Source: Helicobacteraceae bacterium
GTDB lineage: Bacteria; Campylobacterota; Campylobacteria; Campylobacterales; Sulfurimonadaceae
Length of the DNA stretch: 45,549 nt
Direction: 5' to 3'
Assembly: GCA_027066325.1 (NCBI GenBank)
Contig: JAMONY010000019.1
Span: forward strand, 1 to 45,549
Part shown: positions 1 to 45,549 of the stretch, one piece after another
How positions within the stretch are numbered: position 1 is the stretch's first letter
Layout: every line of letters begins with the position of its first letter
Translations under genes and position numbers: made by a program
The notes under the pieces: model-generated
What the model saw: only the letters and a program-made list of their open reading frames with translations
Database searches by the model: none
What the model was told of the DNA's origin: nothing

Positions 1-447
1 ACATAGACCACAAGCACCCATTTTAAAAGGTTCATGAAGGACTTTTTTAAGCGGTTTGAACTTTTGAGGAAGATCTTCTAATCGTAAAAAATCAGCCTTT
101 TTAGCCTTAGCTTTTGTATGCTGCAGACTTTTCTCTTTAATGAGCTCTTCTGATGTCATGGCTAAGGCTAGTTCTGTCTCTTTTTTTATAGTATCAAGCT
201 TCTCTGCTTTGCTAACTGTGATACCTTTGCCAATATTTTTAACAATATCAGAGATATTGATCTCATTTAGCTCTTTATCAGTGATGGTAGCCTCTGTAGG
301 ATAGTATTTGTGTGAACCCTCCATGACACCAGTCAATACACTGCTTCCAATCCGCTCTATTCTGTCTAGTTTATCAGAAAATAAGTACAGTAAAGCAGCT
401 ATGCCAATAGCAATAGTGATTAGTAAAATAGCTATTTTTAATCTCAT
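1..447 (-). CDS. Membrane-anchored multihaem cytochrome c, partial (C-terminus beyond window)
   Basis: This gene is not in the ORF track because it runs off the left edge; I translated it by hand. It starts at ATG 447 with an AG-rich ribosome site (aaggtagagag) and reads open for 149 codons. Residues 1-22 form one membrane anchor (MRLKIAILLITIAIGIAALL), followed by about 120 charged residues. The window ends inside the first haem motif, in HEPFKMGACGLC. That HxPFxxGxCxxC signature also occurs in the next gene and in the lipoprotein at 13178, and marks doubled-CxxCH cytochromes. It lies 12 bp after the triheme gene, so it is probably the third gene of a minus-strand cytochrome operon. The protein should sit on the periplasmic face of the inner membrane. 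The full haem count is unknown. Confidence 0.8.
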   Translation of the reverse strand, partial: MRLKIAILLITIAIGIAALLYLFSDKLDRIERIGSSVLTGVMEGSHKYYPTEATITDKELNEINISDIVKNIGKGITVSKAEKLDTIKKETELALAMTSEELIKEKSLQHTKAKAKKADFLRLEDLPQKFKPLKKVLHEPFKMGACGLC

Positions 448-459
448 GTCTCTCTACCT

Positions 460-969
460 TTATTGTGGCTGTTTGAACTCTTTGATTTTACAGTTTTGCA
501 CATGAATTTTCTCTCTTATGAGCTTCTTCTTATCTGAATGGTGCGGACTGTGGCATCTGTTACAGTTGATGGCATGTGTTGGGTAGGGCGATGGTGTATG
601 ACACTCAAAACATAACTCTTGAACAGTAGCAGTTAAGATAGCTGCTGGTTTTGATCTTTTTGGTGCATGGCATATCTGGCAAGCACCCATAGAGAATGGA
701 GGGTGTACATAGCGCTTAAATGGTCTTAGTGCTTGTGGTAGTTCTGATTGGTCTATCTTGTCTGTTGAGCCAGTATGATTTTTGATATACTCAACGCTTA
801 CTGGTTCTGTAAAGATATGCTCATCTCCTTTTATGATATTGGAGACTACATTTTGATTTATTTTTATTAGTTTTGGAAAATCTATACTGCTTATGATTAC
901 TACAGCAATCACTAGTAGGAGCAGTATGACAACCATAAGAACTCTGTTATTTTTTATTTTGTCAAACAT
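460..969 (-). CDS. Membrane-anchored triheme cytochrome c (doubled-CxxCH type)
   Basis: The protein is 169 aa. The ORF track extends it to 1080, overlapping the next gene by about 90 bp. I prefer the ATG at 969 (MFDKIKNNRV), which follows aagggcg and leaves a 19-bp gap to the upstream gene. A single transmembrane segment (about residues 10-30, VLMVVILLLLVIAVVIISSI) is followed by a periplasmic domain with three haem motifs: CQICH, CFECH and CNRCH. The first sits in HPPFSMGACQICH, the doubled-CxxCH signature. It is probably co-transcribed with the NapC-type gene upstream and the haem protein downstream, and may pass electrons from the tetraheme quinol dehydrogenase to periplasmic acceptors. 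The acceptor is not evident. Confidence 0.85.
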   Translation of the reverse strand: MFDKIKNNRVLMVVILLLLVIAVVIISSIDFPKLIKINQNVVSNIIKGDEHIFTEPVSVEYIKNHTGSTDKIDQSELPQALRPFKRYVHPPFSMGACQICHAPKRSKPAAILTATVQELCFECHTPSPYPTHAINCNRCHSPHHSDKKKLIREKIHVQNCKIKEFKQPQ

Positions 970-988
970 TTTTACGCCCTTTTTTATC

Positions 989-1699
989 TTAGATGGTACT
1001 GCTGCTGTTGTCCTCTTCTTGCTCATCTTCGTATTCTGTATCATTTGTTTCAATGTATGCACTGTAGTCTGGTTCATCAACTAGGTAGTTGTAGTAATCC
1101 TCAGTGTATACCGTTCCAATCTTATCAAGCTCTTTGCCAAGCTCAAAGTGACCCACATGTTTGTGGCAGTCTACACACATAGCTTGAGCTGGATGTTTAT
1201 CAATTTTGATTTTTAGCTTACCTGAAAAGTATGCTTTGTGAGCTAGTAGAGCTTTTTTATTAGGTTTTGTAGCTCTTAAGAGATTTTCATGACAGTGTAG
1301 ACAGCTGTTGTCGTATGTGAAGTGCCGTCTCTCTTCTCGTTTCTCTTCCCAGTCTATATTGTAGGTGTCAGAAGTGATCTCCATCTGCACATCATGCATT
1401 CCTGTTTTTGCTTTTTGAAACAGGTAGCCTATGAGCGAGCCGTGAGGTAGATGACAGTCTGCACATTTTGCTACAAAGCCACTTTTTCCAAAACCACCGT
1501 GTATGCTGTTGAGGTATGAGTTAGCCATAGGCTTCATCGAGTGACAAGAGCTACAAAAAGCTACACCAGATGTTGATTTTACTGCTACAGTTGTCGTATA
1601 TGCGATAACTAGACCAGCAGCTACACATAACGCACCAAAGATAACCAGAAATTTAAAACCCCGTTTTGACCTAGAGCCTTCATCTTTTGTGTTACTCAC
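989..1699 (-). CDS. NapC/NirT/NrfH-family tetraheme cytochrome c (quinol dehydrogenase)
   Basis: The protein is 236 aa, with a GTG start at 1699 and a strong site (aaggag) seven bases before it. Residues 15-36 form the single N-terminal membrane anchor. Four motifs follow: CSSCH (about 49), CADCH, CLHCH and CVDCH. The first reads CSSCHSM, matching the CxxCHxM haem-1 motif of NrfH/NapC. Proteins of this family oxidise menaquinol at the inner membrane and hand electrons to a periplasmic partner. The extra C-terminal tail of about 60 residues is very acidic and ends in a Ser run (EYEDEQEEDNSSSTI), which is unusual for NapC and may be a docking tail. It is first in a three-gene minus-strand cytochrome operon. 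Which of NapC, NrfH or TorC it most resembles cannot be settled by eye. Confidence 0.88.
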   Translation of the reverse strand: MSNTKDEGSRSKRGFKFLVIFGALCVAAGLVIAYTTTVAVKSTSGVAFCSSCHSMKPMANSYLNSIHGGFGKSGFVAKCADCHLPHGSLIGYLFQKAKTGMHDVQMEITSDTYNIDWEEKREERRHFTYDNSCLHCHENLLRATKPNKKALLAHKAYFSGKLKIKIDKHPAQAMCVDCHKHVGHFELGKELDKIGTVYTEDYYNYLVDEPDYSAYIETNDTEYEDEQEEDNSSSTI

Positions 1700-1748
1700 A
1701 ATAATCTCCTTATCATCGTATATTATCTTTTTAATAATGAACTCTTAT

Positions 1749-1765
1749 GTAAAAGTTAACTTTAC
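1749..1765. promoter_or_regulatory. Palindromic candidate operator between divergent genes
   Basis: The segment gtaaaagttaactttac contains the perfect 12-bp palindrome AAAGTTAACTTT, plus outer GTAAA/TTTAC arms. It lies midway between the divergent cytochrome operon and the ankyrin gene, where a shared regulator could bind. No regulator family is identified, and in AT-rich DNA this may be chance. Confidence 0.25.
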
Positions 1766-1811
1766 TATCTTTAAGCTTATAAAAATATAAAAACTGTTTT
1801 TTTATCTTTGA

Positions 1812-1817
1812 TATAAT
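1812..1817 (+). promoter_or_regulatory. -10 box (TATAAT) for the ankyrin gene
   Basis: The sequence tttgaTATAATgccaaatATG is a near-consensus epsilonproteobacterial sigma-70 -10 element preceded by a T-rich stretch. A start 7-8 bases downstream falls on the A of ATG 1825, so the message may be leaderless. Confidence 0.55.
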
Positions 1818-1824
1818 GCCAAAT

Positions 1825-2298
1825 ATGAATGATTGGATAGTATTACTACAAAATGATGACACAATTGGTATCAAAAAACATATAGCATCTGGGGCATTGA
1901 TAGATATCAAGAGCGAACAAGATGAGTCTCTGCTCTGTATCGCTCTTAGACTGCGCTGTTCTGATGAAACACTGAGTATTCTTGTTGAGAGTGGAGCTAG
2001 TCTTTTTGATAGAGACCTTGAGGGTGTTAATGTTCTAGAGGTGGCTATAACTTACAACAACTACTTTATAGCATCAAAAGCGATAGAAGCGGGCATAGAT
2101 GTAAGTAGCACAGAGCGATTTAGTGGTTTTACACCTCTAATGGCAGCAGTCTGTTACAATAGATCTGATCTTGTTGAGTTGCTACTAAGACATGGTGCAG
2201 ATTGTGGCATGAGAGATAGATTGGGTCTTGATGCTGTAGCGTATGCAAAAAAGACTCATAGAAAAAATATGTTAAAACTACTAGAGAGAGAGGTGTAG
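1825..2298 (+). CDS. Ankyrin-repeat protein
   Basis: The product is 157 aa from ATG 1825. The ORF track starts at ATG 1816, but that codon overlaps the TATAAT box, so 1825 is more likely used. There is no signal peptide. Ankyrin-like repeats run through the protein; the clearest is FTPLMAAVCYNRSDLVELLLRHGADCGMRD near residues 103-132, with a weaker one at ESLLCIALRLRCSDETLSILVESGASLFDRD. Ankyrin repeats mediate protein-protein contacts, and the partner is unknown. The gene ends one base before htpX and is probably co-transcribed with it, so a cytoplasmic role near membrane quality control is possible but unproven. No ribosome-binding site precedes either ATG. Confidence 0.85.
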   Translation: MNDWIVLLQNDDTIGIKKHIASGALIDIKSEQDESLLCIALRLRCSDETLSILVESGASLFDRDLEGVNVLEVAITYNNYFIASKAIEAGIDVSSTERFSGFTPLMAAVCYNRSDLVELLLRHGADCGMRDRLGLDAVAYAKKTHRKNMLKLLEREV

Positions 2299-2299
2299 T

Positions 2300-3181
2300 G
2301 TGCAACAGATAAAAACAGTTCTTCTTTTAACATCACTTACAGTTATGTTTGTAATGCTTGGTGCATATTTTGGTGGTGCTATGGGCGCTATTATTGGGCT
2401 TGTTGTGGCTGGAGGTATGAACTTTTATGCCTATTTTTACTCTGATAAAATGATACTCAAGCACTACAATGCTGTGCCTATCACGCCTGAGCAGAATCCT
2501 AGACTACATAAGATTATAGTCTCATTGGCTCAAAAAGCTGATCTTCCTGAGCCTGCTATGTATATCATACATGACCAGACACCAAATGCTTTTGCAACTG
2601 GTCGAAATCCAGAAAATGCAGCTGTTGCTATAACAGAGGGTCTGCTTGAGATACTGGACGATAATGAGATAGCTGGAGTTATGGCTCATGAGCTCTCTCA
2701 TGTAAAACATCGTGATATGTTGATATCTACAGTTGCAGCTACTATTGCTGGTGCTATTGCTATGATTGCTAATGTGATGCAGTTTAGTAGTATGTTTAGC
2801 CGAAATGGATCAAGAAACCCTATAGTCATGATAGCTTTAGCGATCATATTGCCACTTGCTGCATCTGTAATCCAGATGAGTATTAGTCGCTCAAGAGAGT
2901 TTATGGCTGATCGTGGAGCTGCGGAGATAACAGGACATCCAGAGTGGTTAGCTAGTGCACTCTTAAAACTTGAGAGTTACAATAGTAGAGGCTCTGTACG
3001 GGGTGCTACCCAAGAGAATGCTCATCTGTTTATCATCTCTCCTTTAAGCGGTAAAAATCTATCTTTTTCATCACTATTTAGAACTCACCCAACAACTCAA
3101 GATAGGGTGGAGAAGTTACAGGAGCTACAAGAGCAGATGGGCGGAGTCTCTAGTAGATCATCTAGTAGACATTATAGTTAA
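2300..3181 (+). CDS. htpX: HtpX-type M48 zinc metalloprotease
   Basis: The protein is 293 aa with a GTG start, preceded by gagagg at good spacing and one base after the ankyrin stop. HtpX is an inner-membrane protease that degrades misfolded or damaged membrane proteins under envelope stress. N-terminal hydrophobic segments (about 6-20 and 22-45) and a pair around 145-195 match HtpX topology. The zinc motif is HELSH (130-134, MAHELSHVKH), and SREFMADRGAAE (about 205) supplies the third glutamate ligand. The FRTHPTTQDRVEKL segment near the C-terminus is also typical of the family. The length matches the family norm. No sign of truncation. Confidence 0.93.
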   Translation: MQQIKTVLLLTSLTVMFVMLGAYFGGAMGAIIGLVVAGGMNFYAYFYSDKMILKHYNAVPITPEQNPRLHKIIVSLAQKADLPEPAMYIIHDQTPNAFATGRNPENAAVAITEGLLEILDDNEIAGVMAHELSHVKHRDMLISTVAATIAGAIAMIANVMQFSSMFSRNGSRNPIVMIALAIILPLAASVIQMSISRSREFMADRGAAEITGHPEWLASALLKLESYNSRGSVRGATQENAHLFIISPLSGKNLSFSSLFRTHPTTQDRVEKLQELQEQMGGVSSRSSSRHYS

Positions 3182-3189
3182 ATATTAGC

Positions 3190-3195
3190 TATAAT
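3190..3195 (+). promoter_or_regulatory. -10 box (TATAAT) upstream of the 3220 gene
   Basis: The sequence gcTATAATTGCG lies 9 bp after the htpX stop and 24 bp before the TTG start at 3220. The same TATAATTGC string recurs before glyQ and, inverted, before lpxB. It could start a message covering the 3220-9803 gene run. Confidence 0.5.
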
Positions 3196-3219
3196 TGCGA
3201 AAAAATATAGGTTGAGCCA

Positions 3220-3975
3220 TTGAGTAGAGTGTGGTACATAGTATTGTTGAGTGCTATTTTTGCGTTGCAGTGTAGCGCAAAAGATCTGCTCTACTACAAA
3301 GACTACTCTATATATGCCAACGATAGCTTAGATATGGCTATAGAGAAGCTAAGCGAAGAGCATAATGTTACAACTGCTAGCTCCATTATAGACTTTGAGG
3401 CTCACATTGGCAACAATAGTTACGATCTTGTTATCCTCTTTTTGCAAGATGAGCCACACGATGCAGATGAGTTTAGTCACTTTATATCGTATGTTGAAAG
3501 TGGTGGCAAGGTAATCTTTACTGATGCAAATAAAAAAGAGTCATGGAGTAGACTGTTTGATTTTCAGTATAGTGACCAAGATAACTACAATAGAGCACTA
3601 CTAGTAAACAGAGATCTTAAAAACTCCTATGTCGATAGCGAGCTAGTACTGTATAATCCAGGATATCGCACCTACTCTATAGGTCTTAAGCCTCAAGGTA
3701 GAGTTTTGGCAAGCTATAGCGGAGGTGCTGCTATGTTGTGGATTAATGAGCAGACTATCATTAATGGCATACTATCAGACACTATGTTAGCCGAAGCAGA
3801 TGCTAGAGCGGCTACCCAGACTAACAATATCTTTTTAGCACAGATCAATTTTCTACTATCTCCACCATCTAGTTATATCGCAGAAGTACCGCTACTCTTA
3901 GGCAATATTATGCCTGTGATGATGTTAATAGCAGCTCTTTTTTATATGAGCAATAGAAGGAGAAAAGGTGTCTAG
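3220..3975 (+). CDS. Exported membrane-anchored protein, DUF4350-like
   Basis: The protein is 251 aa from TTG 3220; the ribosome site is weak. Residues 1-20 are a signal peptide ending near CSAKD. The middle resembles DUF4350-type domains, which have a glutamine-amidotransferase-like fold: a beta-strand at YDLVILFLQDE, then FISYVESGGKVIFTDAN. There is no obvious catalytic triad. The C-terminus has a short motif (EVPLLLGN), a hydrophobic helix (IMPVMMLIAALFYM) and an Arg/Lys cluster (SNRRRKGV), an arrangement like PEP-CTERM tails. It could equally be a plain C-terminal anchor. The next gene overlaps it by 8 bp, so they are co-translated. Function not recognised. Confidence 0.7.
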   Translation: MSRVWYIVLLSAIFALQCSAKDLLYYKDYSIYANDSLDMAIEKLSEEHNVTTASSIIDFEAHIGNNSYDLVILFLQDEPHDADEFSHFISYVESGGKVIFTDANKKESWSRLFDFQYSDQDNYNRALLVNRDLKNSYVDSELVLYNPGYRTYSIGLKPQGRVLASYSGGAAMLWINEQTIINGILSDTMLAEADARAATQTNNIFLAQINFLLSPPSSYIAEVPLLLGNIMPVMMLIAALFYMSNRRRKGV

Positions 3976-4297
3976 TAGAGTATATGTTGTAGCTAAATTT
4001 AGACCAAAAGAGGGCAAGTTTTCTGAACTTTATGAGCGTCTTAGAGCGCTTGAGCCTTGCTCTTTAAGAGAAGATGGGTGTATTCAGTACAGAGTAACAC
4101 ATCAGATAGAGAGTGACTTTGCAACTGGAGATAGATCATTTCCGCTTCTATTTAATGAGATCTGGAGTACCCAAGAGAGCTTTGAGAGACACTGTCAACG
4201 CCAAGAGATAGTAGACTTTTTTGAGCAGGAGTGTTTAAATAGTGGTGGACTAGTTGCCGATTATGATGTTAGCCTATATGGCGATGAGATAGAGTAG
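3968..4297 (+). CDS. Antibiotic biosynthesis monooxygenase (ABM)-fold protein
   Basis: The protein is 109 aa, GTG start, overlapping the previous gene by 8 bp and abutting ruvA directly. The pattern VYVVAKFRPKEGKFSELYERLRAL, then EDGCIQYRVTHQ, then LLFNEIWSTQESFERHCQRQEIVDFF is that of the ABM dimeric alpha/beta-barrel fold, here close to YgiN-like quinol monooxygenases. It has no cofactor motif, as usual for this fold. Members oxidise small aromatic compounds or quinols without a cofactor. Its substrate here cannot be assigned, and operon membership seems to reflect gene packing. Confidence 0.82.
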   Translation: MSSRVYVVAKFRPKEGKFSELYERLRALEPCSLREDGCIQYRVTHQIESDFATGDRSFPLLFNEIWSTQESFERHCQRQEIVDFFEQECLNSGGLVADYDVSLYGDEIE

Positions 4298-4858
4298 ATG
4301 ATAGTTGGACTAGATGGAGTTGTTGAACGCAAAGAGCCACACTTTATACATCTAAATGTCAATGGAGTTATCTATGAGGTCTCTATATCTTTGCAGAGCT
4401 TTAGTGCCATCTCAACACAGAGCATCAGGCTTCACATATCTCATATTGTTAGAGAAGATGCAGAGTTGCTGTTTGGTTTTATTGAGATTGGCGAGAAGAC
4501 TCTTTTTGAGAGACTTTTGAAGATTAGTGGTGTTGGACCAAAGGTAGCCCTTGCCATATGTTCTACATTTTCACCATCTAGTTTTGCAGATCTTATAGCC
4601 TCTAATGACATAGCTATGCTAAAAAAGGTGCCTGGTATCGGCCCTAAGAGTGCAGGAAGGATACTAGTAGAGCTTAGCGGGTTTGATACAGAACTCTTAA
4701 ATAGCGGATCTTCTGAACTGCCAAAAGCCTCTAGCGAAGCTATGCAAGCTCTAGAGTCACTAGGCTTTAAGCGTAGCGATATCTCTAAAGTGTTAAACAA
4801 GTGTAGCTCTAAAGAGACAGCCTCTTTAGTTAAAGAGGCACTAAAAAAACTTCAATAA
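4298..4858 (+). CDS. ruvA: Holliday junction branch migration complex subunit RuvA
   Basis: The protein is 186 aa, with ATG immediately after the preceding stop. RuvA tetramers bind the four-way junction and load the RuvB motor during recombination and repair. The N-terminal OB fold ([28 protein letters not shown]) leads to two helix-hairpin-helix motifs: [15 protein letters not shown] (about 71-86) and [19 protein letters not shown] (about 107-125). The C-terminal domain III (about 140-186) is the small RuvB-contacting module. The length fits epsilonproteobacterial RuvA. No ruvB or ruvC is adjacent. Confidence 0.96.
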
Positions 4859-4867
4859 AGGTAGATG

Positions 4868-5905
4868 ATGAAACTAGCGATACTATTTGGCGCAGCTAGC
4901 TATGAGCATGAGATAAGCATAGTTAGTGCTATTACTGTTAGTAAAAAGTTAAAACAGTTTGATTTAACTTATATATTTTGTGATACAGATCATCAGTTCT
5001 ACCTCATAGATAGCAGCGCACTAAAAGCAAACTATTTCTCATCAAAAGGCTACTCTAGTGCACCAAAATTGCAACTTAGCATGGGCGCTTTTGTGCAGAA
5101 GAGGCGATTTAGTACCATTGAGCACACTATGCCAGTGTTAAACTTAATCCATGGCGGTGATGGTGAAGATGGTACCATAAGTTCGTTGCTAGAGTTCTAC
5201 AAGATAGACTATATCGGTCCACGCATTGACGCATCTGTACTTAGCTATGATAAGCGATTGACAAAGATGTACGCTAAGAGTTGTGGCGTTAAGGTGCTAG
5301 AGCATGAAGAGGTGAGTGTTATGAGCAGCTTTGAGATTAAGACTCAGATGCCATTTATCATCAAGCCATCTAGACTAGGAAGCTCCATAGGTGTAAGTGT
5401 TGTTCGTGAAGAGAGAGAGCTCTACTATCATCTTGATGTTGCGCTAGAGTTTGATCAGAGTGTTATTGTAGAGCCGTTTATTGAAAATGTAAAAGAGTAT
5501 AATTTAGCTGGCTATCGCTCAAAACGGGGCATTGTCTACTCTATAGTAGAGGAGCCTCAAAAGGGAGAAATACTGGACTTTGATAAGAAGTATCTTGATT
5601 TCTCACGAGAGTCTGAAGTTCAAAGTGCCCCTATACACAAAACACTCAAGAGAAATTTAGAGGAGGCGTTTGAGCGTATCTATAACACAATGTTTGATGG
5701 TGCGCTAATTCGGTGCGATTTTTTTGTAATAGATGATGAGATCTATCTCAATGAGATCAACTCAGTTCCAGGATCTATGAGCTCTTATCTATTTGAAGAT
5801 TTTGGACTCTGCGTGCAGGAGTTACTTGTTGCGCTACCTAAGAAAAAAGAGATCAAAATAGAGTATCAATACATCAACTCTATCAACAGTGCAAAAGGCA
5901 AATAG
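4868..5905 (+). CDS. ddl: D-alanine--D-alanine ligase
   Basis: The protein is 345 aa. I chose the second of two tandem ATGs (4868) because it lies six bases after aaagg. Ddl joins two D-Ala with ATP to make the dipeptide that MurF adds to the peptidoglycan precursor. Seen: the N-terminal LFGAASYEHEISIVSA, the HGGDGEDGTISSLLEFYKIDYIGP segment, the ATP-grasp region PFIIKPSRLGSSIGVS (about 155-170) and the C-terminal metal/substrate segment IYLNEINSVPGSMSSY. It sits two genes from murF, as I recall for Campylobacter. The D-Ala supplier alr is also in the window, at 28920. Confidence 0.95.
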   Translation: MKLAILFGAASYEHEISIVSAITVSKKLKQFDLTYIFCDTDHQFYLIDSSALKANYFSSKGYSSAPKLQLSMGAFVQKRRFSTIEHTMPVLNLIHGGDGEDGTISSLLEFYKIDYIGPRIDASVLSYDKRLTKMYAKSCGVKVLEHEEVSVMSSFEIKTQMPFIIKPSRLGSSIGVSVVREERELYYHLDVALEFDQSVIVEPFIENVKEYNLAGYRSKRGIVYSIVEEPQKGEILDFDKKYLDFSRESEVQSAPIHKTLKRNLEEAFERIYNTMFDGALIRCDFFVIDDEIYLNEINSVPGSMSSYLFEDFGLCVQELLVALPKKKEIKIEYQYINSINSAKGK

Positions 5906-6627
5906 TGGCACTTAAAAGTTTGGAGTATAGAGGTGAGTCGATCTGCATAAGTTATGAGCTGTGTAATCTAGAAGCCTCTAAGGATCTACTATTTTTACAC
6001 GGCTGGGGCTCATCAAAAGAGCTTATGAAGAGTGCATTTGGCTCAACTTTACAAGAGTTTAAACACATATATATAGACCTAAGTGGATTTGGAGGCTCAA
6101 AAGTCTCTCAAGTGTTAACTACTTTGGATTATGCTCATATCGTGAAGATATTTTTAGACTCTATAGGCTCACGGCCACATATGATAGTTGGTCACTCCTT
6201 TGGTGGTAAAGTGGCAACCTTACTTAATCCAGCTAGGCTAATTCTGCTCTCTTCAGCAGGTATACAGTGGAAGAAACCCCTTAAGGTGCGCCTAAAAATA
6301 GCTCTCTTTAAACTACTAAAACCACTTGGTATCTCAAAGTTTAGATCTTGGTTTGTTGCTAGTGATGCTGCTGCTCTTACTCCAAATATGTATGAGACAT
6401 TTAAAAATGTTGTAGATGAGGATTTTGAGTGTGAGTTTGCAAGCTTTAAAGGTAGGGCGCTTCTGTGTTGGGGCGGTGATGATACAGCTACTCCTCTTGC
6501 AAGTGGCAAAAAGATAGACTCTCTTATGGAGGATAGCTCTTTAGTAGTTTACAAGGGTGATCACTACTTTTTCTTAGAGCACAAAAAGGCAGTAGCAGAG
6601 CAGATTGAGAGGTTTTGTGGTGAGTGA
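5905..6627 (+). CDS. Alpha/beta-fold hydrolase
   Basis: The protein is 240 aa, GTG start overlapping the ddl stop by one base, with aaaagg upstream. The oxyanion segment FLHGWGSS (about 30-37), the nucleophile elbow GHSFGGK (Ser near residue 98), an acid in WGGDDTATP and a catalytic His in GDHYFFLEH complete the triad. The substrate is unknown. The gene lies between ddl and murF, a position where Campylobacter genomes (from memory) also carry an alpha/beta hydrolase, so a cell-wall role is possible. A simple carboxylesterase role is equally possible. Confidence 0.88.
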   Translation: MALKSLEYRGESICISYELCNLEASKDLLFLHGWGSSKELMKSAFGSTLQEFKHIYIDLSGFGGSKVSQVLTTLDYAHIVKIFLDSIGSRPHMIVGHSFGGKVATLLNPARLILLSSAGIQWKKPLKVRLKIALFKLLKPLGISKFRSWFVASDAAALTPNMYETFKNVVDEDFECEFASFKGRALLCWGGDDTATPLASGKKIDSLMEDSSLVVYKGDHYFFLEHKKAVAEQIERFCGE

Positions 6628-8041
6628 TATAGCACTGTTTATAGTAAATCTCATAACCATAACAGCTCTTGGATTTTACCTGATCTTAAACTTACAGTGG
6701 TATAGTTATAGATTATATAGAGTAGTTCTAAAACATCATAAGATTTACTGGCATCTACTCTACTTTATAGCCCCAATAGTTGCCTATTTTACTCTTGGTA
6801 AGCTCTTCTATATAGCCCTACTGATCTATCTTGTAGCTCTTGTGGTTTGGTATAGAGGAGTTGACAAGAAGCTTGTATTTACATGGAGAGTTAAGAGATT
6901 TTTTATCTTATTGATCTCTATGTCGATCTTGTTAAATCTACTCTGTATAGCCGTCTTAGAGTGTGAGATGTTACCACTTGTGCTGCCTCTGATATTGAGC
7001 TATCTGCTCTCATGGGCGATTGAGAAGTATCTAGCTATACTCTACTATAACCGTGCAAAACGCAAGCTCCAAGATAGAGAAGATCTTATCATAGTAGCTA
7101 TCACAGGAAGCTATGGTAAAACTAGTATGAAAAATTTCCTCTCATCTATACTTAGTAGCAAATACCAGACCTACATGACCCCGCGAAGTGTAAATACACT
7201 AGGTGGCATAGTCTATGATATCAATGAAAATTTACCAGATGATTGTGAGATTTACATATGTGAAGCTGGAGCCAGAGAGAGAGGAGATATCTTAGAGATA
7301 GCAGAACTTCTTGAGCATCACTTTGCCATTGTTGGTGAGGTGGGAGAGCAGCATATAGAGTATTTTAAAACTCTTGAAAACATTAAGCGTACTAAGTTGG
7401 AGCTTGTGAGTTCACCTCGACTAAAAAGAGCTTTTGTGCATCATAAAGTGACAGATGAGCCACATGATAGAGTGGAATTTTTTGGCTCCAACATAGAGAT
7501 ACTAAGCTCTACACTAGATGGGTTGCAGTTTAAGATAGGTGATGATACTCTAAACACAAAACTACTAGGCTCTTTTAATGCTATCAATATAGCTGCTGTC
7601 TATAGCGTAGCTCAAAAGTTAGGCATGAGTACAGATGAGATAGGTGCCAATGTAGCAAGGCTTAAAAGTGTAGATCATAGACTCCAGCGCATAGATGCAG
7701 GCGGTAAAATCATCTTAGACGATGGGTATAATGGCAACTTAAGTGGTATCTCAGAGGGTATTCGCCTATGCCAAACTCATACAGGGCGTAAACTTATAGT
7801 CACACCTGGTCTAGTTGAGAGCAACGATCAGTTAAATGCAGACTTGGCAGAGCTTATAAATAAGGTGTTTGATATAGCTATCATCACAGGATCGCTTAAT
7901 GTTGCGCTATTTAGAGATAAGTTAGATATAGAAGAGGTAATCTATCTTGAAGATAAAAGTACACTAGTGGAGATACTAGCGCAAAAAAGTAGAGCTGGCG
8001 ATATAGTGTATTTTGCAAATGATGCGCCAAACTTTATATGA
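6620..8041 (+). CDS. murF: UDP-N-acetylmuramoyl-tripeptide--D-alanyl-D-alanine ligase
   Basis: The protein is 473 aa from GTG 6620. The ORF track begins at TTG 6605, but the gagagg site (6607-6612) lies inside that extension and is well placed for 6620; GTG 6617 is the alternative. MurF adds D-Ala-D-Ala to UDP-MurNAc-tripeptide in the cytoplasm. Seen: the Mur P-loop AITGSYGKTSMKNFLSSIL (about 154-172), ICEAGARERGDILEIAE, the central domain LLGSFNAINIAAVYSVAQKLG, and ILDDGYNGNLSGISEGIRL in the C-terminal domain. An unusual N-terminal extension of about 150 residues contains four hydrophobic segments, so the enzyme is predicted to be membrane-attached. It overlaps the neighbours on both sides. 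Confidence 0.94.
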   Translation: MSDIALFIVNLITITALGFYLILNLQWYSYRLYRVVLKHHKIYWHLLYFIAPIVAYFTLGKLFYIALLIYLVALVVWYRGVDKKLVFTWRVKRFFILLISMSILLNLLCIAVLECEMLPLVLPLILSYLLSWAIEKYLAILYYNRAKRKLQDREDLIIVAITGSYGKTSMKNFLSSILSSKYQTYMTPRSVNTLGGIVYDINENLPDDCEIYICEAGARERGDILEIAELLEHHFAIVGEVGEQHIEYFKTLENIKRTKLELVSSPRLKRAFVHHKVTDEPHDRVEFFGSNIEILSSTLDGLQFKIGDDTLNTKLLGSFNAINIAAVYSVAQKLGMSTDEIGANVARLKSVDHRLQRIDAGGKIILDDGYNGNLSGISEGIRLCQTHTGRKLIVTPGLVESNDQLNADLAELINKVFDIAIITGSLNVALFRDKLDIEEVIYLEDKSTLVEILAQKSRAGDIVYFANDAPNFI

Positions 8042-8526
8042 AATTTATAGACAAAGTTACAGATCTAGTTGGGATATTTAGCGCTTTTGTGCTTGCGGTT
8101 TTGGTGCTTCTTGTAGTCTACGATGCTACTGCTAGATATCTGTTTAGCACAGGCTCAGTTGCGCTTCAAGAGTTAGAGTGGCATCTTTTTGATATAGTCA
8201 TCATGCTTGGTATAGCATACGCCCTTAAAGAGGGTGCACATGTAAGAGTAGATATCTTTTATGATAGATTTTCAAAACGCATGCAACATATCATCGATAT
8301 CATAACTATAGTACTATTTGTGTTGCCTGTAAGTTTTCTGATCATATATGTGAGTTACGACTTTGTGCTTATGAGCTTTGAGCAGCTTGAGCGCTCATCA
8401 GATGCTGGCGGATTGCCATTTAGGTTTCTCATTAAGTCACTTATACCTCTAGCTTTTGCATTTGTAGTGCTACAGGCTTTGCGTGAAGTGATAGGCTCAT
8501 ACACTAAGCTAAAGGCTCAGAGTTGA
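8038..8526 (+). CDS. dctQ: TRAP transporter small permease (DctQ family)
   Basis: The protein is 162 aa; its ATG overlaps the murF stop as ATGA. Four predicted membrane helices fit the family: about 10-35, 45-62, 85-110 and 128-148. The segment LQELEWHLFDIVIMLGIAYALKEGAHVRVDIFYD is the characteristic DctQ signature. DctQ pairs with the large permease DctM and a periplasmic receptor to import organic acids or similar anions using an ion gradient. DctM follows immediately. No DctP receptor gene lies in the window, so the substrate is unknown. Confidence 0.92.
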   Translation: MKFIDKVTDLVGIFSAFVLAVLVLLVVYDATARYLFSTGSVALQELEWHLFDIVIMLGIAYALKEGAHVRVDIFYDRFSKRMQHIIDIITIVLFVLPVSFLIIYVSYDFVLMSFEQLERSSDAGGLPFRFLIKSLIPLAFAFVVLQALREVIGSYTKLKAQS

Positions 8527-9803
8527 TTGCGCTTGGTATGTTTGTTACTGCCTTGGCTCTACTGCTTTTGGGCATACCAGTAGCTTTTGTTTTTGGAGCA
8601 GTAGCAGTTGGTACGGCTCTCATAGTGCCTGAGTTAGGAGTTGAGGTCTTCTCACTTATGCCTTACCGCATATATGGCATCATGAACAATACAACTCTTA
8701 TGGCAGTTCCACTCTTTATAGCTATGGGTCTCATACTTGAGCGATCAAAAATGGCAGAGCAGCTGTTACTTAGCATGAGCGCTCTTTTTGGTGGAGTAAG
8801 AGGAGGTCTTGCTATCAGTGTTGTGCTTGTGGGCGCTCTGCTTGCTGCCTCCACGGGGATTGTAAGTGCTTCTGTTGTTATGATGAGTGTTATAGCTTTG
8901 CCTTTGATGATTAAAGCTGGGTATGACAAGTCTCTATCATCTGGCACCATAGCCTCTAGCGGTACGCTTGGACAGATTATACCGCCATCGATTATACTCA
9001 TTATTTTAGGCGATGTTATGAGTGTGAGTGTTGGTGATCTGTTTAAAGGCGCACTTCTTCCAGGCTTAGTACTAGTTGCTCTATATATATTGTATATCAT
9101 CATCTTAGGTCTCTTAAAACCATCTCTTATGCCACCTATAAAGAGTGAACGGATAGATATCTTAGCTACCATAAAAGCTATCTTGCCACCACTTGCTCTT
9201 ATGTTTATAGTGTTGGGATCTATATTTGCAGGTGTAGCTTCACCCACTGAATCCGCAGCTTTTGGAGTCATAGGAGCGCTACTACTAGCTGTTATCAATA
9301 GAGCCTTTAGTTTTGCTATGTTAAGATTTGTGCTTTTAGAGAGTGTTAAGCTTAGTGGCATGATATTTATGATTCTCATAGGTGCAACAGCCTTCTCTTT
9401 GGTGTTTAATGAGTTAGGAGGAAGCGATATTATATTGGAGTTTTTTGGTCACGACATAGGCAATGTATGGATCTTTATAGCTATCGCGATGTTGGCAATA
9501 TTTGTATTGGGCTTTTTTATAGATTTTATCGAGATATCATTTATCATCGTACCCATATTGGTACCAGTTATGCACGCATTTGGCATAGACCCGATCTGGT
9601 TTGCAGTACTCATAGCCCTCAATCTTCAAGCCTCATTTCTCACGCCACCATTTGGATTGTCACTCTTTTTTCTCAAAGGTGCGGCTAGAAATAGTGTCAC
9701 AACCCTACAGATCTATAGAGGTGTCATTCCATTCATACTCCTACAGCTCCTAACTATAGCCATAGTAGTCCTATTTCCAGATCTTGTTTTTGCATTTTTA
9801 TAG
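8523..9803 (+). CDS. dctM: TRAP transporter large permease (DctM family)
   Basis: The protein is 426 aa. TTG start overlapping the dctQ stop as TTGA, with aaagg seven bases upstream. About 11-12 hydrophobic helices and family signatures are visible: MGLILERSKMAEQLLLSMSALFGGVRGGLAISVVLVGALLAASTGIVSASVVMM, SGTIASSGTLGQIIPPSIILIILGD, and FAGVASPTESAAFGVIGALLL. DctM forms the transport pore with DctQ in the inner membrane. The length is normal. It ends the run of tightly packed genes that began at 3220. The downstream gene is on the other strand. Without a linked DctP the substrate cannot be inferred. Confidence 0.93.
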   Translation: MIALGMFVTALALLLLGIPVAFVFGAVAVGTALIVPELGVEVFSLMPYRIYGIMNNTTLMAVPLFIAMGLILERSKMAEQLLLSMSALFGGVRGGLAISVVLVGALLAASTGIVSASVVMMSVIALPLMIKAGYDKSLSSGTIASSGTLGQIIPPSIILIILGDVMSVSVGDLFKGALLPGLVLVALYILYIIILGLLKPSLMPPIKSERIDILATIKAILPPLALMFIVLGSIFAGVASPTESAAFGVIGALLLAVINRAFSFAMLRFVLLESVKLSGMIFMILIGATAFSLVFNELGGSDIILEFFGHDIGNVWIFIAIAMLAIFVLGFFIDFIEISFIIVPILVPVMHAFGIDPIWFAVLIALNLQASFLTPPFGLSLFFLKGAARNSVTTLQIYRGVIPFILLQLLTIAIVVLFPDLVFAFL

Positions 9804-9805
9804 CT

Positions 9806-9830
9806 AAGACTGCTATCCATCAAGTCTTAA
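9806..9830. terminator. Weak hairpin after dctM
   Basis: TAAGACT and AGTCTTA flank an 11-base loop just past the dctM stop, followed only by a short attt. This could end the 3220-9803 transcript, but no real U-run follows. Confidence 0.3.
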
Positions 9831-9891
9831 TTTGGTGCAACAAAAGGACTACAGGAGATATTTTGAATCTGTTGAGGAGCTTCTCAAACTC

Positions 9892-10545
9892 TTAGAGCTT
9901 CCAGCTATATATAGCAGTTATTCCTAAAGTATACATAGCTAAAAACCAAACATTTCTAGGGTTTCCTGAGAGCTTTGGTGTCTTAACCTCTGAAACATTA
10001 AGTATCGCAAGCAAAACCCCGCTAAAGTATAAAATAGTTGCAAAAGCTTCACTGCTCACAAAGCCCTCTAGGAGAAATATAGCAACTAAAATCAAACTAT
10101 TGTTATCTAATGCTAGTCCTGTGTATTTTGTTCCGCCAGCCAAACCGTAGGTACTAAAATAGCTTAAACGCACAGCAGCAGCAGAGACCATGATAAATGC
10201 TCCAATTAAGAAGAGTGGCTCAAATTTACCATAGCTTAAAAGTAAAATCGCAGGAGTGATGCCGTAGCTGACAATATCTATGAGCATATCAAGTTGTCCT
10301 CCAAACTTTGCATCAGTTGGAGTTCTTCCTTTAAGTCTTCGTGCTACAAGCCCATCTGCCCAATCAAAAGCAACTGCCCAGACCATTCCGATCATCGCAA
10401 GAGCATAAACACCCTCAATGGCGTAGTATATAGCAAGTATCGTACATGCTAACCCTGAGAGCGATAAAAGGTTTGGAATATCTTTGAGATAAGATAAAAT
10501 AGTAGGTTGTTGTAACTTTTTGTATACGCCACTGCCTTCTGACAT
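9892..10545 (-). CDS. CDP-alcohol phosphatidyltransferase, PssA-like
   Basis: The protein is 217 aa, ATG start with aggaat upstream. It has about six membrane helices. The CDP-alcohol phosphotransferase motif D-x2-D-G-x2-A-R...G-x3-D-x3-D is complete: DWADGLVAR (61-69) and GGQLDMLID (82-90). The following IVSYGITPAILLL is typical of phosphatidylserine synthase (CDP-diacylglycerol + serine). However, the GLPxPAAA-type segment of PssA is replaced by TKYTGLALDNNSL (about 140-152), so acceptor identity is less certain. The divergent neighbour is a TagD-type glycerol-3-phosphate cytidylyltransferase, which raises the alternative that this enzyme uses a CDP-activated headgroup. Phosphatidylserine synthase remains the default call. 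Confidence 0.85.
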   Translation of the reverse strand: MSEGSGVYKKLQQPTILSYLKDIPNLLSLSGLACTILAIYYAIEGVYALAMIGMVWAVAFDWADGLVARRLKGRTPTDAKFGGQLDMLIDIVSYGITPAILLLSYGKFEPLFLIGAFIMVSAAAVRLSYFSTYGLAGGTKYTGLALDNNSLILVAIFLLEGFVSSEAFATILYFSGVLLAILNVSEVKTPKLSGNPRNVWFLAMYTLGITAIYSWKL

Positions 10546-10568
10546 TAAAATTCCTATTTTAAGTATTT

Positions 10569-10574
10569 TATAAT
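10569..10574 (+). promoter_or_regulatory. Candidate -10 box in a divergent promoter region
   Basis: TATAAT lies in ttttataattatttt between the pssA-like and tagD-like genes; ATAATTAT is self-complementary. It would leave a leader of about 70 nt before tagD, so the closer gaatacaataaag (around 10620) is an alternative. AGCATAAA is repeated directly at 10589 and 10601 (12-bp period), which could be a regulator site. Confidence 0.3.
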
Positions 10575-10651
10575 TATTTTTTCAGTATAGCATAAATTTC
10601 AGCATAAAAGAGTATTATGAATACAATAAAGATTACTTAAGGAAATAAATC

Positions 10652-11071
10652 ATGACCGTATATACTGTTGGTACTTTTGACTTGTTGCATATTGGTCATT
10701 TAGACCTTTTAGAACACTGTAGAACATTAGGTGATAAGTTTGTAGTTGGGGTTGCTTCTGATGAAGTGGTAGCTTCATATAAAAGAGATGTGCCTGTGAT
10801 TCCATTGGCAGAGAGAATGAGAATGTTGAAGGCTTTAAAGTGTGTGGATCATGTTGTGTCTTATGATAAGCTTGAGTATGTGACTCAATGTAAAGCTGTT
10901 GATGCTGATATTTTTGTCATTGGAGAGGACTGGGGAGATAAACCTCATAATATCGCAGTAGAAAAATACCTAAAATCAAAGGGCGCAACAATTGTACAAG
11001 TTAGCTATAGTCCCCAAACTTCATCTACAAAAATAAAACAAAATGTCATAGCTCAGATTCATAAAATGTAA
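10652..11071 (+). CDS. Glycerol-3-phosphate cytidylyltransferase-type nucleotidyltransferase (TagD-like)
   Basis: The protein is 139 aa; ATG with aagga at good spacing. The whole protein is one nucleotidyltransferase domain: VGTFDLLHIGHLDLLEHC with the HIGH motif (13-16), and near the end SPQTSSTKIK, matching the RTxGxSTT-type motif that binds CTP. The length is that of TagD (about 130 residues). TagD makes CDP-glycerol from sn-glycerol-3-phosphate and CTP. Relatives activate other phospho-alcohols or heptoses, so the substrate is inferred. No teichoic-type polymerase is nearby; the divergent PssA-like gene is the only linked enzyme that handles CDP-alcohols. Confidence 0.88.
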   Translation: MTVYTVGTFDLLHIGHLDLLEHCRTLGDKFVVGVASDEVVASYKRDVPVIPLAERMRMLKALKCVDHVVSYDKLEYVTQCKAVDADIFVIGEDWGDKPHNIAVEKYLKSKGATIVQVSYSPQTSSTKIKQNVIAQIHKM

Positions 11072-11098
11072 CTATATGGCAGTTGCAAGATATAAAAA

Positions 11099-11144
11099 TG
11101 TAGATAATCTTTAAAGTTCACTAGATCTAAAAAAATTATCTACA
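11099..11144. terminator. 10-bp inverted repeat at the convergent tagD/dusB junction
   Basis: TGTAGATAAT (11099-11108) and ATTATCTACA (11135-11144) are perfect complements around a 26-base loop that contains the dusB stop. Read on the minus strand the stem is followed by catttttatatc, a U-rich tract, so it can end dusB transcription. On the plus strand there is no U-run. The large loop weakens the call. Confidence 0.45.
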
Positions 11145-12055
11145 GCTTCTCTGAAGCTCGTGGCATCATCTATGCTGTTGACTTGGTGTCTAAAAGCCGA
11201 GGCTCTACTATAGCCTTTAGAGTAGGTGTGGATATGTTTTCTAAACATTACAGCGCCTCTAGTTCCATAAAACTCTATCATGCTATCTAGATGCTCTAAG
11301 ATTATCTGATGTTTTAAGGATGGATCAACTGTTGCGCTGTTGGTCTTGAGCTGATGAAATATCCAAGGTTTGCCTATCGCACCTCTGCCTATCATGACAC
11401 CATCACACTTAGTGTGCTCTAGTACCCATTGAGCTTTTTCGTAACTATCTATGTCTCCATTGGCGATGACTGGGATGCTAAGAGCCTCTTTTATCTCTGC
11501 AATAGCATCATAATCTACAACCCCACTAAATTTATCGGCTCTTGTGCGTCCATGTACTGCTATAAAATCTGCTCCACTATCTTCTACAGTTTTAGCTATA
11601 TCAACATGGTTTTTTTTCTCAAATCCAAGTCTGATTTTTGCACTTGTAAGAGGTTTGTTTGAGTTTGCTTTAATGCTTTTGATGATACTGCCTAGCTTGT
11701 CTAGATCTTTAAGAAGTGAGCTACCAGAGCCGTGGCTTACCACCTTTGGTACTGGACAGCCACAGTTGAGATCTATGATATCTATCCCATCTGTGCCATT
11801 TAAGACCTCTACGGCTCTTTTGATGATGTCAACATCTGAGCCTGCAATCTGTACGGAGTATGGTGTCTCGTCTGCAGATTTGGTAAGCATTTTTAGAGTT
11901 TTTGATGAGCCATATGCTAGAGCATTTGAGCTTAGCATCTCGCTAACAGTTAGATCTGCACCAAACTTTTTTACAACTTGCCTAAATGGTAGATCTGTAA
12001 AGCCAGCAAGTGGAGCTAAAACAAAAAGTGGTCTGCTAAAATCTAAAATCTGCAT
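11111..12055 (-). CDS. dusB: tRNA-dihydrouridine synthase (DusB family)
   Basis: The protein is 314 aa. The track uses TTG 12058; ATG 12055 follows directly and is preferred. Dus enzymes reduce uridines in tRNA D-loops using FMN and NADPH. Seen: FVLAPLAGFTDLPFR, the active-site cysteine segment DLNCGCPVPKVVSHGSGSSLL (about 97-117), FIAVHGRTRADKFSG, IPVIANGDIDSYEKA and GVMIGRGAIGKPWIF. These are DusB-type motifs and the TIM barrel is complete. The gene follows the GatB/YqeY-domain gene, with the start codons immediately after the latter's stop, so the two are co-translated. Confidence 0.93.
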   Translation of the reverse strand: MQILDFSRPLFVLAPLAGFTDLPFRQVVKKFGADLTVSEMLSSNALAYGSSKTLKMLTKSADETPYSVQIAGSDVDIIKRAVEVLNGTDGIDIIDLNCGCPVPKVVSHGSGSSLLKDLDKLGSIIKSIKANSNKPLTSAKIRLGFEKKNHVDIAKTVEDSGADFIAVHGRTRADKFSGVVDYDAIAEIKEALSIPVIANGDIDSYEKAQWVLEHTKCDGVMIGRGAIGKPWIFHQLKTNSATVDPSLKHQIILEHLDSMIEFYGTRGAVMFRKHIHTYSKGYSRASAFRHQVNSIDDATSFREAVDNFFRSSEL

Positions 12056-12058
12056 CAA

Positions 12059-12502
12059 TTAAGCCAATAATCTCTTTACGCAGCTACTAATTCTCTTGCT
12101 ATCAGCTCTGCCAGCAAGACTCTCTTTGAGTAGCGACATGACCCTGCCCATATCTTTCATAGATGACGCACTACTGCTCTTGATCGCCTCTACTACTTTA
12201 GCTTCAAGCTCATCATCACTTAATTGAGTTGGTAGATAGGTCTCGTATATGCCTATCTCTAACATCTCTTTATCATAAAGCTCATCTCTTGAGGCATTTT
12301 TGTATTGTGATGCTGCATCTTCGCGTTGTTTGATCTGTTTTTGTATCAAAGAGATCACATCATCATCACTAAGCTCTCGTCTCTCATCTATCTCTATCTG
12401 TTTAATAGCGCTACTAAGTAGACGAAGCGCATCGCGTCTGTCTGTATCTTTTGCTCTCATCGCATCTTTTATATCATCTCGTACTCTCTTAGCTAGTGAC
12501 AA
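12059..12502 (-). CDS. GatB/YqeY domain-containing protein
   Basis: The protein is 147 aa, TTG start with aaggataagag upstream. Typical YqeY features run the whole length: RVRDDIKDAMRAKDTDRRDALRLLSSAIKQIEIDERRELSDDDVISLIQKQIKQREDA, then YETYLPTQLSDDELE and MKDMGRVMSLLKESLAGRADSKRISSCVKRLLA. The fold matches the tail domain of the GatB amidotransferase subunit, which binds tRNA. The exact role of free-standing YqeY proteins is not settled. It overlaps the translation start region of dusB, suggesting a tRNA-related link. Confidence 0.92.
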   Translation of the reverse strand: MSLAKRVRDDIKDAMRAKDTDRRDALRLLSSAIKQIEIDERRELSDDDVISLIQKQIKQREDAASQYKNASRDELYDKEMLEIGIYETYLPTQLSDDELEAKVVEAIKSSSASSMKDMGRVMSLLKESLAGRADSKRISSCVKRLLA

Positions 12503-12643
12503 CTCTTATCCTTTTTTAGATAACATTATATCAAAATCTATCTACAATAGAGCAAACCATAGCCTGTCACCGCCTAAAAGCACTCTCTTTAATTATTTTA
12601 AAAGAAAAGTTTGACTACAATGTATAGAGCTATTACTTATTAT

Positions 12644-12664
12644 ATTGTCTTATTAATACAATAA
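12644..12664. promoter_or_regulatory. Candidate operator upstream of the cytochrome block
   Basis: TATTGT and ACAATA are complementary arms around nine bases; CTTATT/AATAAG arms overlap on the outside. It lies about 50 bp before the monohaem cytochrome start, where a redox or iron regulator might bind. No family is assigned; AT-rich chance pairing is possible. Confidence 0.3.
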
Positions 12665-12710
12665 GTCTATATAAAAGTAATTGTTAAGATACTAAAAAAA
12701 GGAGCAAGGA

Positions 12711-13046
12711 GTGAAAAATCTTAGTATTGTTCTACTCATAATGGTTGCTACTTCACTGCAAGCGGACTATATCAAAGATGGTCAAGCGCTATTTGAAAAG
12801 TATAAGTGCAATATGTGTCATAAGTTAAAAGATGAGCCATTGAGCGTTGCACCATCTCTAGCGTTAATAAGAAAACACTATCTTGGCAATGAGCGTGGTT
12901 TGAGTAGTTTTCTAAAGGGTGAAGCAAAACCAATAGTAGATCCAAAGAAATTTGCTATGATGAAGCAGCAGCTCTATAAGACAGATAGTTTAAGTGATAA
13001 AGAGCTTAGGGCGCTATCGGTTTATATAACTTATGAACACAAATAG
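12711..13046 (+). CDS. Periplasmic monohaem cytochrome c
   Basis: The protein is 111 aa, GTG start after aaggagcaagga. Residues 1-18 are a signal peptide (MKNLSIVLLIMVATSLQA). The haem motif CNMCH (about 33-37) is in GQALFEKYKCNMCHKL, typical of class I cytochrome c. The distal methionine is likely in KKFAMMKQQLY. The closing LSDKELRALSVYITYE is the C-terminal helix of cytochrome c-553-like proteins. It probably shuttles electrons in the periplasm. It lies 131 bp before the 12-motif lipoprotein, which has its own regulatory-looking region. Confidence 0.9.
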   Translation: MKNLSIVLLIMVATSLQADYIKDGQALFEKYKCNMCHKLKDEPLSVAPSLALIRKHYLGNERGLSSFLKGEAKPIVDPKKFAMMKQQLYKTDSLSDKELRALSVYITYEHK

Positions 13047-13090
13047 TAAAAAATAAGTTACGGTTTTAGCAAAGAGTTGAAGTTTTTAGT

Positions 13091-13120
13091 CACATTTTAT
13101 AGATTATTAGGTAAAATGTG
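13091..13120. promoter_or_regulatory. Perfect 9-bp inverted repeat upstream of the multihaem lipoprotein gene
   Basis: CACATTTTA and TAAAATGTG are perfect arms around 12 bases. It could be an operator for the multihaem genes or a weak terminator for the monohaem gene. A plus-strand U-run is absent, so operator is favoured. Confidence 0.4.
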
Positions 13121-13128
13121 TACAATCG

Positions 13129-13154
13129 ATCATCAGAGTGTAGAGCTTGATGAT
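13129..13154. promoter_or_regulatory. 7-bp inverted repeat just before the multihaem lipoprotein ribosome site
   Basis: ATCATCA and TGATGAT flank 12 bases, the same spacer length as the repeat immediately upstream. It ends 23 bases before the ATG at 13178 and would form a hairpin in the leader or bind a dimeric regulator. Confidence 0.35.
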
Positions 13155-13177
13155 ATATTTTATCGAGGAGTAGGTAG

Positions 13178-14506
13178 ATGAAGTTTTCTATTAATGGATT
13201 GATATCCATAATGTTTATAGCCTCTGTAGCAATGTTTAGTGGCTGTATGGGCGGTGCTGGTGAGAGTGTTAGCACAACAACACCTCAAGAGAGTACAGAA
13301 GTAGTTGCCAAAGCAGCTGAGCAGAGTGTTGCTGCTGAGCCAGTTGCTGTGCCAGAGCCAGAGAGTGTTGCGCAGAGCACACCAGCTGAAGAGGAGTCAA
13401 TATTTGAGCCAAATCTAAGACTGGACAAAGAGATGTTTCACCCACCATTTGAGTGGGGCGATTGTACAGTTTGTCATACCAACAGCGATCCTGAAGGTAG
13501 CGGTGATCATGCAACTATCTTAGATACACCAGATCTCTGCTATCAGTGCCATGATAAAGATGCAAAAGAGGGTAAGAAGTTTATACACGGTCCAGTAGCA
13601 GCTGGTGCTTGTACAGCTTGTCACAATCCACATAAATCTCCAAATAAGAGATTGTTAGTTGCATCAAATATCAATCAGTTGTGTACTATGTGTCACCAAG
13701 CTAAGGGGGACTTTTTACATGAGACCGCTAACATCCACCCTCCAGTTAAAGATCAGTGTACAAACTGTCATGATCCACATACTGAGGACTATAAGTTTCA
13801 ACTTCGTGCTGATGGTAAAAAAGATCTATGTGTCATGTGTCATGTTGATAAAAAAGAGCGCATAGAGAACTCCAAATACAAACATGGTGCTATTGACCGA
13901 CCAAATGGTTGTCAAGAGTGTCACGATCCACACGGTACGGGTCAGCCTAGAATGCTTAAAGCTGACTCTGTTATGGATATGTGTCTTAAGTGTCACAACC
14001 AGACTCTAACAACTGATGAAGATGGATATAAACTTCTCAATATCAAAAAACACCTTGATGAGAACCCAGATTGGCATGGACCTATACAGTGGGGTGATTG
14101 TGCAATGTGTCACAATCCACACGGTAGTGATAATCTAAGAATGCTTAAAAAACCATTTCCAAAGAGCTTCTATTCAAACTTTGATGAGAACAACTACATC
14201 TGTTTTGAGTGTCATGATTCACAAAAAATTATGGCTGAGCAGACAGTTGAAGATACAAACTTTAGAAATGGTACAAGTAACATGCATTATGTACATGTCA
14301 ATAAGAAAAAGGGTAGAACTTGTAGAGCTTGTCATGATTTCCATGGCACAAAAGATTACCCTCACCACCTAAGAAAGAAGACACAGTTTGGTAAGATAAG
14401 CTTTCCAATACGCTACATCGAGACGCCAACTGGTGGCTCATGTGCTCCAGCTTGTCATGCTAGAAGATATTACGATAGAGAAAATCCTGTCGTAAATACA
14501 AAGTAG
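13178..14506 (+). CDS. Multihaem cytochrome c lipoprotein (11 CxxCH plus one CX3CH)
   Basis: The protein is 442 aa; ATG after gaggagtaggtag. A lipoprotein signal peptide ends at a lipobox (MFSGC, Cys near 23), followed by a Pro/Ala/Glu-rich linker to about residue 75. The first haem motif is in HPPFEWGDCTVCH; the others are CYQCH, CTACH, CTMCH, CTNCH, CVMCH, CQECH, CLKCH, CAMCH, CFECH and CRACH, with a last atypical CAPACH. Many are followed by NPHG/DPHG, as in doubled-CxxCH cytochromes. The lipid anchor and haem density suggest an outer-membrane electron conduit or a periplasmic electron wire. Six bases separate it from the 8-haem gene. No terminal-oxidoreductase signature was recognised. 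Confidence 0.93.
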   Translation: MKFSINGLISIMFIASVAMFSGCMGGAGESVSTTTPQESTEVVAKAAEQSVAAEPVAVPEPESVAQSTPAEEESIFEPNLRLDKEMFHPPFEWGDCTVCHTNSDPEGSGDHATILDTPDLCYQCHDKDAKEGKKFIHGPVAAGACTACHNPHKSPNKRLLVASNINQLCTMCHQAKGDFLHETANIHPPVKDQCTNCHDPHTEDYKFQLRADGKKDLCVMCHVDKKERIENSKYKHGAIDRPNGCQECHDPHGTGQPRMLKADSVMDMCLKCHNQTLTTDEDGYKLLNIKKHLDENPDWHGPIQWGDCAMCHNPHGSDNLRMLKKPFPKSFYSNFDENNYICFECHDSQKIMAEQTVEDTNFRNGTSNMHYVHVNKKKGRTCRACHDFHGTKDYPHHLRKKTQFGKISFPIRYIETPTGGSCAPACHARRYYDRENPVVNTK

Positions 14507-14512
14507 ATAGAG

Positions 14513-15586
14513 ATGATGAGACGAAACTCTTTGACCCTTGTGCCTCTCTTGCTGTTAGCACTATTTGCTACTTTAAGTGCAAGTGGCACGGACTTTGAGA
14601 TCATCTCACCAAAAGAGAAGGCCTTATATACAGATGCATTTGCCTCTGTATCGGTCAAGCTAGACTACAAAAAAGTTACCAAGTTAGAGGTTTATCATGA
14701 GGGGAATCTAACTAGAGCCTTTAATACGGGCTCATCAAGAGACTTCTACTGCAGTAGTGTAAGGTTGCATCTTGGTAACAACCATATCGTAGTCAAGGCG
14801 TATGATGGCAATGTAAGCCTAGGTGAAAAAAGAGTAGATCTCTACTACTCATCTGAAGTTTTTGAGGATTTTTATGAAGAGCCTTATGGCTATAAAAAAA
14901 GATTTTTTCATGATGAAAAGAGTGAAAGTGTGTGTGTTAAGTGTCATGATATGGATAGAAACTTCAACAAACTAGATAAAAAAACCTTAAAAGCCAAAGG
15001 TGCTGCAACAGCAGATATAGAGATATTAGAAAATCCTCAAGAGTCTAGCTGTTACACATGTCACAATAACCTAGTATCTAGAAAGAATGGACACTCTCCA
15101 TCGGTTAACTTTGCTTGTGTAGCTTGTCATACTGGTGAGGCTGGTGAGAATAATCTTGATGAAGATAGAAGAAGCAGATATATCCAGCCAGATCCCATAG
15201 CTAGTCGCTGCTTTATGTGTCATGAGAGGCTTAAAGAGATTGTGAGTCATAATAACTCTGACCATGGACCTGCTAAGTCTGGGCGTTGCAATAAGTGTCA
15301 CAATCCACACTCATCAGATAATCTATTTTTCTTGCGTAAACCTATATGGGAGCTTTGTACAACTTGCCACTCTGAGAAGATCACTGAGAGACATGTTATA
15401 ACTAGCTTTGTATTTAGGCGCAATAAAAATGGTCACCCAACACGAAAGAGACCAGATCCATCAAGACCTGGTCGTGAGCTTGTCTGTTCAAGCTGTCATA
15501 ATCCACACGGCTCAAAAGGTCCGTTTCTACTAAGAACAGATCAACCAACTCCGTTTAGTGTCTGCAAGAGATGTCATGATAAGTGA
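14513..15586 (+). CDS. Octahaem cytochrome c with N-terminal Ig-like domain
   Basis: The protein is 357 aa (ATG 14513; ATG 14516 also possible). Residues 1-24 are a signal peptide. Residues 25-115 are beta-rich without Cys pairs (TDFEIISPKEKALYTDAFASVSVKLDY...LGNNHIVVKAYDG), resembling a bacterial Ig-like module. The rest carries eight CxxCH motifs: CVKCH, CYTCH, CVACH, CFMCH, CNKCH, CTTCH, CSSCH and CKRCH. The order suggests a soluble periplasmic or secreted protein that partners the upstream lipoprotein. The Ig-like domain could dock to it or to a surface. I do not recognise a specific octahaem reductase; the CXXCK motif of NrfA-type enzymes is absent. Confidence 0.92.
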   Translation: MMRRNSLTLVPLLLLALFATLSASGTDFEIISPKEKALYTDAFASVSVKLDYKKVTKLEVYHEGNLTRAFNTGSSRDFYCSSVRLHLGNNHIVVKAYDGNVSLGEKRVDLYYSSEVFEDFYEEPYGYKKRFFHDEKSESVCVKCHDMDRNFNKLDKKTLKAKGAATADIEILENPQESSCYTCHNNLVSRKNGHSPSVNFACVACHTGEAGENNLDEDRRSRYIQPDPIASRCFMCHERLKEIVSHNNSDHGPAKSGRCNKCHNPHSSDNLFFLRKPIWELCTTCHSEKITERHVITSFVFRRNKNGHPTRKRPDPSRPGRELVCSSCHNPHGSKGPFLLRTDQPTPFSVCKRCHDK

Positions 15587-15606
15587 TCTAGCTAGGTTCT
15601 CTTAAT

Positions 15607-16716
15607 ATGAAGAGAGTTGTGATTGCGTTAACAATCGCACTTCTTTTTGCGCTTACCTTTTTGGTGATGGGGCTTAATAAAGAGCGTCAAATCACTAAAA
15701 AAAATATTGCTTATGACAATCTAAACAAGCTACTTATTAACTTTCTTGATAACCAGAAGCTACAAGCTCTATCTATCGCTTTAGCTCTTAGTAAAGATAG
15801 GGCTATTGCTGATGCTATACTAAGAGGTGATAGGGCGCGCGGATATACTATTCTCAATAGTGCCACTAGCTCTTTTGCAGAGCACCTAAATAGCACCAAC
15901 ATATATGCACAAGTCTATCAAAAAGGTTTAAAAGTTTTTGCTAGTAGTTGGGATTCCAAAATCTTAGATACTCAAGCACCAAGCTTTAGAAGTGATCTTA
16001 AAGAGATAGTAGTTCACAGAAAACCTGTAACAACAGTGGAGTCATCTATACCTTTTGGGATCAAAGCCTCTGTTCCAATCATGCGAGAGTCACATATTGT
16101 AGGCATCCTTGAGATTACTACACTACTTGATCGAGTTGTAGCAATGCTGCGTGAGTATCGTATTGAGACTATTGTTTTAGTAGAACAAGAGACTCTTCAA
16201 GACGATAGTTTCTGTAAGATAAATCCTAAACTAAATGGCTTTCAAGTTGTAAATAGTAGCTACAATAGAGATTTTTTAAACAGATTAAGATCTCTTAGTA
16301 GAGCAAAATTTGATAAGCTTATCCATGCAGAATATCTCAAGAGCGATCAGCACTTTTTTGCTACATTTGGCATTAGGAATCACACTGGTAAGGTGGTTGG
16401 CTATTTTATTACAATCTTATCTGATGAAGATTTTGAGATATTTGCTGGCAAGCAGAAGTCTCTTCTTAAGAGCATATTTACCATGGAGAGCACTACAGAA
16501 GATATATATCATCTGGAGGCATCAAGAAGTGAAAATATATTTACAACTTTAAGTGTTGAGCAGATACTAAGAAAAAATTCCCTGCCTGATGAGAAGGATT
16601 ATATCTACTACAATGAGGCGGTGCACAATACTCTACAGAGCCTCACTAAAGATCAGCTTATAAATCTAGTTTTAAAAAGCTACTATACTAAAGATAAATC
16701 AGGAGAGATTAGATGA
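15607..16716 (+). CDS. Free-standing membrane-anchored dCache-type sensor protein
   Basis: The protein is 369 aa; the ribosome site is poor, and the ATG lies 21 bp after the 8-haem gene. Residues 4-23 anchor it in the membrane. Residues 30-280 look like a dCache_3-type double sensor: helix DNLNKLLINFLDNQKLQALSIALALSKDRAIADAIL, strand IYAQVYQKGLKVFASSW, IPFGIKASVPIMRESHIVGILEITT and a second half FFATFGIRNHTGKVVGYFITIL. Unlike typical relatives there is no HAMP, kinase, cyclase or chemoreceptor domain after it. The gene's stop overlaps the response-regulator ATG (ATGA), so it probably senses an external signal for the downstream two-component pair. Confidence 0.78.
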   Translation: MKRVVIALTIALLFALTFLVMGLNKERQITKKNIAYDNLNKLLINFLDNQKLQALSIALALSKDRAIADAILRGDRARGYTILNSATSSFAEHLNSTNIYAQVYQKGLKVFASSWDSKILDTQAPSFRSDLKEIVVHRKPVTTVESSIPFGIKASVPIMRESHIVGILEITTLLDRVVAMLREYRIETIVLVEQETLQDDSFCKINPKLNGFQVVNSSYNRDFLNRLRSLSRAKFDKLIHAEYLKSDQHFFATFGIRNHTGKVVGYFITILSDEDFEIFAGKQKSLLKSIFTMESTTEDIYHLEASRSENIFTTLSVEQILRKNSLPDEKDYIYYNEAVHNTLQSLTKDQLINLVLKSYYTKDKSGEIR

Positions 16717-17366
16717 AAATACTACTACTTGAAGATGAGTACTCACTAAGAAAATCATTAAAAGAACTTCTAGAAGATGATGGATATATAGTTAGTGACT
16801 TTAGTGAAGGTGAAGCGGCTCAAGACTCAATCTTCTACACTAAGTATGATCTATTGTTACTCGATGTTAATGTGCCTGGTATCGATGGCTTTAAGCTTTT
16901 AGAGTCTGCTAGACGACATAATATCCAGACTCCAGCTATATTTATCACCTCATTAACACAGATAGACTCTTTGGAGCGCGGGTATAATCTTGGGTGTTGT
17001 GACTACATAAAAAAACCTTTTGATATGAAAGAGCTTAAGTTGCGTGTCTCTTCAGCCCTCTCGTCATCATCAACAACCACGGAGCAGATTATAGAGATAA
17101 AGGGTGGCTATAGGTACAACTTAGCATCATTTGCACTCTTTAAAGATGATGAGGAGATCATGTTGTCTAAAACTGAGAGGATGATTTTTGATCTATTTGT
17201 AAAACATCAATCTCAAGTGCTCACAACAGATATGATTACAGAGTATGTGTGGGATGAGTATGTGGATCCTGCCAATGTTAGAGTGCAGATTAATAACTTG
17301 CGTAAAAAACTCACAAAAGATCTTATTAAAAATATACGAGGCGTGGGGTACAAGCTTGAATCTTGA
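16713..17366 (+). CDS. OmpR/PhoB-family response regulator
   Basis: The protein is 217 aa, ATG overlapping the sensor gene, with aggagag upstream. The receiver domain has acid pocket LEDE (6-9), phospho-acceptor Asp51 in LLLLDVNVPGIDG, Thr in IFITSLT and Lys in CDYIKKPF. The C-terminal winged helix (about 130-217) ends in NVRVQINNLRKKLTKDLIKNIRGVGYKLE, the OmpR/PhoB DNA-recognition helix and wing. It should bind promoters when phosphorylated. Its likely partner is the histidine kinase that overlaps its 3' end. The inverted repeats at 13091-13154 are plausible targets. Confidence 0.93.
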   Translation: MKILLLEDEYSLRKSLKELLEDDGYIVSDFSEGEAAQDSIFYTKYDLLLLDVNVPGIDGFKLLESARRHNIQTPAIFITSLTQIDSLERGYNLGCCDYIKKPFDMKELKLRVSSALSSSSTTTEQIIEIKGGYRYNLASFALFKDDEEIMLSKTERMIFDLFVKHQSQVLTTDMITEYVWDEYVDPANVRVQINNLRKKLTKDLIKNIRGVGYKLES

Positions 17367-18534
17367 GATTAATGAGGCTAGGTTTTCTCTTAAATACTCT
17401 ATTATCTACACTACTATTATACTTATTATCCTGCTTGTTCCATTTGCTATATATGATAACTACACCTATAATCTTGAAGAGGTTAAAACAGAGCTAGAGC
17501 TTAAAAAAAAGAGTCTTCTGATCATAAATGAGATAGAGCGATATGATGGTAGGTATCAGAGTTTTTTTAATTTTCCACGATTTAAATCTTTTCAAGCAGG
17601 ACTCTACGATAAAAACTACAACCCAATCTTTACACTTCTAAATCAGCCAACTAGCTCTCTTGAGTTTAGGCAGGGCTATCACAAGCTTGATGAGCAGAGA
17701 TACTATGTGACAAAGTTTTTAGATGATGGTTATTTTGGTGCAACATATCTTATTGTTGAGACAAAGTTCAATATTTACACAATTGTTTTTAACATACTCA
17801 TTGTCTTTTTTTCTATACTCTTTATAACCTTTTTGTTCTCTTTTATGATACTCAAAAACTTCTCAAAACCGTTTAAAGAGATCAATAAAATGTTAGATGA
17901 TTTTATCAAAGACTCTATGCATGAGATTAACACTCCATTGTCGATTATAAACTTAAATGTAGATATATTTACACAAAAACATGGCAAAGATAAAAACCTC
18001 TCACGCATCAAATCTGCTTCAAAGATTCTCTCCTCTTTGTATAATGACATGAACTATCTTATCAAAGAACAAACTATCAATAAGACCAACAAAGAGCAGA
18101 TCAACTTAAGCGAATTTCTGAAAAAATCAGTTGATTACTTTGATGATATTGCTGAACTAAAAGGGATTGTGCTTAAGATCGATATAGAAGATGGAGTGTA
18201 CATAAACTTCTCTGCCGTCAAGCTTCAAAAAATAGTAGATAACAATCTCTCCAATGCCATAAAGTACTCATATGAAGAGCAAGAGGTCATAGTATCTTTA
18301 AAGCGTATCTCCAATAGAGCAGTAGTAAGCTTTAAAGATTACGGCATAGGGATACAAGATCCAGATAAGATCTTCTCAAGATACTACAGAGAAGATCATA
18401 CACAAGGTGGATTTGGTATCGGGCTCAATATTGTGGGTAAGATTGTAAACGAAGAGAAGATTGGTGTCAATATAGTCTCAAAGCTTGGTGAGGGTAGCTG
18501 TTTTGAGTATACTTTTAGAACAAAAACCAGCTAA
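17356..18534 (+). CDS. Membrane sensor histidine kinase
   Basis: The product is about 392 aa from TTG 17356, which follows gcgtgggg and overlaps the regulator gene by 11 bp; the track start at 17245 lies deep inside the regulator and is unlikely. Two transmembrane segments (about 13-32 and 145-170) enclose a 110-residue periplasmic region. The H-box is FIKDSMHEINTPLSIINLN. The ATPase has an N box (IVDNNLSNAIKYS), G1 (KDYGIGIQD) and G2 (GGFGIGLNIVGKIV). It has no clear HAMP domain. The context implies a three-part module: free sensor, regulator, kinase. The signal may be an electron acceptor or redox state; this is inference. Confidence 0.88.
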   Translation: MNLEINEARFSLKYSIIYTTIILIILLVPFAIYDNYTYNLEEVKTELELKKKSLLIINEIERYDGRYQSFFNFPRFKSFQAGLYDKNYNPIFTLLNQPTSSLEFRQGYHKLDEQRYYVTKFLDDGYFGATYLIVETKFNIYTIVFNILIVFFSILFITFLFSFMILKNFSKPFKEINKMLDDFIKDSMHEINTPLSIINLNVDIFTQKHGKDKNLSRIKSASKILSSLYNDMNYLIKEQTINKTNKEQINLSEFLKKSVDYFDDIAELKGIVLKIDIEDGVYINFSAVKLQKIVDNNLSNAIKYSYEEQEVIVSLKRISNRAVVSFKDYGIGIQDPDKIFSRYYREDHTQGGFGIGLNIVGKIVNEEKIGVNIVSKLGEGSCFEYTFRTKTS

Positions 18535-18550
18535 GCTTAAAGGCTCATAT

Positions 18551-21391
18551 ATGAAACAGATAGTTATATTGCTATGTTTTTTTATCTCACAACTTATGGC
18601 ACATGAGTGTAAGTATGAGCTAGATTTACAGATAGATTTGGACTCCAGCACTCTCAAAGGTACAGCACAGATCTACACCTCAAGAGACGACTCTAAGCCG
18701 TTGGTTTTACTACATAGTGATGCTAAAATAACAGCTTTTAAAAACGCAACTTTAAGCATAGACAACGGGATTAGTAAGCTTAGTGATGATGATAAAAATC
18801 TACCTATAACTTTAGATTTTACGCTACCTATAAAGCCTATAAAAGAGACTATATTTCTAACCTCATCTTGGTATCCGCTCATAGAGCACCCATGTAGCTA
18901 TCGAGTATCTATCAAAAAGATACCAGATATGACTTTCATAACAGAGTCAACAGCAACTACACATACTCAAGATAAGATTATATTTGAGTTTAAACATGAA
19001 GTGTCCAGCATACACCTCATAGCCTCATCGCGCTATAAGACTAAAGAGCTAGTACGCAAAGATGGGCTAACTATAAAGAGTGTGTTTTATGGCAATAAAG
19101 ACGCTTTAGCTACACGGTATTTACAAAAGAGTAGTGACTATTTTGATAGATATAAAAAGATTTTTGGCTCACTAGCATTTGATCAATTTAGTATCGTTGA
19201 AGCTCCGTTTCCAGTTGGCTTTGCTATGCCAACTTTTACTCTTATAGGTACACAGATCATCGATAAAGAGTTTATGTTTAAGAGCTCATTGGGTCATGAG
19301 ATAGTGCATCAGTGGCTTGGCAATAGCGTACATGCTATGAGACCTGGCAACTGGAGCGAGGGGCTGAGTACATATTATGCTGATTATCAGTATGCAGCCG
19401 ATAGAGGTGAGGCTAGGGCATACCGTAAAGATATACTGTTAAAATACAACACTTTTGTTGACACTACTAACGATAGGGCACTTATAGAGTTTGTGCAGAA
19501 GAGCGATACAGCATCTGAAGCTATAGGCTATGGTAAAGCGATGTTTTTTTTCTATATGCTAGAGCAGCGCATAGGTAAAAAAGCATTCGATAAAGCAGTC
19601 AAGGAGCTAGTAGGTAATTACACAGATAGAGTTGTTGGCTATAAGATGATGCGCAATCTATTTGAGAAGAGTTCATCGCAAGATCTATATGATTTTTTCA
19701 AAACTTGGGTCTATTTGAGGGGAGCTTTTGCTTTTGATATGACAAACTTAGAGCTTGGGTATGAGATAGATAGTTACTATGTAAGCTTTGATACTATAGG
19801 CAGCTCCATGTTAAAATCACTACCTGTTAAGTTTTGTAAAAAGAGCAGTTGTGTAACAAAGATGATAGATCTTACAAAAACTAGCCACAAAGTCCAACTA
19901 GATGAGGCTCCAGATCGTATCGTTATAGATGATGAGTATAAGATATTTCGTAAGCTTCAACCTCAAGAGATTAGAGCAACTATTGGTACAGTTTTTCAAA
20001 AAGATACTATAGCAGTAGTGGATCCAGCAGATAGGGCAAAATTTGCCAATATCTTAAAAAACTTTAAGCAGATCAGAGATAGTGACAAGATCACCTATAA
20101 AGAGGCATCATCATCTAATCTACTACTGCTAGGAGCTAACAATAACTTCTTAAGACAGCTAGCCATAAAATATGTGCTCGATGAGAGAGGCTCAAAAGTT
20201 GAGGCATTTAAAAATCCACTCAATATCTCTAAAAGTATTGTAGTTATAGACTCAAACTCTACTCTACAAGCGTATAAACTAAAACATCTACATAGATACT
20301 CAACGGTCATCTTTCAAGATCACAAAGTACTACATAAAAGCATAAAACCTTCACAAAATGGTGTTGTATTTAAGATAGATAGTGGCTCAAAAGCTACTCT
20401 ACCTACTACGCTTGAGCTAGATGATATTTTGCCAGATCTATCAAAATCAAAAGTTGTATATATAGGTGAAAATCACACAGAATTTTCAAATCATATCAAT
20501 CAGTTAGAGATTATTAAAGCCATGTATAATACCCATAAGAGACTAGCCATAGGCTTAGAGATGTTTCAACAACCATTTCAGAGCATACTAGATGCATATG
20601 TATCTAGCAAGATAGATGAGAGAGAGATGTTGCAACAAACAGAGTATTTTAAAAGATGGCAGTATGACTATAATCTATATAAACCGATCTTACTTTATGC
20701 TAGAGAGCATAAAATCCCTCTTGTAGCTCTAAATATAGATAGAAATATCACCTCAACGATCTCAAAATCATCACTTGATGGGCTAAATGCAGAGCAAAAA
20801 AGTCTACTACCAGACTCTATAGAATTTGTCTCTAAAGCCTATAGAGACAAACTTTTTAAGATCTATGGCGCACATACAAACTCAAAATTTGGCAGTTTTG
20901 ATGACTTCTTTTATGCGCAGCTGATCTGGGATGAGAGTATGGCATCAAAAGTTGCTTCATATCTGCACGAGAATCCAGATAGTGCTATGGCAGTTCTAGC
21001 AGGCAATGGTCATGTTATGCATGGTTATGGTATACCAGATCGTGCAAAACGACGCGGTATAAAGGAGTATAAGATAGTAGCCCAGTCAATCTCTATCTCA
21101 GACTCTGTAGCCGACTACATACTCTACCCATCACCCATAAAAACTAAAGAGGCAAAAAAGCTTGGAGTTATGCTCGATACAAGTAGCGATAAACTTAAAA
21201 TCATCAAAGTGTTTGCAGACTCTAGTGGTGCTAAAGCTGGCTTGAGACATGGTGATACAATTGTGTCTATTGATGATCGTGCAATATCTAAACTGCATGA
21301 GCTAAAAGAGGTGCTATATTTTACCTCTAAAGAGTTAAATCTTACCATCTTAAGAGATTCAAAAAGTATAGATCTTAATCTATCTTGGTAG
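18551..21391 (+). CDS. Exported M1-peptidase / ChaN / PDZ fusion protein
   Basis: The protein is 946 aa from ATG 18551 (aaagg upstream); the track start at 18485 lies in the kinase gene. Residues 1-17 are a signal peptide (MKQIVILLCFFISQLMA). Residues 20-400 resemble an M1 aminopeptidase: HEIVHQ (249-254), then SEG with Glu270, 16 residues after the second His; the GAMEN exopeptidase motif is replaced by GFAMPT. Residues 634-845 are a ChaN/DUF399-like domain (KVVYIGENHTEFSNH, VLAGNGHVMHGYGIPDR). Residues 865-935 are a PDZ domain (SSGAKAGLRHGDTIVSIDD). ChaN proteins bind haem in Campylobacter. The gene closes the cytochrome block and may process haem or cytochromes. Confidence 0.85.
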   Translation: MKQIVILLCFFISQLMAHECKYELDLQIDLDSSTLKGTAQIYTSRDDSKPLVLLHSDAKITAFKNATLSIDNGISKLSDDDKNLPITLDFTLPIKPIKETIFLTSSWYPLIEHPCSYRVSIKKIPDMTFITESTATTHTQDKIIFEFKHEVSSIHLIASSRYKTKELVRKDGLTIKSVFYGNKDALATRYLQKSSDYFDRYKKIFGSLAFDQFSIVEAPFPVGFAMPTFTLIGTQIIDKEFMFKSSLGHEIVHQWLGNSVHAMRPGNWSEGLSTYYADYQYAADRGEARAYRKDILLKYNTFVDTTNDRALIEFVQKSDTASEAIGYGKAMFFFYMLEQRIGKKAFDKAVKELVGNYTDRVVGYKMMRNLFEKSSSQDLYDFFKTWVYLRGAFAFDMTNLELGYEIDSYYVSFDTIGSSMLKSLPVKFCKKSSCVTKMIDLTKTSHKVQLDEAPDRIVIDDEYKIFRKLQPQEIRATIGTVFQKDTIAVVDPADRAKFANILKNFKQIRDSDKITYKEASSSNLLLLGANNNFLRQLAIKYVLDERGSKVEAFKNPLNISKSIVVIDSNSTLQAYKLKHLHRYSTVIFQDHKVLHKSIKPSQNGVVFKIDSGSKATLPTTLELDDILPDLSKSKVVYIGENHTEFSNHINQLEIIKAMYNTHKRLAIGLEMFQQPFQSILDAYVSSKIDEREMLQQTEYFKRWQYDYNLYKPILLYAREHKIPLVALNIDRNITSTISKSSLDGLNAEQKSLLPDSIEFVSKAYRDKLFKIYGAHTNSKFGSFDDFFYAQLIWDESMASKVASYLHENPDSAMAVLAGNGHVMHGYGIPDRAKRRGIKEYKIVAQSISISDSVADYILYPSPIKTKEAKKLGVMLDTSSDKLKIIKVFADSSGAKAGLRHGDTIVSIDDRAISKLHELKEVLYFTSKELNLTILRDSKSIDLNLSW

Positions 21392-21407
21392 AGAGACTAG
21401 CTCTCTA
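21389..21407. terminator. Hairpin at the convergent fusion-protein/gnnA junction
   Basis: TAGAGAG-actag-CTCTCTA has perfect 7-bp arms and a 5-base loop; it contains parts of both stop codons. It is well placed as a bidirectional terminator, though neither side has a strong U-run. Confidence 0.5.
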
Positions 21408-22293
21408 AGGCTACCTCTAGCGTAACAATACTGTCTTCTATGCTTGCTAAAGAGCCTCTATTATTGCTCTTTAGATACTCTACAAATGCCTCTATCTCTT
21501 TTAACAAAGGCTCATCTTTTTTTATGTGACAACCTCTAGTCACATATGAGTTGTTTATGTGAAAGTTAGAGTATTCGGTCAGATTTTGGGTGATAAGATC
21601 AGCCTCAAAGTAGCTATCTTTACAAGCTACTTCAATGGTGCGTTTTTTAAATGGTGTGAGCCAGTTTGTCAATATCTCAGCTACTATATCATCTTCTAGA
21701 CGAAAACTAAGCACCGCATTGTCTTCATAGTGGTTGTGAATTTTGCGTGATTTGAAAATGGCCTGCTCTTGGATGTCGCGATGTGTGATAAAGCGCATTA
21801 GGTCTATGTCGTGCACTGATAGATCCGTTAGGACACCAACATCTGCTATGCGTGGAGGAAATGGTCCTACTCTAGTGATAGAGACTGTATATATCTCTTT
21901 GTCTTGTAGCTCCTCTTTTAAGGCTTGGACTACTGGATTGAACCTCTCTACATGACCCACGCAGCTCTTTACGCCAGCCTCTAGCGCTTTTTGTTGGATC
22001 AATAGCGCATCTTCTAAGTTTGATGCTACTGGTTTCTCTACAAATATATCTATATTTGCAGCAATACACTTTAGAGCTATCTCTTTATGTAAAAATGTAG
22101 GAACGGCTATGATAGCAGCATCTATCTCACACTCACAAAGCATACTGTCTATATCACTAAAAAATGGCTCACTATACTCATCCGTATTGATCGCATCACA
22201 AAGTGCAACTATCTCTACAGAGTCTAGCAAACTAGCAACTCTATAGTGATTTTTGCCCATAGAGCCAAGACCTATGATAGCTAACTTAATCAA
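21397..22293 (-). CDS. gnnA: Gfo/Idh/MocA oxidoreductase, probable GnnA (UDP-GlcNAc 3-dehydrogenase)
   Basis: The protein is 298 aa; TTG start overlapping the upstream stop as TTGA. The N-terminal Rossmann fold begins MIKLAIIGLGSMGKNHYR; VEKPVASNLEDA (about 90) holds the family's EKP motif with catalytic Lys; GHVERFNP and VGVLTDLSVHDIDLMRF follow, the latter with the catalytic-type H. Members oxidise sugar nucleotides with NAD. It is the third gene of an lpxB-aminotransferase-oxidoreductase operon. In Acidithiobacillus, gnnA and gnnB lie beside lpxA/lpxB and make UDP-GlcNAc3N for amide-linked lipid A. The same pairing here supports GnnA. WbpB/WlbA-type O-antigen enzymes are the alternative. 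Confidence 0.8.
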   Translation of the reverse strand: MIKLAIIGLGSMGKNHYRVASLLDSVEIVALCDAINTDEYSEPFFSDIDSMLCECEIDAAIIAVPTFLHKEIALKCIAANIDIFVEKPVASNLEDALLIQQKALEAGVKSCVGHVERFNPVVQALKEELQDKEIYTVSITRVGPFPPRIADVGVLTDLSVHDIDLMRFITHRDIQEQAIFKSRKIHNHYEDNAVLSFRLEDDIVAEILTNWLTPFKKRTIEVACKDSYFEADLITQNLTEYSNFHINNSYVTRGCHIKKDEPLLKEIEAFVEYLKSNNRGSLASIEDSIVTLEVALES

Positions 22294-23390
22294 GATAGAG
22301 CCTTTTTTAGAGCCTCGACTACCATATCTTGCTCACTAGTTGTTAAAAATGGACTCATAGGAAGAGAGAGTATCTGTGCACTCACTCTCTCGCTAACAGC
22401 AAAATCACCCTCTCGATATCCAAGTGAGTTAAATGCCTCTTGTAGATGAAGTGGTAGCGGGTAGTGAACAGCTGTTGGTATGTCGGCTCTACTTAATGCC
22501 TCAACTACATTGGCTCTATCTTTAACACGAATGGAGTACTGCGCATATACACTACTGTTACCATCAGCAACCACTGGTGTAACAGCTTCTGTATCTTTTA
22601 AAAGATCACTATATCTTTGACCTATTGCTACTCTTTGTGCTACTTCGCTACTAAAGTGTTTTAGCTTAACTCTTAGTATGGCAGCTTGTATAGCGTCTAA
22701 TCTGGCATTTAGACCTATGAGTGAGTGCCTATATCTCTGTTTTTGACCATGATTTAATAGCACTCTCATTTTAGCAGCTACTGCATCATCATCGGTAAAT
22801 ATCGCACCACCATCGCCATATGCTCCAAGTGGTTTTGATGGGAAAAATGATGTACAGCCTATGGTCGATAGGGCACAAGATTTTCTACCTTGGTACTCTG
22901 CACCAAAGCTCTGGCAACCATCTTCTATGACTATGAGGTTGTGTTTTGAAGCTATAGCATTGATGCTAGTCATATCTGCGCACTGTCCATAGAGTGAGAC
23001 TGGAAGTATCGCTTTTGTGCGCTCTGTGATGGCATCTTCTATAAGAGCTGGATTGATGTTGTAGCTACTCTCGTCTATATCTACAAAGACAGGCTTTGCT
23101 CCTAAAAATGAGATCACCTCAGCAGTAGCTATAAAAGTAAAAGGTGTAGTGATTACCTCGTCACCAGCCTTGATATCAAGTGCCATCAAAGAGAGCAGAA
23201 GTGCATCTGTACCACTGCTACACCCTATGGCATGTTTGACTCCAACAAAAGAGGCTATCTCACTCTCAAAGCTATCAAGCTCTGATCCTCCAATGAACTG
23301 TGCGCTATCGAGCACTTTGGCTATAGCCTCATCAATCTCATCTTTGTACTTAGCATACTGCGCTTTTAAGTCTATAAAATTAATCTTCAT
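22290..23390 (-). CDS. gnnB: DegT/DnrJ/EryC1 aminotransferase, probable GnnB
   Basis: The protein is 366 aa; ATG overlapping the lpxB stop as ATGA, and overlapping gnnA at its end. A PLP-fold sugar aminotransferase: GCSSGTDALLLSLMAL (about 57-72), GDEVITTPFTFIATAEVI, IEDGCQSFGAEYQG, and the PLP-lysine segment GCTSFFPSKPLGAYGDGGAIFT. The family uses glutamate to aminate keto-sugars on nucleotides. In the GnnAB pathway the enzyme converts the 3-keto-UDP-GlcNAc made by GnnA to UDP-GlcNAc3N, later acylated by LpxA. Close WbpE/WlbC homologues act in O-antigen synthesis; the direct link with lpxB favours GnnB. This is inference from context. Confidence 0.82.
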   Translation of the reverse strand: MKINFIDLKAQYAKYKDEIDEAIAKVLDSAQFIGGSELDSFESEIASFVGVKHAIGCSSGTDALLLSLMALDIKAGDEVITTPFTFIATAEVISFLGAKPVFVDIDESSYNINPALIEDAITERTKAILPVSLYGQCADMTSINAIASKHNLIVIEDGCQSFGAEYQGRKSCALSTIGCTSFFPSKPLGAYGDGGAIFTDDDAVAAKMRVLLNHGQKQRYRHSLIGLNARLDAIQAAILRVKLKHFSSEVAQRVAIGQRYSDLLKDTEAVTPVVADGNSSVYAQYSIRVKDRANVVEALSRADIPTAVHYPLPLHLQEAFNSLGYREGDFAVSERVSAQILSLPMSPFLTTSEQDMVVEALKKALS

Positions 23391-24436
23391 CTCTCACCTT
23401 TTATGATATCGGCAACCCGTTTTGAGCTACCATGTTTGAGGTAGTCTCTTAGTCTTTTTGAGTCATCTAAAAACTGCTCACAATCAAACTCTCTCATACA
23501 CTCTATGAGAGCTTCAGTATTTACGCCATCTTGTATAAACTCAGGATGTATAATCCTGCCATTACTGCGACTAAACATGATATTTGCTAGCCCTATGTGC
23601 TCTAGCTTCACTAGCTTTTTTGCTATGATATAGTCTAGCGGTTTAGCTATGTAGCAGAGTGCAAATGGCATGCCTATGAGTGATGCTTCAAGTGTTGCTG
23701 TACCGCTACAGATAAAACCAAAATCACTCTGCATTAAAGCCATGTGTGCATCACTAGTGACAACAAACTGTGATAGATTACCATAAAGTTCATCTCTTTT
23801 ATCTAAAGCGATGTGATCAGGCACTACAATAACTGCCTCTGCATCTATCTTTTTCTGTACAGCATGAAAAATTGGCATAAGTTTTTTGATCTCACTTCGC
23901 CTGCTACCCGGCATAAAAACTACCCTTTTTATCTCTTTTGAGGCACTCTGTTTAAACTCTCTTATCTCATCCAAAAGTGGGTGCCCTACATACTCTATTG
24001 GTGCATCTAGAGCGTAGTACTCTCTCTCAAAAGGGAGTATCGATGCAAGAGTGTCTATATTGCTCTGAAGAGTAGCAATACGACCTCTTTTCCAAGCCCA
24101 AGCTTGAGGTAAGATGTAGTATATGATCTCAAGATCTGGATGAGCTTTTTTAAGCCTCTTTGCTAGTGGTAGATTAAAGCCTGATGAGTCTATGAGAAGC
24201 ACTTTATCAACACCACAGGAGAGTTCAACCATCTGTGCAGCTAGCTTGAAAAAGAGTCTAAGCTTAAAAAGTGCATCTGTAAATCCCATGATGGCTAAAG
24301 AGCGTAGATCTACAATCGGATCTCCAAGTGATGAGTCAAAGATCCCAACTAGCTCAACACTCTCATCAAGCTCACAGCAGAGCGCTTTTAGATGGACATT
24401 GGCAGAGTGCTCTAGTGCGCTTACTAAAAGTCTCAT
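23387..24436 (-). CDS. lpxB: Lipid-A-disaccharide synthase
   Basis: The protein is 349 aa from ATG 24436, preceded by aaaggaaaaaaagag; the track's upstream start (24463) would add nine residues without a ribosome site. LpxB condenses UDP-2,3-diacylglucosamine with lipid X to give the lipid A disaccharide at the inner membrane. Seen: VSALEHSANVHLKALCCEL at the N-terminus, YYILPQAWAWKRGR (about 114-127), the MPGSRRSEIKKLMPIF signature and FICSGTATLEASLIGMPFALCYIAKPLDY. The length fits. It begins the operon lpxB-gnnB-gnnA with 4-bp overlaps. Confidence 0.95.
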   Translation of the reverse strand: MRLLVSALEHSANVHLKALCCELDESVELVGIFDSSLGDPIVDLRSLAIMGFTDALFKLRLFFKLAAQMVELSCGVDKVLLIDSSGFNLPLAKRLKKAHPDLEIIYYILPQAWAWKRGRIATLQSNIDTLASILPFEREYYALDAPIEYVGHPLLDEIREFKQSASKEIKRVVFMPGSRRSEIKKLMPIFHAVQKKIDAEAVIVVPDHIALDKRDELYGNLSQFVVTSDAHMALMQSDFGFICSGTATLEASLIGMPFALCYIAKPLDYIIAKKLVKLEHIGLANIMFSRSNGRIIHPEFIQDGVNTEALIECMREFDCEQFLDDSKRLRDYLKHGSSKRVADIIKGER

Positions 24437-24454
24437 CTCTTTTTTTCCTTTTAT

Positions 24455-24478
24455 GTTATACAATTGCGCAATTATAAC
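24455..24478. promoter_or_regulatory. Near-palindromic divergent promoter, lpxB / ABC exporter
   Basis: GTTAT-ac-AATTGCGCAATT-ATAAC contains the perfect 12-bp palindrome AATTGCGCAATT. The minus-strand reading gives TATAATTGCGC, a good -10 for lpxB. The plus reading gives TATAAC about 16 bases before the exporter's TTG. One element may drive both genes. Confidence 0.45.
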
Positions 24479-24493
24479 TAAAAAAGGATTGCT

Positions 24494-26257
24494 TTGAGCA
24501 AGCAGATCACCTATAGATCACTACTGCAAGATGCACTAAAATTTCGCTCTCATATAGTCTTAGGTCAGAGTATTGCACTTTTTGTAGTGCTTGTATCACT
24601 GCCTATACCACTACTTTTTCCACTACTTATAGATCAAGTTCTGCTTCACAAGCCAGCTCAATTGACATCATTAATAGATACTCTATTTGCTCCATCACAA
24701 CCATGGGGATATGTGCTCATAGTGCTATTTACAACACTTCTGTTGCGCCTTATTTTTATGGTTACTAACATCTACCAACTGCGCCTATTTACACTGATAT
24801 CAAAACATCTAGTTTATAAAATAAGGAAAAAAATTCTTAACCATTTAGGATCTGTAAGTGTAGCCGAATATGAGTCATTAGGTGGAGGTGGTGTGAGTGC
24901 TAAGATGGTTACCGATATAGATACAGTTGATGCGTTTATAGGTGTGAGTATTGGGCGTGCGATAGTCTCTGTATTGTCACTCATAGGCATAGCTATTATA
25001 CTGCTCTATATCAACTATCAGCTAGCACTTATGATACTTATACTCAACCCAACCATTATAGCTATAACAAACTTATTGGCTAGGCGTATTAGAAGATTAA
25101 AAAAAGATGAAAACTCTCAGATAGAGAAATTTCAAAACCGACTCAGTGAGACACTAGATCTTTTTGTACAGATACGCACCTACAATCAAGAGAGCAGATA
25201 TATAGCTAAGATGGCTCAAGATGCAGCGTCTATTAAAAAGGCATCATCGGCATTTGGCTGGAAGAGTGAAGCGGCTTCTCAGGGGTCTGCATTTCTGTTT
25301 CTTAGTGGATTTGAGTTTTTTCGTGCTGCCTCTATGGTTATGGTGCTCTCATCGTCGCTATCTATTGGTGAGATGTTTGCAGTTATTGGATATTTATGGT
25401 TTATGGTGACGCCTCTTCAGGATCTGTTAAACATAGTCTTCTCTTACCAAAATGCAACAGTGGCACTAACACGCTTAAATGCCCTACTAGATCTTAAAAA
25501 AGAGCCATCATACCCACACATACACAACCCGTTTAAAGATCAAGTAACAAATGCCATTACGCTAAAAAATATCAACTTCTCATACGCCTCAACGCGTGTG
25601 TTACATGATATCAACATGCATATACCACACGGTAAAACAGTAGCCCTCATAGGTCATAGCGGAAGCGGTAAAACTACACTAGCACACCTCATACTAGGAC
25701 TATATGCACCAGAGTCTGGCTCTATATATATAGACAATGTGCCTGTAGAGCAGATAGGCTTAGATGTAGTGCGCTCTCATGTCGCCTTGGTTCTGCAATC
25801 ACCTAAGATGTTTAACGACACACTAAGACAAAATCTTACACTAGGTCGCAATATTGATGATAGCACCATAGAGCAAGCACTAAAGATAGCACAACTTAGT
25901 ACTCTAGTCTCAAAACTACCAGAGGCTCTGGAGACTATGATTGGTAAAGATGGCGTAAGACTATCAGGCGGTGAGAGGCAGAGAGTCTCAATAGCTAGAA
26001 TGATACTACACTCTGCAAATATCATACTACTAGATGAGTCTACATCTGCACTCGATACAACCACAGAGAGTGATCTATTTAGATCTATGAGAGAGCATCT
26101 TATGGGCAAAACTACACTTATTATTGCACACCGTCAAAGTACCATAGAGCATGCTGATCTTATCTATGTTCTTAAAAATGGTCGCATCATACAGCACGGA
26201 GAGCCTAAAGATCTAAGAGAAGAAGATGGATACTATAAGAACTTTGTACTATCTTAG
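24494..26257 (+). CDS. MsbA-like ABC exporter (fused membrane and ATPase domains)
   Basis: The protein is 587 aa; TTG start with aaagga nearby. Residues 1-320 hold six membrane helices (for example IALFVVLVSLPIPLLFPLLIDQVLL) in the type I exporter fold. The ATPase (about 345-587) has Walker A GHSGSGKTT (387-395), Q-loop VLQSPKMFND, signature LSGGERQRVSIARM, Walker B ANIILLDEST and the H-switch IIAHRQST. Such half-transporters dimerise to flip lipids or export other hydrophobic cargo. Divergence from lpxB and a shared promoter region suggest lipid A or LPS flipping. Other exporters of this family carry peptides or drugs, so msbA is not assigned. Confidence 0.88.
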   Translation: MSKQITYRSLLQDALKFRSHIVLGQSIALFVVLVSLPIPLLFPLLIDQVLLHKPAQLTSLIDTLFAPSQPWGYVLIVLFTTLLLRLIFMVTNIYQLRLFTLISKHLVYKIRKKILNHLGSVSVAEYESLGGGGVSAKMVTDIDTVDAFIGVSIGRAIVSVLSLIGIAIILLYINYQLALMILILNPTIIAITNLLARRIRRLKKDENSQIEKFQNRLSETLDLFVQIRTYNQESRYIAKMAQDAASIKKASSAFGWKSEAASQGSAFLFLSGFEFFRAASMVMVLSSSLSIGEMFAVIGYLWFMVTPLQDLLNIVFSYQNATVALTRLNALLDLKKEPSYPHIHNPFKDQVTNAITLKNINFSYASTRVLHDINMHIPHGKTVALIGHSGSGKTTLAHLILGLYAPESGSIYIDNVPVEQIGLDVVRSHVALVLQSPKMFNDTLRQNLTLGRNIDDSTIEQALKIAQLSTLVSKLPEALETMIGKDGVRLSGGERQRVSIARMILHSANIILLDESTSALDTTTESDLFRSMREHLMGKTTLIIAHRQSTIEHADLIYVLKNGRIIQHGEPKDLREEDGYYKNFVLS

Positions 26258-26291
26258 CGCTACAATTTAGTACTTTTATAGGCAAGAGTGC

Positions 26292-26297
26292 TATAAT
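26292..26297 (+). promoter_or_regulatory. -10 box (TATAAT) for glyQ
   Basis: The sequence agtgcTATAATTGCact stands 28 bp before the glyQ ATG. The box sits inside an AGTGC/GCACT inverted repeat. TATAATTGC recurs upstream of 3220 and (inverted) lpxB. Confidence 0.55.
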
Positions 26298-26324
26298 TGC
26301 ACTAAAAATAGTAGTGGAGTTTTT

Positions 26325-27209
26325 ATGTTGACATTTGATGAGTTGTTGTTAAAGTTACAAGAGTTTTGGGTTAGTGAGGGGTGTAGCATAGTTCAACCTT
26401 ATGATATACCAGCTGGTGCTGGTACATTTCATCCTGCTACATTTTTACGCTCACTAGATAGCACACCTCACTCAGTTGCATATGTTGCACCTAGCCGTCG
26501 CCCAACAGATGGTAGATATGCTCAAAATCCAAATCGTCTTGGAAGCTACTATCAGTTTCAAGCATTTATCAAACCGAGTCCAGATGATATACAGCAGATC
26601 TACCTTAGAAGCTTAGAGTACTTAGGACTTGATCTTAGCCGACATGATGTGCGCTTTGTAGAGGACAACTGGGAGTCACCAACACTTGGGGCTTGGGGGC
26701 TTGGTTGGGAGGTGTGGCTTGATGGTATGGAGATTACGCAGTTTACATATTTTCAACAAGTTGGAGGTATATCTTGTGACAGCGTTGGTGTAGAGATCAC
26801 TTACGGCACAGAGAGATTGGCTATGTACCTACAGGGCGTTGAGTCAATTTTTGACATAGTGTGGAGTAGAAATGGCTCAACAGAAGTGCTCTATAGCGAT
26901 ATACACAAAGAGAGTGAGATAGAGTTCTCAAAGTACAATTTTGAGATAGCAGATATAGAGTATCTTTTTGCAGACTTTGATGCAAAGTCACTAGAGTGTA
27001 AAAGAGCTCTTGAGGCGGGACTTCCACTGCCTGCGTATGATCTTTGCATGATGGCAAGTCACACTTTTAATACACTAGATGCTAGAAAAGCGCTCTCTCA
27101 AACCCAAAGAGCCGAATATATACTAAAGATAAGATCACTAACAAAAGGGTGTGCAGAGCTCTATAAAGAGCAAGAGCAAGAGCGTTTTAAGAGAGTAAAA
27201 AATAACTAA
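26325..27209 (+). CDS. glyQ: Glycine--tRNA ligase alpha subunit
   Basis: The protein is 294 aa; ATG with ggag five bases upstream. GlyQ is the catalytic subunit of the bacterial alpha2beta2 glycyl-tRNA synthetase. Signatures: [108 protein letters not shown] and [18 protein letters not shown]. The length and motifs match the family throughout. The beta-subunit glyS is not adjacent, which is usual in some Campylobacterota. It is transcribed alone as far as can be seen. Confidence 0.97.
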
Positions 27210-27247
27210 CTTTAAATTTCAGCCTATTTTTAGCTCTATATATGGTA

Positions 27248-27264
27248 AACTTACTACATAAGTT
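27248..27264. promoter_or_regulatory. Inverted repeat before the GNAT-family gene
   Basis: AACTTA-ctaca-TAAGTT has 6-bp arms and a 5-base loop, then aaattatag. It may be an operator overlapping the promoter of the 27289 gene, or a weak glyQ terminator. Evidence is only symmetry. Confidence 0.25.
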
Positions 27265-27288
27265 AAATTATAGAGTCTGGAAAAGATC

Positions 27289-27912
27289 ATGAACAGCAAA
27301 GTAGTAGAAGCTACATCAGAAGATATACCGTACATTGCCTCATCTATACTCCGCGCAATTCAAACAGATAGTAGCGCGGGTCTACTTAAGCATACGCTAT
27401 GCCACCTTAACGAACAAGACATACTCAAGACAGTCACCTCTTTGCTTAGTACTAAGAGTAAGCACTATGCTCATGTCTCAAACTTTCTTATCGCAAAACA
27501 TGATAAGAGTAATATAGGTCTTATATGTGCATATGAGCCTAGAGTAGCAACAATATCAAAACTTCAAGAGGGGTTAGATGAGATTGGCTCTAGTGTCAAT
27601 GCAGAGCAGAGCGCAGCGCTATTTTTAAAGATGTTGCCAGACTCAGATCGTAAAACTTGGATATTGGATTTTGCCTATGTAGATAGTGAGTTTGAAAAGA
27701 TGACTATCTTCTCAGATCTTGTTAAAAAAGCTCTACTAAAAGCTAGACTTAAGGGTTATAGAAAAGCTCAGACTATCATCGACATAGAGTCTGTTGAGGT
27801 GGCTCTGCTCTACAAGAAGCTAGGCTTTGAAGTTAGTTGTGAGTGTATTGATGAGCTTTATGAGCAGGAGTTTAAGAGAGCTGGTGTTGTTGTGCTAAAC
27901 TCTACTCTATAA
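27289..27912 (+). CDS. GNAT-family N-acetyltransferase
   Basis: The protein is 207 aa; ATG after tggaaaag. The C-terminal half fits a GNAT core: WILDFAYVDSEFEKMTIFSDLVKKALLKARLKGYRKAQTIIDIESVEVALLYKKLGFEVSCE, where the last part is the usual beta4-alpha4 end (LYKKLGF). The N-terminal ATSEDIPYIASSILRAI is also typical. The acetyl-CoA loop (Q/RxxGxG/A) is not clear, so activity is uncertain. The substrate is unknown. It ends in an 11-bp convergent overlap with the agmatine deiminase gene. Confidence 0.65.
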   Translation: MNSKVVEATSEDIPYIASSILRAIQTDSSAGLLKHTLCHLNEQDILKTVTSLLSTKSKHYAHVSNFLIAKHDKSNIGLICAYEPRVATISKLQEGLDEIGSSVNAEQSAALFLKMLPDSDRKTWILDFAYVDSEFEKMTIFSDLVKKALLKARLKGYRKAQTIIDIESVEVALLYKKLGFEVSCECIDELYEQEFKRAGVVVLNSTL

Positions 27913-28888
27913 TCTGCATGGTAACACAGTGTAGTGAGCCGTGTTGGCGTATGAGAGTTGTGCAGTCTATGGGAACTACCTCTCTTGATCTAAATAGTTC
28001 TGCTACTATCTTTAGTGCCACCTGATCGCTCTTAAGATTATATGTGGGAACTAGTACAGCGCTGTTTAAGATAAGAAAATTAGCATATGTGGCTGGTAGT
28101 CTCTTTCCGTTGTAATAGATAGGCTCTGGTAGTGGGAGTGGTGTGAGTCTATAGTGGTTATTGTCTAAGTTAACAAACTCTTTAAGCTCAGCCTCCATCT
28201 TCTCAAGCTCCTCAAAGTGCTCATCATCTATATCATAACACTTTACATAACATATATCTGTAGGGCTACAGAAGCGTGCAAGTGTATCTATGTGTGAGTC
28301 TGTATCATCTCCTACTAGATACCCACTTGTAAGCCATAGAATCTTCTTGATGCCAAGTTCATCTTGAAGCTTTTGCTCAATCTGTTCTCTGTTGAGATCT
28401 GGATTTCGATTGGCATTTAATAGACAAGCAGTAGTGGTAAGCAAAACTCCATCACCGCTACTCTCAATAGCTCCACCCTCAAGCACCATATCAACCGATA
28501 CAAGCGGTCTGTTATAGTGTGAGGATATAGACCTGCTCATAAGATTGTCACGACTAGCATCAAACTTACTGCCCCATCCATTGAAGATAAAATCTTTATG
28601 CACAACTTTACTATCTTCAATCACTCCAATGACACTACAGTCTCTAGCCCAAGTATCATCACAAAGATACTCTATAAACTCAATATTTATACCATCAACA
28701 AAACCTCTAACGCGCTCTATGTCATCACACACAACAACACACCGCTCAAACTCTGCTATAGCTGTGATAATAGCAGCAAATGTATCACTAGCTTCATCTA
28801 GATACTCCACCCAGTCACTTCTAAAGTGTGGAAATATAACCTGTACGCATGAGTGCTTTTCAAACTCAGCAGGTAGTATAGTGCTCAC
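27902..28888 (-). CDS. aguA: Agmatine deiminase (peptidylarginine-deiminase-type fold)
   Basis: The protein is 328 aa; GTG start with aaggag upstream. The enzyme hydrolyses agmatine to N-carbamoylputrescine and ammonia in putrescine synthesis. Catalytic landmarks are all visible: DDTWARDCSVIGV (Asp), VLEGGAIESSGDGVLLTT (Glu and Gly-rich loop), GDDTDSHIDTLARF (His), and the nucleophilic Cys near the C-terminus in QHGSLHCVTMQ (about 321). The length is close to the family norm. The partner N-carbamoylputrescine amidase is not in the window. It diverges from alr by only 31 bp. Confidence 0.93.
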   Translation of the reverse strand: MSTILPAEFEKHSCVQVIFPHFRSDWVEYLDEASDTFAAIITAIAEFERCVVVCDDIERVRGFVDGINIEFIEYLCDDTWARDCSVIGVIEDSKVVHKDFIFNGWGSKFDASRDNLMSRSISSHYNRPLVSVDMVLEGGAIESSGDGVLLTTTACLLNANRNPDLNREQIEQKLQDELGIKKILWLTSGYLVGDDTDSHIDTLARFCSPTDICYVKCYDIDDEHFEELEKMEAELKEFVNLDNNHYRLTPLPLPEPIYYNGKRLPATYANFLILNSAVLVPTYNLKSDQVALKIVAELFRSREVVPIDCTTLIRQHGSLHCVTMQIIE

Positions 28889-28907
28889 AATCAGACTCCT
28901 TATTTGG

Positions 28908-28913
28908 TATAAT
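28908..28913 (+). promoter_or_regulatory. -10 box (TATAAT) for alr; symmetric with the aguA promoter
   Basis: TttggTATAATacgcaaATG puts the likely start site on or next to the ATG at 28920. GTATAATAC is an odd-length palindrome, so the minus strand also reads TATTATAC, a candidate -10 for aguA. Confidence 0.55.
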
Positions 28914-28919
28914 ACGCAA

Positions 28920-29957
28920 ATGGCATATATAAAAATCGACCAAGAAGCTTTTTTTTACAATCTTGACACTATAGCAGAAGAGATTGGTACAAAAGATAAA
29001 ATTGCGCTAGTTTTAAAAGATAACGCATATGGACATGGGCTTTTGCTTATGGCGCAATTAGCATCTACATACGGCATAAGCAAAGCTGTTGTGAGATCTG
29101 AAGATGAGGCTAGACTTATAGATGATCTTTTTGGCTATATTCTCATACTAGATGGTGTAGCAACTACTACACAATCAAACTTCTATTATGCTATCAACTC
29201 TATAGAGCAACTAAAGCAGATAGACCCATCTGCCAATATCGAGATCAAGATAGATAGTGGTATGCATAGAAATGGTATAGAGATGGATGAGCTAAATGAG
29301 AGCTTTTTTATTGCCAAAGAGCGTGGTCTAAATCTACATGCTATTTTTACACATTTTAGATCTGCTGATGAACTCACAAGTGAACTATTTTGGCAATATA
29401 AGAATTTTGAAGCCATCAAAAAGAGGAGTCTAGACTTAAATAGAGAGTATCTTTTTGGCACACTTAAGTTCCACTCTAGTAACTCTGCTGCTCTTTTTAG
29501 ATTGCCAGATCATCAAGATATGGTTAGAGTTGGAATAGCCGCCTATGGACTCTTAGATACCACAAATTCATCTAAAACTCTACTGATGAAACCTGTGCTT
29601 AGTCTACATGCTAAAAGGATCTCAACAAGAGTGCTTCAAAGCGGGCAGAGAGTTGGTTATGGTGGCAGGTATGAGGCTAAAAAAGAGCAAGTTGTAAGCA
29701 GTTATGATGCTGGTTATGCTGATGGACTACCACGATCACTTTATGTAGCTTGTTACACTACTCCAGATGCTCTAATGTTACTTGGTACTGTCTCAATGGA
29801 TAGCTGTATGTTGGCTACTAAAGCAGATGAGGTGTGTCTGTTCGATGATGCTAGAGAAGTGGCAAAAGCACTCAATACGATATCGTATGAGATTGTTGTT
29901 AATTTAAGTAGAGATCTTCACAGATTAGTAAGTCAGACCTTCTCCCTAAACACTTGA
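28920..29957 (+). CDS. alr: Alanine racemase
   Basis: The protein is 345 aa from ATG 28920; the longer track ORF (28545) lies antisense to aguA. Alr makes D-Ala for Ddl and peptidoglycan. PLP-binding Lys33 is in ALVLKDNAYGHG; LHAIFTHFRSAD and VRVGIAAYGLLD follow; the catalytic Tyr is in RVGYGGRYEAKK. The usual fold-type III barrel plus C-terminal beta domain are present, with a slightly short tail. There is no ribosome site; a leaderless message is likely (see promoter). The gene stop overlaps a -35-like TTGACT of the next promoter. Confidence 0.94.
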   Translation: MAYIKIDQEAFFYNLDTIAEEIGTKDKIALVLKDNAYGHGLLLMAQLASTYGISKAVVRSEDEARLIDDLFGYILILDGVATTTQSNFYYAINSIEQLKQIDPSANIEIKIDSGMHRNGIEMDELNESFFIAKERGLNLHAIFTHFRSADELTSELFWQYKNFEAIKKRSLDLNREYLFGTLKFHSSNSAALFRLPDHQDMVRVGIAAYGLLDTTNSSKTLLMKPVLSLHAKRISTRVLQSGQRVGYGGRYEAKKEQVVSSYDAGYADGLPRSLYVACYTTPDALMLLGTVSMDSCMLATKADEVCLFDDAREVAKALNTISYEIVVNLSRDLHRLVSQTFSLNT

Positions 29958-29983
29958 CTTAGGTCATCTTTTTCAATATAATG
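29956..29983 (+). promoter_or_regulatory. Promoter of the DUF11 surface cluster
   Basis: TTGACT (29956-29961), a 16-bp spacer and TATAAT (29978-29983) form the best sigma-70 promoter in the window, 29 bp before the TTG of the first gene. It overlaps the end of alr. Its strength suggests the cluster is well expressed. Confidence 0.6.
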
Positions 29984-30012
29984 TAATCCTATCATCTAAA
30001 AAGGATTATGTT

Positions 30013-30969
30013 TTGCGTAAAGTCGTCTTTGTGACTATCTTGCTTACGATTTTTTACTCATCGCTTAATGCTAAGGGTGCAGCTGCTGGAACACACATAA
30101 GCAACATAGCCTACATACACTACTCTGCTGATGGGCGTGACTATAACAACTCTAGCAATACGGTGATAGATGTTGTAGATCAGCTTATAGATGTATATGT
30201 GAGTTTCTCTCAAAATATGCCAACCTATATAGAGAGTGGTGATAGAGATCAACCATTAGCTTTTAAAGTTACCAATGTAGGAAATGGAGCTGATAAATTT
30301 ACACTATATAGTGACTCCAATAACTCTGTATTGACCAACTCTCCAGCTAGAATATACATAGACACCAACAGCAACAACATCTTAGATCTCTCCTCAGACT
30401 TACAAGTAGTAGATATCAACCTAAGCGCTGATGAGAGTGTGACTGTATTTGTAGTTAACAATATAATTGACGGTGACTTTGCTCGCAGTAGCCGTTACTA
30501 CCATCGCCTAAAAGCGGTCTCATTCAGGGGTGGATCTGGCATAAAAGCTACTCTGCATAACGCCAAAGGCGTAGATGGTGTTAATGCTATTGATGGTCTA
30601 AGAGGTGGAGTAAGTGTGGCAACAGGCATATATGAGATGTTGGCTTTTAAGATCAAAATAGACAAAAGCATAGCACAGATACAAAACTCACTAGGTGAGC
30701 CAAATGCTACAACAGGAGCAGTGATAGTCTACTCTCTTGAGGTCTACATCGATGGTAGTGGTGAGGCTACAGACATACTTATATCAGATCAGATTCCAGA
30801 TGGTATGAAGTATGTTAGTGGCTCTTTGAAGCTAAATAGCAAAACCTTAAGTGATAGCATAGATAGTGATGATGGAGATTTTGATGGCAGAGCTATTCAT
30901 GTCAATATAGCAAAGATTACAGATAGTGACGAGAAGCAGATAGTAACATTTGCAACCGTTATCCAATAA
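30013..30969 (+). CDS. Secreted DUF11-type repeat protein, cluster gene 1
   Basis: The protein is 318 aa; TTG start after aaaaagga. Residues 1-19 are a signal peptide. Then AGTHISNIAYIHYSADGRDYNNSSNTVIDVV (about 25-55) matches the N-terminus of two other cluster genes. The central part is a beta-rich domain (PLAFKVTNVGNGADKFTLYSDSN) like the gap-filling domain before DUF11 units. The last 90 residues are DUF11-like: GAVIVYSLEVYIDGSGEATDILISDQIPDGMKYVSGSLKLNSKTLSD...HVNIAKITDSDEKQIVTFATVIQ. No Cys pairs, no anchor. It is probably exported to the periplasm or surface. Function is unknown. Confidence 0.82.
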   Translation: MRKVVFVTILLTIFYSSLNAKGAAAGTHISNIAYIHYSADGRDYNNSSNTVIDVVDQLIDVYVSFSQNMPTYIESGDRDQPLAFKVTNVGNGADKFTLYSDSNNSVLTNSPARIYIDTNSNNILDLSSDLQVVDINLSADESVTVFVVNNIIDGDFARSSRYYHRLKAVSFRGGSGIKATLHNAKGVDGVNAIDGLRGGVSVATGIYEMLAFKIKIDKSIAQIQNSLGEPNATTGAVIVYSLEVYIDGSGEATDILISDQIPDGMKYVSGSLKLNSKTLSDSIDSDDGDFDGRAIHVNIAKITDSDEKQIVTFATVIQ

Positions 30970-30978
30970 AGGGAGATT

Positions 30979-31440
30979 ATGAAAAAGATAGCATTATTAT
31001 GCATAGTTGTAGCAGGTCTTAGTGCTTCAGGTATAGAGTTTGTATCAAACTCCTATCAGGAGAGAGTTGTTAAGGATGAGAGTGGCAAAGAGAGCATTAA
31101 GCTTCTAAGTGCTACAAAAGTGCTACCAGGAGACACAGTGATATATGTAAATAGCGCAACCAATAAAACAGCAAAAACTATTGACCATGTGCTTGTTACT
31201 AATCCGATCTCTGAGCATATGGAGTATGTAGCATATAGTGCTCAATGTAGTACAGAGTGCACCATACTTTTTTCGATAGATGGTGGTAAGAGTTACGCAC
31301 CTGCTGCAGAACTTTTTGTCAAACAAGAAGATAAGATGGTCTTAGCTAAGCCAAGCCAGTATACAACTGTAAGGTGGAACATAGATACAGTAGCGCCATC
31401 TAGCACTACAGATGTAACTTTTAGAGCAAAATTAAAATAG
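30979..31440 (+). CDS. Small secreted DUF11-like protein, cluster gene 2
   Basis: The protein is 153 aa; ATG after aaagggagatt, 9 bp behind gene 1. Residues 1-17 are a signal peptide. The whole mature part reads as one beta-sandwich like DUF11: LLSATKVLPGDTVIYVNSATNKTAKTIDHVLVTNPISEHMEYVAYSAQC...YTTVRWNIDTVAPSSTTDVTFRAKLK. Two Cys (STECTI region) could form a disulphide. It lacks the conserved N-terminal segment of genes 1, 3 and 4. It could be a minor subunit or adaptor; no function is known. Confidence 0.78.
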   Translation: MKKIALLCIVVAGLSASGIEFVSNSYQERVVKDESGKESIKLLSATKVLPGDTVIYVNSATNKTAKTIDHVLVTNPISEHMEYVAYSAQCSTECTILFSIDGGKSYAPAAELFVKQEDKMVLAKPSQYTTVRWNIDTVAPSSTTDVTFRAKLK

Positions 31441-31574
31441 GTTGCAGCAGGTTAACTTCTAAGAAGAGCATTTGCAGAGTGTTGTTTTTAGGAGTTGATC
31501 CTGATCAGAGACCATGTATGAGCGTAAGCTTTCACAAAAACGGTATAAAAATATCGCAATAGAAGGAGAAGATT

Positions 31575-32600
31575 ATGAAAAAGTATCTCATAGTAGCATC
31601 GATTGTGCTACTAGGGTTTGTAAGTAGTGCAAATGCACTAACAGGAGCTGGTGTAGCTATCAATAATACAGCTACATTAAGCTATAGCGTTGGTGCACTG
31701 CCTCAATCAGATATCAATGCTAGTGATGCAGGATTTGTTGTTGATAGGAAGATAGATATTATCGTAGCAAGCACAGATCCAGCTAAAACAGTCAATACTA
31801 CACCTAGTAGTAGTGAAGTTGTACTCACTTTTCAAGTTGCCAACTCAGGTAATGATGATGAGACATTCAACTTTAGTACAGCTGATATCTCTGGTGGAGA
31901 TGATTTTAATCCAAATAGCTGTCTTATCTATGATAATGCAGCACCACTAACAGCAATCACATCGCTACCGATTACAGCTGAGACAAATGTTACGATTTTA
32001 GTTAAGTGTGATATGCCTCCAGCACTGCCAGCAGTAGGTGGTATTAGTGATGGTGATAATGGAACGATTGTTCTAACAGCAGCTATTGATGCTGCTACTA
32101 GACCAAACCATACAGCAGATGCAGATATAGCAGCAACTATCCAAAATGTCTATGCAGATGGCGCAGGAGCTGATGGAGACACTGCCAACAATGGTGCCCA
32201 TGCAGATCAGGGCACATACCACATAGTTAGTCCTGATATATCTATGGTAAAGAGCTCCATAGTTATAAGTGACCCAGTCAATACAGCAGCAGGTGGTACA
32301 ACTCCACACCGCATACCAGGAGCTACAGTAAGATACTGTTTTACAGTTGATAATAACGGCTCTGCAGATGCAACTAGTGTTAATATAGTAGATGACTTTA
32401 CTGTAGGCAATAAAGACAGCATGACATATGTAAACTCTGGCTTTATAGCACAATCAAATGCTCTAGCTTGTGATTGTGCAGCTGTAGCCGATACAAGTGG
32501 TAGCTTTGCAACACCAGATGTCACTATACCAGTAGGTACTATAACATCTGCTCCAGCAACAGCGCGTATATGTGCCTATATTGAGGCAACTATAGATTAG
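31575..32600 (+). CDS. Secreted DUF11-type protein, cluster gene 3
   Basis: The protein is 341 aa; ATG after agaaggagaag, 134 bp behind gene 2. Residues 1-21 are a signal peptide, then LTGAGVAINNTATLSYSVGALPQSDINASDAGFVVDRKIDIIV matches the shared N-terminal element. A middle domain (VVLTFQVANSGNDDETFNFSTADISGGDDF) is like that of gene 1, followed by a Gly/Ala/Asp-rich segment (VYADGAGADGDTANNGAHADQGTYH, resembling a calcium-loop style). The C-terminal DUF11 domain (about 225-341) starts PDISMVKSSIVISDP and has four Cys near CDCAA. Its stop overlaps the start of the giant gene. Confidence 0.8.
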   Translation: MKKYLIVASIVLLGFVSSANALTGAGVAINNTATLSYSVGALPQSDINASDAGFVVDRKIDIIVASTDPAKTVNTTPSSSEVVLTFQVANSGNDDETFNFSTADISGGDDFNPNSCLIYDNAAPLTAITSLPITAETNVTILVKCDMPPALPAVGGISDGDNGTIVLTAAIDAATRPNHTADADIAATIQNVYADGAGADGDTANNGAHADQGTYHIVSPDISMVKSSIVISDPVNTAAGGTTPHRIPGATVRYCFTVDNNGSADATSVNIVDDFTVGNKDSMTYVNSGFIAQSNALACDCAAVADTSGSFATPDVTIPVGTITSAPATARICAYIEATID

Positions 32601-35600
32601 TGTTTAAGATGAGAGCACTTGTGCAGATCTTATATCTCCTTTTTGCACTATTGCCAGTAGTGCTTAGTGCCGCCATACCAGGTGATGTACTAAGCAATAC
32701 AGCAACAAGTAGCTATAGTGCTGGAGTAAAAAAGATACAAGTAAGCTCCAATGAGACCAATGTCACAGTAGTTCGTTCACCATCAAGCATAGAGTTTTTG
32801 CGCTATTTTAAAACAGGAGCTGATGAGAATTTGTCTCTTAGAAATACAAAATATTTTGATGGTTCACACATGAGCGATATGGATCCACCAAGAGCAGCTG
32901 ATGGAACCTTGCTAGATTTCAACAATATAACACCAGCAGTAGTCAGTTCTACTTTTGGCGGAGATGATCTTATCTTGATTCGCGTGACAGACTTAGATCA
33001 AAATGAGGACAATACTGCCATAGATACTATAGAGTTAAACATAAGCAACGGCACTGATATAGAGCTTATAGAGCTTAGAGAGACATCACCATCTAGTGGT
33101 GTCTTTGTAGGCTACATAAGAACCAATACAGAGAGTGTCACGCAAGCTGATGGGCTTTTGAGTGTAGATAGGGGTGATAGTATTACTGCTATATATCGTG
33201 ATGAGTTAGATGTTGTCACAAGCTCAACTGCTGATGCAACAATTGTCTTCTATTCACATGTATTTTTAGCTAGAGATGGTAGGCGACTAGATGGTATAGA
33301 GGTCTCTTTGGTAGATGCTAGTAGTGGCACTCTGCTAGATAGCACAGTAACTCAAAATAGTGGAGAGTATATATTTTATAACATACCTGCTGGCAGATAT
33401 ATACTTGGAGTCAATGATCCAAAAAATATATATCATGCCCCATCTGTCTATGCTCCATCAGAGACCTCTAAGTATGGTTTTGTTGTTTATGATGATGGCT
33501 CATACTCAAAACCATTTATAAATACTGAACTACCTTCTCAAACTAATGCAGGCGCTAGAGCTTCTGCTGTAATTAAGCAGTTACGCAACATAGATATACC
33601 CATGGATGACCTAATCTACTCTATATCTATCCAAAAAAGTGCCTCTAAGCAGGTTGCTAGCGTAGGTGAGTTCATTAAGTTTACTCTTTTTATTGAAAAT
33701 AGTGGCGATGCAGATCTAGTAGATGTTAATGTCACAGATATGCTTCCAACTGGATTAAAATATGAGACATTAAGCGCTAAGCTTGATACCTTAAAGATCA
33801 AGACAGATCTAAGCCTTGATGGAAAAACCATAAGGTGGCAGATAGGTAATTTGCCAGCATCTGCTAGTAGAACCCTTACATATGTTGCGCAGGTTGGCAC
33901 AGGCATAAAGGGCAATAAGATTACAAACCAAGCCATCGCAAGCTCAAAGCGTATAGAGAGCTCAAATATTGCAACAGCAACAGTTAAGATTGAAGAGGAG
34001 TTGTGGCGCAATAGAGCATTTATAGTTGGGCAGATCATAAATCAAGATCAAAATAGTACTGATGGCATAGAGGGCGTTAGGGTCTATCTTGAAGATGGAA
34101 CCTACACCAATACCGATAGAGACGGCAAATACCACTTTGAAGCTCTTAGCATAGGCACACATGTGGTTCAAGTAGATCAAGATAGCTTAAGAGATGGTGT
34201 GGAGCTAGTAGAGTGCACTCAAAACCCAAGGGCTGCATTAAGAACATTTTCTAGATTTGTTGATCTGCGACAAGGAGCTATAAAAAGGGTAGACTTCTGT
34301 CTTAAAGGATCTATCAAAATAGATAGAGTTGTGCCAGATTTAAATGAGACTAAAGATAGCAACACTATGCCCGAATATAGCCCGTCGACTATACGCAATC
34401 TTAAAGATCCTCCATCGATACTCTGGCCTCCAAAGAGGTATGTGCCCAGTATACCAACAACTAAAATAGCCGTTTTACACTCTATCAAAGACTCAGCTCA
34501 GTTATGGCTAAATTCAGAACAAGTGAGTCTGTTAAATTATGACTCTCAAGTTGTAGATAAAAGAAGTGGTAGAGTGCTAACTATCTATAAAGGTGTAGAT
34601 CTGTTGGCTGGTAAAAATAGCCTTGAAGTTCTCATTAAAGATCAAAATGGCAAAGTGCTTAAGAGAGCTATAAGATCTATCCATGTATCTGGTGCTCCTG
34701 TGAAGTTGCGCTATCTACCTGAACTCTCAACGCTTGTTGCAGATGGTAAAAACTCACCAATCATAGCTGTTCAGCTTTTTGATAAAGATAACTACCCAGT
34801 TCGTACAACACTAAAAGGCTCCTATAGCATTGAAGAGCCATACATTTCGCAAGACTCTATAGATAAGTTATCATCTGACCCCTTAGGACTTAGAGGAAGT
34901 GAAGATAGGTATACAGTTGGAGCCCATGGTGTTGCCTATATTAGACTACAGCCTACAACAAGAGCAGGTGAAGCAACCTTACACTTTGATCTTGATGGGC
35001 GCACACAGAGCATAAGAGCTTGGTTGTCACCAAAAGCGCGCGAGTGGATTGTGGTAGGTTTTGGTGAGGGGAGCGTTGGCTATACAACTCTAACACAAAA
35101 ACAAGAAGATGGCTCATCAACTAGCCAAAAAGAGATCACGCGAGATGGTAGAGTTGCCTTTTTTGCCAAAGGCAGCATTAGGGGTGAGTGGCTATTGAGT
35201 ATGGCTTATGATAGTGGCAAAGAGAAGGGTGATAAAGAGCTTTTCTCTAAGATAGATCCAAATAGCTACTACACGCTCTATAATGATGCTTCAAGAGAGA
35301 ACTATGAGGCATCAAGCACAAAAAAGATATACCTTAAGATAGAAAAAGATCGCTTCTATGCACTTTTTGGTGACTACAGTACAGCACTATCGTATACGGA
35401 GCTATCAAGATACTCTAGGAGTTTTACAGGTCTTAAGAGTGAATATAGTGGCGACAACTTTCAGACAAATCTATTTGTTGCCAATACAGATCAGCTCTTT
35501 GTTAAAGATGAGATAAGAGGTGATGGCACATCTGGAGACTACAAGCTAAGCAAAGATAACATAGTGATCAACTCTGAAAAAGTGAGCATTGAGGTTCGCG

Positions 35601-37423
35601 ATAGACTACGCGATCAGATCATTGTATCACGCAAGACTCTACAGAGATTTAGAGACTATGAGATAGATTATGGTAGCGGAACTATAAAATTTAAAAGGGC
35701 AATTTTTGGTAGTGACAGTAACTTTAACCCACAATTTATAGTTATAGATTATGAGGTTGATGGTGATGAGGAGCAGAGCTATACCTATGGAGGGCGTGTA
35801 GCTGTAAGTACAAGCAGTAAAAATCTAGAGTTAGGTGGCACATACATCAAAGAGGATAGAGATAGATCAGATAGCCTACTCATGGGTGTAGATAGTAGAG
35901 TCAACATTGGTGAGCACACACAGATAAGAGCTGAATATGCACAAACAACCAACACAAAAGATAACAACTCAACAACAGCTGATGCTTCACTGTTGTCTAT
36001 TGAGCATGTAGACTCTGGAGTCTATGTTCGCGCATACTACAAAGAGCAGCGTGATGCTTTTGGGTTGTCTCAGATCTCAACATCTCAGCGCGCTACAAGA
36101 AAGATAGGTGTCGATACCAATAAGCGTATCTTAGATAGAGTAAGCCTATCTAGCTCTATGTATAGAGATACTCAACTGCAAGATAAAATAGATCAAGATG
36201 TTGTAGAGGCTAAGGTGAGCTATGATGATCTATTTTGGCAAAATTATCTTGGCTTAAGGTATGCAAAAACGACAGATAAAGACTCAACCCAACAGCTACT
36301 TTTTGGTCTAAGCAGAAGTTTTTTTAATCACTCTTTAAGACTCTCTGTTTCACATGAGAGATCGCTACAGAGAAGTCAAGATGATAAATTTCCAACAAGA
36401 ACACTACTTGGCATAAAATACTCACTAACATCTACCTCTGATATCTTTTTAAATTTTGAGAGAGTTGAGTTGGATGATAGCAAAAAAGATAGTGCTAGAG
36501 CTGGAGTGCGCGTGCGTCCTTGGAGCGGTGCTACTCTCTCAAATGCAGCAGTTAGCGAATTTGATCGTGATCAGACCAGACTCTTTAATACACTAGGCAT
36601 ACAGCAAAATGTCCCCATCACTAAAAATGTCTCAATCATATTGGGGTATGAGAGAGCTCAGGAGTTTAGTGAGTCAAATGGCTCATCTAATGCAGACTAC
36701 TCAGCATATAGTGCTGGTATAAGCTACAATCAAAAGAGCTACACTACAAGAGTAGATGCAGAGTTAAGAGAGAGTGCTCAAGAGGAGAAGATTAATGCAG
36801 ATGCTAGTATCTATACTCAAGCTTCAACAGCATTAGCATTGGCGCTTGGGGCTGGTTACTCTAAGCAGTCCCAAGCACACTCACATACACAGCAAAATAG
36901 CACAAGATTTTCATTGGCATATAGACCTCGTATAACAGAGTGGATTGTGTTTGATAAGCTAGAGTACAAGTATAAAGAAGAGTATGCAAGCCAGCAGAGC
37001 CTAACCACCACTAAGTTTATCAACAATCTGCATCTAAACTATACACCACATAGTGATTTTGAGGTGTCGTTTCAGTATGGGTTTAAGCATGTTATTGATA
37101 ACATAGATAGTGTTGAGTATAGAAGCTATGTAGATCTTCTAAGTGGCGATATTCGGTATGATCTCACAAGGGCTATTGAGATAGGAGTCCATACTAGCAT
37201 CTTGCACTCTTATAGTGCCAATAACTATGACTATAGCTCTGGTTTATATCTTGGCTATAACATATTTGCAAATACATATCTTGGGGTAGGCTATAACTTT
37301 GATGGCTTTAATGATAGTGATTTTGAGCTTCAAAATTATCGCAAAGAGGGTCCATATATAAGATTTAGAATCAAAGTAGATCAGCAGAGCTTAAGAGATC
37401 TACTTAGAGTGTTTGGAGGGTGA
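32600..37423 (+). CDS. Giant DUF11/Big/CNA-B-like protein with outer-membrane barrel, cluster gene 4
   Basis: The protein is 1607 aa; GTG 32600 overlaps the previous stop (ATG 32609 possible). Residues 1-24: signal peptide; 25-60: shared N-terminal element (GDVLSNTATSSYS...SSNETNVTVV). About 220-275 is a carboxypeptidase-regulatory-like beta domain; 340-455 DUF11 (SISIQKSASKQVASVGEFIKFTLFIENSGDADLVDVNVTDMLP); 470-540 SdrD_B-like (VGQIINQDQNSTDGIEGVRVYLEDGTYTNTDRDGKYHFEAL); about 690-810 a Big_1-like domain (LVADGKNSPIIAVQLFDKDNYPV). From about 812 to 1600 alternating strands (for example LGLRYAKTTD, LYLGYNIFANTYLGVGYNF) with a final YIRFRIKV fit a large outer-membrane beta-barrel. The tentative role is surface anchor or scaffold. 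Confidence 0.8.
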   Translation: MFKMRALVQILYLLFALLPVVLSAAIPGDVLSNTATSSYSAGVKKIQVSSNETNVTVVRSPSSIEFLRYFKTGADENLSLRNTKYFDGSHMSDMDPPRAADGTLLDFNNITPAVVSSTFGGDDLILIRVTDLDQNEDNTAIDTIELNISNGTDIELIELRETSPSSGVFVGYIRTNTESVTQADGLLSVDRGDSITAIYRDELDVVTSSTADATIVFYSHVFLARDGRRLDGIEVSLVDASSGTLLDSTVTQNSGEYIFYNIPAGRYILGVNDPKNIYHAPSVYAPSETSKYGFVVYDDGSYSKPFINTELPSQTNAGARASAVIKQLRNIDIPMDDLIYSISIQKSASKQVASVGEFIKFTLFIENSGDADLVDVNVTDMLPTGLKYETLSAKLDTLKIKTDLSLDGKTIRWQIGNLPASASRTLTYVAQVGTGIKGNKITNQAIASSKRIESSNIATATVKIEEELWRNRAFIVGQIINQDQNSTDGIEGVRVYLEDGTYTNTDRDGKYHFEALSIGTHVVQVDQDSLRDGVELVECTQNPRAALRTFSRFVDLRQGAIKRVDFCLKGSIKIDRVVPDLNETKDSNTMPEYSPSTIRNLKDPPSILWPPKRYVPSIPTTKIAVLHSIKDSAQLWLNSEQVSLLNYDSQVVDKRSGRVLTIYKGVDLLAGKNSLEVLIKDQNGKVLKRAIRSIHVSGAPVKLRYLPELSTLVADGKNSPIIAVQLFDKDNYPVRTTLKGSYSIEEPYISQDSIDKLSSDPLGLRGSEDRYTVGAHGVAYIRLQPTTRAGEATLHFDLDGRTQSIRAWLSPKAREWIVVGFGEGSVGYTTLTQKQEDGSSTSQKEITRDGRVAFFAKGSIRGEWLLSMAYDSGKEKGDKELFSKIDPNSYYTLYNDASRENYEASSTKKIYLKIEKDRFYALFGDYSTALSYTELSRYSRSFTGLKSEYSGDNFQTNLFVANTDQLFVKDEIRGDGTSGDYKLSKDNIVINSEKVSIEVRDRLRDQIIVSRKTLQRFRDYEIDYGSGTIKFKRAIFGSDSNFNPQFIVIDYEVDGDEEQSYTYGGRVAVSTSSKNLELGGTYIKEDRDRSDSLLMGVDSRVNIGEHTQIRAEYAQTTNTKDNNSTTADASLLSIEHVDSGVYVRAYYKEQRDAFGLSQISTSQRATRKIGVDTNKRILDRVSLSSSMYRDTQLQDKIDQDVVEAKVSYDDLFWQNYLGLRYAKTTDKDSTQQLLFGLSRSFFNHSLRLSVSHERSLQRSQDDKFPTRTLLGIKYSLTSTSDIFLNFERVELDDSKKDSARAGVRVRPWSGATLSNAAVSEFDRDQTRLFNTLGIQQNVPITKNVSIILGYERAQEFSESNGSSNADYSAYSAGISYNQKSYTTRVDAELRESAQEEKINADASIYTQASTALALALGAGYSKQSQAHSHTQQNSTRFSLAYRPRITEWIVFDKLEYKYKEEYASQQSLTTTKFINNLHLNYTPHSDFEVSFQYGFKHVIDNIDSVEYRSYVDLLSGDIRYDLTRAIEIGVHTSILHSYSANNYDYSSGLYLGYNIFANTYLGVGYNFDGFNDSDFELQNYRKEGPYIRFRIKVDQQSLRDLLRVFGG

Positions 37424-37425
37424 TG

Positions 37426-39471
37426 ATGAGAGCTATTTTACTACTAGCCACACTCTTGATGATACAGACACAACTGTTTGCTTGGAAGATGGAGGCAGAT
37501 AAGATCACAGTCTTAAATACAACTGGTAACACTACCACATCGATCACCTTTAGGCAGACCTATGATACAACCCCGCTCATCTTTCTGCTAGCGACAGACC
37601 GTGGTAGTGATCCTGCAACTTTAAGGGTAAAAAATGTCACTACAACGGGTTTTGATGTCTATATAGTTGAGCCTGATGGCAATGATGGTCCACATGCTAG
37701 AATGACATCTGTACCATATATAGCCATAGAGCCAGGAGTACACACTCTGCCAGATGGCACTCAGATAGTAGCTCAGAGTATCTCAACACAAGCTTATAGG
37801 GCTAAACTCTTAGCAGGCAGCAGTTGGGATACGGTCTCTTTAAGTGGATTTAGTACAACTCCAGCCATATTGGCTCAGATACAGACAGCCAATAGTGAAA
37901 GAGTAGATACTCCAGTCCCAAGCGCAGTATCACGACCGTGGATGAGCATCGCCCTTAGAGGTGTCTCGTCTACAGGCTTTCAGATAGCTCTGGAACGCTC
38001 AGAGACAACTCTAGGCACTCTAAATAGTAACGAAGAGATCGCATATTTGGCTATAGATAGTGCTCTTAGTGGCTCAAATCACTACTTTGGCTCATCTACT
38101 GCTGATAGGATCTGGTATGAGAGTATTCGCTCAACCGATACCATAGCTGGTTGGGATAACTCCGCTGCAGGTTACAACATAGCATTCTCAACAGCCTATC
38201 CAGACCCCATAGCAGTTGCCACTAAAAACAGTAGAGATGGTGGAGATGGCGGATGGTTGAGGCGACGATCTATATCTTCTAGTAGTATCTCTTTGGTAGT
38301 AGATGAGGATTTAGCAAATGATACTGAACGCGCACACACAACAGAGAGAGCTGGTGTAGTTATCTTCTCAGAGCCATTTGATGTTGAGTTTATATATAAC
38401 ACTACAGCTGCTATGAGCATCAATGAACTTCTCTACAATGAGGTGACAACTGGTGTAAATAATGATGAGTTTATAGAGCTATATGTGACATCATCTGGTG
38501 ATCTAAATGGCTTTGTACTCACAGATCAAGATACTAACTTTTATAGATTTTCATCTTTGAGTGTTAATGTAGGAGATTATGTGATAGTGCACCTTGGAAC
38601 TGGTGTTGATAGCAGTGCAGGCTCTATACACCACCTCTACAAAAATAGTACAACTATACTTAATAACAATAATGATGATGTGGTGTTATTGAAACCAGCT
38701 CAAGATGTGAGTATCTTGGCAGATAACACAGCATTTAATGCAGAGCCTATGGACTATGTAGCGTATGGCAGAAATAGTGTCGGCTCAAATGTAGATGCTA
38801 TACCAGTTAGTATGAATTTGATAACACTAAGTTACTCATACACTTTTGGCACAGAGTTAACTGGAGCGGTTAATGGTGAGTCTATCTCACTCACTCCAAA
38901 TGCAATAGATAGCGATCAAGCACGCTGTTGGGAGCGCACTACAAGTGGCAATGCAGGCAATAACGGATGTGCTGGATACATACCTACAAGAGCTACAGAT
39001 GCTACATATCTACACTCACAAACACAGAGCAATACTGCTATGCCAAATATCATACTAAGTAAATCTGCGCTACCAACATACGACCCTGTTAATGCAACTA
39101 TCAATCCAAAGGCGATTCCAGGCTCTATCATAGAGTATACTATAGCTGCTAGAAATGAGGGAGCAGGAGCTGCAAATAACATATCTATTGCAGATAAAAT
39201 CCCTACAGATCTAAAGTTGTGTGTAACAGCAATTGGGCAGTGCCAAGTAGCACAGTATACAGATGGTAGCCCAAATAGCACTCTTAGCTTAGGAGTTATA
39301 GAGTACTCTGATGATAACGGTACTACATTTGCCTATACTCCCTCACCAGATATAGATGGATTTGATATCAGCGTAACAGATATTCGCATCAATCTAACAG
39401 GTACATTCGTCGCTAGTATTGGAGCACCTTATCCAAACTTTGAGATCAAACTCTACACTGGTATAAGATAG
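37426..39471 (+). CDS. Secreted H-type-lectin-like / lamin-tail / DUF11 protein, cluster gene 5
   Basis: The protein is 681 aa from ATG 37426, six bases after GGAGG; the track's GTG 37420 and ATG 37423 lie too close. A signal peptide (1-21) ends at FAWKM. Residues about 25-300 hold two or three repeats like ITFRQTYDTTPLIFLLATDRG...VKNVTTTGFDVYIVEPDG, resembling H-type lectin sandwiches. A lamin-tail domain follows (about 322-450): INELLYNEVTTGVNNDEFIELYVTSSGDLNGFVLTDQDTNFYRF. A C-terminal DUF11 unit begins IILSKSALPTYDPVNATINPKAIPGSIIEYTIAARNEG. It may bind glycan or be a tip protein; this is inference. Confidence 0.78.
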   Translation: MRAILLLATLLMIQTQLFAWKMEADKITVLNTTGNTTTSITFRQTYDTTPLIFLLATDRGSDPATLRVKNVTTTGFDVYIVEPDGNDGPHARMTSVPYIAIEPGVHTLPDGTQIVAQSISTQAYRAKLLAGSSWDTVSLSGFSTTPAILAQIQTANSERVDTPVPSAVSRPWMSIALRGVSSTGFQIALERSETTLGTLNSNEEIAYLAIDSALSGSNHYFGSSTADRIWYESIRSTDTIAGWDNSAAGYNIAFSTAYPDPIAVATKNSRDGGDGGWLRRRSISSSSISLVVDEDLANDTERAHTTERAGVVIFSEPFDVEFIYNTTAAMSINELLYNEVTTGVNNDEFIELYVTSSGDLNGFVLTDQDTNFYRFSSLSVNVGDYVIVHLGTGVDSSAGSIHHLYKNSTTILNNNNDDVVLLKPAQDVSILADNTAFNAEPMDYVAYGRNSVGSNVDAIPVSMNLITLSYSYTFGTELTGAVNGESISLTPNAIDSDQARCWERTTSGNAGNNGCAGYIPTRATDATYLHSQTQSNTAMPNIILSKSALPTYDPVNATINPKAIPGSIIEYTIAARNEGAGAANNISIADKIPTDLKLCVTAIGQCQVAQYTDGSPNSTLSLGVIEYSDDNGTTFAYTPSPDIDGFDISVTDIRINLTGTFVASIGAPYPNFEIKLYTGIR

Positions 39472-39473
39472 CT

Positions 39474-39500
39474 CGATAGTAGATGGTATCTATACTATCG
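39474..39500. terminator. Hairpin at the convergent cluster / AraC junction
   Basis: CGATAGT and ACTATCG are perfect 7-bp arms around a 13-base loop, two bases past the last cluster stop. It likely ends both transcripts, overlapping the AraC gene end. No clear U-run. Confidence 0.4.
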
Positions 39501-40350
39501 GTATGTACACCTCTGTCACTATTTTACTAGGATCTGTCTCTCTCCATGCGTTGATATATTTTTCAAAAGATGGCTCATCTCTATATGTGTAGCCATTCTG
39601 CTCTAGCCATGCATAAAGTCCATACCAGGCTCTATCTGCTGCATCCTCTTTGCCTTTGTATTTAGTCATAGCATATCGCCCTCCTGCAATACTTTTTGTC
39701 TCAAAGCCATAGTTGGCTAGCTCATCTATCTCTGCTTCACTCCATGCAAGAGCTGCATCATAGCGGAGGTTATTCTCATCTGTTACCTTTGGATCATCGT
39801 GACATATACCCAATGCTTCACCATTACCCTCACCAAGACTCATTTTGATGCTTGGAGGGTTTTTGGTAAACACTCTCTCTAGATCATGCATCTTCTCACT
39901 CAGCCTTTTCCAAGCAATCTCAGAGCTTCTCATGTACTCACCAAGCTCTCGTGTAAAAACTACTTTAACCTCTTCTCTCTCAACTATTTTAACATTTTTC
40001 ATGTCCAATTCCTTGTATCTATTACAGAGCAAACTTACACTCTCTTTATATGCTGTTGGAGTTGTGCCAAACCGTATCTTAAATGCTTTTAAAAACCCTG
40101 TTGGAGTCTGATATCCAGCATCAAGAGCTACCTCTATCATGCTCCTCTCTCTTAGGACTAGTTCAGATGCTGCGCGCTCAAGTTTTAATCGAGCAACATA
40201 CGACATAGCTGACTCACCTACATGCAGCTTAAATATCCTACAAAAATGAAAATGAGAATATCCAGCAACTTTAGCAAGTGTAACTATATCTAGCTCTTCA
40301 TCTAGATGTGTCTCTATGTAGTATGTCACTTTTTGCATTTGGGTACTCAT
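39490..40350 (-). CDS. AraC-family regulator with GyrI-like effector domain
   Basis: The protein is 286 aa from ATG 40350 with a perfect aaggagag site; the track's longer version starts in the promoter. Residues 1-110 hold two helix-turn-helix motifs: DIVTLAKVAGYSHFHFCRIFKLHVGESAMSYVARLKLERAA and SMIEVALDAGYQTPTGFLKAFKIRFGTTPTAYK. The C-terminal half (about 115-286) is a GyrI-like ligand-binding domain (VKIVEREEVKVVFTRELGEY... GRYAMTKYKGKEDAADRAWYGLYAWLEQNGYTYRDEPSFEKY). Such regulators, related to Rob, respond to small hydrophobic or toxic molecules. It faces the DUF11 cluster tail to tail, so there is no reason to link them. Confidence 0.92.
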   Translation of the reverse strand: MSTQMQKVTYYIETHLDEELDIVTLAKVAGYSHFHFCRIFKLHVGESAMSYVARLKLERAASELVLRERSMIEVALDAGYQTPTGFLKAFKIRFGTTPTAYKESVSLLCNRYKELDMKNVKIVEREEVKVVFTRELGEYMRSSEIAWKRLSEKMHDLERVFTKNPPSIKMSLGEGNGEALGICHDDPKVTDENNLRYDAALAWSEAEIDELANYGFETKSIAGGRYAMTKYKGKEDAADRAWYGLYAWLEQNGYTYRDEPSFEKYINAWRETDPSKIVTEVYIPIV

Positions 40351-40377
40351 CTTCTCTCCTTCACTTTTGATAGCACC

Positions 40378-40383
40378 AGTATA
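40378..40383 (-). promoter_or_regulatory. -10 box (TATACT) for the AraC-type gene
   Basis: The minus strand reads cttatactggtgc, with TATACT 27 bases upstream of the ATG at 40350; a start near 40371 leaves a short leader carrying aaggag. This suggests the regulator has its own promoter apart from the kinase upstream. Confidence 0.4.
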
Positions 40384-40462
40384 AGATAATTGATTTTTTT
40401 TGTCTCTTCCATGCTTGCTATAAGTTATGCTCAAGCTACTTGTAGCATGTAGTTTATGCTCT

Positions 40463-42229
40463 TTAGAAGTTTATGTAAAAAGTGGCACCATTTTTATCAT
40501 TTAAGATGCCTATATGACCACCTAGACTAGTCTCAACAATCATCTTTGACATATAAAGACCAATCCCCAAACCTCTCTTTTTTGTTGTAAAGTATGGCTC
40601 AAATATCTTCTTAGTGTCATCAACCTTAACACCCCCAGCATTGTCGCTCACTCTAACACAAAGAGCATCAATCTCAATGGTGACTTGAGGTGTATCTATT
40701 TTGCGCTCTAGAAGCACATCTTCAGCATTACTTAGTAGGTTCAATAGTACCTGTTTATACTCATTTTTATGGTTCATAATCTCTATATCTTTTATGACTA
40801 TAAGCTTTAGTTCGATCTTATCAAAAGCGATAAAATCAACTACTTTTTGACTCTCATGGGCTAATGAGAAGTACTCTTTAGCTCTATTGGGCACATAAAA
40901 ATTTCTAAAATCATCAATGGTTTGTGACATAAACTCTAGTTGAGCCGAGGCCTCTTTTAGTTTCTTGGTGTGATGTTTGTGTGTATCTTGACTCTCTATG
41001 TTCATAAAGATATATCCTAGACGCGCCAATGGTTGTCGCCATTGGTGAGCTATGCTGCCTAACATCTCTCCCATGGAGGCGAGTCGACTTTGATGGACTA
41101 GTAGCTCTTGTTGTTCCTCTTTTTCATTCCTAATCTCTCTCATTTTGTAAGATATAGCAATAGCAAGAAAAAAGGCTTCAATGGTTGAGCCAACAAGGAT
41201 GGGATCAAAAAAGAGTAGCTTCTCAGGAAAAAAGTCAGAAATAAACACACCTGCCATCAGTGCAAACCAACCAAAAATAAAAAATAGAGCCGGTTTGTAG
41301 CCCTGTTTTAATCGTAACCAAGCCACCCATATGGTATAAAGTAATATAAATGTATAGAGTTTAAATATCAACATAATAGGGAAAAAGAAGAGCACTAGAT
41401 CAACAACAGCAAAGACTGTTATGTAGCGTAAGATTTTATCGTGAAAAGGCAGATATTTTTTTGTCTCTAAAAAAGAGCGTATGAAAAAAAGAATAAAAAG
41501 AATAACCACTTCAACGATGATAAAGTAGAAAAAAATAGCAATCTCTTCATACTCTATATGTCCAATCACATATGTCTCAATTATGTCAGTTTGATAGATT
41601 AAAACTACTATCATAAAAAGTTGCATCAGCGTATAGTAGAGAAAAGATTTTTCACGATTATAAAGATATAGTGCTCCATTGTAGATAGCTGCCATAAATA
41701 TAAGCCCAAAAAGAAAAAAAGAGATCAGTATTTTTAGACTATATTTATCTATCCAAGTAGAGAAAGTTTGCGGTGTATAGAGTGTTGCAATAGGAGTAAC
41801 ATGAGATTGTGAAGGGGTAGCTTTTAGAAAGTACCTTCTCTGATCTTCAGTTTTTATATAGTAAAAAGATAGGTATTTTCGTCCTAAAAATGAAAATTTT
41901 TCTAAGTTTTGGTGAGGCTTAAAGCTATGTTCTTTAAAATCAAAAGCTGTATGCTCTATCCAGTAGCTTCCACTTGAGAGATTCTCATCTAGCTCAACCA
42001 TTATCCAGTTAGATTGATGTATGCTGTCTTGTTTTATAGAAGATGGCTCTTCACTATCCCATAAGATCTCAACCTCTTCATCTCTTTGCTCTTGTTTTTG
42101 TACTTTAAATTGTGAAGCATAGTTGCAGATATCTGCGATATCTATCTTCTCATCAGTACTATAAGAGCTAAGAGTTACAGAGAAAAGAAGAGATGGCAAT
42201 AGAGCCAACAATACAATAAACTTTTTCAC
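40463..42229 (-). CDS. 7TMR-DISM sensor histidine kinase
   Basis: The protein is 588 aa; GTG start overlapping the small upstream ORF, with ggag seven bases before it. Residues 1-17 are a signal peptide; 20-165 form a periplasmic 7TMR-DISM extracellular-type domain (NWIMVELDENLSSGSYWIEHTAFDFKEHSF); 170-380 hold about seven membrane helices. Then a kinase core: H-box SIAHQWRQPLARLGYIFMNIE (about 398), N box VLLNLLSNAEDVL, G1 VSDNAGGV, and FEPYFTTKKRGLGIGLYMSKMIVE. No receiver domain. Its cognate regulator is not seen; the following AraC gene lacks a receiver. Function unknown; such kinases often sense carbohydrates or envelope cues. Confidence 0.9.
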   Translation of the reverse strand: MKKFIVLLALLPSLLFSVTLSSYSTDEKIDIADICNYASQFKVQKQEQRDEEVEILWDSEEPSSIKQDSIHQSNWIMVELDENLSSGSYWIEHTAFDFKEHSFKPHQNLEKFSFLGRKYLSFYYIKTEDQRRYFLKATPSQSHVTPIATLYTPQTFSTWIDKYSLKILISFFLFGLIFMAAIYNGALYLYNREKSFLYYTLMQLFMIVVLIYQTDIIETYVIGHIEYEEIAIFFYFIIVEVVILFILFFIRSFLETKKYLPFHDKILRYITVFAVVDLVLFFFPIMLIFKLYTFILLYTIWVAWLRLKQGYKPALFFIFGWFALMAGVFISDFFPEKLLFFDPILVGSTIEAFFLAIAISYKMREIRNEKEEQQELLVHQSRLASMGEMLGSIAHQWRQPLARLGYIFMNIESQDTHKHHTKKLKEASAQLEFMSQTIDDFRNFYVPNRAKEYFSLAHESQKVVDFIAFDKIELKLIVIKDIEIMNHKNEYKQVLLNLLSNAEDVLLERKIDTPQVTIEIDALCVRVSDNAGGVKVDDTKKIFEPYFTTKKRGLGIGLYMSKMIVETSLGGHIGILNDKNGATFYINF

Positions 42230-42402
42230 AAATAGGCTCCAGTAAAATAGATCTTAAAAAGATATACCTGTGTTAAAGATACCATTAAGACCCATACATA
42301 CATGTGAGCTAAGCCACATGCTCTAGCTTCTTTTATGGTATGGTATGTTTTGGAAAAAGTATTTTGCATACATAGTCTTAAGTAAGATGTATCTTTTCTC
42401 AT
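42226..42402 (-). CDS. Small predicted membrane protein upstream of the kinase
   Basis: A 58-aa product from ATG 42402; the track version (42462, TTG) would start upstream of the predicted -10 box at 42421-42430. The sequence has a charged N-terminus and a single hydrophobic segment (AHMYVWVLMVSLTQVYLFKIYFTGAYL). The stop overlaps the kinase GTG (TTGTGA), implying translational coupling, which favours a real gene. No family recognised. The start is supported by a -10 box in the divergent promoter. It could be a modulator of the kinase, or an upstream leader that only serves coupling. Confidence 0.5.
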   Translation of the reverse strand: MRKDTSYLRLCMQNTFSKTYHTIKEARACGLAHMYVWVLMVSLTQVYLFKIYFTGAYL

Positions 42403-42420
42403 TTTTTTCACATATAGTTC

Positions 42421-42430
42421 TATTATAATA
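42421..42430. promoter_or_regulatory. Perfectly symmetric divergent -10 element
   Basis: TATTATAATA is its own reverse complement: the plus strand reads TATAAT at 42424-42429 (toward the SRPBCC gene) and the minus strand reads TATAAT at 42427-42422 (toward the kinase operon). Starts near 42436 and 42415 leave leaders of about 41 and 13 nt. Confidence 0.5.
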
Positions 42431-42476
42431 TCACTAAAAGGTAAAAAATAAACTTTGCTCAAAAGGAGAGTTGTTG

Positions 42477-42947
42477 ATGGAAATTTTTGCTATATTGACA
42501 TTGGGACTACTTTTTATTCCTTATCATCTTAAAACTAAGCTTATTATCGATGTGCCTAAAGATAAAGTTTTAAAGACTCTTATCGATACACCAAGCTACT
42601 CTCAATGGAACCCTTTTATTGAAGATATTCAAGGTACTTTAGCACTTGATGAGTCCCTAGAGATCACACTCAATATAGGTGATAAAAAGATGCATTTTTA
42701 TCCTACAGTTATCTGGATGGATCAGAATGGATTTTCTTGGAGAGGTAGTTTGGGGTTACGATATATCTTTGATGGTGAGCACCGATTTTTTCTTGAAGAG
42801 AGCGGGAGTGATAGGACTATTTTTCACCATACAGAGCGTTTTCAAGGACTGTTAGTTTGGTTTTTTTACCCTACCATGAAACAGACTAGGAGACGATTTG
42901 AGTTGATGAATAGAGCTCTGCTTTTAGAAGTTCAAGAGAGGAGTTAG
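42477..42947 (+). CDS. SRPBCC-fold (START/Bet v1-like) protein
   Basis: The protein is 156 aa from ATG 42477, six bases after aaaggagag; the track's TTG 42471 is closer to the site and less likely. The N-terminus has a short hydrophobic segment (FAILTLGLLFIPYH), then the SRPBCC helix-grip pattern: TKLIIDVPKDKVLKTLIDTPSYSQWNPFIEDIQGTL, FSWRGSLGLRYIFDGEHRFFLEE, TIFHHTERFQGLLVWFFYPTMKQTRRRFELMNRALLLEV. The fold binds lipids or hydrophobic ligands. It sits 3 bp before an MDR oxidoreductase, so they probably act together. Substrate unknown. Confidence 0.83.
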   Translation: MEIFAILTLGLLFIPYHLKTKLIIDVPKDKVLKTLIDTPSYSQWNPFIEDIQGTLALDESLEITLNIGDKKMHFYPTVIWMDQNGFSWRGSLGLRYIFDGEHRFFLEESGSDRTIFHHTERFQGLLVWFFYPTMKQTRRRFELMNRALLLEVQERS

Positions 42948-42950
42948 ATT

Positions 42951-43883
42951 ATGAGAGCTATTGTATGTACAAAGTATGGAGCACCAGAGGTACTCCAGCT
43001 TCAAGATGTTGAAAAACCTACACCTAAAAAGAGTGAGATACTTATCAAAATCCACGCAACAACCGTGCACATAGGAGATACTAAGATTAGAGGTTTTAGA
43101 CCTGATATGGGTATGTTAGATCTTATAGTAAAGCCTATGATGAGAATTATGATAGGCTTTAGAGGTCCTAGAAGAAAGATACTTGGGATGGATTTAGCTG
43201 GAGAGATTGAGGCTGTAGGTAAAGATGTAACACGATTTAAAGTTGGTGATGAAGTTTTTGCATCAAGTGAGATGAAGTTTGGTGCGTATGCAGAGTATAT
43301 CTGCTTAGAAGAAGATGGTATCATAGCCCTTAAGCCAACAAATAGAACCTATCAAGAGGTAGCACCCATTGTCAATGGAGGACTTACAGCTCTACTTCTT
43401 CTAAAAAAAGCCAGTGTCCACAAAGATCAAGATCTGCTTATCTATGGTGCATCGGGTAGCGTTGGTACATTTGCTGTACAACTTGCCAAATATTTCAGAG
43501 CCAAAGTAACAGCAGTTTGTAGCACAACAAACTTAGAGATGGTAAGCTCACTTGGAGCTGATGAGGTTGTAGATTATACTAGAGAGGATTTTACTCAAAA
43601 TCCTAAGCGTTATGATGTTATCTTTGATGCTGTTGGTAAACTCTCTAAATCTAAATGCAAAAGATCACTCAAAGAAAATGGTATCTACATGAATGTACTT
43701 ACTTCAACAGATAGTTTAAAGTTAAAGTCTGAAGATTTAGAGTTTCTTAAAGAGCTTGTAGAGAGTGAGCATTTAAGAGCAGTTATAGATAAAACTTACC
43801 CATTGGAGCAGATGGTAGAAGCTCATAGGTATGTTGACAAGGGGCATAAAAAAGGAAATGTAGTTATAGAAGTTGTTGCATAG
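42951..43883 (+). CDS. Medium-chain dehydrogenase/reductase, quinone-oxidoreductase type
   Basis: The protein is 310 aa; ATG after gaggag. It is an MDR protein: [61 protein letters not shown], cofactor loop [30 protein letters not shown] (about 160-190), and [13 protein letters not shown]. The zinc-binding Cys/His of alcohol dehydrogenases is absent, as in the zinc-less quinone oxidoreductases. It uses NADPH to reduce quinones or enones. Coupled to the SRPBCC gene; role perhaps detoxification of reactive carbonyls. Confident in family, not in substrate. Confidence 0.9.
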
Positions 43884-43900
43884 ATCCTCTTTTGTTATAC

Positions 43901-45549
43901 CTACTTTTGTGAAGTTTGGTTTTTTGGGAGCATAAGCGCTGCTGCTCCTAAATCGTTTGAGTTTGCTCTTTGTTTAAAGTTTAAATGTTTTATATATTGA
44001 TAAGTTAGTGGAAAGTTTGTTAAGTTTTCTGGTAAAGATATAGCTTGATTTTTTATAGATGCTATATCTTTTGGTAAAAGAGTTTCGAGATCTATAGGGA
44101 TCTCTTGTGAAGTTATCGTATTTTCTGCTCCATTGATAGTTGGTCTCTCTCCAATATCTGCATATGGATAGCACTCTGTATCTGTTTCTTGTGTATTCCA
44201 ACCACTACTTATCCAGTTTTTGCCTAAGTTTACAGTTCCGCTGTTGTTACTCATACAGATGTTAGAAGGTACTCCCCCTTCTGTTTCACTAGCAAAGTAG
44301 ATGATATTATTGAACACCTCAATAGTCTCCTTTGAATGGACGATGGGTGTAGATTCAGCAAGTCTCATATCAAAAACTCTAAATCTCCAATCATCATCTT
44401 TGTCATTTAAGATTGAGACTGTGTTGTTAAAAAAGTACAACTTGCCCTCTCTGGCTAACTCGATGTCATTATCCCAGCCATAGTGAACTAAGCTTCCAGC
44501 TACTGTTTTACTACCTATATGATTGAAAAAATTACCATACACATGAGTGCTTCTATATGCTTTTTCAGCCTCTTTGACCTTTTTTAAAATATCTTCATCT
44601 ACACCACCATTGTTAACCGCCCATTTTCTATACTCTTTTTCTATATACCAAGGTGCTGCATCCTCTACCTCTACAAGATCAAGTGAGCGAGAACTGCCGC
44701 TATCGAACCAATTGTAGCGAATTATAGAGCCTGCAACTCTCTCTTTTAGGGTTGTACCTTGTGATAGTGGATCGTTTGGCCCAAAATGGTTGTATTGGTA
44801 AATTGCTCCTATTGCTTGAATATAAAGTGCATGATGTCTAGAGCTTTCTGGTTGGCTATGTCCATGAAAGTAGTTTCCTTCTATGAGGATGTTTCTAGTT
44901 AAATGAGCTTCATTGTACCCTTGAGACATAGTAAAAATTCCGTTGCCACAATTTTCGATCTCATTGTTTTTGATGGTGATGTTGTCACCAGCTTGAATCC
45001 TTATGCAAGCTGCCCCATTTTCATACTCACTACTGCTACCATCGACTCTTGTATAGCTAAATCCTTTTTTTGCATTTTTTATATGAAGACCATCTATGGT
45101 GATGAAGCTATCTTTTAGATCATAGTCTTCATTGTAAATCATAATCATAGCCAAGCCCTCCATGGGTTCATAGGTAGTGTAAGCAGAAGCATCATCAGGA
45201 TCATTTACGGCACCATCACCATCTAAGATAGGTCTCTCACCATTTGATCCGGGAACTCCACAGATTCTTAGAGGCTTATCTTCTGTTCCGCTAGTTCGGA
45301 TAACTATCTTCTCTCTGTAGGGAGTTGGTTTATAAAATATCCTAACACTATCACCAGCTTTTAAGTTATCCCAATCTATATCGCTCAATTTGGCATAATC
45401 TTTACCAGGTCCTACTCTATAATCCACCCCTAAACCACTTGGTTTGCATGCTTGCACTACAGGTGGGGCAGTTGAGCTGCTTGATGAAGAACTTGATGAG
45501 ACAGTTAGGCTGCTTGATGAAGATGCTATGAGGCTGCTTGATGAAGATG
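43901..45549 (-). CDS. Secreted Ser-linker right-handed beta-helix protein, 5' partial
   Basis: The ORF track begins at GTG 45457, but the frame stays open to the edge; the hidden part reads ...SSSSSLIASSSSSLTVSSSSSSSSTAPPVVQACKPSG, a Ser-rich linker, and the real start is beyond the window. At least 548 aa. After the linker, SDIDWDNLKAGDSVRIFYK...ILDGDGAVN opens a right-handed parallel beta-helix: FITIDGLHIKNAKKGF, GDNITIKNNEIENCGNGIFTMSQG, LTRNILIEGNYFHGHSQPESSRHHALYIQ, and RVAGSIIRYNWFDSGSSRSLDL. Similar proteins are polysaccharide lyases or surface proteins. No catalytic site is certain. Ser linkers are often found on outer-membrane lipoproteins, so surface display is likely. Confidence 0.85.
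   Translation of the reverse strand, partial: SSSSSLIASSSSSLTVSSSSSSSSSTAPPVVQACKPSGLGVDYRVGPGKDYAKLSDIDWDNLKAGDSVRIFYKPTPYREKIVIRTSGTEDKPLRICGVPGSNGERPILDGDGAVNDPDDASAYTTYEPMEGLAMIMIYNEDYDLKDSFITIDGLHIKNAKKGFSYTRVDGSSSEYENGAACIRIQAGDNITIKNNEIENCGNGIFTMSQGYNEAHLTRNILIEGNYFHGHSQPESSRHHALYIQAIGAIYQYNHFGPNDPLSQGTTLKERVAGSIIRYNWFDSGSSRSLDLVEVEDAAPWYIEKEYRKWAVNNGGVDEDILKKVKEAEKAYRSTHVYGNFFNHIGSKTVAGSLVHYGWDNDIELAREGKLYFFNNTVSILNDKDDDWRFRVFDMRLAESTPIVHSKETIEVFNNIIYFASETEGGVPSNICMSNNSGTVNLGKNWISSGWNTQETDTECYPYADIGERPTINGAENTITSQEIPIDLETLLPKDIASIKNQAISLPENLTNFPLTYQYIKHLNFKQRANSNDLGAAALMLPKNQTSQK
45507..45549. repeat. 24-bp tandem repeat encoding the Ser linker
   Basis: The 19-bp string aggctgcttgatgaagatg occurs at 45507 and 45531 (24-bp period, eight codons), with a degenerate earlier copy near 45475. 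On the minus strand it encodes SSSSSL-type units. It continues to the edge, so the copy number is unknown. Confidence 0.7.

Follow-up and report, generated by a model that had tools for sequence, protein, structure and literature searches.

A multihaem cytochrome locus with its own signalling genes and a putative electron-export pathway in a Helicobacteraceae bacterium

The window, a DNA stretch of 45,549 nt, is contig JAMONY010000019.1 (C19) of the Helicobacteraceae bacterium assembly GCA_027066325.1, from a group of sulfur oxidisers, and the locus examined here occupies positions 12711–18534. It holds six open reading frames on the forward strand, three for cytochromes followed by those for a sensor, a regulator and a kinase; all six lie where a preliminary description of this DNA had placed them, and Pfam agrees with their assignments. 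The first gene (12711–13046, GTG start) encodes a monohaem cytochrome c with a signal peptide and one CNMCH motif (Pfam Cytochrom_C), and is followed by a 12-haem cytochrome gene (13178–14506; Pfam Paired_CXXCH_1), an order kept in most related loci. The 12-haem protein is a putative lipoprotein with 11 CXXCH motifs and one CAPACH (CX3CH), the Cys and His of which are invariant in an alignment of 19 orthologues. Its lipobox-like Cys is present in signalling-linked orthologues with a complete N-terminus and absent in Sulfurimonas orthologues, and AlphaFold returned no usable model of the protein (pLDDT 37). The third gene (14513–15586), kept beside the 12-haem gene, encodes an 8-haem cytochrome whose N-terminal ~115 residues carry no haem motifs. 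Together the three proteins contain 20 CXXCH motifs and the one conserved CX3CH, which matches the earlier count of at least 21 haems.

The sensor gene (15607–16716, forward strand) begins 20 bp after the 8-haem gene. Its product has a dCache_3 domain (Pfam E 3.6e-9) and, by hydropathy, one N-terminal membrane segment, and the Pfam search found no kinase domain in it. The gene overlaps by 4 bp (ATGA) that of an OmpR-type response regulator (16713–17366, forward; Pfam Response_reg and Trans_reg_C), the end of which is in turn overlapped by 11 bp by the TTG start of a histidine kinase gene (17356–18534, forward; two membrane segments, Pfam HisKA and HATPase_c). The monohaem and 12-haem genes, which are 131 bp apart, are not tightly coupled. 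With a receiver and winged-helix regulator and a HisKA/HATPase kinase, the pair is a two-component system of the OmpR/PhoB type. The segment VDPANVRVQINNLRKKL is the likely recognition helix of the regulator, and is conserved in sox-linked homologues.

The cytochrome and sensor–regulator–kinase genes are kept together in six other Campylobacterota genomes, giving seven with the linkage in all (the other loci that pair them include L126–L129, L131 and L132), and hence the gene set is not a chance arrangement. A same-family sample had made the signalling module look private to this genome, a view overturned by the scan of further genomes. In two of the six other genomes, the cluster continues into genes for OmcE-like tetrahaem proteins, NHL propellers, a PpiC/SurA isomerase and a large beta-barrel, and such OmcE-like, NHL, PPIase and barrel genes are contiguous with the signalling and cytochrome genes in L187/L188 and L190. 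In the genome studied here this second half, with its OmcE-like and barrel genes, lies apart from the window on contig C80. The tetrahaem proteins of C80 match, along their whole length, PDB chains 7tfs_A, which we take to be the OmcE filament, and 9yuq_N. Against the solved OmcE filament subunit, E-values are 3e-21 and 1.2e-23 with single sequences and 9.9e-37 with a profile. The proteins have four CXXCH motifs and invariant H28, H54, H163 and H221, candidate distal ligands for bis-His coordination. The large outer-membrane beta-barrel is clustered with the cytochromes in relatives. An orthologue of it is modelled by AlphaFold with about 28 strands (pLDDT 89), and the best PDB match of this model is MtrB of the Mtr complex (6r2q_B), at a TM-score of only 0.48 and alongside matches to other large barrels. 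The remark that no porin-barrel partner is seen therefore applies to this contig only: the cluster of relatives runs directly into a barrel gene, and the 'missing' barrel exists here on C80.

The left end of the window adds an inner-membrane branch, encoded on the reverse strand. It comprises a NapC/NrfH-family tetrahaem protein, a putative quinol dehydrogenase (989–1699; Pfam Cytochrom_NNT, E 4.5e-28), with orthologous operons in L064, L065, L068 and L229–L231; a trihaem cytochrome that is probably membrane-anchored (460–1080), whose true start probably lies inside the ORF and whose orthologues come after the NrfH-like gene; and another 12-haem protein, this one membrane-anchored, of which the window holds the start (1–447). 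The first of these scores 70.6 bits against NrfH of the NrfHA nitrite reductase (TIGR03153), below the curated cut-off of 134.2. The second 12-haem gene runs on into contig C72 (L051) and is followed there by another 8-haem gene. Window positions 1–127 are identical to the end of C72, this 127-bp overlap is found nowhere else in the genome and the reading frame runs on across it, so that the join of the two contigs completes the NrfH-like/12-haem/8-haem branch.

The closest parallel to the signalling genes is a sensor–regulator–kinase triple that stands beside soxXYZAB in relatives from the same family, with the same gene order, the same protein families and the same box (TTTACA-N5-TTTACA) before its target operon. 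The two differ in that the target here is a cytochrome pathway and the genome lacks SoxB. The regulators and kinases of cytochrome-linked loci also form one clade apart from the sox-linked ones (support 100/100), which is unaffected by L109 having been marked as sox-linked in that tree although its triple adjoins no sox genes. SoxB is absent from all seven genomes with cytochrome-linked signalling genes, this one included, and no sox genes are present in the window.

Taken together, the locus probably encodes, along with a dedicated signalling module, the outer-membrane and periplasmic half of an electron-export pathway that ends in OmcE-type wires. Electrons would pass from quinol to the NrfH-like tetrahaem protein, from there to the trihaem protein and the membrane-anchored 12-haem/8-haem relay encoded at the window's left end and on C72, and on to the 12-haem lipoprotein, 8-haem and monohaem proteins of the locus. 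These would deliver them to the large barrel in the outer membrane and an accompanying cytochrome with at least nine haems, and finally to the OmcE-like proteins of C80, which may polymerise into extracellular wires; the NHL propellers and the PpiC/SurA isomerase could aid assembly. The conserved neighbourhood of OmcE-like and large-barrel genes, together with an operator-like box shared among these genes, lends good support to the original suggestion of a regulated extracellular electron pathway. Multihaem conduits can run in both directions, and the same machinery could instead draw electrons from an external source (elemental sulfur, sulfide minerals, another cell or an electrode) into the quinone pool. 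We regard this as rather unlikely, although the signalling family adjoins sulfur-oxidation genes in relatives and genomes without SoxB might have a different way in for sulfur-derived electrons. The entry protein is NapC/NrfH-like, a family in which quinol oxidation is normal, and this argues for export. So does OmcE of Geobacter, which is used in extracellular reduction (PMC12307469).

Control of the export pathway is predicted to act through a direct repeat, TTTACA-N5-TTTACA, which has an 11-bp period at predicted regulator targets. Exact copies of this box lie upstream of OmcE-like genes in every one of the seven genomes; three of the seven have one before the conduit operon, and three have one before the NrfH-like branch. 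Although the box was initially spotted on some of the loci later counted, signalling-linked loci hold 14 exact copies in 192 kb, against none for permuted hexamers and with a spacer of strictly 5 bp, and 19 of the 26 exact copies in the seven whole genomes precede genes of the electron pathway. In this genome the box stands only before the two OmcE-like genes of C80 (C80 9451–9435 and 8443–8427, L052); it is absent before the monohaem and NrfH-like genes, where the best candidates have four mismatches, and hence it makes no case for control of the window operon. Regulator binding had been proposed at 13091–13154, but this is not the likely site: the stretch is without the conserved box, and the inverted repeat within it, CACATTTTA-N12-TAAAATGTG (13091–13120), was set aside, as it was not seen upstream of orthologues. 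The sensor and regulator apparently activate the second half of the pathway, encoded elsewhere in the genome, through this box, which in relatives serves thiosulfate-oxidation genes. The sensor and kinase would perceive a periplasmic cue, and the phosphorylated regulator, bound to the box in place of a -35 box, would start transcription, in this genome by acting in trans on the OmcE-like gene pair of C80. It is very unlikely that the signalling genes lie next to the cytochromes without being related to them and that the repeat is a general promoter element, uninformative on the regulator. The box-less window operon would suit such a reading, as would L143, where the box precedes an OmcE-like gene in a region without signalling genes; against it, comparable loci without signalling genes yield a single exact copy over 326 kb, box and recognition helix are common to two regulator clades that differ in their targets, and the linkage is kept in seven genomes.

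We also consider it very unlikely that the 8-haem protein is an octahaem enzyme converting nitrite, hydroxylamine, sulfite or tetrathionate with the 12-haem protein as its electron donor, since the eight haems, a weak match (18 bits against a cut-off of 375) of the 12-haem protein to the family of octahaem tetrathionate reductases and its short match to an octahaem nitrite reductase are outweighed by 8-haem motifs that are without exception ordinary CXXCH, neither CXXCK nor any other atypical catalytic form being present, a PDB search without a match to such enzymes, and the barrel and OmcE-like genes constantly alongside. The proposed export machinery is closer to the MtrCAB, DmsEF, PioAB and MtoAB conduits, which likewise combine multihaem proteins with a large outer-membrane barrel (MtrB being the best fold match), but it differs from them in its 12 haems, its extra 8-haem partner, its NHL and PPIase genes and its barrel, the genome having no match to the MtrB/PioB family (PF11854) at E up to 1. 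The 12-haem protein scores 122.4 bits against the MtrA/DmsE decahaem model (TIGR03508), below the curated cut-off of 192.2; against the OmcA/MtrC surface decahaem model (TIGR03507) the 8-haem protein reaches 20.4 bits (cut-off 209.3), and the 12-haem protein is absent among the matches listed. The wire candidates resemble the OmcE filament of Geobacter sulfurreducens in full-length alignment, in their four haem motifs and in the candidates for the distal His, but occur in another phylum, with dedicated signalling genes and with several OmcE-like subunits and a large cytochrome that begins like OmcE in one cluster.

At vents and in redoxclines, Campylobacterota are among the major chemolithoautotrophs. 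One Sulfurimonas isolate can use solid MnO2 to oxidise sulfide (PMC9122950), yet a published search of a Sulfurimonas MAG recovered partial porin–cytochrome sets only (PMC11748539); the barrel found here to adjoin Sulfurimonas cytochromes suits the missing role. Our literature search found nothing relevant on the cluster or on OmcE-type genes in Campylobacterota, which is weak evidence, most subscription papers lying outside that search. The idea that the system senses its own acceptor is unsupported: in relatives, the box stands before soxX next to the homologous gene triple at 13 loci (11 exact, two with one mismatch), and a sulfur donor or redox cue is thus at least as likely. With a homologous regulator and box before soxXYZAB in relatives, the pathway looks to be under a sulfur-oxidation-type regulator in lineages that lack sox, one regulator family and DNA box apparently serving two different respiratory targets. 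We tentatively suggest, as a possibility, that in sox-less Campylobacterota a thiosulfate-oxidation-type regulator and its operator box took over the control of a complete quinone-to-nanowire pathway (inner-membrane branch, outer-membrane conduit and OmcE-like wires), in which case a sulfur-compound cue would connect the cell electrically, by way of a conduit distinct in type from Mtr, to a mineral or partner outside it. The analysis offers candidates for the barrel, the wire subunits and the inner-membrane entry branch, together with a concrete operator sequence, and with these it becomes directly testable how Campylobacterota regulate extracellular electron transfer.

The genome that carries contig C19, all of which is in the window, spans 1.69 Mb in 82 contigs and is 99.87% complete. 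The six genes of the preliminary description are present as described: a monohaem (12711-13046), a 12-haem (13178-14506) and an 8-haem cytochrome (14513-15586) are followed by a dCache sensor (15607-16716), an OmpR-type regulator (16713-17366) and a histidine kinase (17356-18534). In the 12-haem protein, the twelfth haem motif reads CAPACH (CX3CH), with Cys and His that are invariant across 19 orthologues. A gene 17 bp 3' of the kinase gene (18552-21391) encodes a rare-looking fusion of an M1-peptidase-like region, a ChaN-type haem-binding (Cofac_haem_bdg) domain and a PDZ domain, and does not adjoin the kinase in related loci. At 30013-39471, translations inspected by eye show a series of large secreted proteins in which surface-protein-like domains recur.

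At the left end of the window, the minus strand encodes a tetrahaem protein of the NapC/NrfH family, a trihaem protein and the first part of a second 12-haem protein. Positions 1-127 are identical to the end of contig C72 and are found nowhere else in the genome, and hence C19 and C72 adjoin; C72 holds the remainder of the second 12-haem gene and a second 8-haem gene. This inner-membrane branch is adjacent to the outer-membrane cluster in a related locus, L135. In this genome, contig C80 (1-9363, minus strand) carries two tetrahaem genes, an NHL-repeat gene, a third tetrahaem gene, a peptidyl-prolyl isomerase (PPIase), a barrel, a further NHL gene and a cytochrome with at least nine haems. The tetrahaem proteins match over their full length the solved chains 7tfs_A, which we take to be the OmcE filament of Geobacter, and 9yuq_N, and the large cytochrome has an OmcE-like domain at its start. 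The earlier remark that a porin-barrel partner is not seen therefore holds for the window but not for the genome. The structure model of the barrel orthologue in L149 (pLDDT 89) has ~28 strands, and in the PDB it matches chain B of the Mtr porin-cytochrome complex best, at a modest TM-score (0.48). Contig C62 encodes a solitary 5-haem protein with an OmcE-family-like start (L061:9062-9778).

Relatives of the 12-haem protein occur in 25 of 200 same-family genomes; the seven further members of its own genus that were sampled have none. The 47 related loci from a scan of named genomes include distant relatives in Nitrospirae, Zixibacteria, Planctomycetota and Geobacteraceae. The neighbourhood survey suggested in the preliminary description was run and revealed two architectures in Campylobacterota, one of which keeps the signalling genes with the cytochromes. 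The Sulfurimonas-type locus runs directly from the mono-, 12- and 8-haem genes through a tetrahaem, an NHL-repeat, a PpiC/SurA isomerase, a ~580-aa barrel and a second NHL gene to a large multihaem gene, and signalling genes are absent from it. In the second architecture, sensor, regulator and kinase stand together with the cytochromes, as in the window, L126 (Hydrogenimonas sp.) and L127-L129, L131 and L132 (Campylobacterales MAGs). The entire set lies on a single contig in L132 (extended as L187 and L188), in the order 12-haem, 8-haem, two Sel1-repeat-looking genes, monohaem, sensor, regulator, kinase, tetrahaem, NHL, PPIase, barrel, NHL, multihaem; in L190 the order is regulator, kinase, two tetrahaem genes, NHL, PPIase and barrel. 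Large membrane proteins that by appearance resemble CcsBA/ResB-type cytochrome c assembly factors adjoin the nanowire-type cluster at L189:934-4161, L191:6916-9000 and L068:1965-5180.

Homologues of the sensor and the kinase occur in 142/200 and 143/200 family genomes, respectively. Genes reading as soxXYZAB, named from size, order and motifs rather than by family search, lie beside them in 13 of 17 loci inspected. A tree built on regulator and kinase unites the cytochrome-linked copies in a single clade (100/100); its sister is a copy that lies next to a gene for a different outer-membrane-type protein (L107, L115). A SoxB query (the SoxB-like protein of L108) matched in sox-linked relatives and was not found in this genome or six other cytochrome-linked genomes, of which only this genome has a completeness figure. 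In the passages retrieved from a review of how Campylobacterota regulate respiration, sox genes are cited once, as enzymes, and no sox regulator is named (PMC6682613). Long gaps between the 8-haem and sensor genes (L126:8162-8417, L127:3005-3257, L128:12197-12394) hold a conserved AATTCGTTGTATAATAAA stretch 5' of the sensor gene, perhaps a separate promoter for the signalling genes.

The cytochrome-linked and sox-linked groups share an operator-like box, TTTACA-N5-TTTACA followed by a -10-like sequence, with the consensus TTTACActatTTTTACA in the cytochrome group and TTTACAntaaTTTTACA in the sox group, and the likely recognition helix of the regulators is conserved. The cytochrome-linked loci (192 kb) hold 14 exact boxes and the sox-linked loci (221 kb) hold 11 (permuted hexamers, mean 0 in each), whereas cytochrome loci that lack the signalling genes (326 kb) hold 1 (mean 0.25) and the surroundings of L107/L115-type copies (54 kb) none (mean 0); spacings other than 5 bp have almost no copies in the loci counted. 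The box was first spotted on some loci later counted; a more independent check comes from the sox loci, the NrfH-like operons and the whole-genome tallies. In sox-linked loci it lies just upstream of soxX, exact in 11/13 and with one mismatch in 2/13. Across the seven cytochrome-linked genomes it precedes OmcE-like genes in 7/7, the monohaem/12-haem operon in 3/7 and an NrfH-like operon in 3/7; genome-wide, 19 of 26 exact copies are 5' of such pathway genes (one, in L127, in a kinase-to-tetrahaem gap at a contig end), and the reversed pattern gives 8 matches. Intergenic exact boxes in this genome stand only at two OmcE-like genes of C80, the other two copies being in coding sequence, and none lies upstream of the window's monohaem operon or NrfH-like gene.

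Several further boxes were seen. A one-mismatch form (TTTACAC-N4-TTTTCA) lies ~58 bp 5' of the ~460-aa outer-membrane-type protein gene beside the sister triple (L107:3678, L115:5174), a possible third type of target. A Sulfurimonas locus with no adjacent signalling genes (L143:3004) has an exact box 155 bp 5' of an OmcE-like gene; this possibly reflects cross-regulation by a sox-linked copy, or possibly chance. Boxes at L233:4578 and L236:3754 adjoin genes of one family (~335 aa, 'YGSNADRYLYLA'), being 5' of the gene in L233, and in L236 3' of it and 5' of a 5-haem OmcE-like gene; the latter gene, whose box is exact, resembles the C62 gene, which has no exact box upstream.

Our literature search found no description of the cluster or of OmcE-type genes in Campylobacterota. 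Porin-cytochrome sets in a Sulfurimonas MAG were incomplete, and an undetected porin was suspected (PMC11748539); manganese-dependent sulfide oxidation is described in Ca. Sulfurimonas marisnigri (PMC9122950). In our reading, the locus is an electron conduit with OmcE-type wires at its end, controlled by a regulator whose family is otherwise found with sulfur-oxidation genes. With an entry protein of the NapC/NrfH type, electrons are more likely to be exported from quinol than taken up, an argument from family knowledge. It had been proposed that the pathway senses its own acceptor; given the sox association, a reduced sulfur compound or the redox state is at least as likely a cue as the terminal acceptor.
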